From Bryoerythrophyllum caledonicum (Eukaryota; Streptophyta; Bryopsida; Pottiales; Pottiaceae): DNA of 64,000 nucleotides. The notes under the pieces are model-generated. The model worked only from the letters and a program-made list of their open reading frames with translations. It did not search any database and was not told the DNA's origin. Shown here one piece after another: positions 1-64,000 of this stretch. The position numbers and the translations under genes were made by a program. The stretch's first letter is position 1; every line of letters starts with the position of its first letter. Location: contig OZ020516.1 of assembly GCA_963971425.1 (NCBI GenBank), positions 15,922,593-15,986,592 on the forward strand, written 5' to 3'.

Positions 1-780
1 TTAGAAGTTGAATCTAACTGAAGATTCTTTGATGCAGTAAGATTTGACTTCTAAATTCACACTGGAAGGGTGAGAGTACGTAAACTTATGGGAGGGTACT
101 GTACAAATGCATGCACTTCCGGTTGAGATACTAGTCATGGAGGAGAATTCATTTTCTTCCTCGAAAGTATGTGGATTATGACCTGCTCGTGAAGGTCGAT
201 GATGACTACAGAGGCTGTGTCCCTCTTGAGTGTAAGCTGATCCTGGACCTGAACAAAATATGACGTAAGGACACTATTCCCGTCCCATTCACTGCACCCA
301 AGATGGTGATTGAGAGTCACCAGTGGGCATTCTCTTCGCAGTCGAGCGTCATGGAGATCCTGGTTATGGATTTTATTGGTTGGGCCCGTAAGAGTCGATC
401 CAAAAAATGGGATATGCCGGTATGTGTACCCAGCGCACGGTATTCTTTAGTAAAAGGCGAAAGAATAGTTCGCTCTGCGCTGTGCACCCGGATCATTCAA
501 CTTCCGATTCGTTCCAGGATTAATATACCGTGCCGCGCCAAAGAATTTGACATTCCTCGTGGGATGGTATCCTTCTGAAGGAGCCTTGGAAGAGTTCATT
601 TCACATGTCTGATGGTTCTCAGATTGCTGGCGAAGGGTACAGTTCTTGCCCTTAGGGTTTTACGGTATAGAGTTTGAGAGTTGTGTTCATGTGTCATGGT
701 TAGCACCACAAGGTTTCTGCTTGCAGTTGATTTTACAGAGCAATACACACTACAGTTGTGATTCTATGATTGTTACGTTT
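1..780. other. No recognised gene
   Basis: Mixed-composition sequence with short open frames on both strands (135-320 minus, 303-578 plus). None shows a domain I recognise, and their lengths are what chance would give. I see no clear transposon ends here. Confidence 0.4.
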
Positions 781-850
781 AGAAGAAGAAGAAGAAGAAG
801 AAGAAGAAGAAGAAGAAGAAGAAGAAGAAGAAGAAGAAGAAGAAGAAGAA
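781..850. repeat. (AGA)n microsatellite
   Basis: About 23 uninterrupted AGA units. The poly-Arg, poly-Glu and poly-Ser frames read through it are products of the repeat and not genes. Confidence 0.98.
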
Positions 851-1038
851 CGCCGATCCTGGAAGGAGACCGGCGTGAATAAAATGTCTGTTTGTTTCAC
901 TACTAAGACCATGCCTACCGGACAAGGAATTAGCAATATGGAACTATTTCCCCCTCTCGAGAGTAGACACTATGTAACAAATAACCAACAACTCATGAAA
1001 CCGACCGTAACAAGAAATGAATGCAAGGGGAAAAAAAT

Positions 1039-1064
1039 GGGGGGGAGGGAAGGGATAGGGGGGG
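1039..1064 (+). other. Potential G-quadruplex tract
   Basis: Four G runs of 7, 3, 3 and 7 separated by A, AA and ATA fit the canonical G3+N1-7 pattern. A run of A precedes it. Function is unknown; no gene is adjacent. Confidence 0.6.
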
Positions 1065-1257
1065 AAACAATTTTAATAGGATGTTTGTAAGGGAGGTCTT
1101 TGGTAGGCATAGAGTGAGAGGGTAGGTGAGGGAGGGTAGGTGTGATTTTATGGGGTGTCTTGAATGTCTTGGAGGGTTTGGTTGTTTTCAATTTTACGTT
1201 TATGTAGCAGTATGGACATAGCATGTTGAATAGCAATGATATATGCCACATTTAAGT

Positions 1258-1301
1258 AAATCTGGACTTTTGAAAGTCTAGATTGGTCAAAGTCCAGATT
1301 T
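1258..1301. repeat. Short perfect hairpin
   Basis: Arms AAATCTGGACTTT (1258-1270) and AAAGTCCAGATTT (1289-1301) are exact reverse complements around an 18-base loop that itself holds a third partial copy (AAAGTCTAGATT). Confidence 0.7.
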
Positions 1302-1339
1302 ATTGAAGGAAAATCTAACGAAATATGATATAGAGGTGC

Positions 1340-2127
1340 TTCGTAAGATCCTATGATCTAACAAAGATGGTCAATAAATTTTGAAAGTTAGAAGCTTCAC
1401 AAGAGAAACAATTAATAAATTGTAGGAATGTGTGATGTAGCAAGTGACCTTGCAAGGATAGGAGAATCATAGTAGAAGTGACCTTGCATCACAGGTTAGG
1501 AAGATCCTACTATCACCATTTATTAGTAGTAGTAGAAGTGAGAAGAATAATGTATTTATTGCATCTACAGTGAGAAACAAACGTAGCATGTAAGCAGTTC
1601 CAGCAGAAACAGAAGTATTTGAGGGGTAATACATTATAAAGAAATTATGACATCGCCTAGGTTTATGTATAAAAGTTATCAAACATGTGAGCATCTTACA
1701 TAGGCAGCTAGAAGAAATAGGACCGTAAGATCCTGCTATCTCGCTGGAAGAGTTTTAAGGAAATTACCAGATAATAGTACTGCTTAAATTGCATCAAATG
1801 GCAGGAAAGAAACGCACCAAACTAGCAGTTAACGGTAGGATCAACAGTATCTGAAGAGAGCTCATACATTGTCGACAATTAATGACAACGTCGAATTGAA
1901 TGCATTATAATTAAAATAGATGTAAACATTTATCATAGACAGCAAGGAGCAGCAGGATCGTAGGATCCTACTATCTTGCTGGAAGAGTTCAAGAAAAAGA
2001 CGAGCGATGAGAAAACTATGCTATCTTGCTGGAAAACTTCTACGACATCATAAGTCGTATTGTGCAAAGACATAGGATTTCGAGGAGGTGAAGGTCGCAG
2101 GATCCTACGATATTGCTGGAGGACCTT
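1340..2127. repeat. Dispersed GATCCTACTATCTTGCTGGA motif
   Basis: Variants of a 25-30 base motif (GATCCTACTATC followed by TTGCTGGAAGAGTT) recur near 1727-1757, 1958-1990, 2014-2040 and 2097-2127, with partial copies near 1345 and 1500. Spacing is irregular, about 25-230 bases. The block abuts and partly overlaps the 3' end of the DUF7869-type frame. It may be a decayed tandem repeat; no known family recognised. Confidence 0.55.
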
Positions 2128-3668
2128 AATACCATCAAAGGGTCCGCCACGTTTGCAGCTTCAAGGTTAGCCAATGCTGCAATTCGGTCCCTCTTTGGAA
2201 TCGTCCGAGTCTTAGGGTTCGTTCTACCTGACGCGGAGGCAAATACGACGGCATTAACATGAACTTGAAGTGGACGTCGTTTTTCCGGAACCCACGTTGC
2301 TGCCCAACAATCCTCATACTTCTTCTTGTGGTTTTTGAATTGATTTCTTGGCTTCCAGAATTGGATAATGAACTTCCCATATTCCGCATGCCCTCTTTCA
2401 CAATTGACTGTTGAACATGCTCTCCCTAACCAGACGGGATATATTTCGGGGTCAGAAGGACGGAGTAGGATCCATGATCCCGCTCCGACATCTCGCCATG
2501 GATTCAAGGCGTCCTTCAGTCTCTCTTTCCTTGGGCCACAATAAAGTTCAGGTTCGTCATCTTCAGGTGTGACATCTCCACTGGTAATGAGGCACAATGG
2601 AGCTGGATCTGTGGCTCTCCAATCATGAATTGGCCAGAAGCCTTCTACCAAGGCCACAGGAGTGGGAGGAAGAGGTTTCTCTAGTTCTGCAAGTATTCCA
2701 TTCTAGTATTCGATATAAGGTGGAAAATCCTTACGAAAGCCTATACTTTCAAGCATCCCGCTTTCCCAGAATTCTATATAACCTCGAATTCCACACTTGA
2801 TGAACGACCTCTTATCAAGGGCTTTGGAAACCTTCTCTCTTGCCTTCTCTAGATTGCCTGTGGAAGAAGGAACTTCATCGCCCCACAACCGCCTGAAAGA
2901 TACAGGATTTGGGAGCCCGGAAGGTAGCATCGGTTTTCCGTTAGCATCCTCCTTCCAAAGACGGATAGCAGGCTTGTCTCTGGGTAGCCAGTGCGCATGA
3001 ACTGCAAGTTCCTTAAATCGCATGACGGGCCACCCTTCTTCATCTACGTAGAATTTAAAGAGGTGCATCTCTCCTAAGCCAACAAGTCTGTCACCACCAT
3101 CACGAATATAACCATGGACGAAAGATTTGAAATCAGCAACCTCTTGAACAAACTCGGGCATAAAACCCAAGTCCTGCGACTGCATGAAGGACATCATCAA
3201 ATCCGCGACAATATAAGTATTCTGGCTCTTCAAGGTCTTGGATAAGTAGCTAAAGTAAGCATCAATATCCTCATGCGTGTGTCCAACTAATAAGAAACCA
3301 ACTTGGATTTCTTTGACCACCCTTCGATAAGTCAACATCGATAAGAACGCCATGAGAAATTGGTTCTTATTGTCCTTTGCAAAGTTGTCAAGCTGCAAAT
3401 ATAAATTTTTTGGAAGGGGGACGGGTACAATCGAGTTATTCGTTACCGGAGGTAAGAGCTGAATACATCTGGACTTTCCTCTGAGCATAGCTTCAAAGAA
3501 AGATTTGGCCGGCTCATGGGGAAAAATTCTACCTAATTCACGAATGGGTGGTTCCTCGAGACGCCGAAGCAATCTCGCAAGCGAAGAGATAGTGTAATTA
3601 GAGTCTCCTGGCCACAAGTCAGTGGAGTAGTGAGCATAGGCACCATCTCCATGACCGTACGTGACCAT
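2040..3668 (-). pseudogene. DUF7869-type (transposase-like) protein, one in-frame stop
   Basis: A 543-codon minus-strand frame opens at 3668 and closes at 2040, interrupted once by TAG at 2703-2705 after codon 321; the frame is otherwise unbroken. Residues 91-140 carry the family core: LQLDNFAKDNKN (D94), then GFLLVGHTHEDIDAYFS (residues 124-140). These acidic and His positions resemble an RNase-H-like transposase fold. Downstream of the stop, in the same frame, WILLRPSDPEIYPVWLGRA is typical of the C-terminal part of these proteins. Family members are usually longer at the N terminus, so upstream exons or sequence are missing or lie beyond 3668, where I could not find them. Such genes occur in large dispersed numbers in some non-seed plants and algae, and I infer a mobile origin. 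The single stop could be a real inactivation, a sequencing error, or lie in an intron; 2703-2657 has no obvious splice pair. Confidence 0.7.
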
Positions 3669-4065
3669 ATGAATGAATGGAAACTATGAAAATACTTTAG
3701 AGCCACATAGAGGAGAATTTTACCTACATAGTGTGCATCTTTGTAATACCAAGAATGTGAACAATGATATATCCTATAAATTGTTGCAATCAAATTTTTA
3801 AAAATCATCATATATATTTCTCAGTTAATTTTTTTTGAAATTACGTGAATAAGATAAAATAATTCACAAAAAATAGAGATTTCATTTTTTGACATTGACA
3901 TTTTATGAACACGTGAAGGGTCCGTAACACAAAAGATTTAATAGGATAAATTTGATAAAATCCTCCCATATTAAAAATGAATGAGAGAATTTCAAGTGCT
4001 CACAAAATGGTTGCAAGACCTGTTGGAGGGTACTGTACAAATGGAACTACAACAGGGAGTACACA
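3669..4065. other. AT-rich, no feature
   Basis: No reading frame of substance and no inverted ends seen. Confidence 0.4.
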
Positions 4066-4069
4066 TGAA

Positions 4070-5176
4070 CCCCTAAATGACCAAATGTGTGTTCCGGGGA
4101 CAAAGTTTTCACTTTTTACTGATATTATCATTCAAGTTGTACCGTGGTCAAAATCATAAGATCCCTTGGTTACATCTTCAACCCCTAAAGGCCCAAGAGT
4201 CCCCTCGGGGGACTCTTGAAGGTTTGGGCAGGTTCCTCTGGTGTCAATTTGTAACATTCCTTTATGAAATTCTATTGTAGATGGACAGTGCTAAAATCTT
4301 CGTGTGAGTTCAGTTTTTTCTTAAATCCGACATTCTATGCAAAAGTTATGGGGTTTTGAATTTCAAATGGGGAGACCCGGCACATCCGGCGACTCCAAAA
4401 ACTTTTGGTAGGACAATCTATTGAATGTGAGATTTTCAATACTAGAAAATAATATTATTTCCTTTCATATTGTCAAGAATTTTTTTTGTCTTAAGTGGAA
4501 AATAGCATAGTAATCTAAGTCAAACATTTTCACACTTTGTCGAGCATGGTACCAAAAATACATCTTCTTTTCGACATAAAATTTTGAGATCTTTATATTT
4601 CTTACATTTTATTTTTTCTACTACAAGATGTGGTCTAAACCTTCATATTGACCATTTGGATTATCATTCTAAAACATATATAGCTCACAAAAAAATATAA
4701 CGTGAATTGGTAATTTTTGAACCTCCACTCCTTGCACATTTGTTTTGAATACGCTACACCCCTTCTCTACCTCTAAAAAGTGGTGTTCAAGGAAATAAAA
4801 TCATGATTAAAATGGTGGTAATGTTTTCAGACCTTGTGTAGTGCAAAAATTTGACACCAATTGAAGTCAAAGTCTGTTGATCCACTCAATGCAGGGAAGA
4901 AACATAACGGTTTTTCTACTTCAAACATTATAATCTTTCAATCCGTGCGGTGCAAAGTTTGTGAGGGCATCAATGAATAAGTTTTATTTAGATCCTTCAG
5001 TTAGATGTAGAAATAAAACGTTTTGATCACCTCATTACTCATTGCACTAGAACGAGGAGTTTCCAAGTGCTTTTGGTGTGAAAATGCCTTGGGCCTTTAG
5101 GGATTAAGAGGTTCATCTTGGCATTTTTAAATCAATGGAGGTTGAATTCCTCTAAATTCCCTTGGTCCTTTAGAGG
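4070..5176. mobile_element. Short TTAA-type MITE, split by a second insertion
   Basis: Left end CCCCTAAATGACCAAATG and right end TTGGTCCTTTAGAGG are inverted; flanks are TGAA and TTAA. Removing the inner element (4182-5103) leaves about 180 bases matching the ends of the 298-bp copy at 16813-17110. Confidence 0.7.
4182..5103. mobile_element. TTAA-type MITE (CCCCTAAAGG group), inner copy
   Basis: Left end CCCCTAAAGGCCCAAGAG, right end GGGCCTTTAGGGA, flanks TCAA and TTAA. The sub-terminal region 4193-4217 is a near-perfect palindrome with 11-base arms (CAAGAGTCCCC). Its interior shares long blocks with 7580-8550, 24302-25241, 34016-35708 and 62423-64000. No transposase frame. Confidence 0.8.
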
Positions 5177-5180
5177 TTAA

Positions 5181-7575
5181 CGGTGTAAGGTATATTCTTG
5201 GTTTTATGTACCTTTAGATAGACCAACTTGGGTAAAAGATTACTTTTGATTCCTTGAAAAGAGGCAAAATTTACTATGGTAAGAATTCCTATAATTGACT
5301 TCATGAGTGAAATACTATGGTAGATATTATGGCAAGACTATCCATTGATGTTGTGTTTGTTTTGTTTTTTATAAATATAATATCACCAAATATATTTTGA
5401 TATATGAGAAGGTAAAAATGTATTGTAAATACAAATAAAATCCAAGATAATTTCCTAGTCGGGGATCTTAGAGAGACTTAGTTCAGTCTATTGTTTAATA
5501 ACTGAGGTCACATGTTAGATAGGAATGTCTTTTGTTTAACAAATTGCTTAAAATTATAGTTTATCCACTATAGGTGTGTTAATCAACCCTTGTGCTTTTC
5601 CCGTGAGTGCATTCTACACTCTTACAATTAATTAGTGGTTTAACATGAATTTGTGATTGTGTGGGATCCTGTCATTAAAGGATTCAAGTAGTCTTTTAGT
5701 GTTTTAGTGAGTGATACAATTTGTCTTTTCATAATCAATGCATCATAACCAATTCCATTGCCAACTCTAATGGCAAATTCCTTTATTTTATTAGCTATTC
5801 TACATGCTAGCTATTCTACATTGCAATGAGCCTTTAGAAGAGGAACTCTATCTTGGCTTTCCACTTTTGCTCCACTTGTCCACCTTAAGTTAATCATTTC
5901 AACATACATGCAAAACATTTCATTCAAAGAAACATTAGCCAACAATTATACCTCACTCTGCATATAATTGTTGTATTGATAATCCTATGCTATCAAATCT
6001 ATGTGTTCTTTCACTAATACTTCCTTATGGCATATGGTCTTGTTTTATGTCGTCAATCTCATGACACATACAAACAATCTCTTTTTCTTTAGCTTGACTT
6101 AATGTACATGTGGTCAAACTTTAATCAAATATGCATCTAGACTAACTTATGACAACATGGTCACTCTAATAATCTTCCAAGAATCTCTTGGCCCACTCAT
6201 GGCTCCATGGTCTTAATTTTCCTCTTTCTGAATTTCTCTTTTTCTCCTAGCAATTCTTCTCATCTCAATTTATTTTCACTATTTGTCATGCTTCAACCAC
6301 ATGATCTTTTAATGCTTCAATTTGTACTACAATGACATAAATTGCTATTTGGAGAAATTACTATGGCCTTCCAATTTAATGACTGAGGGTGATCAATCCT
6401 TTTACATACGTTATTGACTTAATTTTGCTCAACAATTCTATTAGACAGAAAGTGTAATTGTATGCATTTTACCTCACCCTCTATCCACTCATCTCAATTT
6501 CTAAATAAGAGGAAATACAACAATCATAGAGGACTAATTGTAATTTTCACTTTATGTTTTCAGTACCACAAGTTATTTGTTGACAATGAAGATTCATCTC
6601 AGAATCAGGGAATTAATGTTGAGTAAATGACAACTATAAGATTTGACATATAAGATTTGACATATAGTTCACTTTTATTGTTATATTTAATGATAATTAA
6701 TTGTGTCTCCGGATTGAGTAAAATGTGATAATTGAATATGCAATCCAGGTAAAGAAATCCAATTTAGCTTTTAGCATGATTGCATAAAGTAATTGGTGGA
6801 ATTGTTCAACGATGACTAATTGTATTTATTGAATATTCGTTCAACTTGGAGCACACATCACTTCATACAATTTGGAGTACACATCACTTTCTTCCTTAAA
6901 TTGGCAACATCAATAGCAAGCATGATCTAAATACACAAACTGCAAACCATTGGTGATTGAACAATTGCACAACCATGCCAACAGAAATTACTAGCCTTGT
7001 ATTCCAGAAAAATGGAGCATTTACATTCACCAGCCAAGGACACACATTCAAAGTGAGAAAAATGTGGAATTTTCTAAGTTGCATTCAATTCACTTATACT
7101 CCTCTCCTGACTATTGGTATCTCGACCTAGACCAATAATCTTCATTCCCAACTACCATAACTACTCTCATAAATTCTAATCCTCTACCTAACTTAACCGC
7201 CTATTGGTCTTTTTCACACTATTTCAAAAACCAGGGTAAACATTTACACTTTTTCATACTATTTGTCAACTAGTGCTACTTATGAACCCTGTTCACATTG
7301 CAAAGATGATTTTAGCACTACAATATATAATCTATGAATTGAACTTTAGAAAAAGTTTGCATTTCTATGTAGTAAAAAATTGAAGACTTTAGATGGTGTA
7401 TTACTTCACCAATCAATAAAGTCTTGCAAGAACATTCATAAGTCAAATGGAATTGGTTTACAAGTGCTATGATGATAGCTTTCCATCCAACATACAATAT
7501 TCTACTATATGATGTAAACATATATACATGATTTATGATTACAATTTATGATGAATACTTTTCTTTAACAAACAT
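5181..7575. other. AT-rich intergenic, no feature
   Basis: About 2.4 kb of low-GC sequence with many short direct duplications (for example near 5800-5820 and 6640-6665). No gene, no element ends recognised. Confidence 0.4.
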
Positions 7576-7579
7576 TTAA

Positions 7580-8550
7580 CCCCTAAAAGCCCATGACAAT
7601 TTCACACCAAAAACACTTCAAAATTGTTGATTCTAGTGCAATGAGTAAGGAAGGAAATAAAACCTTATAATTATCCTTATGACCATGGGATCTCCATTAA
7701 GACTTACGAAGTATCATACTCACAAAATTTCATACACTTTGGCCACACGGATTGAAAGATTATCGTGTTTGAAGTCAAGAAAATGGTTCATTTTCTTCCT
7801 TGCGTTGAGTGGATCAGCAGACTTTGGCTTTACTTGGTATTAAATTTTTGCACTACACAATGTCTAAATCTTTTACCATTGTGTTAAGCATGATGTTAGT
7901 TCCCTACACACTAGTTTATAGAGGTCGAAAAGGGGTGTAGCATATTCAAAACAAGTGTGCAAGGAGTGGAGTTTCAAAAGTTGTCAATTCACTATTTAAC
8001 TTTTTGAGAATTTAATATGTTTTAGAATGATAATCTAAACAGTCAATAAGAAGGTTTACACCACATATTATTGTAGAAAAAATAAAAAGTGAAAAATATG
8101 AAGATCTCTAGGTTTTATGTAGAAAAGATGAAGTTATTTTCCCCGCTTGCCCGAAATGTGTAAAAATGTTTGACTTGAGTTAAAATGTTTGTTTACACTA
8201 AAGACAAAAAACAATTGACATTTTCAAAGAAGGTAATATTCTCTACATGTATGGAAAATCTCAATGTCAATAGAAACTTCTAGAAATTTTTTGGAGCTGC
8301 CCGGAGACCCCATTTCTAACTTAGAGTGGTACTAACTTTCAAACCATGAATCCCAAACAAAAAAAAAATTAAAAATTTAAATTTAAAATTTAAAAAAATT
8401 AAAAAATATATATATATATATCCATGGAGCTCTTATTAGGGACAATCTTGTATAATTTTATTTTTTAAGAAGATTTTTTTAAATTTTAGGAACCTACCCA
8501 AAATTCAAGAATCAAAAGGTACACCCCACGTATAATTCGGCTCTTAGGGG
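7580..8550. mobile_element. TTAA-type MITE, near-complete copy
   Basis: Flanked by TTAA on both sides (7576-7579 and 8551-8554). Ends CCCCTAAAAGCCC and CGGCTCTTAGGGG. Length 971. At 7697-7700 it contains an unoccupied TTAA that in the related copy at 34016 is occupied by another insertion. An AT-rich tract with a (TA)n run lies at 8360-8422. No coding capacity. Confidence 0.85.
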
Positions 8551-11120
8551 TTAAGTGATTAATGTAGAGGCACCCAATTCTGATTGGTCATCCAATTCCG
8601 ATTGGCCACCCAATTTCGATCAATAGAGTATTGTCGTAGTCTAGTGGTTCGTTATTCTCAAAATTAACCGAAATTAACCTTAAGCAAGCCCACCTTACCA
8701 GATCGTTTCCAGGGATTTTTATCGTGCATCAAACTCTTTAAATCTTAACAATAATTCACACATAATACCTCGGCACATCCCGGAGGATGGCTTCCCCGGT
8801 ACCTTAGTCACCGATAACAAGTAACCAAATGTGTTTCAGTTAAACTCTGTTGAGCGTCAGAGTAGATTTCCGGTAAGTTTTTACAGTGCCCGGAAAGTCA
8901 CTGCCCTCCGTTCTCGCAGTCCAGAGGCCACAATATCCACAATCTAACCCTACACCTTGAAAGAGTTAAAAAGATCGCAGCCGGTTAACCGATCTTCACA
9001 ATCTACCGGGAACTTGTCCCGGTAAACCGGGCACGCAAGCCCGGGTTCCAACTACAACCACACCCAATGAATCAAAGCAAGAAGATACAAGACTCACAAC
9101 AAGTTAGTACTAAGCAAATCATATGAGCAAAACAACCTTCCACGGGGATTGTCGGAACTCATCCACTGCAAGGGTAATAATCCCGGAATTCACTGGACTC
9201 AGGCTTAGCCGGGATGTCTCCCGGTGTACCGAGAGAAGGGGGATGTCACCCCCTACTCCCCACCAATCCGAACACTTCCCACTTAAGGGAGGCTATCATA
9301 AATAGCCGTGGGCTTCCCAGATCCCATCCGGTAAAGCAACTCTTCCCCGTCCCACCGGTGAAAAGTCTAGAGCACAAGTCCCGGACCTCACTCTACCTAT
9401 CTAACCCGGATATCCTAGCCCCGTGGGATGTCTCTACTCACACTCAATCACTTAACACACAACAAGTCACAACCTTGCACACCTAGCAAAGATACACTAG
9501 GAGGACTCAACCCTCTCCCGGTCTACTCACACAAGCTCAATAAAGACTCTAGACACAAGCAATGAAGGCAAGACACAAGGAGATCAACAAAGAGAAGAGT
9601 ACATAACACAAGAGCCCAAGGCCCTTAAGTACACAAAGGCCACTAGCTACCCTCCAAAACTAGATCCCCAAAAGGTGGAAATGGCATCTAAAGAGTGCAC
9701 TAAAGTCAATAGCTACGCTCCAAAACTAGACCGCAAAAGGACGAAACGGCATCTAGGAGGTGCACTAAAGTCAATAGATACCCTCCAAAAGTAGCTCCAC
9801 TAAAAGACAAAACGGCATCTAGATCCTAAAATCAAGGGTAGCCTAGTCACCGGCGGATTACCGGTAGACCGGTAAACTGGAAGACCGGTAGACCGGAAGA
9901 CTCCCGGTCCGGCGGTCCCGGAACCGGTGAACCTTTTCCTAACAAAAATAAGTAGCCGGAGAAACCACTCAAGTGGTAGTGACCGGGTGCGCAATGGGGC
10001 CCCATCGACGTCACTACTCTCACCCTAGTGTGTAATTCTAGCAACTTAAAACGACTTCTCACCAACCGGTGAGGTAAATCAACACATAACATATAACAAA
10101 GACTCAACCGGAAGACTCTTCCGGTTGAGATGTATAGAGATTGTCACCACGTTTGGAAGTACCAACAGGGTCAAGAGAATCCCCCGGGAGGTCGGATGTC
10201 TCAACCGGGAGGTCTACCGGTAGATTGGGAATATCCATCGGGAGGTCTACCGGTGGAGTGGCGGTGTCCACCGGAAGGTTTGGTGTATCTATAGATACAT
10301 GCGGAGTCTCTTTAAGCTCGATTAGTATAGCCGCATAGGACTCCACCAAAGACTCCGAGGTTGAGGAAGGGAGGTCTACCGGTTCCTTCCCGGTAGAAGT
10401 TACCGGGAGGCTTCTTTTTCTCTCATAGACCTTCAAGCCCCACCTTTAGAGGATGGTGAATCCACCTAACTCACCGGAGAGCCATGTTGTCCCGGGTAGA
10501 CAAAATCCTCAAAATGCCTGTACTTCCACCAATCTCCCTATTAACTTGTCACAAACTCCGGTCCGGCCCGGAAACACAAGTCTACCGGTCAGCCGGTAGA
10601 CAACTCCGGAACACTTTGCTAGAGTATGTGGATATGGGTGTCTCACACATGTAGCAACATACTAACAACACAAGGTCACATATAATCGTAACGAGGAGAG
10701 GACTTTGGAGACAAGGACTTACACAGAGGTTCTTCCCGGTTGACCGGGAAGACCGGAAAAAAGATAGGAATTGTGGGCAAGACCTAAAGTAATAGGAGGA
10801 AGGAGACAACTCAAGATAACAACTTGTCACAAGGCTAGGACAATCGACAACAACTACACATGTAAAAAACACAATGAAGTCTAGATGAAGTCCCCGGGGG
10901 GGACTTTTTCTCTAGACCGGGGAGGATATTACCGGGGAGTCACCCCGGTAGACAAGAGAGGAAAAGACTCACAAACAAGAAATTCTCACAAACAAAAGAA
11001 ATCCAACATGGGTAACAGTCACCTTTGTTGTTGCACCCGCAACCTCCTTCCTTTGTCTCTTTTATCTTCTCGCTTCGGCCACAGATCTCCTCCACCTCCG
11101 CAAACCCTAAAATCTCCACC

Positions 11121-11340
11121 AAATCCTAGCCCGCGCACCTCTTCCACCAAATCTTAGCTCGTGCACCTCTTCCACCAAACTTTAGCTCGCGCACCTCTTC
11201 CACCAAACCCTAACTTGCGCACCTCTTCCACCAAACCCTAGCTCGCGCACCTCTTCCACCAAACCCTAGCTCGCGCACCTCTTCCACCAAACCCTAGCTT
11301 GCGCACCTTTTCCACCAAACCCTAGTCCGCGCACCTCCAA
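11121..11340 (+). repeat. 28-bp tandem repeat, about 7.5 units
   Basis: Unit AAACCCTAGCTCGCGCACCT plus CTTCCACC, period 28, with a few substitutions between units. Each unit starts with AAACCCTA, which resembles the plant telomere repeat by chance or origin. Confidence 0.9.
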
Positions 11341-11439
11341 GACACTTGAAAAGCCTCCTCTCCTTCTTCTTCTTCCTCCTTGTTGCACCACCTCTTCTTC
11401 ACTCCTTTGACTACTTCTTCAAACCCCAACTCCAAAAAG

Positions 11440-11500
11440 ACAAAATAGAGAGAGAGAGAGAGAGAACCTATGAGAGAGAGAGAACTAGATAGGGAGATAG
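11440..11500. repeat. (GA)n microsatellite
   Basis: Two short GA runs interrupted by ACCTAT and similar bases. Confidence 0.85.
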
Positions 11501-11627
11501 AGGAGAAAATTTGAGGGGGGGGGAGATTTTTAGAGAAGGAGGGGGAGGAGAGAAGAGTTCTGGAGGGGGGAAAGAGTTTCTGGAGAGGACAGGTGAAAGA
11601 GAGAGGCCGACCATGACGGCTGGAGAT

Positions 11628-11963
11628 ACCCGGGCTGCTGCCCGGGTGATACCCGGCTACCAGCCCATACCCGGGTTGGTACCCGGGCTAGTTCATACCC
11701 GGGTTGATACCCGGGTATGAATTTTTTTATTTTTTTATTTTTTTATTTTTTTATTTTTTTGAAATTTTTTTCTTTTCTATTTCTTTTTCTTTTATCTTTT
11801 TCTTTTTTGTCTTTTCTTTTCTTTTCTCTACCACTACTACTAATTCAAACAAGAATTAGCATCTAGAAGAACTCAACTACTTCTAACTACCTTCTAAACT
11901 CAACTAGTTAATTTAGATTTAAGTGGTGATTTTAGACTTATGTCCCGGGATATCTCCCGGGAC
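11628..11963. repeat. CCCGGG cluster and palindrome
   Basis: At least six TACCCGGG or CCCGGGT motifs lie in 11628-11722, followed by a (TTTTTTTA)n tract to about 11765. At 11942-11963 two 9-base arms (GTCCCGGGA) face each other around TATC. All are within the LTR-type fossil. Confidence 0.75.
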
Positions 11964-12787
11964 CCTTTTGAAATTGTTTCCCGGGACTTAAATTAGTGAT
12001 TTTAAGACCCGGTTTTATCACCACTATAAACCTAATTAACTACTTAAGCATTTCTCTATTTTCTCTATTGGCTATCTAATCTAATTTCACACAATACTAA
12101 CTATTTTTCTAGTTAACTAATACTAAAAACCTTATTTTAACTAATTTTTTTGGTAGGGGCGACGAAGTGGGAGTTTTAGACTCCCACAAGTATGCATGGC
12201 ATAGTGCATGAAAATGGCAAATGCATGAAATGGTGCATGAAGTGACCCAAAATCGATAACTCAAAATCTAAAAACATGAGTCATTATTGGCATTGGGTCA
12301 TGAAGTGGGCAATTTTGGGTTGCTCCACCTCAATTGAGCTCTCATTGGTGGCATTGCCTCTAAAATTGAACACGACCGATCAGCATTGGGTACCCTCCAT
12401 GAGTTGATTATCCATGGCATATCTTCTCTCTTTTATTCACTCTCATTTGTTGGCATTGAACAAAGGAGAGCACTAAATCTCAGTCACTCTACAGCTGATT
12501 ATGGGCTCCGGTGGTTTTTTGGCTTCTAAATTCTATATCAATTCCAAATCTTTGTGATTAAATTTGAATATGATGCGGAATTAGGAATGGAACTATTGCA
12601 AATTGATGAACCCGGTACTTCATCCTATTTTTCCCTCGTGCCGTTATCCACAACCTTAACGACCACACTCCAAACAGACAACACCTGCACTTTCCCTCGA
12701 CGACTTCCTAGATAACACTAGAGCATCCCATGTAGTGCCCTCAACAGCTCCTTTGACGAGAGGTTTTCAGTTGCATTCAACTTGTAG

Positions 12788-14873
12788 GGATCTCCTTATT
12801 TTCCCTTGTTAAGCGTTGCGCCGGGGCTGTGGCTCAAGGGCATGCTTGCCTCGGGCCTCCAATCCTACACAGTTGCCCGCCTTTGTTGCCCGTCATCGTT
12901 CCTTCGTTTCCGGTCCCCATGCGCATTCCCATCTTGGTTAGGGTTCCATCTTCCCTCTCCGCTCTACCCTTGCTGCTCCGCCTCACCGTTCCGTGTTGTC
13001 TCCCTGCTCCACTCCACGCTACCTTCTTTTGTCTCGCCGCTCATCTTTGCTTCGTTTGGCTTTGTCGCTTGTGTTCAGAGTGAAACTGTTGGAAGCGCTT
13101 CGCGCATATGGTAGATCCCTTTGACAACACTGCAAGGGCACGGACAATACAAGACAATCACAACTATGGACGTGGTATATGGAGGTGGTGATGTCTGCAA
13201 TAGGGGGGGATCTTGCTTGGGTAGTGGCTGACTCTAAATCAGTGTTATTGAACACCATCATCACTACGAGACGTCAAGACCTTATCATTCTCTGTTGTGT
13301 CTGTTTGTTTCAATTGTTTTGCCTATCTCGCAAATTTCCTTGTTGTCGAGAGCTTGGTCCTTGTAATGCTTTTTGTACGTGCCGTGCTTTAAAAATTTAG
13401 CTATTAGATCTTCTGTTGCGGTCATTGTCATTGCTTAGCTTGGTCTCCTTGATGCATACAAGTGACGCCAAATTCTAATCTCTTCTCTTCTAAACTAGAA
13501 TTTGGTTCATAGCTGATATTGTCAGTTCCTTGGCTGAGTGCCAAAAAGTGCCGGAAAGTGCAAGAGAGAGAGAGGAATTAGTTATTAAGCTGTATAATGG
13601 CTCGTAACCATCAAGTTGTAGAATGAGTGTATTACTCATATCTTCAAAATCGACGTTGTCTAAGTATTGCTCAGCTTAGAAATTGCTCAATGATCTTAGA
13701 AATTGCATGTCCTATCCTGTCATGAACAAATAAACTGCACACCAAGTCCATTAACATAAGCAAACATTGCGGGAGTGCAAATCCGCTTCATACAACATTG
13801 TTGTTTGCAAACCTCAACATCTGCTTCATACAATATTGTTGTTTATATATCTCAAATCAATTCCAAACAATCGATAAGGCTAAATGTTGTTGTCAATATA
13901 ATAATACTTATCCATGCAAGACCCCATCTCACTCAGAAAAAAACACGCTTAGAAGTAGACACCACTAGACTTTATTAATCTACTCTCACAGCTGCTCTCC
14001 TTATTTTGGACATCATGTCCTCTCCTATTTTGTCCTTTGACGGGTGCAACCTATTATGTTTTATCTTGCAATGGGTGGAGCAACAACACTACTCTAGTTG
14101 CAAAAATTGACTCCAGGTGCAGCACCTAGATGAGTAGGCTCACAACCATCATATGCCACTACCGCTGCCGTCACCTCTACAGGGCACGACCACTTCCTCG
14201 ATTGCTCATTTAGAGGAATGTTTACATGAATCACCAAAAACATTGGGTCAAACTAAACAAAGCTACACATTGCCAATAATGTCTGCAGAACACCAAAGAA
14301 CTAAACTCCAATAGCATGAAACAAACACCAATGTTGCCGAGACCAAGCCCTAAAGAATACAGGAGAGAAAAAGAAACGCTCAACAACTAAGCAATTGAAA
14401 CAAATAGACACAACAGAGAATGATAAGGTCTCGTAGTGATGGTGGTGTTCAATAACACTAATTTCGAGTGAGCCACTGCCCTAGCAAGGTCCGCCCCTAT
14501 CGCGGACGTCACCACATCCATAGTTGTGACCGTCTTGTGTTGTCCGTGTCCTTGCCGTGTTGTCCACGGGATCTACCACACCCGCGGAGCTCTTCCAACA
14601 GTTTCACTTCGAACGCTAGTGTTGAGGCCAAACGAAGCGAGGATGAGCGGAGGCAACACGAAGCGGAGCATCAAGGTGAGGCGGAGCGGCAGTGTTAAAG
14701 TGGAGAGGGAAGATAGAACCCTAACCATGATGGGAGCGCACATAGGGACCGGGAACAAAGGATGGCGACGGGCAACGAAGGCAAGTAGCTACGCAGGGTT
14801 GGAGGCCTAAGGCAAGCGTGCCCTCAAGCCACAACCCTCGTGCAATGCTTGACCAAGGGAGATAAGGAGATCC
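12788..14873. mobile_element. Long inverted-repeat element (arms about 500 bp)
   Basis: Segment 12788-13316 recurs in reverse complement at 14392-14873, with substitutions and small indels, around a spacer of about 1075 bases. Arms are GC-richer than the spacer. Frames seen in the arms mirror each other and are not genes. Long inverted ends suit a foldback or Mutator-like element; I could not identify target duplications, and the homology may extend slightly further outward. Confidence 0.7.
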
Positions 14874-15242
14874 ATTTTGTAGCTTGCCACCAACACCCTT
14901 ACATGCCAAAAATTTCTAGTGCTCTTTCCAAATCTGACATCCATATCCAAAAAGGGCCATATTCCTTGTGCGGTCCTTTTTGTCCTGAGCTATTCATTGT
15001 GTCACTGTTCACTCATCATGGCGCGTCAAGAGTAGTTCAAATCATCATGTGATGTACACGTCGAAGGGTTTGGCCACAGGATAAAGATGAAAAAGTCAAG
15101 TTGGGTTTTGACGGCAGGGCATGGTCGTGAACTGCTAATGCACCGTCCCTCAACACATTCCGGTCTTCTAATTTTATGTCCCCAATTTAGGGGCAAGGGC
15201 GACCAAAGTGTTGAAGTTGCTCCTACAATCTAACCTCTTCAA

Positions 15243-15792
15243 CCTCTAAAAGATCATTCCCCTCTAGGGAACGTTTACATTTTGGGCATGTTTCTATGGA
15301 TTCAATTTTGATCATGAATTTCCATTTTTTTAATTAAGAGGCAACATTATAGTAGCTTTGTGGGAATTTTTTTTTGAACCGGACTTTTAAAAAGAAAGTT
15401 ATGCTATTCTATTGCAAAATTGAGGACTCCGGGCAGCTCCAAAATTGTGCTAGAATTTTCTAATGACATTAATATTCTTCATACACATTCTTCATAACCT
15501 TCTTGGAAGATGTTTAAAAAAATTCATGTCTTTAGTGTAAAGTAGCATTTTAACCCAAGCCAAACATTTTCATCCATTGTCGCGCAAGGGAAAAAAAACT
15601 TATTCTCGCATTTCAAACGCTATAATCTTCAAATCCGTGCGGTGGATTGCAAAAAAAAAGTTGGAATTTTCATACAGAAGTATTTTTAAAGATCTTACGG
15701 TTGAAGTAAAAAAATTACTTTAAAATGTGATTTTTATGCCTCTTTTGACAGTGGCAGTTTTGGAGCAAAGTTGGCCGTGGTCCTCTAAGGGG
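15243..15792. mobile_element. TTAA-type MITE, 550-bp variant
   Basis: Left end CCTCTAAAAGATC, right end GGTCCTCTAAGGGG, flanks TCAA and TTAA. Shares its right sub-terminal block (GTGGCAGTTTTGGAG) with the copies at 19255 and 22449. Confidence 0.7.
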
Positions 15793-15892
15793 TTAATATG
15801 ACACATTTAGAAAACAAAGAAAATGTCGTAATATTGAGGTGTCACATAACCATTAATATGACATTTTGAACCTAAATGTTGCACACCTCATT

Positions 15893-16055
15893 GATGGTGA
15901 AGCCATTAACAACGTTGACCTCCTTCTCCATCAACAAGAAATTCTTCACTGCCACATAGGAGGTGGTGAATCCGGGCCGATATCCCTTGAAAAACTCCTC
16001 CTTCAGCTTCTCCACACCCTTGCTATTGAGGTTTTATTATAATGCATAAAGGTTG
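15893..16055 (-). pseudogene. Coding-like fragment, family unknown
   Basis: A minus-strand frame of about 53 codons reads smoothly with balanced amino-acid use (includes KGVEKLKEEFFKGYRPGFTT and ends VVNGFTINEVCNI). It is bounded by stops and has no start codon. It could be an exon scrap of a host gene carried or left here. I do not recognise the family. A further 89-codon frame at 16162-16431 on the same strand may belong with it. Confidence 0.3.
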
Positions 16056-16808
16056 CCAAAAAGTATTTACAAGAAAAAAGGCACGGGACACATATTGTGA
16101 ATAGCTTGTAAGAACTTCATAACATTGCAAATATCACATAAAAAATCCTCAAGTAACAAGTCTATAAATGAGGTACAAAGAAAGTGCCTAAAGTTCTTTG
16201 ATGTTGTAGACTACTATGATCGGCTACAATCATTTTCCTCAACCTCTCTAATATCTTTTCAAATTTCATAACAACATGGATATCATATTTTTCAAAATTG
16301 TCCATGATGAAATGGGAGCATTTGAGCATGATGTTGAGCAACGATTTCACAAGCACGTGGTCCTCGCTAGAAAATCCTAACATGTTCAGATCATCGCATC
16401 GGATCTTAGCGATCCCACGAGACAAGCTCATTCACGTTACAACAGACACCAGAATGATGTTTCCACCTTCAAGGCCAGATGAGGCTCCACTATTTACATG
16501 TCGTTGAGGCATGAGAGTGTGACAAAGTGCCACAATCGAGGGAGGAGGAAGAGGCAAAAGAAAATAAGAACCTAATCCGTGATGCAAGAGTCTCCAACAC
16601 TCACAACTTGTTCCTAGCATGATAACATGTTTCCAATGCATTTTCTTCCTCTACAATATGACAAAGCAGAGGTCTCAAAGTGTCCCAACATCGAGTGTCA
16701 TAGTCGTACTGTAGAGGAGTTTGAGACTACAAAATTTTGGTCGCACAAAAATGTGTTATATAATTGAGGTTGTTTTATTATCAAGTGTTGTGTTAAAGAA
16801 GTTAGATT
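16056..16808. other. No recognised feature
   Basis: Apart from the weak minus-strand frame 16162-16431, nothing supported. Confidence 0.35.
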
Positions 16809-16812
16809 GTAA

Positions 16813-17110
16813 CCCTTAAAGGACCAATTGTCTGTTTGGGGAACAACTCTTTTCACTTTGGTTGTAACTATCTTTCAATCCGTACGGTCAAAATTCACAA
16901 AATGGGGTAAAGAACCAAGGTTTTTTAAAGAGGAATCTCTACTCCATTGAATAAAAACTTCCAAAATAAACTTTTAGAGGATGCAACCATATAATCTTCT
17001 CCTAAACTTGTATGAAATGATGTGGTAAAAACTTTGCAAATTTTAACTACATATATTGAAAGTCAAATGAAAAAATTTGTTCCCTCAAAGGACACTTGGT
17101 CCTTCAGGCG
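16813..17110. mobile_element. Short TTAA-type MITE, 298 bp
   Basis: Ends CCCTTAAAGGACCAATTG and ACTTGGTCCTTCAGGCG, flanks GTAA and TTAA. Interior keeps the CTTTCAATCCGT block common to the group. Confidence 0.75.
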
Positions 17111-17114
17111 TTAA

Positions 17115-18840
17115 ATTATCAAAACGCAATAGTTATCATAACCTCACCTCCTATATTAACCCTTAGCGCCTACATGGACCATAAGAGTGAGAGACAATCC
17201 ACGAGTGTAGTAGATTAGGAAAAACATCATATATACATTGGATACATTTCAGCACAAAAATCTACAACTCCACTACATAGAAATCACTATAGTTTATTAA
17301 TGCTTGCATGGATTTGAGATTGGAAAGATCCATTGGAAAGCTAATGAGGAGCTAAAAATGCGTTTAGAGTACACAAGAGACAAAAGACTATTGTAGAAAG
17401 ACTTACAAGAGACAAAAACACAAAAGACCCTGCAAGGGCCTTTAAGGCACTAAAGGCTTAATATGATACATGTACCCTCCTCTTTTTATTTTAATATTAC
17501 CATTCTCTTACTTTTAACTCCTAAAGACCAAAAGTCCTAAAGTGGAAATCTAGTGATCGGTGTTGACACACTACACTACCCCATTTTGGATGTCATAGTG
17601 TCACGAAGTAAAAAAAAACACTACTTATTTATTTTAAGGGTACATGAATGAGGAAGATCACATATTTGAATTTGGTGGAATGATTAATATTACTAATGGA
17701 TCATAGGGTCCAAAGGCAATTCCCCATTTGTAATTAGTATTTAGTTTTATTTCCCAAAATCACTTTAAAACCGGGAATTCGATTAAAAAATTGAAAATAT
17801 ATTTTTCTTACACTTTTGTTGGTTGGAAGAGGTAGTTGACAAGATTCTACATGTAGTTATATATATATTTTAAATTAGTTTGTTTTTGAAATAACTCCAA
17901 ACCTAGAATTAGAGATTTTTGGTGTCACCAAGTACCTTCTCTCAAGTTTGAAGTTTTAAAAAAATTCTTTGTAGAAGGGATTAAATAAAAAAAAATTATG
18001 TCACACATAGAATCAAGTTAACTTCCATCTCCAATAAACCAAAATGTAAAATTGTTGTTATTCAATTTTTTTATTGAATTCTCCGTTTTGGCCCAAAATG
18101 TGTAGGGAGTAGTGTGCCAACATCTTAATTTTGGGTAGCTTACACCAATAACACCATATATTTTTTAATTGGGAGATTGGGAGCCTTTCAAAATAATAAT
18201 TGAATCTTGAATTGACCTATACATGCTAATGTATAGAATTTGTACAATGCAAGTGGTCAAGCATCTACAATTATCTTTGAAATTATATGGAAGTCATAGA
18301 AATAAGGTGCATATTCAGCTTAAGTCAACCCGAAAGTGCACAAACAATTATTGGGAAAACCATTCATACATTTCAAAGTCCTAGAAATCTCCCAATTCAA
18401 TGAATATGGTGTTGAATGTCAATTTACTTTATGAATTTTTGAAATTTATATTGGAGATGTGGATAAGTAGTAGCTTTGGGGGGAGGGCTTAGGAATAAAT
18501 AATTTTTTTTAAAAATGCACGAGACTAAACTTACAAGTTTTTTAATTTCAACCGAGGAGAGTGGGCTGGGTGGGCATGGTACTATAGAGCACATAGTACT
18601 ATTGTAGAACTTGGACAAGAGCTGAACAATGCAATTTCTTGTAGGGGATAGCAATGAGGGAAAGTTCTTGTTTGTATTGTAGAAAGTTTATGTAGTAGTT
18701 AGAAATTTTGACTTCTTATTTTTTTCAAAAGACATCTATCTTCCTAATAGAAATAGGCAAAAAAGCTTTCCACCATTTGTAGAAAATAGTACAAATATGT
18801 TTCAATTAGTCCTACAACGTTTGTCTTAGAGAAGTAGTTT
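17115..18840. other. AT-rich intergenic, no feature
   Basis: No gene or paired element ends. A small minus-strand frame at 18424-18654 has no recognisable content. Confidence 0.4.
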
Positions 18841-19110
18841 TAGGGTGGTTTTGATTAAATATATTCTCCATCTTTTAGAGGTAAAATTGGAGAAAACGGT
18901 TTCCTTTTTTCCTGTATTAAGAGGGTTAGCAAACTTTGACTTCACTTGGCGTCACATTTTAATAGTTTGCAAGGTCTAAAATTTCATTCTTAAATGCATA
19001 AAATATTTCTAGAAATTTGTGATTAAAATTGACATTATAGAAATCCACTTGAAATGCTAAAAGTTTCCGAGAGGACAAATGTCCTTTAGGATTTGATTGT
19101 CATCCAATTA
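18840..19110. mobile_element. Decayed TTAA-type MITE remnant
   Basis: Contains the group's internal block (GACTTCACTTGGCGTCA) and a degraded right end (GTCCTTTAGGATTTG). No left end seen. Confidence 0.5.
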
Positions 19111-19165
19111 ATAGCTTTTGTATAAATTGTGAAAGGGAATAGAACATGTCTTCAACAAAATCTTA

Positions 19166-20232
19166 GAGCATGCTCAATGAAAAGAATTGATTAATGAGTC
19201 CAAATAAATCATGAGCGACTTGAAGGCTGTCGTATCCATTCCCTAGCCTCTTAATCCCTAAGAGCCCATATATCCCTAGGGGACATTTTCATTTTGGGCA
19301 GGTTCCTTAAAAAAAAAAATTAATATTCTTGAAACTTTTATACTAGATTTTCCATGATAATATCTTTGTGAATTTAAAAAATAAAATTGGATTCATAATA
19401 TGAAAGTTATAAGCCTTCAAAGTCAAATAAGGGACTTCAAGTGGCTCGAAAATTTTGGCTAGAAGTTTCTATTGACATTAAGATTTTTCATACATATAGA
19501 GAATATTACCTTCTTTGAAGATGTCAATAAAAAGGTCTTGTCTTTAGTGTATAAAACTTTATAACCCAAGTCAAATACTTTCACACATTGTCGGACAAGG
19601 TACCAAAAAAAACTTCATCTTTTCTACATAAAACCTTGATATCTTCATAATTTTTACTTTTTTTTTTTTGACAACATGTAGTGAAAACACAACAAAATAA
19701 AATGTGAATTGGCAATTGTTGAACCTTCGCTTCTTGCACACTTGCTTTGAGTATGCTACACCCCTTCTCTACCTCTAAAAATTTGTGTATAAAGAACTAA
19801 TATCATGCTTAACACAAAGGTAAAGGATTTAGACCTTGTGTAGGGCAAACATTTGACCCCAAGTGAAGTCAAAGTCTGCTGATTCACTCAACGCTTGGAA
19901 GAAATTGAACCATTTGCTTGACTTCAAACTCTATAATCTTCATATCTGTGAGGTGGATTGTAGCAAAAAAAAACATGCTAAGTTTGTATAAAAGTCTTTT
20001 TAAAGATCTTACGGTCAAAATTCCAAAATTGTATTTCAAAATTAGATTTTCTTGACACTTCTTGATAGTGGCAGTTTTCGAGTGTTTGTTAAGAGAAAAT
20101 GCCATGAAGGTAGAGATTGGTTGATTCCAAATAACGGAGACCCTATTAAAGATCCCATTGGATCAAGGTAATCGTTGCCTAGCCTCAAAACATCGTGTTG
20201 AGACCTAGCTTGCGGGCCCATTGAAGATGCTC
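19166..20232. mobile_element. GAGCATC-family (Harbinger-type) MITE, interrupted
   Basis: Ends GAGCATGCTCAATG and ATTGAAGATGCTC, flanked by TTA (19163-19165 and 20233-20235). A TTAA-type element sits inside it at 19255-20088. Net length is about 230 bases. Confidence 0.7.
19255..20088. mobile_element. TTAA-type MITE nested in GAGCATC element
   Basis: TTAA occurs on both sides (19251-19254 and 20089-20092). The left end is TCCCTAAGAGCCC; the right terminal bases are lost, but the sub-terminal GTGGCAGTTTTCGAG block is present. Confidence 0.7.
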
Positions 20233-20239
20233 TTACCCA

Positions 20240-20540
20240 TACGGTAACTCAACCCGTCACTGCCATATACCGCCATGTACTGCCACTCTATATTTGGTCC
20301 CCCTTATACCCATTCTCTCTTTCTAAGCTCCAAATTAAGGCTTGCTATTGGTCAAGACCTCTAACTTTAGTGGCAGGAATGGACAAAACATGAATTCCAC
20401 TTTGAAAATTCATAACTAATTCACATTTCATTGGAAAAATATGAAATCACTTGGGTTGAACTTGTAATTCTATTGGCTATCACCAAAAATTACATGTTTT
20501 ATATTTGGGCTCTCTGTATACGCACATTGCTTAATCTATC
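20240..20540. mobile_element. Partial AGGTAAGCC-family MITE
   Basis: Shares the family interior (AAGCTCCAAATTAAGGCTTG and the block ending TTTCATTGGAAAAATATG) with the copies at 26717, 48438 and 50891. The ends are degraded. Confidence 0.55.
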
Positions 20541-22251
20541 ATTTACATGGAATTTACCTTATATAATTTACCTTATATAATTCTTCCACCACTCTTCTAG
20601 CGATGTGTCAACCATAATCTTTTGAGAGGGGCCACAGAATCTCGGCCGCTATCTCACCTTCTAGTTTGACTTTCAGGGTCACTCTATTTTTAAGAATGCT
20701 ATGTCCTGACCATTCCTGACTGAACTTCTCTTCAAGAGTTCAGATATGTTCATGATTGGGATGCTTGACTATTTCTTTCTAGAACTTTAGATTGCTCACA
20801 AGAGCCTTGCTTGTATATTCAAAATCTCTTTAGTTGGGCAGTAAAAGACTTCCTTTTTATTTGTGACAAGAAACCAAAGAAATGTTTAAAATGAAATAAC
20901 AATCATTCGGTTGACGGAGAAACTCTTTCGGTAAATTATTCTGGAATTCACTTGTACATCAGTCCTAGGCTAGTCTCCCTGGATGAAGTATTTCCAAATG
21001 AACGTAGAAGGAAAATCACATCATGGGTGGATGAGTGTAGAAACACTTGGCAACAATAAAACATTCCAATGGTTGAGAAAAATTTGGTGTTGTGAGGAAC
21101 ACCTAGCGGAGCCCCCATATTATTTGGCACAGGGACGGAATGACCTCCGGGCTGCCAAGTTTGAACCCTGACCGCACGGCATGAGCATCAAAGCGACCCA
21201 CCTCAAATTTCGCTTCTCCCTCTCATCCCCCCATAGAAACATTCACCCTAGGTCGGGCAATACTGCTCTCTCCCCACCAAGCAGGATTGCCCGAGCTAGG
21301 GTTGGCATTGACTCGAAACTATGACATCCCTCCAAAGCTCACACCAAGATGACCTGAAATCGTCATATTTTGGCGTCTCCGTATACTTCGAGGGATGAAA
21401 TCTGTGCACAGTGGGGAGGTGGGCTGGTTGGCGAAAGGGGTGCGGATGCTCTCAAGTACAGTAAATGTCAACTTCGATTGATGCAGAGTGTACCAGCTCT
21501 AAATTTACAATCATATGCATCCCAACAGCTATGATAAAAATGCCTACAATGGACTATCCATTTAATACTTTCACTGTAGGGATTGGTATGTCATGATGGT
21601 CTCAATCTACTACATTCTCAACCAGATATTCACTCCAAATCTCACCTGAAATATTCACTCCAAGAGTCAATGGTGGGCTGTGTTTTTTCCAGGTGAGATT
21701 GAACATCCGTATTCTCTACAGGCATTTAATTTGGAATATCAAAAAATATTTTGAACAAGATGTGGCCATAGTATTAAATCTCACCAAAGAACGCAGCAGG
21801 TCTTCCAAACGTGCACCGAAATACAAATAAAAATAAATTAAAATTTAAAATTTGCACCAAAGCTACATGTACATGTTGCTGTCAAAAGATCTAGTTGACT
21901 ATTGGGGCTGTATGCTTTAATTTTCTTCTCCACATTTTTGTTGAGAAATACCTTCGCTATGTAGGAAAGACATGTATTGTTTTTCCAACTTTCGGTAACC
22001 AGAATCATTGAAATTTCTGGCAAGAAAGAGAGAAAGCACGTCCCACCACAATTCTTCTAGATGGTCCAAACAATTTGGAGGTGGAATGTGCCATGGACAG
22101 CATTGACTTGGGTGAAGTGATTATCATGTATGACGCCACAAGAAGCTGCCGAGACTACCCGTAAAGGGATAAAATGTTTTCTTCTTTCTCACAATGAATG
22201 GGCTCTGCTTTTTTAATGTGGAATATGAAGTTCTCGGTTCTATAGAGTTTC
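20541..22251. other. Intergenic, no recognised gene
   Basis: Moderate GC between 21100 and 21480. Contains the hairpin listed separately. No reading frame with a recognisable domain. Confidence 0.4.
21246..21301. repeat. Compact hairpin, 22-base arms
   Basis: The arms at 21246-21267 and 21280-21301 differ at two of 22 positions; the loop is 12 bases. Core GGGCAAT on one arm faces ATTGCCC on the other. Confidence 0.75.
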
Positions 22252-22255
22252 TTAA

Positions 22256-23640
22256 CCCTTTAGCACCCAGGTCATGTTTCTCCAAAACCATGATATGTGC
22301 TGATTTTTTTCTTTGAACTAACTTTGATGGAAATACAATGCTTAATTTCAGTATCCAACCTTACAAAATTGAACTCAAACCATGTCCTAAACTTTGGGGA
22401 GAATTGGCACAACATCCAACAGTTGATGGAATAGATTATGGTGTTTAACCCCTAAAGGACCACGACCACTTTCGCTCTAAAACCAGTCCGAAACTGCCAC
22501 TGCCAAAAAGAGACATGAAAATCACATTTTGAAGTGAATTTTGGATTTTCAACCGTAAGATCTTTAAATAGACTTCTATATAAACATTCCAACAAATTTT
22601 GGTTGCAATTCACCGCACGAATTAATAGATTTTAGTGACAAGGTCTAAATCTTTTATCATTGTCTTAAGCATGATGTTATTTCCCAACACACCAATTTTT
22701 AGAGGGAAAAAAGGGGTGAAGCATATTCAAAACAAGCGTGCAAGGAGTGGAGGTTCAAAATTGCCATTTCACATTTTATTTATTTGTGAACTACGTATGT
22801 ATTCAAATGATAATCCAAACGGTCAATAAGAAGGTTTTCGCCACATATTGTTGTTGAAAAAATAAAAAGTGAAAAATATGAAGATCTCTAGGTTTTATGT
22901 AGAAAAGATGAAGTTTTTTTCCCCCATTGCCCGACAATGTGTGAAAATGTTTGACTTGGAATATAATGCCTTTTTACACTAAAGACAAGATTTTTTTTTG
23001 AAAATTTCCAGAAAAGGAAATATTCTTTATATGCGTGAAAAATCTCAATGTCGATAGAAACTTTTGTCAAAATTTTTGGAGGTGCCTAGTGTCCCCACTT
23101 TTGGCTTTAAGTGGTACTAACTTTCAAACCACAAATCCAAAAAATAAAATAAAAATATGTCCACGAAGCTCTCATCAGAGGCAATCTATAATAAAAATTT
23201 CAGAGAAAAAGGATTTTTTTTCGAATATTAGGAACCTGCCCAAAATCAGAAATCCCCCCGAAGGAGACTTTGGTCCTTTAGGGGTTAAAGTTACCGTATA
23301 TTGGCAATGAAAATTGTGGACTTTGGAGGATATATTACTTTATCCATCAGTAGATTTTTGCAAGAATTTTTGTACTTTAAATAAAAAGAGGTTCACATGT
23401 GACTAGGTCGATAACTTCGCATTTACATATCATACATGAAGAAAACATTTATATATGATTATTCATGATTTTTAAAACTTTTGTCTACTTGATTGTATAC
23501 AAAAATGTTCCAAACTTGTACACATTAAAATGAATGTGTTGTATGTAATGAGTGTAATCAACAATGACAAATCAATGAAGAATATCTTAAAGACAAATTT
23601 CAATCAATATTGAAGACCAAAATCAAAGTATTCATTCCGT
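22256..23640. mobile_element. CCCTTTAGTGCC-family TTAA element, interrupted and 3'-truncated
   Basis: Left end CCCTTTAGCACCCAGGTC follows TTAA (22252-22255). It aligns in reverse complement with 54302-55091. The CCCCTAAAGG-type element 22449-23284 is inserted in it. Homology stops near 23640, so the right end is missing. Confidence 0.7.
22449..23284. mobile_element. TTAA-type MITE with clean TTAA duplication
   Basis: Ends CCCCTAAAGGACC and GGTCCTTTAGGGG are exact inverted 13-mers, flanked by TTAA (22445-22448, 23285-23288). The homologous unoccupied site is at 54900-54903, where a single TTAA joins the same flanks. Confidence 0.9.
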
Positions 23641-24297
23641 TAATAGTATTCATTCCGTTTGTATATTGAACAAATCTTTCCCTCAGAGTGGCTGATGGCA
23701 ACAACCCTATGACCTTGCAGCTTTGAATTGATGGTTAACGCTATGCAAGTTCCTAAGGGCCCTTTAATAGCAAGGGAAATTTGGTTCAATTGTTTGTGAC
23801 ACTGTCGAATAGCCTGCATCCTCACTTATCATTGGTTAAAACAATGAAATCAAACCCATTACCTTTAATGCGAGGATTGCTATCTTGTCACTGGTAAATG
23901 GTGAGCAGTGAGCATTGAGTAATTGAATTTAGGGTTTAGGGTTTAGGGTTTAAGGTTGATATTTTAGGATTTATGGTTTTAATCATAGGCAATACTTTCA
24001 TCTTTTTCAAAGAAAAGTATCAAATAACTATTTTTCACCCATTTTATTTTTACTCACCGCTCACCGCTCATTGTTCACCGCACACAAGAGAGCATCCCTC
24101 CCTTTAATACTCCTAGCAATGAACACAAAGCTATCTGAGAGAATGAGTGAATATACTATATTTTCTTTAAAAAATGGCTTTAGGACACCAAACCATCATG
24201 GATATACATAAATATCCTATGAGACCCAAGTATCTCAAGTTTCATTTGAATAATAGTCTGAAAGTATGAGAAGTGGGTCCAGCTAAAAGTCTCTGGA
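23641..24297. other. Intergenic with minor frame
   Basis: A minus-strand frame (23640-23825, 61 codons) has balanced composition but no recognisable domain. Otherwise no feature besides the telomere-like run. Confidence 0.35.
23928..23955 (+). repeat. Interstitial TTTAGGG telomere-type repeat
   Basis: Three exact TTTAGGG units plus one TTTAAGG. This is the Arabidopsis-type plant telomere motif. Confidence 0.9.
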
Positions 24298-24301
24298 ATA
24301 A

Positions 24302-25241
24302 CCCCTAAAGGACCAAGTGTCAAAAATGGGCTTTTTGAAAGTTCGGTCAGGTTCCTATGCTGTCAATTTCCAACATTCCTCTTTGAAATTTTTTACTATA
24401 GAAAGGCATTACCAAGACCTTAGTGGGAAAACAATTTTTTTCCTAAATTGGACAATTGATGAAAAAGTTATAGGGTTTTGAATTTCAAATGGGGAGAGCG
24501 GGCACCTCGGGCACCTCCAAAAACTTTTGCTAGGACACTCTACTGAATGTGAGATTTTCAGTACTCGCAAGTAATATTATTTCCCTTAATATTGTCAAAA
24601 AAAAGATCTTGTCTTTAGTGAAAAATAGTATATCAACCCAAATCAAACATTTTCACACATTGTCACTCATTGTCGGGCAAGGTACCAAAAAAACTTCTTC
24701 TTTTCCACATAAAACCTAGATATCTTTATGTTTTTCACTTATTAATTTTTCCACAACAATATGTGGTGTAAACCTTCTTATTGACCATTCGGATTATCAA
24801 TCTAAAACATATTAAGTTCACAAAAAATCAAAGTGTGAATTGACAAATTTTGAACCTTTACTCCTTGCACAATTGTTTTGAATATGCTACACCCGTCTTC
24901 TCCCTCTAAAAATTGGTGTATAAGGAACTAACATCATGCTTAACAAGATGGTAATGGATTTAGACCTTGTGTAGTGCAAAAATTTGACACCAAGTGAAGT
25001 CAAAGTCTGCTGATCCATTGAATGCAGGGAAGAAAATGAACCATTTGCTTGATTTCAAATACTATAATCTTTCAATCCGTGCGGTTAAAATTATGAAATT
25101 TCGTAAATATAGTATCTAATAAGTCTTAATTGAGATCCTACGGTAAAAACTAGAAGTTTTTGTTTCCTTCTTTGTTCATTGCACTAGAATCCAAGAATTT
25201 TGAAGTGTTTTTGGTGTAAAACTGTCACAGTACCTTAGGGG
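24302..25241. mobile_element. TTAA-type MITE, near-complete copy
   Basis: Left end CCCCTAAAGGACCAAGTG, right end AGTACCTTAGGGG, flanks ATAA and TTAA, length 940. Its interior closely follows 4182-5103. Confidence 0.85.
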
Positions 25242-25245
25242 TTAA

Positions 25246-26713
25246 CTTTTAGCCTCAATGCCTTGACACATAGGATATTCAATATTTAAGGAAATTTATT
25301 TGTCAATAATGTAATTTGGGAATGCTTGAACCTCCCCTGATTATACGGTTTTTTTACAAAAATGCCTCACTTCTCCTCTACCTTTAAAAGTTGGTGTACA
25401 AGAATCAAACATCGTGTACATCATAATGGTATGAAATTTGAAACTTTTGTAATGTGGAAACTTGACCATGAGTGAAGTCAAAGTACTAGTCTTCTCACTA
25501 TAGTCAATACTCTTTATGCAAGCATATCATACAACAATAATCTTGTTAAAACATGCAACTTGGATCAAAACCAATCTTCTTACTTTATAACAGCAACACT
25601 TGGTGTACACTCATTTACCCCCCATTCCATCATAATAGCCGATCAATCTAGCATAACCTATACTTACTAGAGTTTTCCTGAAAGTACTCAAGGTTTGAAC
25701 CTTGACTGTCACCCCAAAACGCTGAATTGGGTTGTACACCTGAAAGTCCACTTGTTTTTGAGAAACATGGTGGTTTGGCTAACTTTGGGGTTTATTCCAT
25801 AAATTATGGTCCTTTGTCAGCCAACCAACATGCTACAGGGTTAATCATCTAGGCACACTCACCGTCCAAACATAGATGCAAGGTGGCATTGGTGACTCCA
25901 AATTACTAATTTGGTTACATTAGTTTGCACCATGCGCGTGGCCCATAAAATATGGAGGGTGAGAACTTTCACCCTACAAATATTGCCGTATTTTTAATCT
26001 CACCCTGCTTTGGTGAATAGAGAAAGACACAAGGTCCTTAAAGGATGCTGCACCGAGTCTTTATGGCTGACACAAGGTAGCCACCCTTTAAAACACTGAT
26101 TTTTAGGAAAACTCTACTAAATAGCAGGCATAATGAATGAGGTGTTGAAAAGGGAGCCGACTCTGCATGGAAAAAGCCTTTCTTTTTACTTCAAACACTA
26201 TTATTTTCCACATTGTCTAATCAAATGTTCTAAGCTTTTTAGCATTATAGAATTAGAAAGTATAGTTGAATTTATTTTATTAATTAAAAAAAACTTTCAC
26301 TCTTTGATACTAACATGGAAAAATTTGAAGTGCTTTCGATGAGAGATGGTAAGGGAATTTTTAGGAGTCAAAATTTGATAGTGAAGGAACCTAACCAAAG
26401 GAACCCAAACTCCAATTTGCTCCAAACTCCCTTGGGATTTCAAGACCTTGAAACCACGGACCTTCTATGATATATGGTAAAATTGGGGCACTTATACGAA
26501 TGGACAAATTATGAAATTGACTTTTCATGTTTATTCAATTATATATATACTAGCAATTGGCGCTTGCTTTGCAACGCATTAGTCCAACCATTTGATGTAA
26601 TTTTTATATTACAAACTTCCAAAAAAACAAAAAAAGAAACAAAAAAGGAAGGTAACATGATTCATTGCATGGGTGACTGCACAATTAACTGTGCGGTTGA
26701 CTGCAACGTTTCT
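25246..26713. other. Intergenic with TTAA-MITE remnant
   Basis: Region 25320-25520 keeps eroded internal blocks of the CCCCTAAAGG group. The rest shows no gene or paired ends. Confidence 0.4.
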
Positions 26714-26716
26714 ATA

Positions 26717-27069
26717 AGGTAAGCCTCCCTGTAACCAACAAAGATCCATAGCCAACGCCTATAAAATTGGGGCATTTCCATCCCTCTTCCATCCCATTAC
26801 CACCAACTAAGCTCCAAATGGAGGTTTGCTATTAGTCAAGATCCTTACTTTTGGTCGTTGGTTATGGAGGTACCTATTGTTGGCCACCCACTAAACATGG
26901 CTGTACAGTTTGAAAATTCATAACTAATTCAGTTTTCATCGAAAAAATATGAAATCACTTGGGTTGGAGTTGTAATTCTATTGGCTATTACAGAAAAATA
27001 ATAGTATAATTATCTCCTCTCTCCATGTATGCACATTCTTTAACTTGTTGGTTTTAGGGGGGCTTACCT
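26717..27069. mobile_element. AGGTAAGCC-family MITE, 353 bp
   Basis: Ends AGGTAAGCCTCCCTGTAACC and GGTTTTAGGGGGGCTTACCT, flanked by TA on both sides. The same length and interior occur at 48438-48789 and 50891-51243. TA duplication fits a Tc1/mariner (Stowaway-like) origin. No coding capacity. Confidence 0.8.
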
Positions 27070-27071
27070 TA

Positions 27072-29590
27072 GTTCACTGCATGGTTGACTGCGCAATTGA
27101 TCGCTGCGTGGTTTACTACGCAAGTAATGATTTTAGTAGTAATATGATTAATAGTTATGAAGAGATGGCCATGTATATGTCTACCTCAAGTGCCATCCGG
27201 TGAGGATAAAATATAGGACCTGCTCATAGGCCAATGCATTGTTGGTGCCCCATGGAATATATAAGAAAGTGTGCAGACTGAGAATCACTGCAATATGCAG
27301 CCCAATGAGTGCAGACGTCAACTGCACAGCAAACTCGGCCATCAATGCGAGTCACACACACAAGTGAAATCTACACCCTTCCTAGATAACCACGGTTCCT
27401 GATCTGAGATTCATTCCTATAGCCTGGAAAATGGAAGGCATGGAACCCGCTTGGTGTCATTCTGATGAAGCGGAGGTGCAAACTGCCCACTTTTCAGTCA
27501 ATAGAATAGGACAACTTCACAGCCTGATAAGCCGATCAATAAGTCCAGTTCTGTGGCAACTTTTTATTCCTTCTTCTTCTTCTTCGGAGCAAATCAAACG
27601 AAATTTGATTGCAAAAGGAAAAACTCTGCAAAAAGCTAAGCTGTTCCTCAAATTAACCTGAGTATGTGTGAATTCCACCTGTGACATGCTTCCAGCTGTA
27701 TGGAGAAGAAGCTTATCTGTCACCGAATGTCACTCTTTCCAGCGAACATATATTAGGCCACCGGATGATTTTCACCGGCGCCTTTTCTTCACCGTCTCGT
27801 CACCTTTTGGCACCCAGTCAACTTGTCTTTGGATGTAGAGACAAAACCGAGAACTGAGCGATGATGATTGTGCATTCGGTGGTCCACTTAAAGATTTGCC
27901 ACGAACCAACGGAGCTGGACTCTGGTGTGAAAACCTTTGGGTAGATTCGGTGATGACTTTGGGTAAATTCGGTGACCTCTACAGGAAAAGATATCAGTGC
28001 TACTTCCAGAATATCAGCATCCGAATGATTGATTTGAGTATTGGAACAGGAAAATACTGATATTTTCTTGCGGATGTCAAATCCCATTCAGTTTGACTTC
28101 CGAAAGGATGGCTTTTTTCTGAAAGTAACTGGTGTCTGGACCATGGCGAACTTGACCTACAGAAAAGCATTCATTTCTGGTGAAGGAGCTCAAGGAAAGG
28201 GGAAACACCAACGGCAACAACCGCGTTTAACCACTCGGTGTTCGAACTTGTCAAACATAAAAAAATAATAAATAAGGATTAAAAAAAGCATCAGTGGGGC
28301 TTGTTACCACGGTGGTTTAGATATATTTTCTCCTGATCAGGGGTTTAGGCTTGGCTTTGAAGTATGTGCACATAGCGCCGGTATGTTTTATGATCGGCCG
28401 CAAAAGACATAAATTCCAGGAGAATATCTGCTTTATGGCTCCACAGACGCGGTATCACATTCGCACACACACATGCATCTTGCGAATGCGCCGTGGCGTT
28501 CAATCACAAACTTACCGGGTGGCTCAGAAAGCAAGCAATATGTTCTTTGGATGCTAAGCTGGCAGCCTGGGATGCAACTAAATTTAGTTTCGAGGTCAGA
28601 GCCTCAACTGTTCACTTGGAAAAGTGCTCATCCAGAATTCCTTCGTGAGGGGTAGGGACTGGAGGCACTGACTTCCGGTATCTCCGAGGCTCTTGGATCC
28701 ATTCAATGAGCACCGTGGGATCGATGGAGTTGACCCGAGTGTTGGAGAAGGGAGATAAATCGGTGATGGATGGGGCCCAGTTGGCGAGCCTGGAAATGTG
28801 CCCCACGGAGGTTTTGTGGAATGCCTGGGAGGGGGTAATCATGGCGTGGAGATAGTAATAAAGCTAGGCAAGTGTCATTTTGCGGCTCCACAAGGGTATT
28901 TAATGGAGCTCCGCGGTTGTTTGCGGTCATGGCTCAGAACTCCCTCGAATATTCACAGCCTCCCTGCGCAGCAATCTGATGACATTGCCAATTGTAGACT
29001 TGGAGCAGAACTCGGGGCCTGTGAGCAGCTGGCACACCAGAACCGGCATCGAATCTCTGCCTTCCATGCGGAGCCACCTTCTTTGTTTACAGGGTAAGTA
29101 GAGCCTCCGGTGGAACCGAACTGGGATGAAAACACGTGAATGGACCTCCAGTCTTTCGGGTACGAAAGGTTTGTTGCGATTCGTGGAAGCTGTAGACTCC
29201 ATGTCAGGTCCAGTGCGTTATAAGTCTATTGGCTAACCAAAAGATCATCACCACTATTGTAGAACGTCATGACTGCCACAAGTCATGATAGCTGTTGTGC
29301 CCTTTGAAATACAGTCTTTCGAAAACTTCACCATTGTGAACGTCAACGGTGTCAACTTAGAGCGATGGATTGTCTCCAAATAGTAGTCTCCGGATCCGTC
29401 ACTGTCGTCAGTGCAATATCTAGCTTTCAGTGACGCTCATCTCTCTAGTCAACAATGATCTGAATCTCGTCATCGGCATAGAATTATCGCTGAATTAGTG
29501 GCGGAATGGCAAGGAAGTGGTTGCATTGCCGGGTCTCATGAATTCTTCATTCGGGTGGACGTTGGTAGCTGATCCGGTCGCTGTGAGCTG
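27072..29590. other. Unique region upstream of the AP2 gene
   Basis: GC content rises toward the gene and repeat families are absent, as expected for promoter and 5' leader sequence. Several short overlapping frames (27431-29202, both strands) have no recognisable domain. A TATA box or transcription start could not be fixed. A short upstream frame of eight codons starts at 29592, overlapping the first start codon of the AP2 frame. Confidence 0.4.
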
Positions 29591-29595
29591 TATGA

Positions 29596-30381
29596 ATGCA
29601 GATTTCGAACTTCGCTAACTTGGTCGATTCCGCGGCACTCAGTCAGGTTCAATTCTCGAATAGAGTTCGAGGCCTAGCTCCGGTCAATCACTCAAGCATC
29701 ACCATGTCGGGAAACGGCTCATCGCGGTACCGCGGCGTGCGCATGAGGCGCTGGGGGAAGTGGGTGTCGGAGATTAGAGAGCCGCAGCGACGTGACTCGC
29801 GCTCCAACCGCATCTGGCTCGGATCATTCCGATCAGCCGAAGAAGCGGTACGTAACCAACGAATCATTTACAGATTCCACGTCTGCTTGAGTACTCTTCG
29901 ATTAAATTGATCTGACGAGTCGATGTATGATGATCTTTGACAGGCGCATGCCTATGACGCAGCGCTGCTGTGCCTGCGCGGCTCGAGGCAGAACCTGAAC
30001 TTCCCGAACCACAACTACCGCCTGCCGCCGGGCACGCCAGGCCACTACAGCACGCGCGAGATTCAGGCGGCGGCCGCGGCAGCCGCAGCGCAGTCCGCCG
30101 GGCGCCCGTTCTCGTACAGCAATTTCATGTCGCCCGGGGCCGCGTCTTCCGATGACAGTGGCGACGAGGACGAGCTGGAGGACATCACTTACACCGGGGA
30201 CTCCGGTAGCAACGACGCCAGCGCGTCGCAGCCGTCCAACAACGATAACTGGCGCAACTTCGACGACGACTCCTATAACGTGAACGAGATGGCGCGCGGC
30301 ATGATGATCCAGCCTCCCAACGACGACGACTCCGACGACAGCGACGAAGACAGCGACGACGACGAACCTCGCTTGTGGTAA
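29596..30381 (+). CDS. AP2/ERF transcription factor, DREB type
   Basis: Two exons: 29596-29847 and 29944-30381, with a 96-base GT-AG intron (GTACGT...TTGACAG) in phase 0. The protein has 229 residues, or 193 if translation starts at 29704, where ACCATGT gives a better context. One AP2 domain of about 62 residues starts at [20 protein letters not shown] and ends [11 protein letters not shown]. Val14 and Glu19 (by the usual numbering) mark the DREB subfamily, resembling TINY and RAP2.1-like factors. DREB proteins bind DRE/CRT promoter elements and act in the nucleus, often in stress responses; which targets apply here is unknown. The C-terminal 80 residues are strongly acidic (runs of D and E, ending DDDEPRLW), a likely activation region. 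Two oddities: four extra residues (QRRDSRSN in place of about four) between the second and third strands, and an intron inside the AP2 domain. Confidence 0.88.
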
Positions 30382-31380
30382 TCCGATCACCAGACCTGTA
30401 GATTCTCTCTGGTTCATGTATTCGTAGTCTAACCACCTCCTCCAGTTCATCCACTTAATTCTCCGAAGTTTGCAGCCTAGATACATAATCGATACGTTCG
30501 ATGTAAAAATAAGAGTGCTCTGATACAATGAATCTGACATCGGAGCATTGTATGAGTTGATCCTGGATTCACTATTTAGCTGACCTCCTTCTTGTCTCTG
30601 TTATCAACGCCTACATCACTAGGAGAATTTGCAGCTTCTTCTCTTGCAAGTAGCCACTTCAGAAACTCTCTGTGAATTGACGAAGACATATGGAAGAGTT
30701 TGTAATGTACTGTGGGATCTCTGCTAATAATAAAGTCGCAACTCGGTGTAACAGTACTCTGTTATTTGGTATCACCATCTCAACATCTGTCTTGACTTTC
30801 GTACAATATTGTATTTAGTATCACACTCAAGTTCAGTGCAACTTTACTCTCACACCAACTACGATGCTCAACTGATTAATCACAATAGTGCGCTTTATAC
30901 TTGGTTCTAATTCCAAAGATCATCTGTTATACTAGATCATCTGTCTAGTATATGATCTGAGTGAACGACTCTCACCGGTGCTTACAGTATCGATTCAACT
31001 ACAGATTATGGTCGTGAACTGTAACGGTTGATCGTTATCATTCACAAACCTGGGATTGGTTCGCGTGTTGTCTCAGTCAGCAGATCGACACCAGTGGGAT
31101 AAAAGCGGTTATCGAACCCGTGTGAACGCGGCAGAGAATGTGAGGATTTTGGAGGCGTGATAATGGTGGAGGATGTGAGTAAAGTCTGTTGTCGCATGCT
31201 GTCTGGCTGCACCGGCACATGAACGCGGCACCGGATGTGTAGATCGTGTGGGGCCGCCTCTGACCTCGTGCTATTCTCCAGAGCTGGTGCTACAGCAGTG
31301 TTTTGTTCCAGGTTGTGGACGTGAGCGGTGGCACTGTAGGACAAATATCTTAAAGTTCTGTGTGCCTGTAAAGTGGAAGA
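30382..31380. other. AP2 gene 3' flank
   Basis: An AATAAA at 30728-30733 about 350 bases after the stop could be a polyadenylation signal. The remaining sequence to 31380 holds no recognised gene; the frame at 31042-31344 (minus) has no domain. Confidence 0.4.
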
Positions 31381-31394
31381 TTAACCCCTGAAAG

Positions 31395-31974
31395 ACGCCC
31401 AGGGCGAATTGACCTCCTTGTTGGGAGTTACCCAAAAGGTGGGCCCTGTCTTAGGGCCAGTTTACACTAAGGTGAAGAAGTGCACAGGTCAGTCAAGAAT
31501 TTCAGCCCAAGACATGGTTATTTGAGGCAAGGGTCGATGTGCCGGCCGTGTTTCTTGTCCGAGGCTTTGAGCTCGCCCAAGAAACTTGACCTCCAGAGAA
31601 CCTCCCCTCCAAAAAGTGTCGCCGCATTGGCAGCCATGTCATTTATTCATCCATGCACAAAGTTCTCCACCGGAGGACTCTTGGCCGAAGTGTAAACCCC
31701 CATCGGAGAAGAGCGTCACTCTTGGCCAATCAAATTTCAGAATTCCCCTGGAATTCATGGCCGGTGGACTTCTCCACCATAGTGTAAACTGGCCCTTAAT
31801 TGCGTGGGATCGTTTTTCTGGTCTTCTTATTTTGGGGGGGTCCAGAGGATTTTTTTGGATTTTTTGGGACAAATTTGGGACCTATGGTCATTTTTTATCC
31901 ATGGGGACCCTCCCTTGCTATAATTGGGGCCCCTTAGGTAACTCCCAACAAGGGGGTCAATTTGCCCTGGGCGT
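31395..31974. mobile_element. 240-bp inverted-end MITE, middle layer
   Basis: A 36-base end at 31397-31432 matches the reverse complement of 31937-31972 at 34 positions. Its interior block (GGGGGGGTCCAGAGG and following T-rich run) matches 51806-52047 and 61123-61386. Net of the inner insertion it is about 235 bases. Confidence 0.8.
31454..31795. mobile_element. Harbinger-type MITE, inner layer
   Basis: Ends GGGCCAGTTTACACTA and TAGTGTAAACTGGCCC (28-base ends, 26 matches), flanked by TTA at 31451-31453 and 31796-31798. TTA duplication and GGGC ends fit the PIF/Harbinger (Tourist-like) group. Overlapping frames inside are not genes. Confidence 0.85.
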
Positions 31975-32381
31975 GTACTTGCCGGGTACTAAACTTATAT
32001 CTTTCAAGACTCCAATTCTCTTTATAGTTGTATGGTCAAATTTCACAATTTCTTTATCACATCATCGCATATATGTTTATTAAAAGACCCTACGGTTACA
32101 ACTCAAAAAGTTCGTCTCGGTGATTTTCAATCAGTGGAGTAGGGATTCCTCTAGAATGTCTTGGTCCTTTAGGGATTTACTTATATGAGATAATGTGGTA
32201 AAAGTTTTTTGAAATCTAACTCTACGGATTGAAAGATAACTGGAGTCAAAGTGATAAGTTTTGTACTCCAATAGTACACTTGGTCTTTTTGGTATTACAA
32301 GCGTCTTTTGTTTGCATGGTGCTCATAAACTTTGAATGGAATTTATAAACTATAGGAAAGTTCGTGTATGTTATATCTTAA

Positions 32382-32467
32382 GCCCTAAAGGACTGTGACT
32401 ATGTTTGACCAAAAATCATGGCCATTGGCGGGAGGAGTGATAGGTATGCTCTAACTCAAAAGTAAAC
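32382..32467. mobile_element. Truncated TTAA-type end
   Basis: TTAA followed by GCCCTAAAGGACTGTG is a left end of the CCCCTAAAGG group; the element is cut off by the next insertion and no right end was found. Confidence 0.5.
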
Positions 32468-33001
32468 TAGTACACCGTTCCCTGAATATAGTGTAGACTA
32501 GACTATTTGAAATTTCCTACACTAATTTCATCAAACGCAAATTAAAGTGGTCCACTTCAATTTTCCATCCACATCAAATCATGTCCATTAGAAATAGTGT
32601 GGTTTGTTTCAAAATAAAAGACACGGGAATTGATGTGGATAAGTTTTTACAAATTGTACTCAAAACAAAAATTATAATATAATAACATAATAATAACATA
32701 ATAACGTAATAAAATATTAACATAATATTATAATATAATATAACATAATATAATATAACAGAATATAATATTAACATAATAATATAATAATAACATAATA
32801 ATAACATAATAACATATATTATAATATTAATATTATATATAATTATAACATATATTATAATTACATATTAATACTATATTAATAACCAAAATTGATGTGG
32901 TCCACATCAATTTTCATCCAAAACTAGAATTGATGTGGTCCACCTCAATTTTCATCCACATTACCTATACCTCCACACTATATTCAGTGAACGGTGTAGC
33001 T
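32468..33001. mobile_element. TACACCGTTC-family MITE with AT-rich core
   Basis: The ends at 32472-32497 (TACACCGTTCCCTGAATATA) and 32975-32996 are inverted. The core at 32665-32885 is a run of (TAATAA)n and (TATAATA)n. Blocks with GATGTGGTCCAC repeat on both sides of the core. A shorter related copy is at 51403-51602. Confidence 0.65.
32665..32885. repeat. AT-only low-complexity tract
   Basis: About 220 bases of almost pure A and T built from ATAATA, with scattered C, inside the preceding element. Confidence 0.9.
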
Positions 33002-33011
33002 ATGGCTTTAA

Positions 33012-33740
33012 GCCCTAGGAAAGGCCTAAGGTGTTTTAAAGGAATCTCTACTCTGTTGATTATAATTTGCCAAAATGAACTTTTTGAGAATGCGACTCGT
33101 AGGACCTTCTTCTAAGCTTGTATGAGATGATGTGGTTAAAATTTTGTGAATTTTGACCTTACATATTAGAGTTATTTGTAAAGGGAACCGGTCTTTTGTC
33201 CTCCTTTTTTTCATGGAAATGAAAATCTAACCTGTATTTGAGTGTAGCCACAAAGTAATCCTGTTAAATAAATTCAGGTTTTGAGGGTTTTATGGAGGTG
33301 TCAGTTACCACAAATGGCACAAATCTCCCAAAAACAAACAAGAACAGTGTTGAATAGTGTTGGCTAATTGGACCAATGTGGTATGCATATTCAGCAAAGT
33401 CGTAGACATAGCTGATTGAACAAGTCTGGCACATACAAATGCAGAATGTCGCTGACATGGCTGACTTGAACAGTGTGTACCATGTGACAACACTCGGCGC
33501 TCAATAAAACCCAGGCTCAAACTGGAGTTTGGGAATTCTATGGCTCAAAAACTAATCTGTCCAGTGTTCTATTCAAGGTCTAGAGTAAAACCCTACCAGT
33601 GGACTCAGCGACCCTGGCTTTTCCATTTTACAGGCCAAAAACTCAGGATTTGGGGTACTTTGCGGATAACTCTATTGAAAGATATTACCTTCAAAGTGGA
33701 ATTCTTTTGTACCCCGTAGGTACACTTGGGCCTGTAGGGG
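33012..33740. mobile_element. TTAA-type MITE, decayed
   Basis: TTAA on both sides (33008-33011, 33741-33744). Ends GCCCTAGGAAAGGCC and TTGGGCCTGTAGGGG. The middle (33190-33640) lacks the group's usual blocks and may be another insertion. Confidence 0.55.
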
Positions 33741-34015
33741 TTAAGTGTGGCTAGAGTTTAGGAGAAGAATTAAATACCAACTTGCATTCCAACACATGTG
33801 CAAAATCAAAACAATATGAATCATGTGAAAAATGGCTATTTGCACCCAACAAAATATAGAAGGGTATAAAAAGGAAAAGATTTCAATAGTACAAAAGTAT
33901 TTACAAAAGTGTTTACAGCCAGGCTCCACTTTAGGCTTCATTTATGGGATGTACGGTGTCAATATTTTCATAGTCTCAATTTTTAGAGTTTTGGATTCCT
34001 AAAGATCTTGCATTA

Positions 34016-35708
34016 ACCCACAGGAACTTTTCATCATTGACAATTTCACACCAGAACGACTTTGAAATTGTTGATTCTATTGCAATGAGTAATGAAGGAT
34101 ATAAAACCTTATACTTACAGTTTTGACCGTAGGATCTTCATTAACCCCTAAAAATCCTTGTGTTCTTGGGAGCTCGAAAACCAAAAACTGCGAATTTCTA
34201 CCACCTTGTTGGAATTGAGGTATGGTCAATGTAATTACTGTTTTTTAGTACTTTCAACCGTAGGATCTTGAACCTAGCTACTATGGAATATACTACATCA
34301 AATTTGAGCCGTTGGATGTGCACCATTTGTGAGATTATAATGTTCAAAGTTGATGCAAAACTTTTTTTGGGCATTGTTTAAAAGACATAGTCTACTTTGT
34401 GCAAAGGAAAACTTGATGATTGCTACACCAATCATTTTGCTCATATTTTTTTCCATGTGGAGAATCATGTTTTGAATGCCTATGCAAAATTTTAGAGACT
34501 CATTTGGCTTTTTGGACCTTCATGCAAATTATTTTCCAACAGAAGGTATAAAAACGGTGATTTGGAAAAACATGCATCACGTTTATTGTATTTAATTTAG
34601 GAAAAAATGAACGGTGAGTAGGTACCTCTTTAAGTTTGTGAATTTTGGGAAAAATTATTTTTGAAAAATTATTAAATCTCAAATTTTGACGAATTTTGAA
34701 AGAAAAAAATGTAATATTGTGAAAAACTTTGAAACTTGTTGTTGTAATTTTTAAAGGCTGCCCTTGCAGAATTGGTAAAAGGTTCAACATGGGTCACTTG
34801 GAAATTTGAATAGAAACTTGGTTATGAACATATTAGCAAAAAAACATTTCAAAAAAATGTTGAAAATAAAAAGTTTTTTTCTGCCCGCCCAGAGGTTGAA
34901 AACTAAAATTTGAGTAAATAAGCTCAAAAATTGGAATTCGACTTTGCAAATTGTTGCACATACACCTTGTAGTATAGGGAACACCCCGTAAAAATCTTTT
35001 GCAAAAATATTAAATTTAACCCCTTGAACTAGGCTGCCCGAAATAGCAAAAAGCCATTTCGGCTTTCAAGGATCTTTAGGGGTTAAGACTTACTAAGTGA
35101 CATATTCACAAAGTTTCATACACTTTGACCACACAAATTGAAATATTATAGTGTGCAGAGTCAAGAAAATGGTTAATTTTCTTCCTCGCTTTGAGAGGAT
35201 CAACAAACTTTGACACCACTTGGTAAAAACAAATTGCACTACACAAGGTCTAAATCTCTTACCATTGTGTTAAGCATGATGTTAGTTCCCTATGCACCAA
35301 TTTTTAGAGGAAAACAAAGGGTGTAGCATATTCAAAACAAGTGTGCAAGGAGTGGAGGTTCAAAACTTGTCAATTCACTATTTCATTTTTTGAGAACTTA
35401 CTATGTTTTAGAATGATAATCCAAACGGTCAATAAGAAGGTTTACACCACGTATTGTTGTAGAAAAAATAAAAAGTGAAAAATATGAAGATCTCTAGGTT
35501 TTATGTGGAAAAGATGAAGTTTTTTCCCGCTTGCCCAAAATGTGTAAATGTGTTTGACTTGAGTTGAAATGTTTGTTTACACTAAAGACAAGAATTTTTT
35601 GACATTTTCAAAGAAGATAATATTCTCTACATATATGGAAAATCTCAATGTCAATAGAGACTTCTAGCAAACTTTTGGAGTTACCCAGAGTCCCCATTCT
35701 AACTTTGA
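34016..35708. mobile_element. TTAA-type MITE, interrupted and running into the gap
   Basis: Left end CCCACAGGAACTTTTC after TTAA, then the standard CAATTTCACACC block. It contains the inserted element 34145-35082 and continues collinear with 7700-8330 until the N gap. Confidence 0.75.
34145..35082. mobile_element. TTAA-type MITE, distinct subfamily, clean target duplication
   Basis: Ends CCCCTAAAAATCCTTG and CAAGGATCTTTAGGGG; flanks TTAA (34141-34144, 35083-35086). The unoccupied counterpart at 7697-7700 has one TTAA between the same flanks (TCTCCA and GACTTACG). Its interior differs from the main subfamily. Length 938; no transposase frame. Confidence 0.9.
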
Positions 35709-35908
35709 NNNNNNNNNNNNNNNNNNNNNNNNNNNNNNNNNNNNNNNNNNNNNNNNNNNNNNNNNNNNNNNNNNNNNNNNNNNNNNNNNNNNNNNNNNNN
35801 NNNNNNNNNNNNNNNNNNNNNNNNNNNNNNNNNNNNNNNNNNNNNNNNNNNNNNNNNNNNNNNNNNNNNNNNNNNNNNNNNNNNNNNNNNNNNNNNNNNN
35901 NNNNNNNN
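35709..35908. other. Assembly gap (N x 200)
   Basis: Exactly 200 Ns, probably a placeholder length. Open frames spanning it are meaningless. A GT microsatellite sits at its right edge. Confidence 0.99.
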
Positions 35909-35911
35909 ATA

Positions 35912-35942
<31 letters not shown>

Positions 35943-35945
35943 AAT
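35909..35945. repeat. (TG)n(TATG)n microsatellite
   Basis: About nine TG units then TATG units, adjoining the gap; the repeat may be why assembly broke. Confidence 0.9.
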
Positions 35946-36800
35946 ACACAATACATCCATATACTTCTTTATGCATATGTAAGTCTTATTTTTGAGTATG
36001 AGTAGAAATTTGTGATTCCCAACACATCACCTCAAGAATAATTCAAAGATATCAGATCAATCACACCCTTTACTTCACATCCCCTTTGTTCACATTTTTA
36101 TCACCAAGTATAATTGAAAAATTGATATAATTACTTCAAATATACAATCCAAACACAACTGATGATCTAGCACACAATCATTAAAGTAATGGCAGACACC
36201 TAATCACCATTTCTACTGTAAGACTTCACTAGTTGTAGAACCAACATAACAGAACGTTAAACACTTCAATTAATCTAGAAATGATAACTAAACCCTTTGA
36301 AACAAATATCGTATGGCTATGCTCATTATAGCCAAATGTCATGTTTACAAATGACAAATTAACAACAAGAGGCAACACTCATTGAGGACGTGACCGCTAC
36401 AATGACAATGGAGGATGTTGTTCACAAAGATGATGGCGCCACCCTAGCATACAAGATGATTGTTGTGCTAACCTACAAACACGGCGCAACACAAGAGGAA
36501 GCCAGAGACACCAAGATAAAAGGCAAAGATGATACTAGAGATGGAGACAAAAACAATACCAAATGCAAGGAATACTTGTCAGAATGCAATGAAGGAACAA
36601 GAGAAAAATTCAACTTACAAAAAGTTGTTCACAAAGAAGGAGCCACCACCCTAGCTCATAAGGAGAGCATGCCGGTACACAAAAAAAGTAGAAAAAAACA
36701 TAACATCAAAACACAAAAATGACACAACATAAGAAGATGACAAAGTCATGTAGAAGGAAGCCGAAGATGGCACCAGAAACAAATACATAGGCAGTGAGGT
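35946..36800. other. Intergenic with repetitive frame
   Basis: A plus-strand frame at 36390-36722 (110 codons) holds two similar stretches, VVHKDDGATLAYK and VVHKEGATTLAHK, 65 residues apart. It is Lys/Thr-rich with no domain; probably not a gene, though the DNA duplication is real. Confidence 0.35.
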
Positions 36801-37338
36801 GGAGGCACCCAATTCCGATCACTTAATCTAGTTGGAGACTCAAATGACATTGTATGTCAAAAACATTTATGTAGGAAGATGCAGAATTAGGAATGAAACT
36901 CAACAAATATTTTTTCAAATTTAATCTCAAAGATTTGCAATTGGTATAGAATTTAGAAGCCCAAAAACCACCGGAGCCCATAATCAAACTGTAGAGTAGG
37001 TGAGATTTGGTGCCCTCCTTTGTCCCAATGCCAACAAGTGAAAGTGAGTAAAAAGAGAGAAGACATGCCATGGATAACCAACTCATGGAGGTACCCAATG
37101 CCCATCAACCTTGTTCGACTTTTGAGGCAATGCCACCAATGAGAGCTCAATTGAGGTGGAGCAACCCAAAATTGCACACATCATGACCCAATGCCGATAA
37201 TGACTGGAGTTTTCAGATTTTGAGTTATTGGTTTTGGGTCGCTTCATGCACCATTTCATGCATTTACCATTTTCATGTACCATTCCATTTATACTCTACT
37301 GATTGGAATTGGGTGGCCGATGGGAATTGGGTGCCTCT
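36801..37338. mobile_element. GAGGCACCC-family MITE, complete copy
   Basis: Left end GGAGGCACCCAATTCCGATC; right end carries two tandem versions of the terminal motif and finishes GAATTGGGTGCCTC. In reverse orientation it aligns with 52588-53125 and the split copy at 8565-12593. About 538 bases; target duplication unclear; no gene. Confidence 0.8.
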
Positions 37339-38132
37339 ACCTTAGTAGGCAAGGAAATAAGGACAAATGTCACCAAATTGGAAAATTCAAAGATACTAGG
37401 GAAGATCCAACCACACCTAAGATCTCATCAAAGCCACTCAAGTGAAATTGAAATACACAATAGAATGGCAACTTCATCACCTACCACCAACCTACAAAAT
37501 CAATTACAACCACCCACACTAGGTGAGTGCACTAACTTGTAACCCTCCAACGTACCAAGATAAATAAGAAAACCCTTTTTGTGTACATTAAACAATAATG
37601 CATCTATATATTTTTATGATATACTAAAGCAAACACCTAATCACAAGCACCAACACATTAACATATTAAAATAAGAATAACACACATAACCTTAATAAAT
37701 CCAAAAACACAAAAAAGAAGACAAATAACACCACACTAGTAATAATTCGTACATGATAGGGAAAATTGTTTAATGAACAATATAAAACATAACATTAGTC
37801 TTATAAACCTATGAAATATTAAATTAAACTCATTTACTGACAAGGAATGAAACATTGATAACACTATCACCACCAAAATTTAGCCATGTTAAAACACACT
37901 ACTAAATTAGAAAACAAGTAATTAAAATAAATCACATAATCGAAGAACAGAGAACCAAAATCACAAAGCGGAAAATCTTGTATGGATCCAAGTCAAGAAG
38001 ACATCGAGGAAGTTAGAAGAAGCTGTTAGTAGTAGCAAGTAGAAAACTCCATTGAACACAAGTTATGGCATAAATTTGAAATCAATAATTGTGCGTTTCA
38101 AGTTTCACTAAGAGTTCAAACCACGGATGCAC
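37339..38132. other. AT-rich intergenic
   Basis: A-rich sequence without frames or ends I can support. Confidence 0.4.
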
Positions 38133-38134
38133 TA

Positions 38135-38335
38135 AGGTAAGGCCCCCTAAAACCGACAAGTTAAGGAATGTGCATATATAGAGAGAGGAGATAATTATAC
38201 AATTATTTTTCCAGTGATAGCCAATAGAATTACAATTCCAACCCAAGTGATTTCATATTTTTTCAATGAAAAGTGAATTAGTTATGAATTTTCAAATTGT
38301 GCAGCCATGTTTAGTGGGTGGCCAGCACTAGGTAT
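38135..38335. mobile_element. AGGTAAGCC-family MITE, right half missing
   Basis: Left end AGGTAAGGCCCCCTAAAACC after TA, then collinear with 48438-48640, stopping at a junction near 38335. Confidence 0.7.
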
Positions 38336-39067
38336 GATTTTCTGAGATTTTTGGATGAAAGGGCAACTTTTTATTAGCTTCCCGTAGACAAATTTTTTTT
38401 TTGTAGAAATCCAACTTACGGTTCAAAAGTTACAGTTTTTTTTAGTAACGTATACAAATAGTGCAACATTTTAGTGTAACATATAATAAATAGTGTAGAA
38501 TTTCTTTAATTAACTCTAGATGAGTAGAAATTCGATTTTTTGTCCATTCAAAAAAAATCTCTTGGAAAGAAAATGGAATACTTTGCATCTACTGTATGGA
38601 TTTTTAAATTTCAAAAATATGAGAACGACATGGTTTATGCAAATCTTGAAGTGTATTGTTGATTCTTAGCACATAGTTGCATTGCAGGATTTTAAGGACA
38701 TCTTCTACCCCTCTTCTACTTCTAAAATTTGGTGCATATGTGCCTAACATGGTCCTCTTTAAGTTAAAAATGGGAAATCAGGGAGCGTAGTGCAAAAAAA
38801 TGCCATAGAAGGAGGTCCAAATTTGTTGAAGGTGTTTAGTATGACCTCAAGAAGAGTTTATGTCTCACTTCAAAGGCTAATATCTTTCAATCCGTGCAGT
38901 CAAACTAAACAAAAAATTTACTACATACACTTGTACAATCCTAGTACAAGATCCTACACTTAGATCATATGTAAAAAATGTGTTTGTTTGCATTTTGTGT
39001 TGGATGCATTGAAACTCCAGTTTTCACTGAGTTTGGGTGCTAAAATTCCTTGGGCCTTTAGGGCTAA
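38336..39067. mobile_element. TTAA-type MITE, left end missing
   Basis: Internal blocks of the group (CTTTCAATCCGTGCAGTCAA near 38885) and a right end TTGGGCCTTTAGGGC at 39050-39066. The left side abuts the truncated element before it. Confidence 0.55.
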
Positions 39068-39308
39068 AGGTAGAACAACCCAAACCGAAACTAAAGAAGC
39101 AACTGTTGTAAAGGTGGCATATTCATGCATCTTTCAAGTATAATATCCAATCAGTAGAAATGAAGTAGACAGCGAACATTACAACATGGAATCTAAAACA
39201 AGAATGGATCTGGTCAGAACTGCATGCCAATGGAAAATCTTAAATAAAGAAATCTAAGAGGAAAATCAAGGGCAAAGAACAAATAACTAGAAATCTGATG
39301 GAAACTAA

Positions 39309-39819
39309 GGGCGGCTTCACACTATGCCCAAGTCGAGAGGCTGACCGTCAAGATGAGTGGCCAAACTATGGCGAGAGGCCAAACTTTTTTGCCAAAAAAA
39401 TACATTAAATAATATAGATTGAAGGTTTGGCCGGTCGTGGTGTGAAGCCCCAAAGTCCAAGTCCAAAGTCCAAACCCCATATCATTACACCAAAAAAAAT
39501 CAGCCCAAAAAAATCAGCCCAAAAATTTGGTCTCTTTCATCTAAGGTCTAGATCTTGTCAATTTTTTAATTATTTTAATTAAAAAAATCGACGGACTCTC
39601 AATTGTAGTTTGGGTCGACTAAAATGGGCCACCCAAGTTTTGCTCGAGAGGCCGTCGTTTTGGCGCCAAAACAACCCAAAAGGATTGCCATGTAGGACGA
39701 CGGCCTTTGGAGTTTGGGCACAAGTGTGAAGGCCCAAAGTCCGGACTTCGGCCATTCTAGCAATCTCATTGGTGGAAATCGACGGCCTCTTGACTTGGCC
39801 ACCAAGTGTGAAGCGGCCC
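39309..39819. mobile_element. Harbinger-type MITE, TAA duplication
   Basis: Ends GGGCGGCTTCACACTATGCC and CAAGTGTGAAGCGGCCC, flanked by TAA (39306-39308, 39820-39822). Length 511. Related in its terminal motif to 31454-31795 and 46480-47169. The frames at 39599-39896 are inside it and are not genes. Confidence 0.8.
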
Positions 39820-39958
39820 TAAGAGGTGGGGATCAAGAGACTTGGAGAAGAGCAGACTGGCATCTAAAGAAACAAACTACATGTGGGATCTTATGATAGA
39901 AATGACGAGTTGAGAAGGAACTGATGTTGGGTGAGCAAAAAGGTCCTTGCTTTATATT

Positions 39959-40336
39959 AGAGCATCCGTAGCGGTGGCCCGTGCAAGGAGCATCTGGACA
40001 ACTGGCAGGGTGAGTATGCAAAGAAGCTCCGCCTCGGCACTCGGCGCAATGAGTGGATGGTGTCAGGCCCGGCAGAAAACACTTGTATCACGGTCAAAAT
40101 GGAAATCTTGTTGTACCCTGTCTAGATGTATTCTAGTATGTTGGTTTCCTCCGGAGATCAAAGAAGGCTGAGGTGGCAAGCAGCTTTTGGTTGAGTGAGG
40201 GTTTGTGCACATCAGTGTCGTGAGGACGTTGTGGATCTTGTCCGGGGAGAAAGGCTGGCAATTTATTTTAGCCACATCTCACATGGTGAACTTGGCTACG
40301 CCGGGCTAGTTCACCGTGTGAGGCTGCAGATGCTCT
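39959..40336. mobile_element. GAGCATC-family Harbinger-type MITE
   Basis: Ends GAGCATCCGTAG and CTGCAGATGCTC, flanked by TTA. Length about 375. Related by ends to 19166, 45832 and 61402. Confidence 0.75.
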
Positions 40337-40497
40337 TAGCTAGTTGATTAGAGGCAATTGGTGGCTTTTGGGGATGACATACGTAATCTCTTGGACAACC
40401 TCATGCATACTATGAGAGGACCATGCCTAAATAATCTTGAGGGCCTAAGACCATGGCTACCACAAGGACAACAGGTGCATTTGTAATGGTCCCCATG

Positions 40498-43182
40498 TAC
40501 CAAAGAATTATCTTTAAGTTAATTACATGCATGCCAAATTTCAAGGCCAAAAGATTCACCGAAAAAAAGTTATTCAAAATCTACCAACATTGGTAGCTGT
40601 GGAAATTTTTTCACTGCTCCCAACTTTGACAACCTCCCAAAGATTGAATTATATATTTTTTGCCATGAAATTCTTGGAACAAAAACCTCTTCATGTTAAT
40701 AACATATGACAAAAATTTCAAGGCCAAAAGATTAATACAAAAAAATAAATCCACAATCTACCAACATGTGTAGTTGTGGGAAACAATGGGGGAAACCATT
40801 TCATTGCTACCAACTTTGGCACCCTCCCAACGGTTGAGAAATTGTCTATTTACCATGAAATTTTTGGCACAACATGCTCTTTATGATAACAACATTCATG
40901 CCAAATTTCAAGGTCAAAAATTTATACAAAAAAAATATTTACAATCTACCAACGTGTATGTCATCCATTTGCCTCAATCACTGCTTGTAACCTAGAGGGC
41001 ATAGAATGACATAGTTGAAGGAGCTTTGTACCATTGATTAACCTCCACTCTCTTTCAATAAATACCTTCAAGTCATCTAAATTTTTTGGACATATTGGGC
41101 CATGTTGCACAACATCTTTCAAAATCTTCCAAAGGTTCTCAATTGGATTGAGATCGGGAGAATTTGGAGGCCAATTGAGCTTCTCCAAAAGGTGTGTTTG
41201 TCTCCATTCTTCACATACTTTGCTACGATGGATATGTGCGCCATCTTCCATAAGCAATCCCTGTGGCACTCTACTCATAAAATGAAGCAACTCAACATTG
41301 TAGACCACTTCGACAATCCTTAGCAGAACGTCTATCTTTGGGCATAAAAACAAGTTGTGACTTTTGCCCTCCAGCAAATGCACCCCAAATCATCAAAGAA
41401 GTTCTCCCACTCTTAAAAGTTGGAACTATACAACTTGATGAATAGCGCTCATATGCATTTCTCCAAACATGAACTTGTTTAGAATTTTTTCCAACTTCAA
41501 AGGTAGACTCATCTGTCCAAACAACTCTCTCCCATTCTTTTATAGTCCACCCACAATACTTTTGAGCTAATGTCAATTGTTTAGACATGTGACGACGTGT
41601 CAAAAAAGGTTTTTTAACAACAATTCGACTGAAAATGCCACTCTCATGTAAGGCCCTTCGAATAGTTGATCTAGACACTTGAGTAGAACATATATTAGTG
41701 ATCTCAGAGAGTGTCGAGCGACGATGAGTTTTTGAGACACGTATAATAGCACGGACATCTCTATCACTAAGTTTTTTAGCATGACTTCCACCACAAGGTT
41801 TGCACTTATAGGTTCCATCTTCTCAAAATTTCTTCACTACCCTCTGAACTGTTCTAACATGGACTCTAACAATAGCTGCAATGTCAACTTCTGTCTTCCC
41901 TACCTCACTCAAATCTACTATGCGAGCACGAGTTTCATCTGAAATAGCCATCACTCAGTGACCATGATCTAGCCTTCACTTAATCACCATGATCCAGCCT
42001 CACTCACTGAGCACATATAAAACCTCACTCAGTCATCAGAAAAAAATTTCACATACCCTCAATCACTCACCATCATCCTGCCTCACAACCTTCACACATT
42101 CATCAGACCTCACCAGTCACCACATGTAAGTTATAACCTCACTCACTCTTAAAGAAAATCTCACATACCTCCATATATCCTCAGACAGTCATCCCATGCT
42201 TCATCCACTCAGTTATCACATAGCCTAGACTTACTCAGTTAACTCATCTTTCATGCACTCAATCACTCATGTTCACAAAGTTTCAATCCTGTGCTTAGAA
42301 AATAATCACCCATCACTTGCTTCTCTCATCATCCCACATCCCACCTCCTATAATGCTCTATTGTAAATGCAAGCATTCTTATTGAGAGGAAAAAGCTTCT
42401 TCATGCATATATGGTCTCCAATTTTTAAACAAGTGCAGTCTTTGAGATGTGACAAGTGCACACAACTAAATTTGGCTATCCTTGATTTTTTTGAGAAGCA
42501 TTTATGATTAGAGATTGCATCATCTGGAGAATTTCAATCTAGAAGCATGATTGTCTGACATACTTCAACAATTTCAATGTCTTTAATAAAAGGTATCTCA
42601 CAACTACACACATTGGTAGATTGTAAATGATTTTTTTTGTATAAATTTTTGACCTTGAAATTTGGCATGAATGTTGTTATCATAAAGAGCATGTTGTGCC
42701 AAAAATTTCATGGTAAATAGACAATTTCTCAACCGTTGGGAGGGTGTCAAAGTTGGTAGCAATGAAATGGTTTCCCCCATTGTTTCCCACAACTACACAT
42801 GTTGGTAGATTGTGGATTTATTTTTTTGTATTAATCTTTTGGCCTTGAAATTTTTGTCATATGTTATTAACATGAAGAGGTTTTTGTTCCAAGAATTTCA
42901 TGGCAAAAAAAAATAATTCAATCTTTGGGAGGCTGTCAAAGTTGGGAGCAGTGAAAAAATTTCCACAGCTACCAATGTTGGTAGATTTTGAATAACTTTT
43001 TTTCGGTGAATCTTTTGGCCTTGAAATTTGGCATACATGTAATTAACTTAAAGATAATTCTTTGGTAAGACTTTCGTGGTATAATACCAATTATTGAGCT
43101 CTCATGAGACTTTCAAAGTTGGCAGTACTGAAATTTTTCTCACTGCAAATTCAAAAACGACATTTTGATTGGTACCCCACTG
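40498..43182 (-). mobile_element. Tc1/mariner element with 461-bp inverted ends
   Basis: The arms 40498-40958 and 42607-43067 are reverse complements. Each arm is itself about two and a half units of a 176-189-base repeat starting CCAAATTTCAAGGCCAAAAG. Beyond the right arm the sequence finishes ATTGGTACCCCACTG followed by TA (43183-43184), which reads outward as CAGTGGGGTACC, a Tc1/mariner-like terminus. The matching left terminus is absent, so the left end is truncated by about 115 bases. The transposase gene is at 40961-41951. A simple T-rich spacer (41955-42600) with CACTCA-rich sequence separates the gene from the right arm. Confidence 0.85.
40961..41951 (-). pseudogene. Tc1/mariner transposase (DD34E), inactivated
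   Basis: From ATG at 41951 to TGA at 40961 there are about 330 codons, the usual Tc1 length. The N-terminal part (residues 1-100) is a helix-turn-helix pair for end binding. The catalytic triad is visible: D in VVWTDESTFE, D in LLMEDGAHIH, and E in NSPDLNPIENLW, with exactly 34 residues between the last two. A transposase of this class cuts and pastes its own element at TA. Two lesions are seen: TGA at codon 43 (41823-41825) and a one-base frameshift near 41320 between RRSAKD and VEVVYNVELL. Otherwise the frame is intact, so inactivation looks recent. The gene lies inside its inverted ends and is read toward the truncated left end. Tc1-type genes with DD34E are uncommon in flowering plants, where DD39D mariners dominate. 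Confidence 0.92.
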
Positions 43183-43187
43183 TACAA

Positions 43188-44732
43188 GAAAATAATAATT
43201 TTTTTAAAAAAAAAATTATTAAAAAAAAAAAACGAGTGAGTATCTAATGAGAAGTTATCCCATATCCTATGATTTAAATCTTTTTTTTTTTGTACAAGAA
43301 ATTCAAATTTTAAGGTTTATAATACACATTACCTTTGGGGACTAAACCATATCATGTTTCCAATTCACATTGCATGATTGGGATGATGAGAGCTGCACCA
43401 AGATCTTGAAGAACTGCTATCAACATACGCGCAACTCTTGCTTGAAATCAATGAGACTAGAAGAAAAAGAAGAAGTGCAATGTGGCCATATTGACCAGCG
43501 TGAATGGAGAGACTGTTGGAGGTAGCACTAATGTGCAGGTCACTTATGAGAATAAACGGAATACTAGCTTACAAGTGTCAACGTTCATGTTAAATTATAT
43601 CGAGTAGTAGTTGGATTATGTTGAGTAGGAAAGAGGAACGTCGCCACAACTGGCGTGGTTTGCGTCGTTTTCTCCCTGTTTTGCTTCTGGAGCTTAATTC
43701 GACGCATGAGAGGCGGGTGAACTGTATTATTTTGTCTTCTCAGAGTGTCATATGTTGCGTGTTTTCACGTGACGAACGGATGTCTCGCTTACTACCGGGC
43801 ATATGGACTGGAGGACCACGCAACCCCTGTGCTCCTTGTTCGGAAAGACATGCAAATCACACTACTGATCTTCATTTGATTTCTCAACTAAACGTCGTGT
43901 AAATGCAGTGATACCGTCCACTGTTGCTCTGCAGAATTCAGATAAGCAGCTTTTGCAGACAGCAGTAGGTAGTTGAGGAGTCGTGTCATGTTTGAAACAG
44001 TTTCAAAAGATGCTCATGCACATGAAAATCTGCATTTGTCGTGAAATCAGGATTTCTCAACGTGCAATTTGTTTTACATTAATCTTCGTGCGGACGTATT
44101 TGAGCATTGATAGTTGGATTTACAAGACTCTTCAATTTAGAGAATTTTGCGAGGATCACTTGCTAACGACGATGACACTTTTTGTTTCTTTAATGTTGCA
44201 TGAAGCTGCAATTCCTGCTCGCTTAGCAAAATCTTGGTGCACTTCAGAGCTATCGATTTGGTTATTCTTCAGTCAAACTTAAACCGAAGCTGTTTCTATG
44301 AACCTCTGAAACACAAGCCCATTATTATACGAGATCACACATGAGAGCACAAATGGTGACTATTTTGGTATGTATGTTGAAGTTGTACAGTCAACTGATT
44401 TTGGTATATATATTTGAAGGTGTGGCAGGTGAAGAGACGTGAATGCATGCTTTCGCATGTGTCAAGGCTCTTAAGCTGAATGGATATACAACCAAACAGT
44501 CATGCGAGCTGAAATTCTTTGCTTGAGAACAAAGTACAAACTCTTCTCTCTTTTCTTCCTGGATGTAAGAGTACTTTTAGAATCTTCTACATTTGTGCAT
44601 TTGAACTGTGTTAGCAGCTTTCTGCCTTTGATGATTGCAACTTCCTAGAGATGGTTCAACATAGCGTCTTCTTTTTGAGGATTTCCACTTCCTTCAAGAA
44701 ACTTGCACTTTCTACTTGTAAGCCTTAACTCT
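43188..44732. other. Unique intergenic region
   Basis: An A/T homopolymer patch at 43195-43235. Sequence from 43380 to 44700 is free of the window's repeat families; frames at 43618-43902 and 43983-44282 have no recognisable domain. Confidence 0.4.
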
Positions 44733-44736
44733 TTAA

Positions 44737-44830
44737 CCCTTTAGTGCCGAGGTGGTCGTTTTTGGGTCGATTTTGTTGCTTTCCGGGATATAGCTCTTTC
44801 TGTTGCTTTCATCGATGCACTTGGGAACTG
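44737..44830. mobile_element. CCCTTTAGTGCC-family terminal fragment
   Basis: TTAA (44733-44736) followed by CCCTTTAGTGCCGAGGTGG. No right end recognised downstream, so it is a fragment or a diverged copy. Confidence 0.5.
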
Positions 44831-45828
44831 TTCCATTTGGAGTGTATGAACTATTGCTAGACACGTTCCTAACAACAAAAAAAGTGCATCTAACCTATGT
44901 AGGAAGTGCTATGGCCCACCTTGAAGGAAAATTTTAGGAAAACTTTGCGGCAAAGCAAGATGAGCATTTACTAGGACCGGCACCGCCAAAATTGATGAAG
45001 CGTTGGTGAGCTACAATGATTTCCGTGAAGTGGGGTCATGATAAAATGTACCCATTTTGTAGATGATGTTCTGCATGATCTATTACACTTGTGGATTCTC
45101 CTAGGCCTTGTGAACTCATCGTCCGTACAGGATTAATAGGCTCAAGTTTCCATGCAAACATCTCTCTTGACCTACCAATGATAGTATCAATGATATACTA
45201 TATTGCGATTTGATTGACTTAGTTTTATTATTAATTAGATAATTACATCTCTAGACAATACGTAAAGTCGCATCCTTATTACACACCAAGAGACACTCAT
45301 CTCTTTAGCTCTCCTTAAACACATAAGTAGTATTATTAAAATATAATACTTCATATATTGTGAATTAATTAATTTTTTCTAGTAATTAATTCCTCACGTA
45401 AGGAGCGAAACTTAACATTTTGGACTCCGGGTCTCCTACAACAACATCAATTATGGATCTTGAGCTTCCAAGACCCCGGCCGCAAGAGCAATATCACGAG
45501 CTGAAAAGGCCATATTCATTGAATTGAGATGTTTCAGAGTCTGAAATGAGTGACTATGAACTCGACAGTAGTAGGGATGGAAGTCTCAAACTTTGTGAAA
45601 TGTCTCAATTTAACGAATATGGCTATCAAAGGAGATTCTTTATGTCGCATTGCTTGATTTTGCACCTTTTGAGATTATGCCAGAGTGTTACTCATACCCA
45701 TTGGCATAGGTATCCAAGAGTCTCATGACGGAAGATATAAAAGGGGTGATGGTGAGTGTCGTTTTCTTCTACCTTCACTTCAAGCCACCTTGTCGTTCCT
45801 CACTCAAAAAGTGTCGCCCTTCACTTAC
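44831..45828. other. Intergenic, no feature
   Basis: Nothing supported; short frames 45546-45728 and 45685-45879 lack domains. Confidence 0.35.
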
Positions 45829-45831
45829 TTA

Positions 45832-46220
45832 GAGCATCTCTACCCGGAGACAGAGAACCACCAATTTGGAGTTTTGTGAGGTCAAAAAGTTGCACCCGAC
45901 ATCTCAAAACGGGGAAACTTTATAAAATTTTAGAAGTTTTGGTGCATGGCACACAAAAATCTCCTTGGATGGAGGGAGTGTGCCATTTTTATGTTGGCTA
46001 CACATCCATACCCTCACGACATGTGGCGCCATGTCATTGATGGCGACACGTGGCGTTGTGTCATTGGTGGCGGGAGGTGAAAGGTGAAAGCGTTTTTTTG
46101 GGTTGAAAAATTTGGAGCTTGTGGTAGAGCTCTTATGACGCCAAACCCTAAATCACTCCTGGCGTGGAGTAGATTTTCCGACCTAGCGTGGAAAATTCCA
46201 CGCCAGGAGTGGAGATGCTC
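45832..46220. mobile_element. GAGCATC-family Harbinger-type MITE
   Basis: Ends GAGCATCTCTAC and GTGGAGATGCTC, flanked by TTA (45829-45831, 46221-46223). Length 389. The right part also contains a local palindrome around CGTGGAAAATTCCACG (46187-46202). Confidence 0.8.
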
Positions 46221-46479
46221 TTAGAATGTGAAAAAGAATGTTTTTTCTTGTCTTTTGTGACTCGACAGACTCACCAACTTCTAAAATGCTTGAAGTATTA
46301 AGTGAAGAGCAACAAGATTGCTTCTAAGTGCTTCGAACCCATAATTGAGATGCCTAGGTACTGGAACTGTACATTCATAGAGTTGTAGCACTGACTTAGA
46401 GGTTACCTGATTCTCCCGTCTATAGTTAATGATATGAATGATTGTGTCTGTGGGATTTGGGCTTGATTTGTGGGTGTTA

Positions 46480-47169
46480 GGGGCTGTTTATATCTAGATG
46501 GTTTGGGCTGGAGCCCAAAGAAATCCCGAGTTGTGATTGGAGTAAAGAATTGGTACCCCGGAAATGGGTTTACATCAATCAAAATATGGGCTGTGGCCCA
46601 AAGTGTTTTCCGTGGATGAGAAACCTAGTTGGAATCCTACATGGCAGATTTGAATAGTGTTTTACGGAACTTAAGGAGACTTATTTCCTACAACCTCTAG
46701 GAGGTTGTATTTCCCGAAGGCCGGGAGAGTATTTTTCAAAACGAATTTGAGCCAATCATTTATAATATTTTACTACTGACATTTCCTGTTGACATTCACT
46801 GCTGAAATTTACTGCTGAAGTTAACATTTACCGCCGGCATTGACTGCTGAAATTTCCAGCTGCAATTTACTGTTGAAATTTACTGCTGAAGTTACATTTA
46901 TGTTTTTGTAATTTAAATAATACAAATTCTTTCACTATGGGGTAGTTCTCAAAAGAGCCCATTTTCATATAACTACTTAAAAATTCAGCCCAAGTACACA
47001 ATGGGCCACAACCCTTCTATTCGAGTTTACACCTAATTTTTGGGCCACAACCCACTTAGAACTCCCTTGTTTGGTGGAAGGTACCCCGCTTACAATGGTT
47101 TCATCCTTCAAGCGGGGTACCACTTGTGTCTATGGGCTCCAACCCAAACCTTCAGGTGTAAACAGCCCC
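46480..47169. mobile_element. Harbinger-type MITE, TTA duplication, 690 bp
   Basis: Ends GGGGCTGTTTATATC and AGGTGTAAACAGCCCC, flanked by TTA (46477-46479, 47170-47172). Sub-terminal GGTTTGGGCTGGAGCCCA faces its reverse near 47132. Contains the minisatellite at 46770-46895. Confidence 0.85.
46770..46895 (+). repeat. Degenerate 13-18-bp minisatellite
   Basis: At least seven copies of a unit like ACTGCTGAAATTT with substitutions, inside the Harbinger-type MITE. Confidence 0.75.
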
Positions 47170-47172
47170 TTA

Positions 47173-47924
47173 GACAGTGTTTGAACAAGCCTTATCCCTT
47201 TGCAAATTTGCAAAAGTGAGAGGGGAAGGCACATTCCTTTGCACCATTAGAGGTCAATGCCCCTTTGTTTTAAGAGGTAGGCTGCAAGCACTACCAACAC
47301 ACTAAATATCATGTGGTCAAAGATGTCAGCTTGAGTTCACACAACCATGTTGTAATTTAGATATTGAGTGAAGTATTTACAGTAGTATAGATGAGAATGT
47401 TCACATCAATCATAGATATCCTACCATCACTTCCTAGTGGAGTAGTTTAGCTTGTCTATATCTTACTAGTACTCTAAAAATGGTTTTTAGTGTAGTGGAC
47501 ACTAAATATGAACCCATACACTAATTGTAAAGTTAACAATTAGTGTAGTGACAAAATTATACACCAAATGTCAACCACTACATTAAATGTCAATTCTAGT
47601 AAATAGTGGAACATAAGGTTTTTTACTTGTGCACATTTACGGTATGAAACCTAGAAAATGATAATGTGTACATTTTGAGCATCAAAGTAAAGAAGATTTT
47701 GAGTGCATGTAGAAAAACAAGAATTTGCAAGAGAAATACTTGGAAAAATAGAATGTAGATATGGAACAAAAGGAAAATCCCAAAAATTGGACAAAGAAGA
47801 ATGTACATATGGAGGGAAAATGAAACTACAAGTACAAGGTTAAAAGAATAAGAACTTTGATTTAGAATAAGTGAGAAAAGAAAGGAATATTAGAAAAGGG
47901 GGAAAACATGATATAGAATAAAAT
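47173..47924. other. AT-rich intergenic
   Basis: A small palindrome (ACACTAATTGT facing ACAATTAGTGT, 47518-47546). No gene. Confidence 0.4.
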
Positions 47925-48410
47925 ATAGAAATATACATTAAATACTCATTATATATTCATTAAATATGCATAAAATATGCATTAAGTGTTCATTAAATAT
48001 TCATTAAGTATGCATAAAATATGCATTAAGTGTTCATTAAATATTCATTAAATATTCAAATACACATTAAATATACATTAGAAATTTATTAACCATTCAT
48101 TCAATATTCATTAATATACAAACATACATTAAATCGTCATTAAATATACATCTAAAACTCTAAAGATTCATTAAATATTATTTTATTATTCTTTAAATTC
48201 TCTTTAAATATAAAAATATACATTAAATATTCTTTAAATATACAAATGTACACTAAATATTCTTTAAACATACAAATATACATCAAATATACAAACATTC
48301 TTTAAATATTCTTTAATAATTCATTGAAAATTCATTGAAAATTCATTAGATTTATATTAAATATATAAATATACATTAGAAATTCATTAGATATTCGTTA
48401 AAATTTTCAA
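47925..48410. repeat. Degenerate ATTAAATAT satellite-like tract
   Basis: Nearly 490 bases built from ATTAAATATNC and CATAAAATATG units of 10-12 bases with heavy drift. Confidence 0.85.
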
Positions 48411-48437
48411 GGAATGCAAGAGATGTGAATTGGAATA

Positions 48438-48789
48438 AGGTAAGCCCCCTAAAACCGACAAGTTAAGGAATGTGCATATATGGAGAGAGGAGATAATTAT
48501 ACTATTATTTTTCAGTGATAGCCAATAGAATTACAATTCCAACCCAAGTGATTTCATATTTTTCCGATGAAAACTGAATTAGCTTTGAATTTTCAAACTT
48601 TGCAGCCATGTTTAGTGGGTGGCCAGTAGTACGTACCCCCCATAAGCAACGACCAAAAGTAAGGGTCTTGACTAATAGCAAACTTCCATTTGGAGGTGAG
48701 TTGGTGGTAATGGGATGAAAGAGGGTTGGATATACCCCAATTTCATAGGTGTTGGCCATGAGTTTTTGTTGGTTATGGGGGGCTTACCT
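48438..48789. mobile_element. AGGTAAGCC-family MITE, 352 bp
   Basis: Ends AGGTAAGCCCCCTAAAACC and GGTTATGGGGGGCTTACCT; left flank TA, right flank TT. In opposite orientation to 26717-27069. Confidence 0.8.
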
Positions 48790-49187
48790 TTATGGGAATG
48801 GGAGGATAAGGAGATGAGGTTGAGGATGAGACGGGGAGAATAAATGCATGGCGGCCGGTAGGGAGTTGATTGGGGGCTAACACCATTTATCAACTTGTTA
48901 ACAAATTTTTGTGCTAAGGTAGGTGGTTGATTGGGGGCTAATATTAAGCGTACTAGGGTAGGTGGACAATTGAGGGATAATATTCATGACAATGGCGGCT
49001 AACACAAATTGCCAACTTGTTAACAAATAGTGCACTAGGGTAACTACACTATTTGTACCATTACACTAAAAGCCATCTTTAGTGTACCTACTTTTTGCTA
49101 CTATTCATGGTTGCAACAAAATCATGGAGTGTGCCTATCTTGTAATATTATTCTATCTTGTTGCTCATATGAATCAACTCTAATGCT
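48790..49187. other. Intergenic, short internal repeat
   Basis: The phrase GGTGGTTGATTGGGGGCTAA and variants recur three times (48870-48985). No gene. Confidence 0.4.
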
Positions 49188-49406
49188 ACATTGATTTTGA
49201 TGTTTAGTGTTATGGGCAGTAAAGGACTTGTAAATGCTATAAGTTTTCACTCTTGATGATTATTTTTACCAACCATGTCCACTATGATCCCTCTCTTTGA
49301 GTAGTATAGATTGTTGTGCTCTTAGTAAAAATTTATATCAAAAGTAAAAACTTATAGCATTTACAAGTCATTTACTGCCCATAACACTAAACATCAAAGT
49401 CAATGT
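49188..49406. repeat. Hairpin with 71-base arms
   Basis: 49188-49258 and 49336-49406 are reverse complements at about 94% over 71 bases with no indels, around a 77-base loop. It could be a very small MITE or a transcribed foldback such as a small-RNA precursor. No target duplication found. Confidence 0.85.
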
Positions 49407-50335
49407 ATTGTGCTCGCTGCGTCACTCTTCTATTCGCTCTGATTCACACAATGTCTTACCTGACCAATTCTCATCCACTGATCCCACACCTACACTATAT
49501 CCATCCACACTATTTACGGCAATATTAGTACTTTCACAGCCCTTGAATTTGTATTGTCTTGACGCTTCCATGTTTAGTTTAGTTTAGAAATCGCCCCGTA
49601 GTGGGGTGACATATACAAAGCATACGCACATGAGCACCATACGGTGCTGTCATGTACCAAATTCGGCGCCTAGGGGGTTGGGTTTGATGTCTCACACCCA
49701 TATCAGGTTGAGGTGGAAAACTAGTTTGGTTACGAACCAAACCATTTGTTCCCCCTTCTTCGACTTTACAATTTTTACCATATTTGTAACTTATCTGTTC
49801 CGAGTGTATTCCCACATCGTTCTCATGTGTTCCCATTCTTCCCAAGTGCATTCCCAAGCAAGTTCCCAAGTGGGCATGGTTGTTCCCTAGTGTTCCCAAT
49901 GTGTAACTTTCAAATGTGAGTAAACAAAATTTCACGCCAGGTAGGGGCCCACCATTTGGCTTTGGGATCCAGATAGGAGCTCCGTCTGGTTGCATGTGCG
50001 TTTGCTTACATTCTTCTCTCTCTCAGCTATATGGTGAAGGAATGATGAGGAGCTAAAGTTAGGAATTAGATACTAGAGCTAGGAATGAGAAGTATGTGTT
50101 TAGGACTTGAACTCACTGTAAACGTATTGGAAGGACCAGCTGTGATTTTGTAACAACAGGTATTGATATTCAGCCTTAAACCCTAGGATTGTGTGTTGAG
50201 TTGCAAGGCTTGTGAATTACAAGGTGTTGTGAAGTGGAAGGAAATATGAGGTAGATCCCGAACCATTGAAGCTACTTATAAGAACAACATCTGAAGATTG
50301 AAGGTTTGAGCGTAGAATGAGTGAATGGAAATTTT
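49407..50335. other. Intergenic, no recognised gene
   Basis: Frames 49579-49995 (minus) and 49606-49890 (plus) overlap on opposite strands and have no domain. Repeated TTCCCAAGTG phrases lie at 49840-49890. Confidence 0.35.
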
Positions 50336-50625
50336 GGAGCAAATCTACCTTTAATACTTATACACCAATTTTTAGACGTAGAGAAGGTGTACAACATATT
50401 CAAAAAAAATATGCAAGGATTAGAGGTTCAAAAATTGCCAAAACACCTTTTATTTATAGGTTGTGAACTCAATATTATGTTTTTGAATGAGAATCCAAAC
50501 AAATAATAAGAAAGTTCGAACCACATTGTGCTATACAAAAATAGAAAATAGAAAATATTAAAAAACGTATTTCTTATGTGGAAATTAAGTTTTTTTGGTA
50601 CGTAACTCAACAAAAACATGCAATC
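50336..50625. mobile_element. TTAA-type MITE remnant
   Basis: Keeps eroded internal blocks (ACACCAATTTTTAGACGTAG, AAAAATTGCCAAAACACC) without ends. Confidence 0.5.
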
Positions 50626-50890
50626 AAGTAATTATGAACTTTGCCAACTGCATCAAAGAACGGCAAGCTCTAGCACAAATTTTTTTAAAGACTTTAAAAA
50701 ACTAGCAAGAATTTAGTATCTTTGTTGTAGTAAATTTTCATGTCCCTTGCATTCAACATTGGCCTCCTCATGTGCACGTAAGGCAACACAATTGCAACAC
50801 AATCGTAGAAGATTGCCCTTCAGATATTGCCCTTCAAATTTGCACTTCACACTGTAGATAATAGCAATTATATATCCCCTAGTGTAATTA

Positions 50891-51243
50891 AGGTAAGCCC
50901 CCCATAACCAACCAAAATCCATAGCCAACGCCTATAAAATTGGGGTATATCCAACCCTCTTCCATCCCATTACCACCAACTTAGCTCCAAATGGAGGTTT
51001 GCTATAAGTCAAGACCCTTACTTTTGGTCGTTGGTTATGGCGGTACCTATTGTTGGCCACCCACTAAACATGGTTGCACTGTTTGAAAATTCATAACTAA
51101 TTCAATTTTCATAGGAAAAATGTGAAATCACTTGGATTGGAATAGTAATTCTATTGGCTATCACTCAAAAAATAATAGTATAATTATCTCCACTCTCCAT
51201 ATATGCACATTTCTTAAGTTGTCGGTTTTAGGGGGGCTTACCT
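50891..51243. mobile_element. AGGTAAGCC-family MITE, 353 bp
   Basis: Ends AGGTAAGCCCCCCATAACC and GGTTTTAGGGGGGCTTACCT, TA on both sides (50889-50890, 51244-51245). Most similar to 26717-27069, same orientation. Confidence 0.85.
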
Positions 51244-51402
51244 TAGTGGTTTTAAGTCGAGTCACTTGCTCATAATAAATCATAATTGTCCTTCCAAAAT
51301 GAGGTTGCTCTCATTCAAAAACTTGAATAAGAAAGTAACACACTTTAGAAATACCATCTACAAAATCCAAGATCGCTCCCTTTCAAATGTACCTTTACAG
51401 AC

Positions 51403-51602
51403 ACTATACATTGTATATAGTGTGGATTCATTATTGATGTGGATCACCTATACTAATTTACATCAAACACATACATGTCAAATTTTGATTGGATATTTGT
51501 TTTCAAGCCAATGTGTGCCAGTTGACAATCACATCTAAATTTTCAATTACTGTAGAAACTCAAACTACTCTGGTCTAGACTACATTGGTAAATGGTGTAG
51601 AT
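51403..51602. mobile_element. Short relative of the TACACCGTTC family
   Basis: Carries TATATAGTGTGGA and GATGTGGATCACC blocks like 32468-33001 and ends TAAATGGTGTAG; lacks the AT-only core. Confidence 0.45.
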
Positions 51603-51800
51603 AGCAACAATTTTAAAGTAAAGTAACATACTAATGGATGATGGCGGTTTAGACTCACTGATGAATGATGGTGTCAATTATTCATTAAGAGTATTGATGA
51701 ATATCGTTGATTTCATCGGGAGCTCGCAGATGGCCAAAAGTTGGCACAAATTTAGGATTTGTGTGCACAATCTTCCATCGTCGCTCACCTCGGATCCCTT
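51603..51800. other. No feature
   Basis: Short spacer with a direct repeat (GATGAATGATGG-like phrases at 51633-51672). Confidence 0.35.
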
Positions 51801-51805
51801 TATTT

Positions 51806-52047
51806 ACCCCGGGGTGAGCGTTGCACCAAGCCTCAACCTTGGGTGGATCCATTTTTTTTGGCTTTCTCACTTTTAGGGCCCTAGAGGCTTTTTTTGGAAA
51901 TTTATTTGCCAACTTTGGGGCTTGCGGCCTCAAAGTACCCTTGGAGGCCCCCCCTTGATAGTAAAGCCCCCCTCCAACATAAAAATAGGGGCCGGTTTTA
52001 TCCCCACCCTCCCGAGCCTGAGGCTTGGTGCAACAATCGACCGGGGT
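51806..52047. mobile_element. 240-bp inverted-end MITE
   Basis: Ends ACCCCGG...TTGCACCAAGCCTCA and its reverse; direct repeat TATTTA on both sides (51801-51806, 52047-52052, overlapping the terminal A/T). Internal T-rich and CCCTAGAGGC blocks match 61123-61386 in reverse and the middle layer at 31395-31974. Confidence 0.75.
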
Positions 52048-52052
52048 ATTTA

Positions 52053-52585
52053 GAGGGATGCTCCATCGTCACAACAGACACATTCCCCGTCTCCGTCCCC
52101 ATCGCCTCCTCCATCTTCATAGCGCCTCTCATCACAAGAGCGCTCTTATTGTGCGAGCTGTTGGGCTCGGATGACAAGGCTGACAAAATCTTTCCGCTCT
52201 TCACTATGGGAGTGGGCGCAATGCAGCAAAGTGAATGCATCAATTGAGATGGTGGTCATAATAGAGATTGAAGGCTCAGGTGGTGCGCATTCCCACAACA
52301 TACGTGATGCTCTGCACTCCAGCTCTATATTCACGCCCAAATGTTGAGGTCTCACAACCGACGCAACATCGCCAATGGGGCCGTGGCCATGCGGTTGACC
52401 AATGTGGTGGAGGGATGACCTATGAGAGCTGAGGTCACAACAAGGATAGCGCCACTAGGATTTCTGTGAGGATAGCGCCGCTAGGGTTTCGGTGAGGATA
52501 GTGCCGCTAGAGTTTTAGTGAAGATAGAGCCCTTGTGTTGCAAGGATAGGGGCTAGGGTTGCAACTTGCTAGGATTTTGTTAGTA
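52053..52585. other. GC-richer intergenic
   Basis: Three near-identical phrases (GATAGCGCCGCTAGGGTTTC and variants, 52445-52520) form a loose tandem repeat. No gene recognised; frames 51894-52355 lack domains. Confidence 0.4.
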
Positions 52586-52587
52586 TG

Positions 52588-53125
52588 TAGAACACCCAAT
52601 TCCGATCGCCCACACAATTCCGATCAGTAGAGTATGCATGGCATGGTGCATGAAAATGGCAAATGCATAAAATGGTGCATGAAGTGACCCAAAATTGATA
52701 ACTCAAAATCTGAAAACACCAATTATTATCGACATTGGGTCATGATGTGTGCAATTCTGGGTTGCTCCACCTCAATTGAGCTCTCATTGGTGGCATTGCC
52801 TCGAAAGTTGAACAAGGCCGATCGGCATTGCATACCCTCCATGAGTTGGTTATCCATGGCATGTCTTCTCTCTTTTACTCACTCTTACTTGTTGGCATTG
52901 GGCAAAGGAGGGCACTAAATCTCACCTATTCTATAATTTGATTATGGGCTCCGGTGGTTTTGGGGCTTCTAAATTCTATATCAATTGCAAATCTTTGAGA
53001 TTAAATTTGAAAAGATATTTGTTGAGTTTCATTCCTAATTCCGCATCTTTCTACATAAATGTTTTTGACATACAATGTCATTTGAGTCCCCAACTAGCTT
53101 AAGTGGTCAAAATTGGTTGCCTCTA
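52588..53125. mobile_element. GAGGCACCC-family MITE
   Basis: Left end AACACCCAATTCCGATCGCC, right end AATTGGTTGCCTC. Carries the unoccupied AGTAT site (52628-52632 region) that is duplicated at 8627 and 12189. Confidence 0.8.
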
Positions 53126-53247
53126 TTTTATTGCGTACAACTTCAATCTCTCCGCTAGGATCAAACAACTTCAAATCCACATTCCAGGCTCATCCGAAAT
53201 TTCAATCTTTTATACAAATCACTAAAGGACACATAACCTTGTGTTAA

Positions 53248-54123
53248 CACTAAAGGACTGGGCCTTGTGCTTCACCATAACCACCCCAAAACTACCACTT
53301 TATATGAGATATTAATAGACTCATTAAAAAATCCATTTACTATTTTCAACCGTAGGATCTTCAAGCTAACTACTACAAGAAGACACCCTAAAAAATTCGT
53401 AAAGGTTGACCGTGCGGATTGTAAAATACATGCATTTGAAGAGTGCAAAATTGTTTTTTCCACTGTACCTCAACACAGCCACTGTACTTTGACTCAAGAT
53501 AATGGCATATTTTTCCACTACACATTGCATAAGCTCAATGCATCTATGTTCTACCTTGAGTTAGGTCATTGCATGCCAAAAATCACAAGTAATGGAGGTG
53601 TTTACAATAAGAAAAATGGACCTACAACGACAGGGGTATAGAAAGTGGCCCTTTACTCTAAAAAGAAATTTTATTTTTTAAATAGAGAAATGATTGGTAG
53701 ATCTAAAATCCAAACAGTGAATAGAATTCATGATTTATTTTAATAATAGAAATATATTCAAAAGAAAGTAAAATCCTTCATTTACGTGCATTTTTTAAGG
53801 GAAAACAATGAAGGTTGCCAAGAACTTTCCTTCACTATTGCAATATCCGCCTCAAAAAAGTGCAATTGTCAACCCTATAGTAGCTCTACACTATTCATCT
53901 CTATTGTACCCTTCCCAGTTGTCAAAAGGAACATGCTTCCTACGTTTAAAGCGCCATAACTTTTTCTCTATAAGTCCCAAAAAAAAAAAAAAAATCCCTG
54001 CAAAGATAACCCATATTTCTATTCTCACTAAAAAAAATTCCATAAGTTATCTTGAAAATTGGATTTTTAGGATTCTGCTCAAAATCAATTTGTAACCCGC
54101 AAGTACAAATGGACCTTTAAGGG
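53248..54123. mobile_element. TTAA-type MITE, divergent
   Basis: TTAA (53244-53247) then CACTAAAGGACTGGG; right end ATGGACCTTTAAGGG followed by TAAA. A second left-type end (CACTAAAGGACAC) lies just upstream at 53220. Length 876; no domain in the 53267-53641 frame. Confidence 0.6.
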
Positions 54124-54301
54124 TAAAAGCAAAGCATATCTTTGAGTCCAGAACACACAACTTTGTAAGCAATTGATCGGGTTTTTGTAGGTTCATATAT
54201 CATGATTGGGGTTTAGGTGAAGGTTTACCGCTAGCAATTCACCTTGTTGGTGAACAAGTGCAACAAGTAGAGTTTCCATCATGTGGCAACCTAACCCTTA
54301 A

Positions 54302-55091
54302 ATCCTTTAGTGCCACAAGACCCAAAATGGGACTCTGGAGGTGTTAAAACTCAATTTGCATGAAATCCATGAGGAATTGTGTTGTGAAATTTGAAGTTTG
54401 AATTTGCGCACACATCACATAAATACCCAGTAAAAATCAGATCATGATTTAGAATTCTAGAACTCATGGAAAGCAAGGAATACAACACAAAATACATCAA
54501 ACACACTAAAATATAGTGAACACCATGCTGCATACTATGTTGTATTTCATACACATGCAAAATACTTTGGGTCTTAAATTTTGATTGAAATTTTCCTCAA
54601 AGAGATTTCTTCATTGCTTTGTCATTGCTGATCTCTCTAATTGCATACACAAGTTTTTTTTAAATTTGTATAAGTTTGGAACAGTTGTGTATACAATCAA
54701 GTAGACAAAAGTAAAAAAATCATCAGTAACTACGTATCAATGTTTTCTTCACGTATGATATGTCAAAGGAAAGCTATTGACCTAGTGCACATGTGAACCT
54801 CTTTTAATCAAAGTACAAAAATTCTTGCAAGAGTCTATCGATGGATAAAGTAGTATACCCTCCAAAGTCCACAATTTCCATTACGAATATACGGTATCTT
54901 TAAACACTAAAATCAATTCCATCAACCGTTGGATGTTGTGCAAATTTTCCCAAAGTTTAGGTCATGGTTTGAGTTCAATTTTGTAAGGTTGGACACCTAA
55001 ATTAGGCATTGTATTTCCATCAAAGTTAGTTTAAAGAAAAAAATCAGCACATATTTTGGTTTTGGAGAAAAACGACTTCGGCACTAAAGGG
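54302..55091. mobile_element. CCCTTTAGTGCC-family TTAA element, complete copy
   Basis: Ends TCCTTTAGTGCCAC and TTCGGCACTAAAGGG, TTAA on both sides (54298-54301, 55092-55095). Length 790. Contains the empty site at 54900-54903 matching the insertion at 22449-23284. No coding capacity. Confidence 0.8.
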
Positions 55092-55095
55092 TTAA

Positions 55096-55580
55096 GAGCT
55101 ATGAGGACGACCAGGACTAGAAGAGTCTATGAGTGTAATAGATTTTGTAGAACTTCTTTTACACACTGGGTACATTTCATCACAAGTGGTTGTCACGGAA
55201 ACCACTATAGGTTGTCTGTTAGACTCTAACACACATTCTCACTGCATTTGTTGGAAGTGCACAAATTCTTGGAACTTAACTTAGGCCACGGATCGAAGAG
55301 AGATGAACTATTGGTTCACCAAATTCACAAATTACTCCAAAAATGGCCACCTATGGGCTTCTCATCCTTCAGTGAATAACTTATACACTTACTTACATAT
55401 TCTAATAATTCTATGTCTATAGTCAAGTATTCTATTAAACATCTAATAAAAAATAACATTTTTTCTTCTCGAAGATAGTTTGTGTAGCAATTCATGTTAG
55501 CTTGTTTGAGTATCATAATTTACTATATCTATTATTTCTTGGCACCTTTTTAAAATAGTAAACTTAACTTGTTAATGACA
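55096..55580. other. AT-rich intergenic
   Basis: No gene or paired ends seen. Confidence 0.4.
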
Positions 55581-55584
55581 GAAG

Positions 55585-56450
55585 TCCCAAGGTTGGCTTT
55601 TGCATATCTCGGGCACGTTTCCATGGTTGCGATTTATATTTACAATTCTTTAAATTTTGAACAAAGATGCAAGAAGACAAGAGGTACATGGAAATATAAT
55701 TTTCATTCTCATCCGATCTATGGAGAAAAGTTGTTTCATCTGAAACAAAAACTTCTTAAAATTGGGCATGTTGGGCAATTCCAAAAGCTTTTGTCAAGAC
55801 GCTCTAGTAAATGTGAGATTTTCATTGCTAGAAAGTAAATTTATAATTTCCTTCCATAGTGTCCAAAAAATTCTTGTCTTTAGTGAATCATAGCATGAAT
55901 TTGATCCAAGTCAAACATTTTCACACATTGTTGAACAAGGTACCAAAAGATCTTATTTTCCACATTAAACTCAAAGATCTTCAAACTTTTACTTTTTATT
56001 TTTTCCACAACAATAGTTGGTATACGCCTTCTTACTGACATGAATAAACGTGAATAAGCAATTTTTGAACCTCCACTCCTTGCACAATTGTTTTGGGTAT
56101 GCTACACCCCTTCACTGCCCTTTAAAAATTGGTGCACAAGGAACTAACATCATGCTTACATGACCATGGTAATTACTTTAGACCTTGTGTAGTGCAAAAC
56201 TTTGACACCAAGTAAAGTCAAAGTCTGCCGATTCACTCCACACAAGGTAGAAAATGAATCGTGTTCAACTCCAAACACTATAATCTTTCAATCCGTGCGG
56301 CCAAAGCTTATGAGATTTTGTGAGTATGTAACTTAATAAGTCATGATTGGGATCCTACGGTTAAAACTGGAAATAGAAGTTTTCATTTCCTTCACTACTC
56401 ATTTTACTAGGGAGTTCATTAATCAGCAGTTTCAAAGTGTTTTAGAGTAT
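55585..56450. mobile_element. TTAA-type MITE, both ends eroded
   Basis: Collinear with the interior of 4182-5103 and 24302-25241 (blocks TCCTTGCACAATTG, CTTTCAATCCGTGCGGCC); terminal motifs are not recognisable. Confidence 0.6.
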
Positions 56451-57900
56451 TTTTCTAGGCAGATCCTTCAACAGCGGAATTTTTTTCGCAAGCAATAAAA
56501 TCTTCTAATACAACAGCAAAGCAGCTCTTCCTCCACAATTGCTACCACAGCACCGAGAAGCCGCTCAGTAAACCCTGCAAGCTACAAGGACTTTTGGGAA
56601 ATACTCCAAGAAATATGAGGCTGATAACTACAGAGCAAGCTGCAAGGACTGGGAAATACTCCACGAATTATAAAGGGTGATAAATACAGAGTATTTTTAA
56701 AAATAGCTGCACCAAGTTGTACTGTACGAAGTGGTCACTTTCAGACACTACTTGTCAAACCAATTGTTTTTCAAGATTGTAATGGTTTGAACATAATGGG
56801 TATCACCTGGGCATTACACGGGTATCACCTAGACAAATCTCTTGAAATTTCCAAAAATTATGGACATTCTCCATTTTGAATTAATTATGGACAAAACTGA
56901 CCACTGCCTAACGTACCTCAATTAGTAGAGTGGGTTAAAGAGTTTCACTAGGCTCCTGCTTCTTACGCTGCTTGCTCTAGTTTGTTTTTGTTTTGTCTCG
57001 GTTACCTTTGCAATCAAACTTCGTTTGTTTTGTGCCCAATTTTTTCTTTTTAAATTAATTTAAAAAAATCATGCCATACAAACTGGAAGGTCGAGGTCAA
57101 ACACCGTGTCAAGAGGAGGGTCAAAACAGCGTGGGACCGTGGGTGATGTTCAACATGGCCGGCGCCAAACATCTTTAGAGTGACGCCTATTCAAGAAGTG
57201 ATGTCTAAGCCACTGTTAGATATGGCAATTTAACCGTCCTTAAAATACTCTCAGAAAAATGTCATTCAATCACGGCAGCATCACTCCTTGTCTTTAGGTG
57301 TAGGAGCCATTTCTGCTGGGATTTCTGGCGGTAAAGCTGGAGTCCCCTCAAAGCTTTTGATGAAAGGCTATGCTGGTGGGAAATTTTGGAACTGTTTGCA
57401 ATCGCAATTACTACAGTAGCAACCCTGTTACTCCTCACTTACCGATGTTTCAAGCATTTTATGAGTGGATGGGTCAATCCGGTCACAAAAGAGAAGAAAA
57501 AGCACCCTTTTCCACATTGTGTCGAAGAAGGAGCGACCGTGGTTCCATTTTCACTAGATGTCCGACTGTGTTCACTTCAAAATCTATGTTGTTGAATGTT
57601 TCCACTGGGATTCGTACACAGTGCAAACTATACTTGTACCACCTTCTGCTAGAAAACATCAATGTGTGCTCACTGCTACGTATGCATGTCGGTGAACCTC
57701 AATTTCAAACCAATGACAAACTCTATCTGAAACTTCGAACTAAAGCTGGATAAGGATGAAGGTTGCTAACGTTGTGTAGAGCTTGTGAGTGTGCATCATC
57801 TGTGCAACTAGGAAGTAGTAGGCAAAGATTCGATTCGCGCGTGTTGCACGTTGAGCAGGGTGTGGACCAACCAAGTTGAGAGCAGCCGGCAACTTGCCGC
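56451..57900. other. Intergenic upstream of F-box gene
   Basis: A short direct repeat (CTACAAGGACT... GGGAAATACTCCA, 56580-56670). Frames 57370-57753 and 57386-57595 overlap; the second starts with a hydrophobic stretch but matches no family I know. Confidence 0.35.
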
Positions 57901-57903
57901 GCG

Positions 57904-58032
57904 TGACGTCCTCCTCTTGCAACTGGCCGGCTTTGACTTGCTTTGCTAGCCATGAAAATAACCAGGAAAGCTGATTATCCGGCGACGTTGAAGCAGATCA
58001 CGTGACGAAGTTGACGCCATATTTTATTGGCG
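57904..58032 (+). promoter_or_regulatory. Candidate F-box gene promoter motifs
   Basis: TGACGTC (57904-57910, bZIP-type core) and CACGTG (57999-58004, G-box) lie just before an AT-rich TATA-like stretch (ATATTTTATT, about 58019-58028). Placement 0.9 kb before the chosen start codon would leave a long 5' leader. Motif matches only. Confidence 0.35.
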
Positions 58033-58932
58033 AGCGGTGGTGTTGAGGTTGGTTGTTTACCTGCCTGCGTGAATGACTGGAGGAGCTGCAGCAGTGGCCC
58101 CACCCTGAGCCCACTTGCATCTCCGGCGGCATCGATCCCACCACAATCAGGCTCCTTACTCCATGGAGGACATTTTCTCATCCGTTCCTCACGCAAGATC
58201 GCACCAGTGGTGCGCGCGAGACGTGAAAGAGAGAACACAGGTGGAGTGAGTAAGTGGATGTTGAGGTTGTCCTGTGGAGGATCAGGCGATGGTGGTAGCA
58301 TTCTAAGGTGAGGAGATCTGCACGATCTGTTGTTGAATTCGCCTCCGCTTGTCCGAGGAGCGTTGATTTGTCGTCGGCTATGGAGTGGTGAGTCCATAAT
58401 TCAGTTCGTTTGGGTTTTTCGATCTTACACGTCGGGTGATGAGGAGGAAGGTTTGTTGTGATGGTGGGTTTCGATGCGGTGGGCGGGATAATTTTAAGCT
58501 CCTCGAGTGTGCGTGTCGTGTTAGTTCGGCTTGTTTACGGTGTGATAACTTCCACATTGGTTTTTTGTTGAGTAACCTGGTGTTTCGTCTGAAGTTTTGG
58601 AAGGCCTTTCTTGTTACATTTGAGTTTAGGGGCGGGCGTTGTTTGGAATGCAGTGTTGTTCTGTGCTTGCAATGTAGCGTGAGAGGGGAATAGTTCCATA
58701 GCCATGGCAGAGTCTTGGATCTGTTGTACATCACGGAATATTTTGGGAGCGAGGCTGCTGGGAGTGCGGTACACGTTTGTTCGTGCGTGTGTCGTGCGTC
58801 GTCCTTCTGTATTTGTATGCAAACGAGGGAGCACTGACGTTAATGTTCGTGTGGCATTTGTGGTGTAGATTCCGCGGGCGTAGATTCCTTGGGAATCCAA
58901 TAATTCGGGCTACTACCTCGACCTTTGCCAAC

Positions 58933-60477
58933 ATGAGCCTCCTGTCTGTGTGGTTGGCGTTCATCTCCTCCGAGGCGTCCTTGGAACAGCCGGGCAGTGG
59001 GGACATCGGGGGACTCGGAGCGATGTTCTTCAAGCGGCGATGCGTGAAGAAGGGGGAGAACGCGGAAGACTTCTCGGGCTCGTGCCTGTCCGTGCTGGAC
59101 TTACCAGAGCTCGCGCTGGAGGGCATTCTCGGCCGCCTTCCCCCCGCTTCTCTCTGTCAGATGTCTGGCGTCTGCCAGGAGCTTCGAAAGCGTTGCCGCA
59201 GCGACTTTTTCTGGGAAAGCTTCTTCAAGGAGAAGTGGGCGCGCATCATCGGTCCCTCGGCGTTCCAGGAGTGGCAACGTCAGTTAACCTTGCAAGCTGA
59301 GCAAGGGCCAGCCGCGTCAGAGCGCCCTCCTCGCCTTTGGGGATGGCCACTTTCTTGCCTCTGGCCCTTCACGTGGCTCCAACTTCACCCTGGCCAGCCT
59401 TCCACGGCTTCGCTCTCGGATACTCTCATGGCCTGGTACTGGACGCTGGAGAGCGGCAGCTTCTGGTTCCCTGCCCAAGTCTACAACCGAGAGGTGGGTA
59501 ACCAAGTCTTTCATCCTGCCAATCTTTGCCGAAAACCTGTGAGTTTCGTCAGTCTCGGCTTTCAGATCTGAGGTTTCACATCTCAATCTGAAGCTTCTCT
59601 TCGTTTCCGTCGTCTGACAATCAATTGCATTCTTGTAGCAGAATGGGCATGTGGGCTTCATGCTCTCGTGTTACGATGCGGAGCTTAGCTACGATCGCGC
59701 AACCGACACCTTCAAGGCGAGGTAGTTTTTGGAAACTGCCCTAAATTCTGTTTCTCGCAAAGATCCTTGTGATGTTCAAGGCTCATGTAGGATTATCCTC
59801 GTATTGAATGGAGTTTCATGTGCCTTAGGTACCCGCCACACGGTTCCCGGACACCCGTGGTCGAAGAAGGAGTGCGCTGGGAGCGTCTTCGCGCTCCACC
59901 TTCGGATACACCTTCACACGACCTGCACGCATCCGATTGCCTGGAGGAATTGCAACCCGGCGATCACGTTGAGGTGCAATGGCGCAGGAACAAAGAGTTT
60001 CCATATGGTAACTTGCTCGATCTTGCATATGGATTACACTTTCTTGTCTCATTTTTCAATCCCATTTCGCTGAAGCGGCTTGAACACCATATCCGCTATT
60101 GTTGCAGGCTGGTGGTACGGTGTGGTTGGCCATTCTGAGGGCTGTGATGGAAGCTCTCGCCGTTGCCCCTGTGACTCGCTCGGTATGTTTGATTCTCGGA
60201 TTGATTTCTAGACCTCTTCAATGAGGTTTTTTATCATTTACTTCTTTTTATTTCATGTTACTCCAGCAATTAACAGGTTGGTTGCATTGCAGAGACTCTC
60301 TGGTTGGAATTCAACCAGTACGCTATGGGCTCACGGTGGCGGCGAGCTGCTATGAACCGGAAGACTCACCGCGAGGAGGGTAACGAGGCCGAGGGCTTTT
60401 ACGGCGGCATCAGGAAACTGAAGACGGAGGAGATTAACACCTGGAAGAAGCTGTGGCCAACTGAGACCTTGGAATGA
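58933..60477 (+). CDS. F-box protein, At2g26850/At2g32560-like
   Basis: Five exons: 58933-59493, 59642-59721, 59829-60007, 60108-60182, 60293-60477. All introns are GT-AG and 100-148 bases; together they encode 359 residues, close to the Arabidopsis relatives. The F-box (residues about 53-97, [20 protein letters not shown]) would bind SKP1 in an SCF ubiquitin ligase. The C-terminal half is the family's own conserved region: [11 protein letters not shown], then [67 protein letters not shown], and the final [11 protein letters not shown]. The substrate is unknown. The frame stays open upstream to ATG at 58777, which would add 52 residues including a hydrophobic stretch; relatives also have hydrophobic N termini, so the longer start is possible. 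Coding GC is clearly above the flanks. No lesion seen. Confidence 0.93.
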
Positions 60478-60487
60478 GCTCACCATG

Positions 60488-60511
60488 AACCCTAAAACCT
60501 AAACCCTAAAA
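60488..60511 (+). repeat. Telomere-like AACCCTAAA run
   Basis: Two AACCCTAAA motifs with an AACCTAA between, 10 bases after the F-box stop codon; telo-box-like. Confidence 0.6.
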
Positions 60512-60598
60512 TTTACAATTGATTGTGAGGTGTAAAGAAGACATAATTTAGCAGACTGATTGGCCGCCCCAATTTATTACACTATTCTTTTCTGGTTT

Positions 60599-60743
60599 GT
60601 AGGAGGAAGTTCTATTTCCTAGGATAATATTCTGTCTAGGTAGGAGGAAGTTCTCATTTTTCTAGGATAATATTCGGTGCAGGTAGTTTTGATTTGTAGG
60701 AGGAAGTTCTCCTCATTTTTTCTAGGATAATATTTGGTCTTGG
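60599..60743 (+). repeat. Three-copy tandem repeat in F-box 3' flank
   Basis: Units of about 41-60 bases, each with GTAGGAGGAAGTTCT and TCTAGGATAATATT. May lie in the 3' UTR or just beyond it. Confidence 0.85.
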
Positions 60744-61120
60744 ATGCTTGTTATTGTGACATGCATTCCATTTAACAAATTCATTACGATTACTGAATGA
60801 TTTCCGGAGAATGTTATTATAGGAATGTCATCTTCTCTAGTATCTTCCTATGTGAATATATTAATAATACTGGTGAATTAATGTTGTTTAAGAATATGCA
60901 AACAAATGTCTTGGACATATTATGTATGTGTAAGGTGAGTGCTTATTGTTTAACTTCTATTGCAACATATGAGAACATAACGATTTATGAGAACATAAAG
61001 TTAATCACAATTTTTACAAACTAAGTACTCATTTCCTTCTACAACCCTATATTATAATGAACTTTATGAACTTGTGGAAATCTAAATCTCTTGTATTTGG
61101 AATGTGCCATAAGAGTGATT
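60744..61120. other. AT-rich intergenic
   Basis: No gene; short ACATATGAGAACATAA duplication near 60965. Confidence 0.4.
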
Positions 61121-61122
61121 TG

Positions 61123-61386
61123 ATAGGACACCCCCGACGCTCGGACTTACTGGGTGGGGGAGGAGGTGGTGGGGCCAAAACCTGGCCCCTATTTTGTTTT
61201 TGAACGACGCCCTAAATTTAGCCAATGTGGACCTGTACACTAAATTGGAGCCGTAGGCCCCAATTTTGTAAAAAAAAAAAGCCAAAAAAAGCCTCCGACC
61301 CCCCCAAAATGGGAGGGCCAGAAAAATGAGCCCATGCAATTAAGACGGGGGCCCACCTCGGGTAAGTCCGAGCGTGGGGATGTCCT
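61123..61386. mobile_element. 240-bp-family inverted-end MITE
   Basis: Ends GGACACCCCCGACGCTCGGA and its reverse at 61358-61386 (about 25 bases). Interior matches 51806-52047 in reverse orientation, including the A-run and GCCAAAAAAAGCCTCC. Confidence 0.75.
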
Positions 61387-61401
61387 GTCCGCGCCACATA
61401 A

Positions 61402-61745
61402 GAGCATCCGCAATGGACCCAACGGCGTGGTGAATGATTTGTTAGATATCATTTTTAGTTTGGCGTAGAAGGCAGGTAGCGTCGGGTCTTGTAGATGCCC
61501 ACTATCAAATTCCAACACTTGCGGTGGCCTGTGAAGGTGTACTTTATATTGTTTGTGTTGTACGTTGACCAGGGGAGCAGGAGGTGGCAGTCAAGGTCTG
61601 GCTCAGGAAGGGGTTTGTGATACTAGTGCTGCGAGGACGTTGTGGGTCCCGCGTGGTGTGGAAGGTCGGTTGTCTTGTTTTCAGGAATAGCACACTACAA
61701 AACCAACTAGCCTGTGCCGGTTGGCCGGGTGTGGGTGTGGATGCT
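61402..61745. mobile_element. GAGCATC-family Harbinger-type MITE
   Basis: Ends GAGCATCCGCAATGG and GTGGATGCTC; flanks TAA and TGA. Length 344. Immediately follows the preceding element. Shares GAGGACGTTGTGG with 39959-40336, so those two are close relatives. Confidence 0.75.
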
Positions 61746-62418
61746 CTGAACATATGAGTTGGATGTCCTCTTTCAATCGTTGCCGAACTTCTTTGTTGTT
61801 GCCACTCTATGAATACCTCCAAACTTTCATCATTTTCATGTTTTTATTTTATTCAAATTATTAGAATTTCTTTTTAACACTAACATTTGATGTCTAAAAT
61901 ATGCCACATTTTTTCCCAAAAAATTATCTACAGAAAAAGGAAACTTTCACTTTAAAATCAAATATAACATTGCAACATATTTATTACCTATATCATCTTT
62001 ATAGAAAAAGGTCATTCGAATGTTTCCATCAAATTATATTTATCTAAATCATTTAAAAAGCCCATTTAGATACCTAAAATTTGAAAAGTACTTGAAGTTT
62101 CAAATTTGTATTCAAACTTATAATATGAATTCAAAATAGAATGAAGGCAAGAATATCATTTGAAATATCCTAATCAAATGAATAAAGGTTATAATCCATA
62201 ATTCATATGAGATAATATAAAATTAAATTAAAGTCATTAAATTCAGAAATTTAAAATATAGAAATAGACTAACACAAACACCTCATTTTTCATATTCTAT
62301 TGTTAAATCATTTGTTTAGGCCAACTTTTCAAAAAGTTCATGTGATTTATATAACATTGAAGTTGACCATAGTTGAAATTGTGATCATTGTTTGTGCTTC
62401 AGAAATTTTCAATTGATT
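61746..62418. other. AT-rich intergenic
   Basis: No gene or element ends seen. Confidence 0.4.
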
Positions 62419-62553
62419 TTAAGCCCTACAGTACCATGACAATTTCACAACAATAACACTTCAAATTGTTGGATTTTAGTGCAATGAATAAAGAAGGAAA
62501 CAACAACTTTTATTTACAGTTTTGAATGTAGGATCTAAATTCAGACCTATTAA

Positions 62554-64000
62554 TTCCCTAAGGACCGTGAATTTTGCACCAAAAACACTTCAAAATTGTT
62601 GATTCTAGTGTAATGAATGAAAAAGGATACAAGAAAAGGATTGACCCCGAAAGTACCCTGACAATTTCACACCAAAAACACTTCAAAATTGTTGGATTCT
62701 ACTGCAATGAATGAGAAAGGATACAAAGAAATTTTATTTCTAGTCTTGACCATAGAATCTCAAATAAGACTCATTAAGTAACATACTCACAAAATTTTGT
62801 TGACTTTGACAACAAAAATTTTCTTCCGTGCGTTCAATGGATCACCAAACTTTGACTTCACTTGGTGTCAAATTTTTGCACTACACAAGGTCTAAATCCA
62901 TTACCATTGTGTTAATCATGATGTTAGTTCCTTATACCCTAGTTTTTAGAGGTAGAGAAGGAGTGTAGCATATTCAAAACAAATGTGCAAGGAGTGGAGG
63001 TTCAAAAATTGCCAATTCATGTTTTAATTTTGTGTGACTTAATTTGTTTTAGATTGATAATCTGAATGGTCAATGCAAAGATTTACACTACATATTGTTG
63101 TGGAAAAAATAAAAAATAAAAAATATGAAGATCTCTAAGTTTAATGTGGAAATGAAGAAGTTTTTTTGGTACCTTGCCCGACAATGTGAAAATGTTTGAC
63201 TTGGGTTGATATGCTATTTCCACTGAAGACAAGTATTTTTTTTGACAATGTGAAGGTAAATAGTATTACGTGCTAGTATTGAAAATCTCACATGCATAGA
63301 GTGTCCTAGTAAAAGTTTTTGGAGGTGCCCAAAGTGCCTTGTCTCCCCATTTGAAATTCAAAACCCTATGATTTTTTCAATAAATGTTGAATTTAGGAAA
63401 GAATTGTTCTCCCACTTAAGTCTTAGTAATGCCCTTCTCCATGAAAATTTTCAAAGTGGTATGTTGGAAATTGACACCATAGGAACTTGACCGAACTTTC
63501 AAAAAGCCCATTTTTGACAGTTGGTCCTTTAGGGGTTAAGGAAGAAAACAAAACCTTATATTTATAGTTTTGAATCTAGGATCTCAGTTAAGACTTACTC
63601 AGTAACATACTCACAAACTTTCATTAACTTTGACCGCACGGATTGAAAGATTATTGTATGCAAAGTCAAGAAAATGGTTCATTTTCTTCCCTGCATTTAG
63701 TGGATCTATAGACTTTGACTTCAATTGATGTCAAATTTTTGCACTACACAAGGTCTAAATATTTTTCCATTGTGTGAAGCATGATGCTAGTTCCCTATAC
63801 ACCAATTTTTAGAGATAAATAACGGGTGTAGCATATTCAAAACAAATGTGAAAAGAGTGGAAATTTAAAAATTGTTAATTCACGTTTTATTTTTTTTGTG
63901 AACTTAATATGTTTTAGAATGATAATCCAAACCGTCAATAAGAATTTTCTCACCACATATTGTTGTTGAAAAAATAAAAAGTGAGAAATACGAAGATCTC
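62554..64000. mobile_element. TTAA-type MITE, middle layer, runs off window
   Basis: Starts TTCCCTAAGGACCGTG after TTAA, is interrupted at 62641-62644, and resumes at 63540 (GAAGAAAACAAAACC) collinear with 7645 onward. Confidence 0.7.
62645..63535. mobile_element. TTAA-type MITE, inner layer, complete
   Basis: Left end CCCCGAAAGTACCCTG after TTGA; right end TTGGTCCTTTAGGGG before TTAA (63536-63539). Length 891. Reverse orientation relative to 24302-25241 over its right half. Confidence 0.75.

What the first reader, a model, noticed from the sequence alone, without database searches (positions are those of the whole stretch)
22445..23288. Insertion and empty site prove a TTAA target duplication (first pair)
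The element at 22449-23284 has exact 13-base inverted ends CCCCTAAAGGACC and TTAA on each side. The host repeat also exists uninterrupted at 54302-55091; there the same flanks meet at a single TTAA (54900-54903). Duplicated TTAA plus ends starting CCC is the piggyBac signature; Sola3 also uses TTAA but its ends differ. piggyBac is not a superfamily usually reported from land plants, as far as I recall, so a high-copy plant family would be notable.
Basis: partly seen in the sequence, partly recalled or inferred. Interest (0 to 1): 0.85.

Follow-up and report, generated by a model that had tools for sequence, protein, structure and literature searches.

The report
TTAA-inserting transposons, probably piggyBac-type
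A stretch of what is probably a plant genome is crowded with short non-coding jumping-DNA copies that inserted at the four letters TTAA, most likely moved by a piggyBac-type enzyme not yet found; the insertion evidence is solid, and such elements have already been listed for flowering plants.

Summary
22449-23284 has identical 13-base inverted ends (CCCCTAAAGGACC) and TTAA on each side; the host repeat at 54302-55091 has one TTAA (54900-54903) at the matching point. A second case: 34145-35082, a different TTAA element with similar ends, sits inside a family A copy. Six uninterrupted paralogues span that site; three keep a single TTAA and three are altered there. A scan with the 13-mer alone (2 or fewer mismatches) gives 19 sites: 10 abut exact TTAA, 18 match at least 3 of 4. 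The host repeat is itself a TTAA element (family B, CCCTTTAGTGCC ends). TTAA elements of several kinds cover about 21% of the window. The family A consensus (924 bp) is non-coding; copies are mostly 75-89% identical to it. Best reading: non-autonomous piggyBac-type elements. Kolobok is excluded by its purine termini. Sola3 or an unknown TTAA-specific superfamily is not excluded: no piggyBac transposase was detected in the window and no genome is held. The novelty is smaller than first thought: a 2023 review lists PiggyBac among angiosperm MITE superfamilies and a fern table lists PiggyBac copies. New member of a known kind; moderate interest.

The parts
22449..23284 (.). The element: 836 bp, 13/13 inverted ends CCCCTAAAGGACC; from 22638 on related to family A
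22445..22448 (.). left TTAA target-site copy
23285..23288 (.). right TTAA target-site copy
22256..22448 (+). left part of the interrupted family B element (TTAA|CCCTTTAGCACC)
23285..23622 (+). alignable right part of the interrupted family B element; its outer end was not located
54303..55091 (-). family B element, uninterrupted; ends CCCTTTAGTGCC / TCCTTTAGTGCC; TTAA abuts the 55091 end and lies one base further out at 54303
54900..54903 (-). single TTAA at the empty site
34145..35082 (.). second TTAA element, 938 bp, ends CCCCTAAAAATCC / CCCCTAAAGATCC; no internal similarity to family A; inserted in a family A copy (34038-34144 + 35083-35708)
4182..5103 (+). family A copy, TCAA / TTAA flanks, lying between two further ends at 4070 and 5176 (nested)
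7580..8550 (-). family A copy, TTAA on both sides
15243..15791 (+). short family A copy; TCAA at left, TTAA one base out at right
16813..17110 (.). short TTAA-type element of another kind, GTAA / TTAA
19255..20101 (+). family A copy, TTAA at left end, no recognisable right end
24302..25241 (+). family A copy, ATAA / TTAA
31385..32175 (.). TTAA-type element, TTAA / TTTA (ends paired by eye)
32382..33740 (.). TTAA-type element, TTAA on both sides (ends paired by eye)
55764..56443 (+). family A copy without recognised ends
62645..63535 (-). family A copy, TTGA / TTAA, flanked on both sides by pieces of other family A copies (62424-62636, 63537-64000)
44737..44748 (+). family B end, TTAA|CCCTTTAGTGCC exact
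17446..17457 (-). family B end, TTAA|GCCTTTAGTGCC

Best explanation
The element is a non-autonomous, cut-and-paste DNA transposon. It inserts at TTAA and duplicates it, and was probably moved in trans by a piggyBac-superfamily DDD transposase encoded elsewhere in the genome. Family A (CCCCTAAAGGACC ends, consensus 924 bp), family B (CCCTTTAGTGCC ends) and further elements with A-like ends spread by repeated rounds of insertion, several times into each other. Shown: TTAA target and its duplication, 12-13 bp inverted ends, no coding capacity in the family A consensus, many copies, nesting. Inferred: the piggyBac identity of the enzyme, cut-and-paste chemistry, seamless excision.
For: Filled/empty comparison for 22449-23284 against 54900-54903. 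For 34145-35082 six uninterrupted paralogues span the site, three with a single TTAA (7594-7900, 63537-63791, 25227-24927). Flank-blind 13-mer scan at 2 or fewer mismatches: 19 sites, 10 exact TTAA, 18 with at least 3 of 4; 100 hits of shuffled 13-mers carried TTAA in 3. In 26 hand-picked ends (of the 35 rows) T stands at -4 in 24 and at -3 in 22, neither position being in the scan pattern, while the next base out is mixed. Ends start CCC as published for piggyBac: CC[C/T]T motif, and coral TTAA MITEs with CCCTTTAAGCCCTA and CCCCTCAGTGTCCG (PMC2872659 passages); CCCTT the most conserved 5' motif, and TTAA with rare TCAA, GTAA, ATTA, TAAA variants (PMC10813416 passages). Kolobok, the other well-described TTAA superfamily, has 5'-RR termini (PMC9587614; PMC6004289 table).
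Against: No piggyBac transposase match at E 0.1 or better in the six frames of the window (30 pieces). Family A starts CCCC, one base off the strict CC[C/T]T. Only 4 of 13 listed elements keep TTAA on both sides. Three of the six paralogues spanning the 34145 site read TCAT or ATAA there. Relatives of the nested site at 4182 read TCAA and TCTA. A palindrome beside the end, as in piggyBac, exceeds shuffles (p below 0.05, uncorrected) in only 6 of 33 ends and at neither end of the element in question.
Confidence: 0.75

Rival explanations
1. Sola3-type elements: TTAA-specific, moved by a Sola-superfamily DDD transposase.
For: Copies classed as Sola (group not given) are annotated in a fern: 2,739 elements (PMC6890710 table).
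Against: The defining paper is not held, so termini could not be compared.
Confidence: 0.12
2. A TTAA-specific plant transposon whose transposase belongs to no described superfamily.
For: No piggyBac transposase relic detected in 64 kb although about 21% of it is TTAA elements.
Against: High-copy deletion derivatives usually lack coding DNA (general knowledge); the window is a tiny sample; the ends fit piggyBac.
Confidence: 0.08
3. Kolobok-type elements (TTAA).
For: Kolobok generates TTAA duplications (PMC9587614 passages).
Against: Kolobok termini are 5'-RR; these are 5'-CC. In the plant line that paper lists Kolobok from chlorophytes and rhodophytes.
Confidence: 0.02
4. TA- or TWA-duplicating elements (mariner or PIF/Harbinger type) whose own ends carry A...T, so that TTAA only appears duplicated.
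For: The empty site alone fits TA with ends ACCCC...GGGGT as well as TTAA; 24302 is preceded by ATAA.
Against: The outer T is kept: 24 of 26 and 22 of 26 at the two T positions of hand-picked ends; 18 of 19 sites with at least 3 of 4 of TTAA in the flank-blind scan. Under TA the outer base should be free.
Confidence: 0.03

Closest known systems
piggyBac-derived MITEs, e.g. coral CMITEs (PMC2872659, passages seen)
   Same: TTAA duplication, CCC-starting 14-bp inverted ends (CCCTTTAAGCCCTA, CCCCTCAGTGTCCG), non-coding, an empty allele seen
   Different: CMITEs are about 96-108 bp in the table rows seen, and animal; the elements listed here are 298-1,359 bp with nesting, in a plant-like window, and no autonomous partner is known
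Kolobok / T2-MITE of Xenopus (PMC6004289, PMC9587614, passages seen)
   Same: TTAA target, short inverted ends, non-autonomous copies
   Different: Kolobok ends start AG / RR; these start CC
Sola3 (recalled)
   Same: TTAA target
   Different: termini said to differ; could not be checked
PiggyBac MITEs of angiosperms (one sentence in PMC10004981)
   Same: grouped by TSD and TIR, as here
   Different: no sequences seen by me; relation unknown

Membership tests
piggyBac superfamily | TTAA target-site duplication | tested here: met
   empty site for 22449-23284 and for 34145-35082 (3 of 6 spanning paralogues with TTAA); 10 of 19 exact and 18 of 19 at least 3/4 in the flank-blind scan
piggyBac superfamily | short inverted ends beginning CC[C/T]T (PMC2872659) | tested here: inconclusive
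   family B met (CCCTTTAG); family A starts CCCCT, one base off, though a published TTAA coral MITE family also starts CCCCT
piggyBac superfamily | DDD transposase of the piggyBac family between the ends | tested here: inconclusive
   none detected in the window at E 0.1; genome not held
piggyBac superfamily | palindromic transposase site beside an end (piggyBac and piggyBat left end, PMC11707139 passages; not universal) | tested here: inconclusive
   6 of 33 ends with p below 0.05 against shuffles, about 1.7 expected; two of the six are close relatives; neither end of 22449-23284
piggyBac superfamily | footprint-free excision | not testable with these tools
   empty paralogous sites cannot tell never-inserted from excised
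Kolobok | TTAA duplication | tested here: met
   as above
Kolobok | termini 5'-RR ... YY-3' | tested here: not met
   5'-CC against the rule in PMC9587614
Sola3 | Sola-type termini and transposase | not tested
   defining paper not held
MITE / non-autonomous DNA transposon | short, non-coding, inverted ends, many copies | tested here: met
   family A consensus 924 bp from 12 copies or fragments, longest stop-free stretch 54 codons

The most novel reading that the evidence does not exclude
A land-plant genome hosts a long-lived, high-copy piggyBac (or unknown TTAA-specific) lineage with its own plant transposase, which has filled a large share of the genome through nested waves of several related families.
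Probability: 0.35. Interest if true: 0.6.

Novelty: new member of a known kind. Interest (0 to 1): 0.4.

Why it matters
If the autonomous partner is a piggyBac gene, a plant lineage would be an abundant natural home of a superfamily described mainly from animals, fungi and protists, and a source of plant-adapted, scarless transposition tools. If it is not, it would be a further TTAA-specific enzyme. Either way the ends found here (CCCCTAAAGGACC, CCCTTTAGTGCC) give a direct bait for that gene.

Tried and rejected
Rejected: Kolobok (termini); TA/TWA duplication (outer T kept); chance inverted repeat (10 random sequences). The site at 62645-63535 gave two spanning hits, but both alignments have a gap of more than 20 bases at the junction, so it is not counted as a clean empty site. 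The nested site at 4182-5103 has two relatives aligning through the junction with only 14-15 bases on the left, reading TCAA and TCTA: weak, and not TTAA. A subterminal palindrome like that of piggyBac looked promising by eye, but is above shuffles in only 6 of 33 ends. The DUF7869 gene at 2043-3683 was considered as an autonomous partner: one search lists no TTAA-flanked pair around it (pairs up to 2.5 kb only), the 25 of 57 inverted pairs shown were looked over by eye only, its single-sequence model is useless (mean pLDDT 39), so no fold search was made, and the four PDB hits are at chance level (E 0.46-0.54). The exact 18-mer TTAACCCCTAAAGGACCA is absent from viral contigs. The search for Sola3 termini returned nothing of use.

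Hand choices: 26 of the 35 ends went into (three random sequences gave 10, 3 and 8 hits at that cut, so some of the 35 are chance; nine rows were dropped by eye). 28 A-like and 5 B-like ends went into. 13 elements went into (one, 19255-20100, has no real right end). 12 seeds went into, some of them not of family A inside. The pairs 31385-32175, 32382-33740 and 17518-19092 were made by eye. The family A consensus contains the copies compared with it. For family B the flank-blind scan is weaker: at 1 or fewer mismatches 4 sites, 3 with TTAA; at 2 or fewer 8 sites, 4 with TTAA; at 3 or fewer 54 sites, 5 with TTAA.

Full report
Observation. The window holds at 22449-23284 an 836-base element with 13 of 13 matching inverted ends and TTAA on both sides. 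Its flanks match 55097-54900 at 89.4% and 54903-54566 at 82.9%, overlapping on exactly 54900-54903, where one TTAA stands. The alignment of both flanks with the uninterrupted repeat shows one TTAA shared by all three rows, and the joined flanks align through it at 87% over 400 columns. In 10 Markov-1 random sequences no TTAA-flanked inverted 13-mers reached 12 of 13, against 5 in the window, two of which are real elements of this kind.

A second case. Element 34145-35082 (938 bp, ends CCCCTAAAAATCC and CCCCTAAAGATCC, TTAA on both sides) shares no internal similarity with family A apart from its ends and sits inside a family A copy. Six paralogues run through the site uninterrupted. Three have a single TTAA: 7594-7900 (84%), 63537-63791 (80%) and 25227-24927 (77%). 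The other three, at 56403-56143, 62659-62928 and 5086-4796 (70-76%), read TCAT, ATAA and ATAA there (junctions of the first three printed). No clean empty site was found for the other 11 of 13 elements tested: 62645 aligned only with gaps of more than 20 bases, and the nested 4182 site aligned with 14-15 bases on the left in two relatives reading TCAA and TCTA. These last are against a strict TTAA or reflect decay.

Target. A scan with the 13-mer alone, flanks unused, finds 36 sites at 3 or fewer mismatches (14 exact TTAA, 24 at least 3 of 4) and 19 at 2 or fewer (10 exact, 18 at least 3 of 4; the remaining one, 15791, has TTAA one base further out). Of 100 hits of shuffled 13-mers 3 carried TTAA. 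In 26 hand-picked ends (of 35) the TTAA positions are conserved and the next base out is mixed; the two A positions were part of the scan pattern, the two T positions were not. This argues against a TA duplication with A...T as element ends. Both flanks are exactly TTAA in 4 of 13 listed elements, which I read as decay in old copies.

The host repeat. It is itself a TTAA element: TTAA|CCCTTTAGTGCC at 55091, and TCCTTTAGTGCC at 54303, where TTAA lies one base further out. Further ends of this family B lie at 22256, 44737 and 17457, each abutting TTAA. So the find is one TTAA element inside another of a different family.

Extent and coding. BLAST from 12 seeds (family A, family B and other elements with A-like ends) covers 13,625 of 64,000 bases, 21.3%. 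The family A consensus, from 12 copies or fragments, is 924 bp; its longest stop-free stretch is 54 codons; the pieces match it at 75-89%, with one 32-base piece at 91%. Six-frame Pfam scans of the whole window in 30 overlapping pieces at E 0.1 found DUF7869, Tmemb_18A (0.092), AP2, Methyltransf_2 (0.013), Tc1-type transposase and helix-turn-helix domains, PAX and F-box, but no piggyBac transposase. Badly decayed relics could escape such a scan. No genome is held for the window.

What it is. TTAA duplication and CCC-starting ends are as published for piggyBac and its MITEs (PMC2872659 passages; PMC10813416 passages). Kolobok, also TTAA, has 5'-RR termini (PMC9587614 passages; Xenopus table in PMC6004289), so it is excluded by its own rule. 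Sola3 could not be tested. Family A starts CCCC rather than the strict CC[C/T]T; family B fits. The piggyBac and piggyBat left ends carry a palindrome beside the tip (PMC11707139 passages). Here 6 of 33 ends have one beyond shuffles (4182, 24302, 35082, 54123, 63535, 17457), against about 1.7 expected; two are close relatives, and neither end of 22449-23284 has one. I call this inconclusive.

Mechanism. Shown: insertion at TTAA with its duplication, inverted ends, no coding capacity, nested rounds. Inferred: a piggyBac-type enzyme acting in trans by cut and paste.

Novelty. The host is probably a land plant (AP2 domain just under its cut-off; degenerate TTTAGGG array at 23928-23979); the species is unknown. 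Ten searches of the open library listed no paper that I recognised as describing this family; listings were seen in full only up to the rows shown, and the end sequences themselves were not search terms. One review lists PiggyBac among angiosperm MITE superfamilies (PMC10004981, one passage), a plant review names PiggyBac among DNA transposon superfamilies (PMC10794571 passage), and a Ceratopteris table lists 1,230 PiggyBac elements (PMC6890710 passage). Against that, a 2025 paper speaks of only occasional occurrence in plants, e.g. red algae (PMC12732532 passage). Hence: new member of a known kind, notable for local density.

Noticed in passing
40498-43067: Tc1-like element of about 2.57 kb with inverted arms of about 460 bases at 98.5% identity, CCAAAGAATT ends next to TA, and a transposase (HTH_Tnp_Tc3_2 and DDE_3) split over two frames on the minus strand; recent by arm identity, and perhaps unusual for a plant (recalled).
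   Followed up: partly
2043-3683: DUF7869 gene on the minus strand (Pfam E 6e-38 for 2706-3683), possibly a mobile-element gene of unknown class.
   Followed up: partly
381-493: U5 spliceosomal RNA match on the minus strand.
   Followed up: no
26715-27086, 38119-38334, 48436-48793, 50887-51248: Another repeat family, up to about 360 bases, at about 90-93% identity between copies, closer to each other than most TTAA copies are.
   Followed up: no
12189-12568, 36802-37333, 52593-53123: Repeat family of about 380-530 bases at 88-91% identity.
   Followed up: no
family A ends, e.g. 22449: The end motif contains CCCTAAA, the plant telomere unit (recalled); probably coincidence.
   Followed up: no
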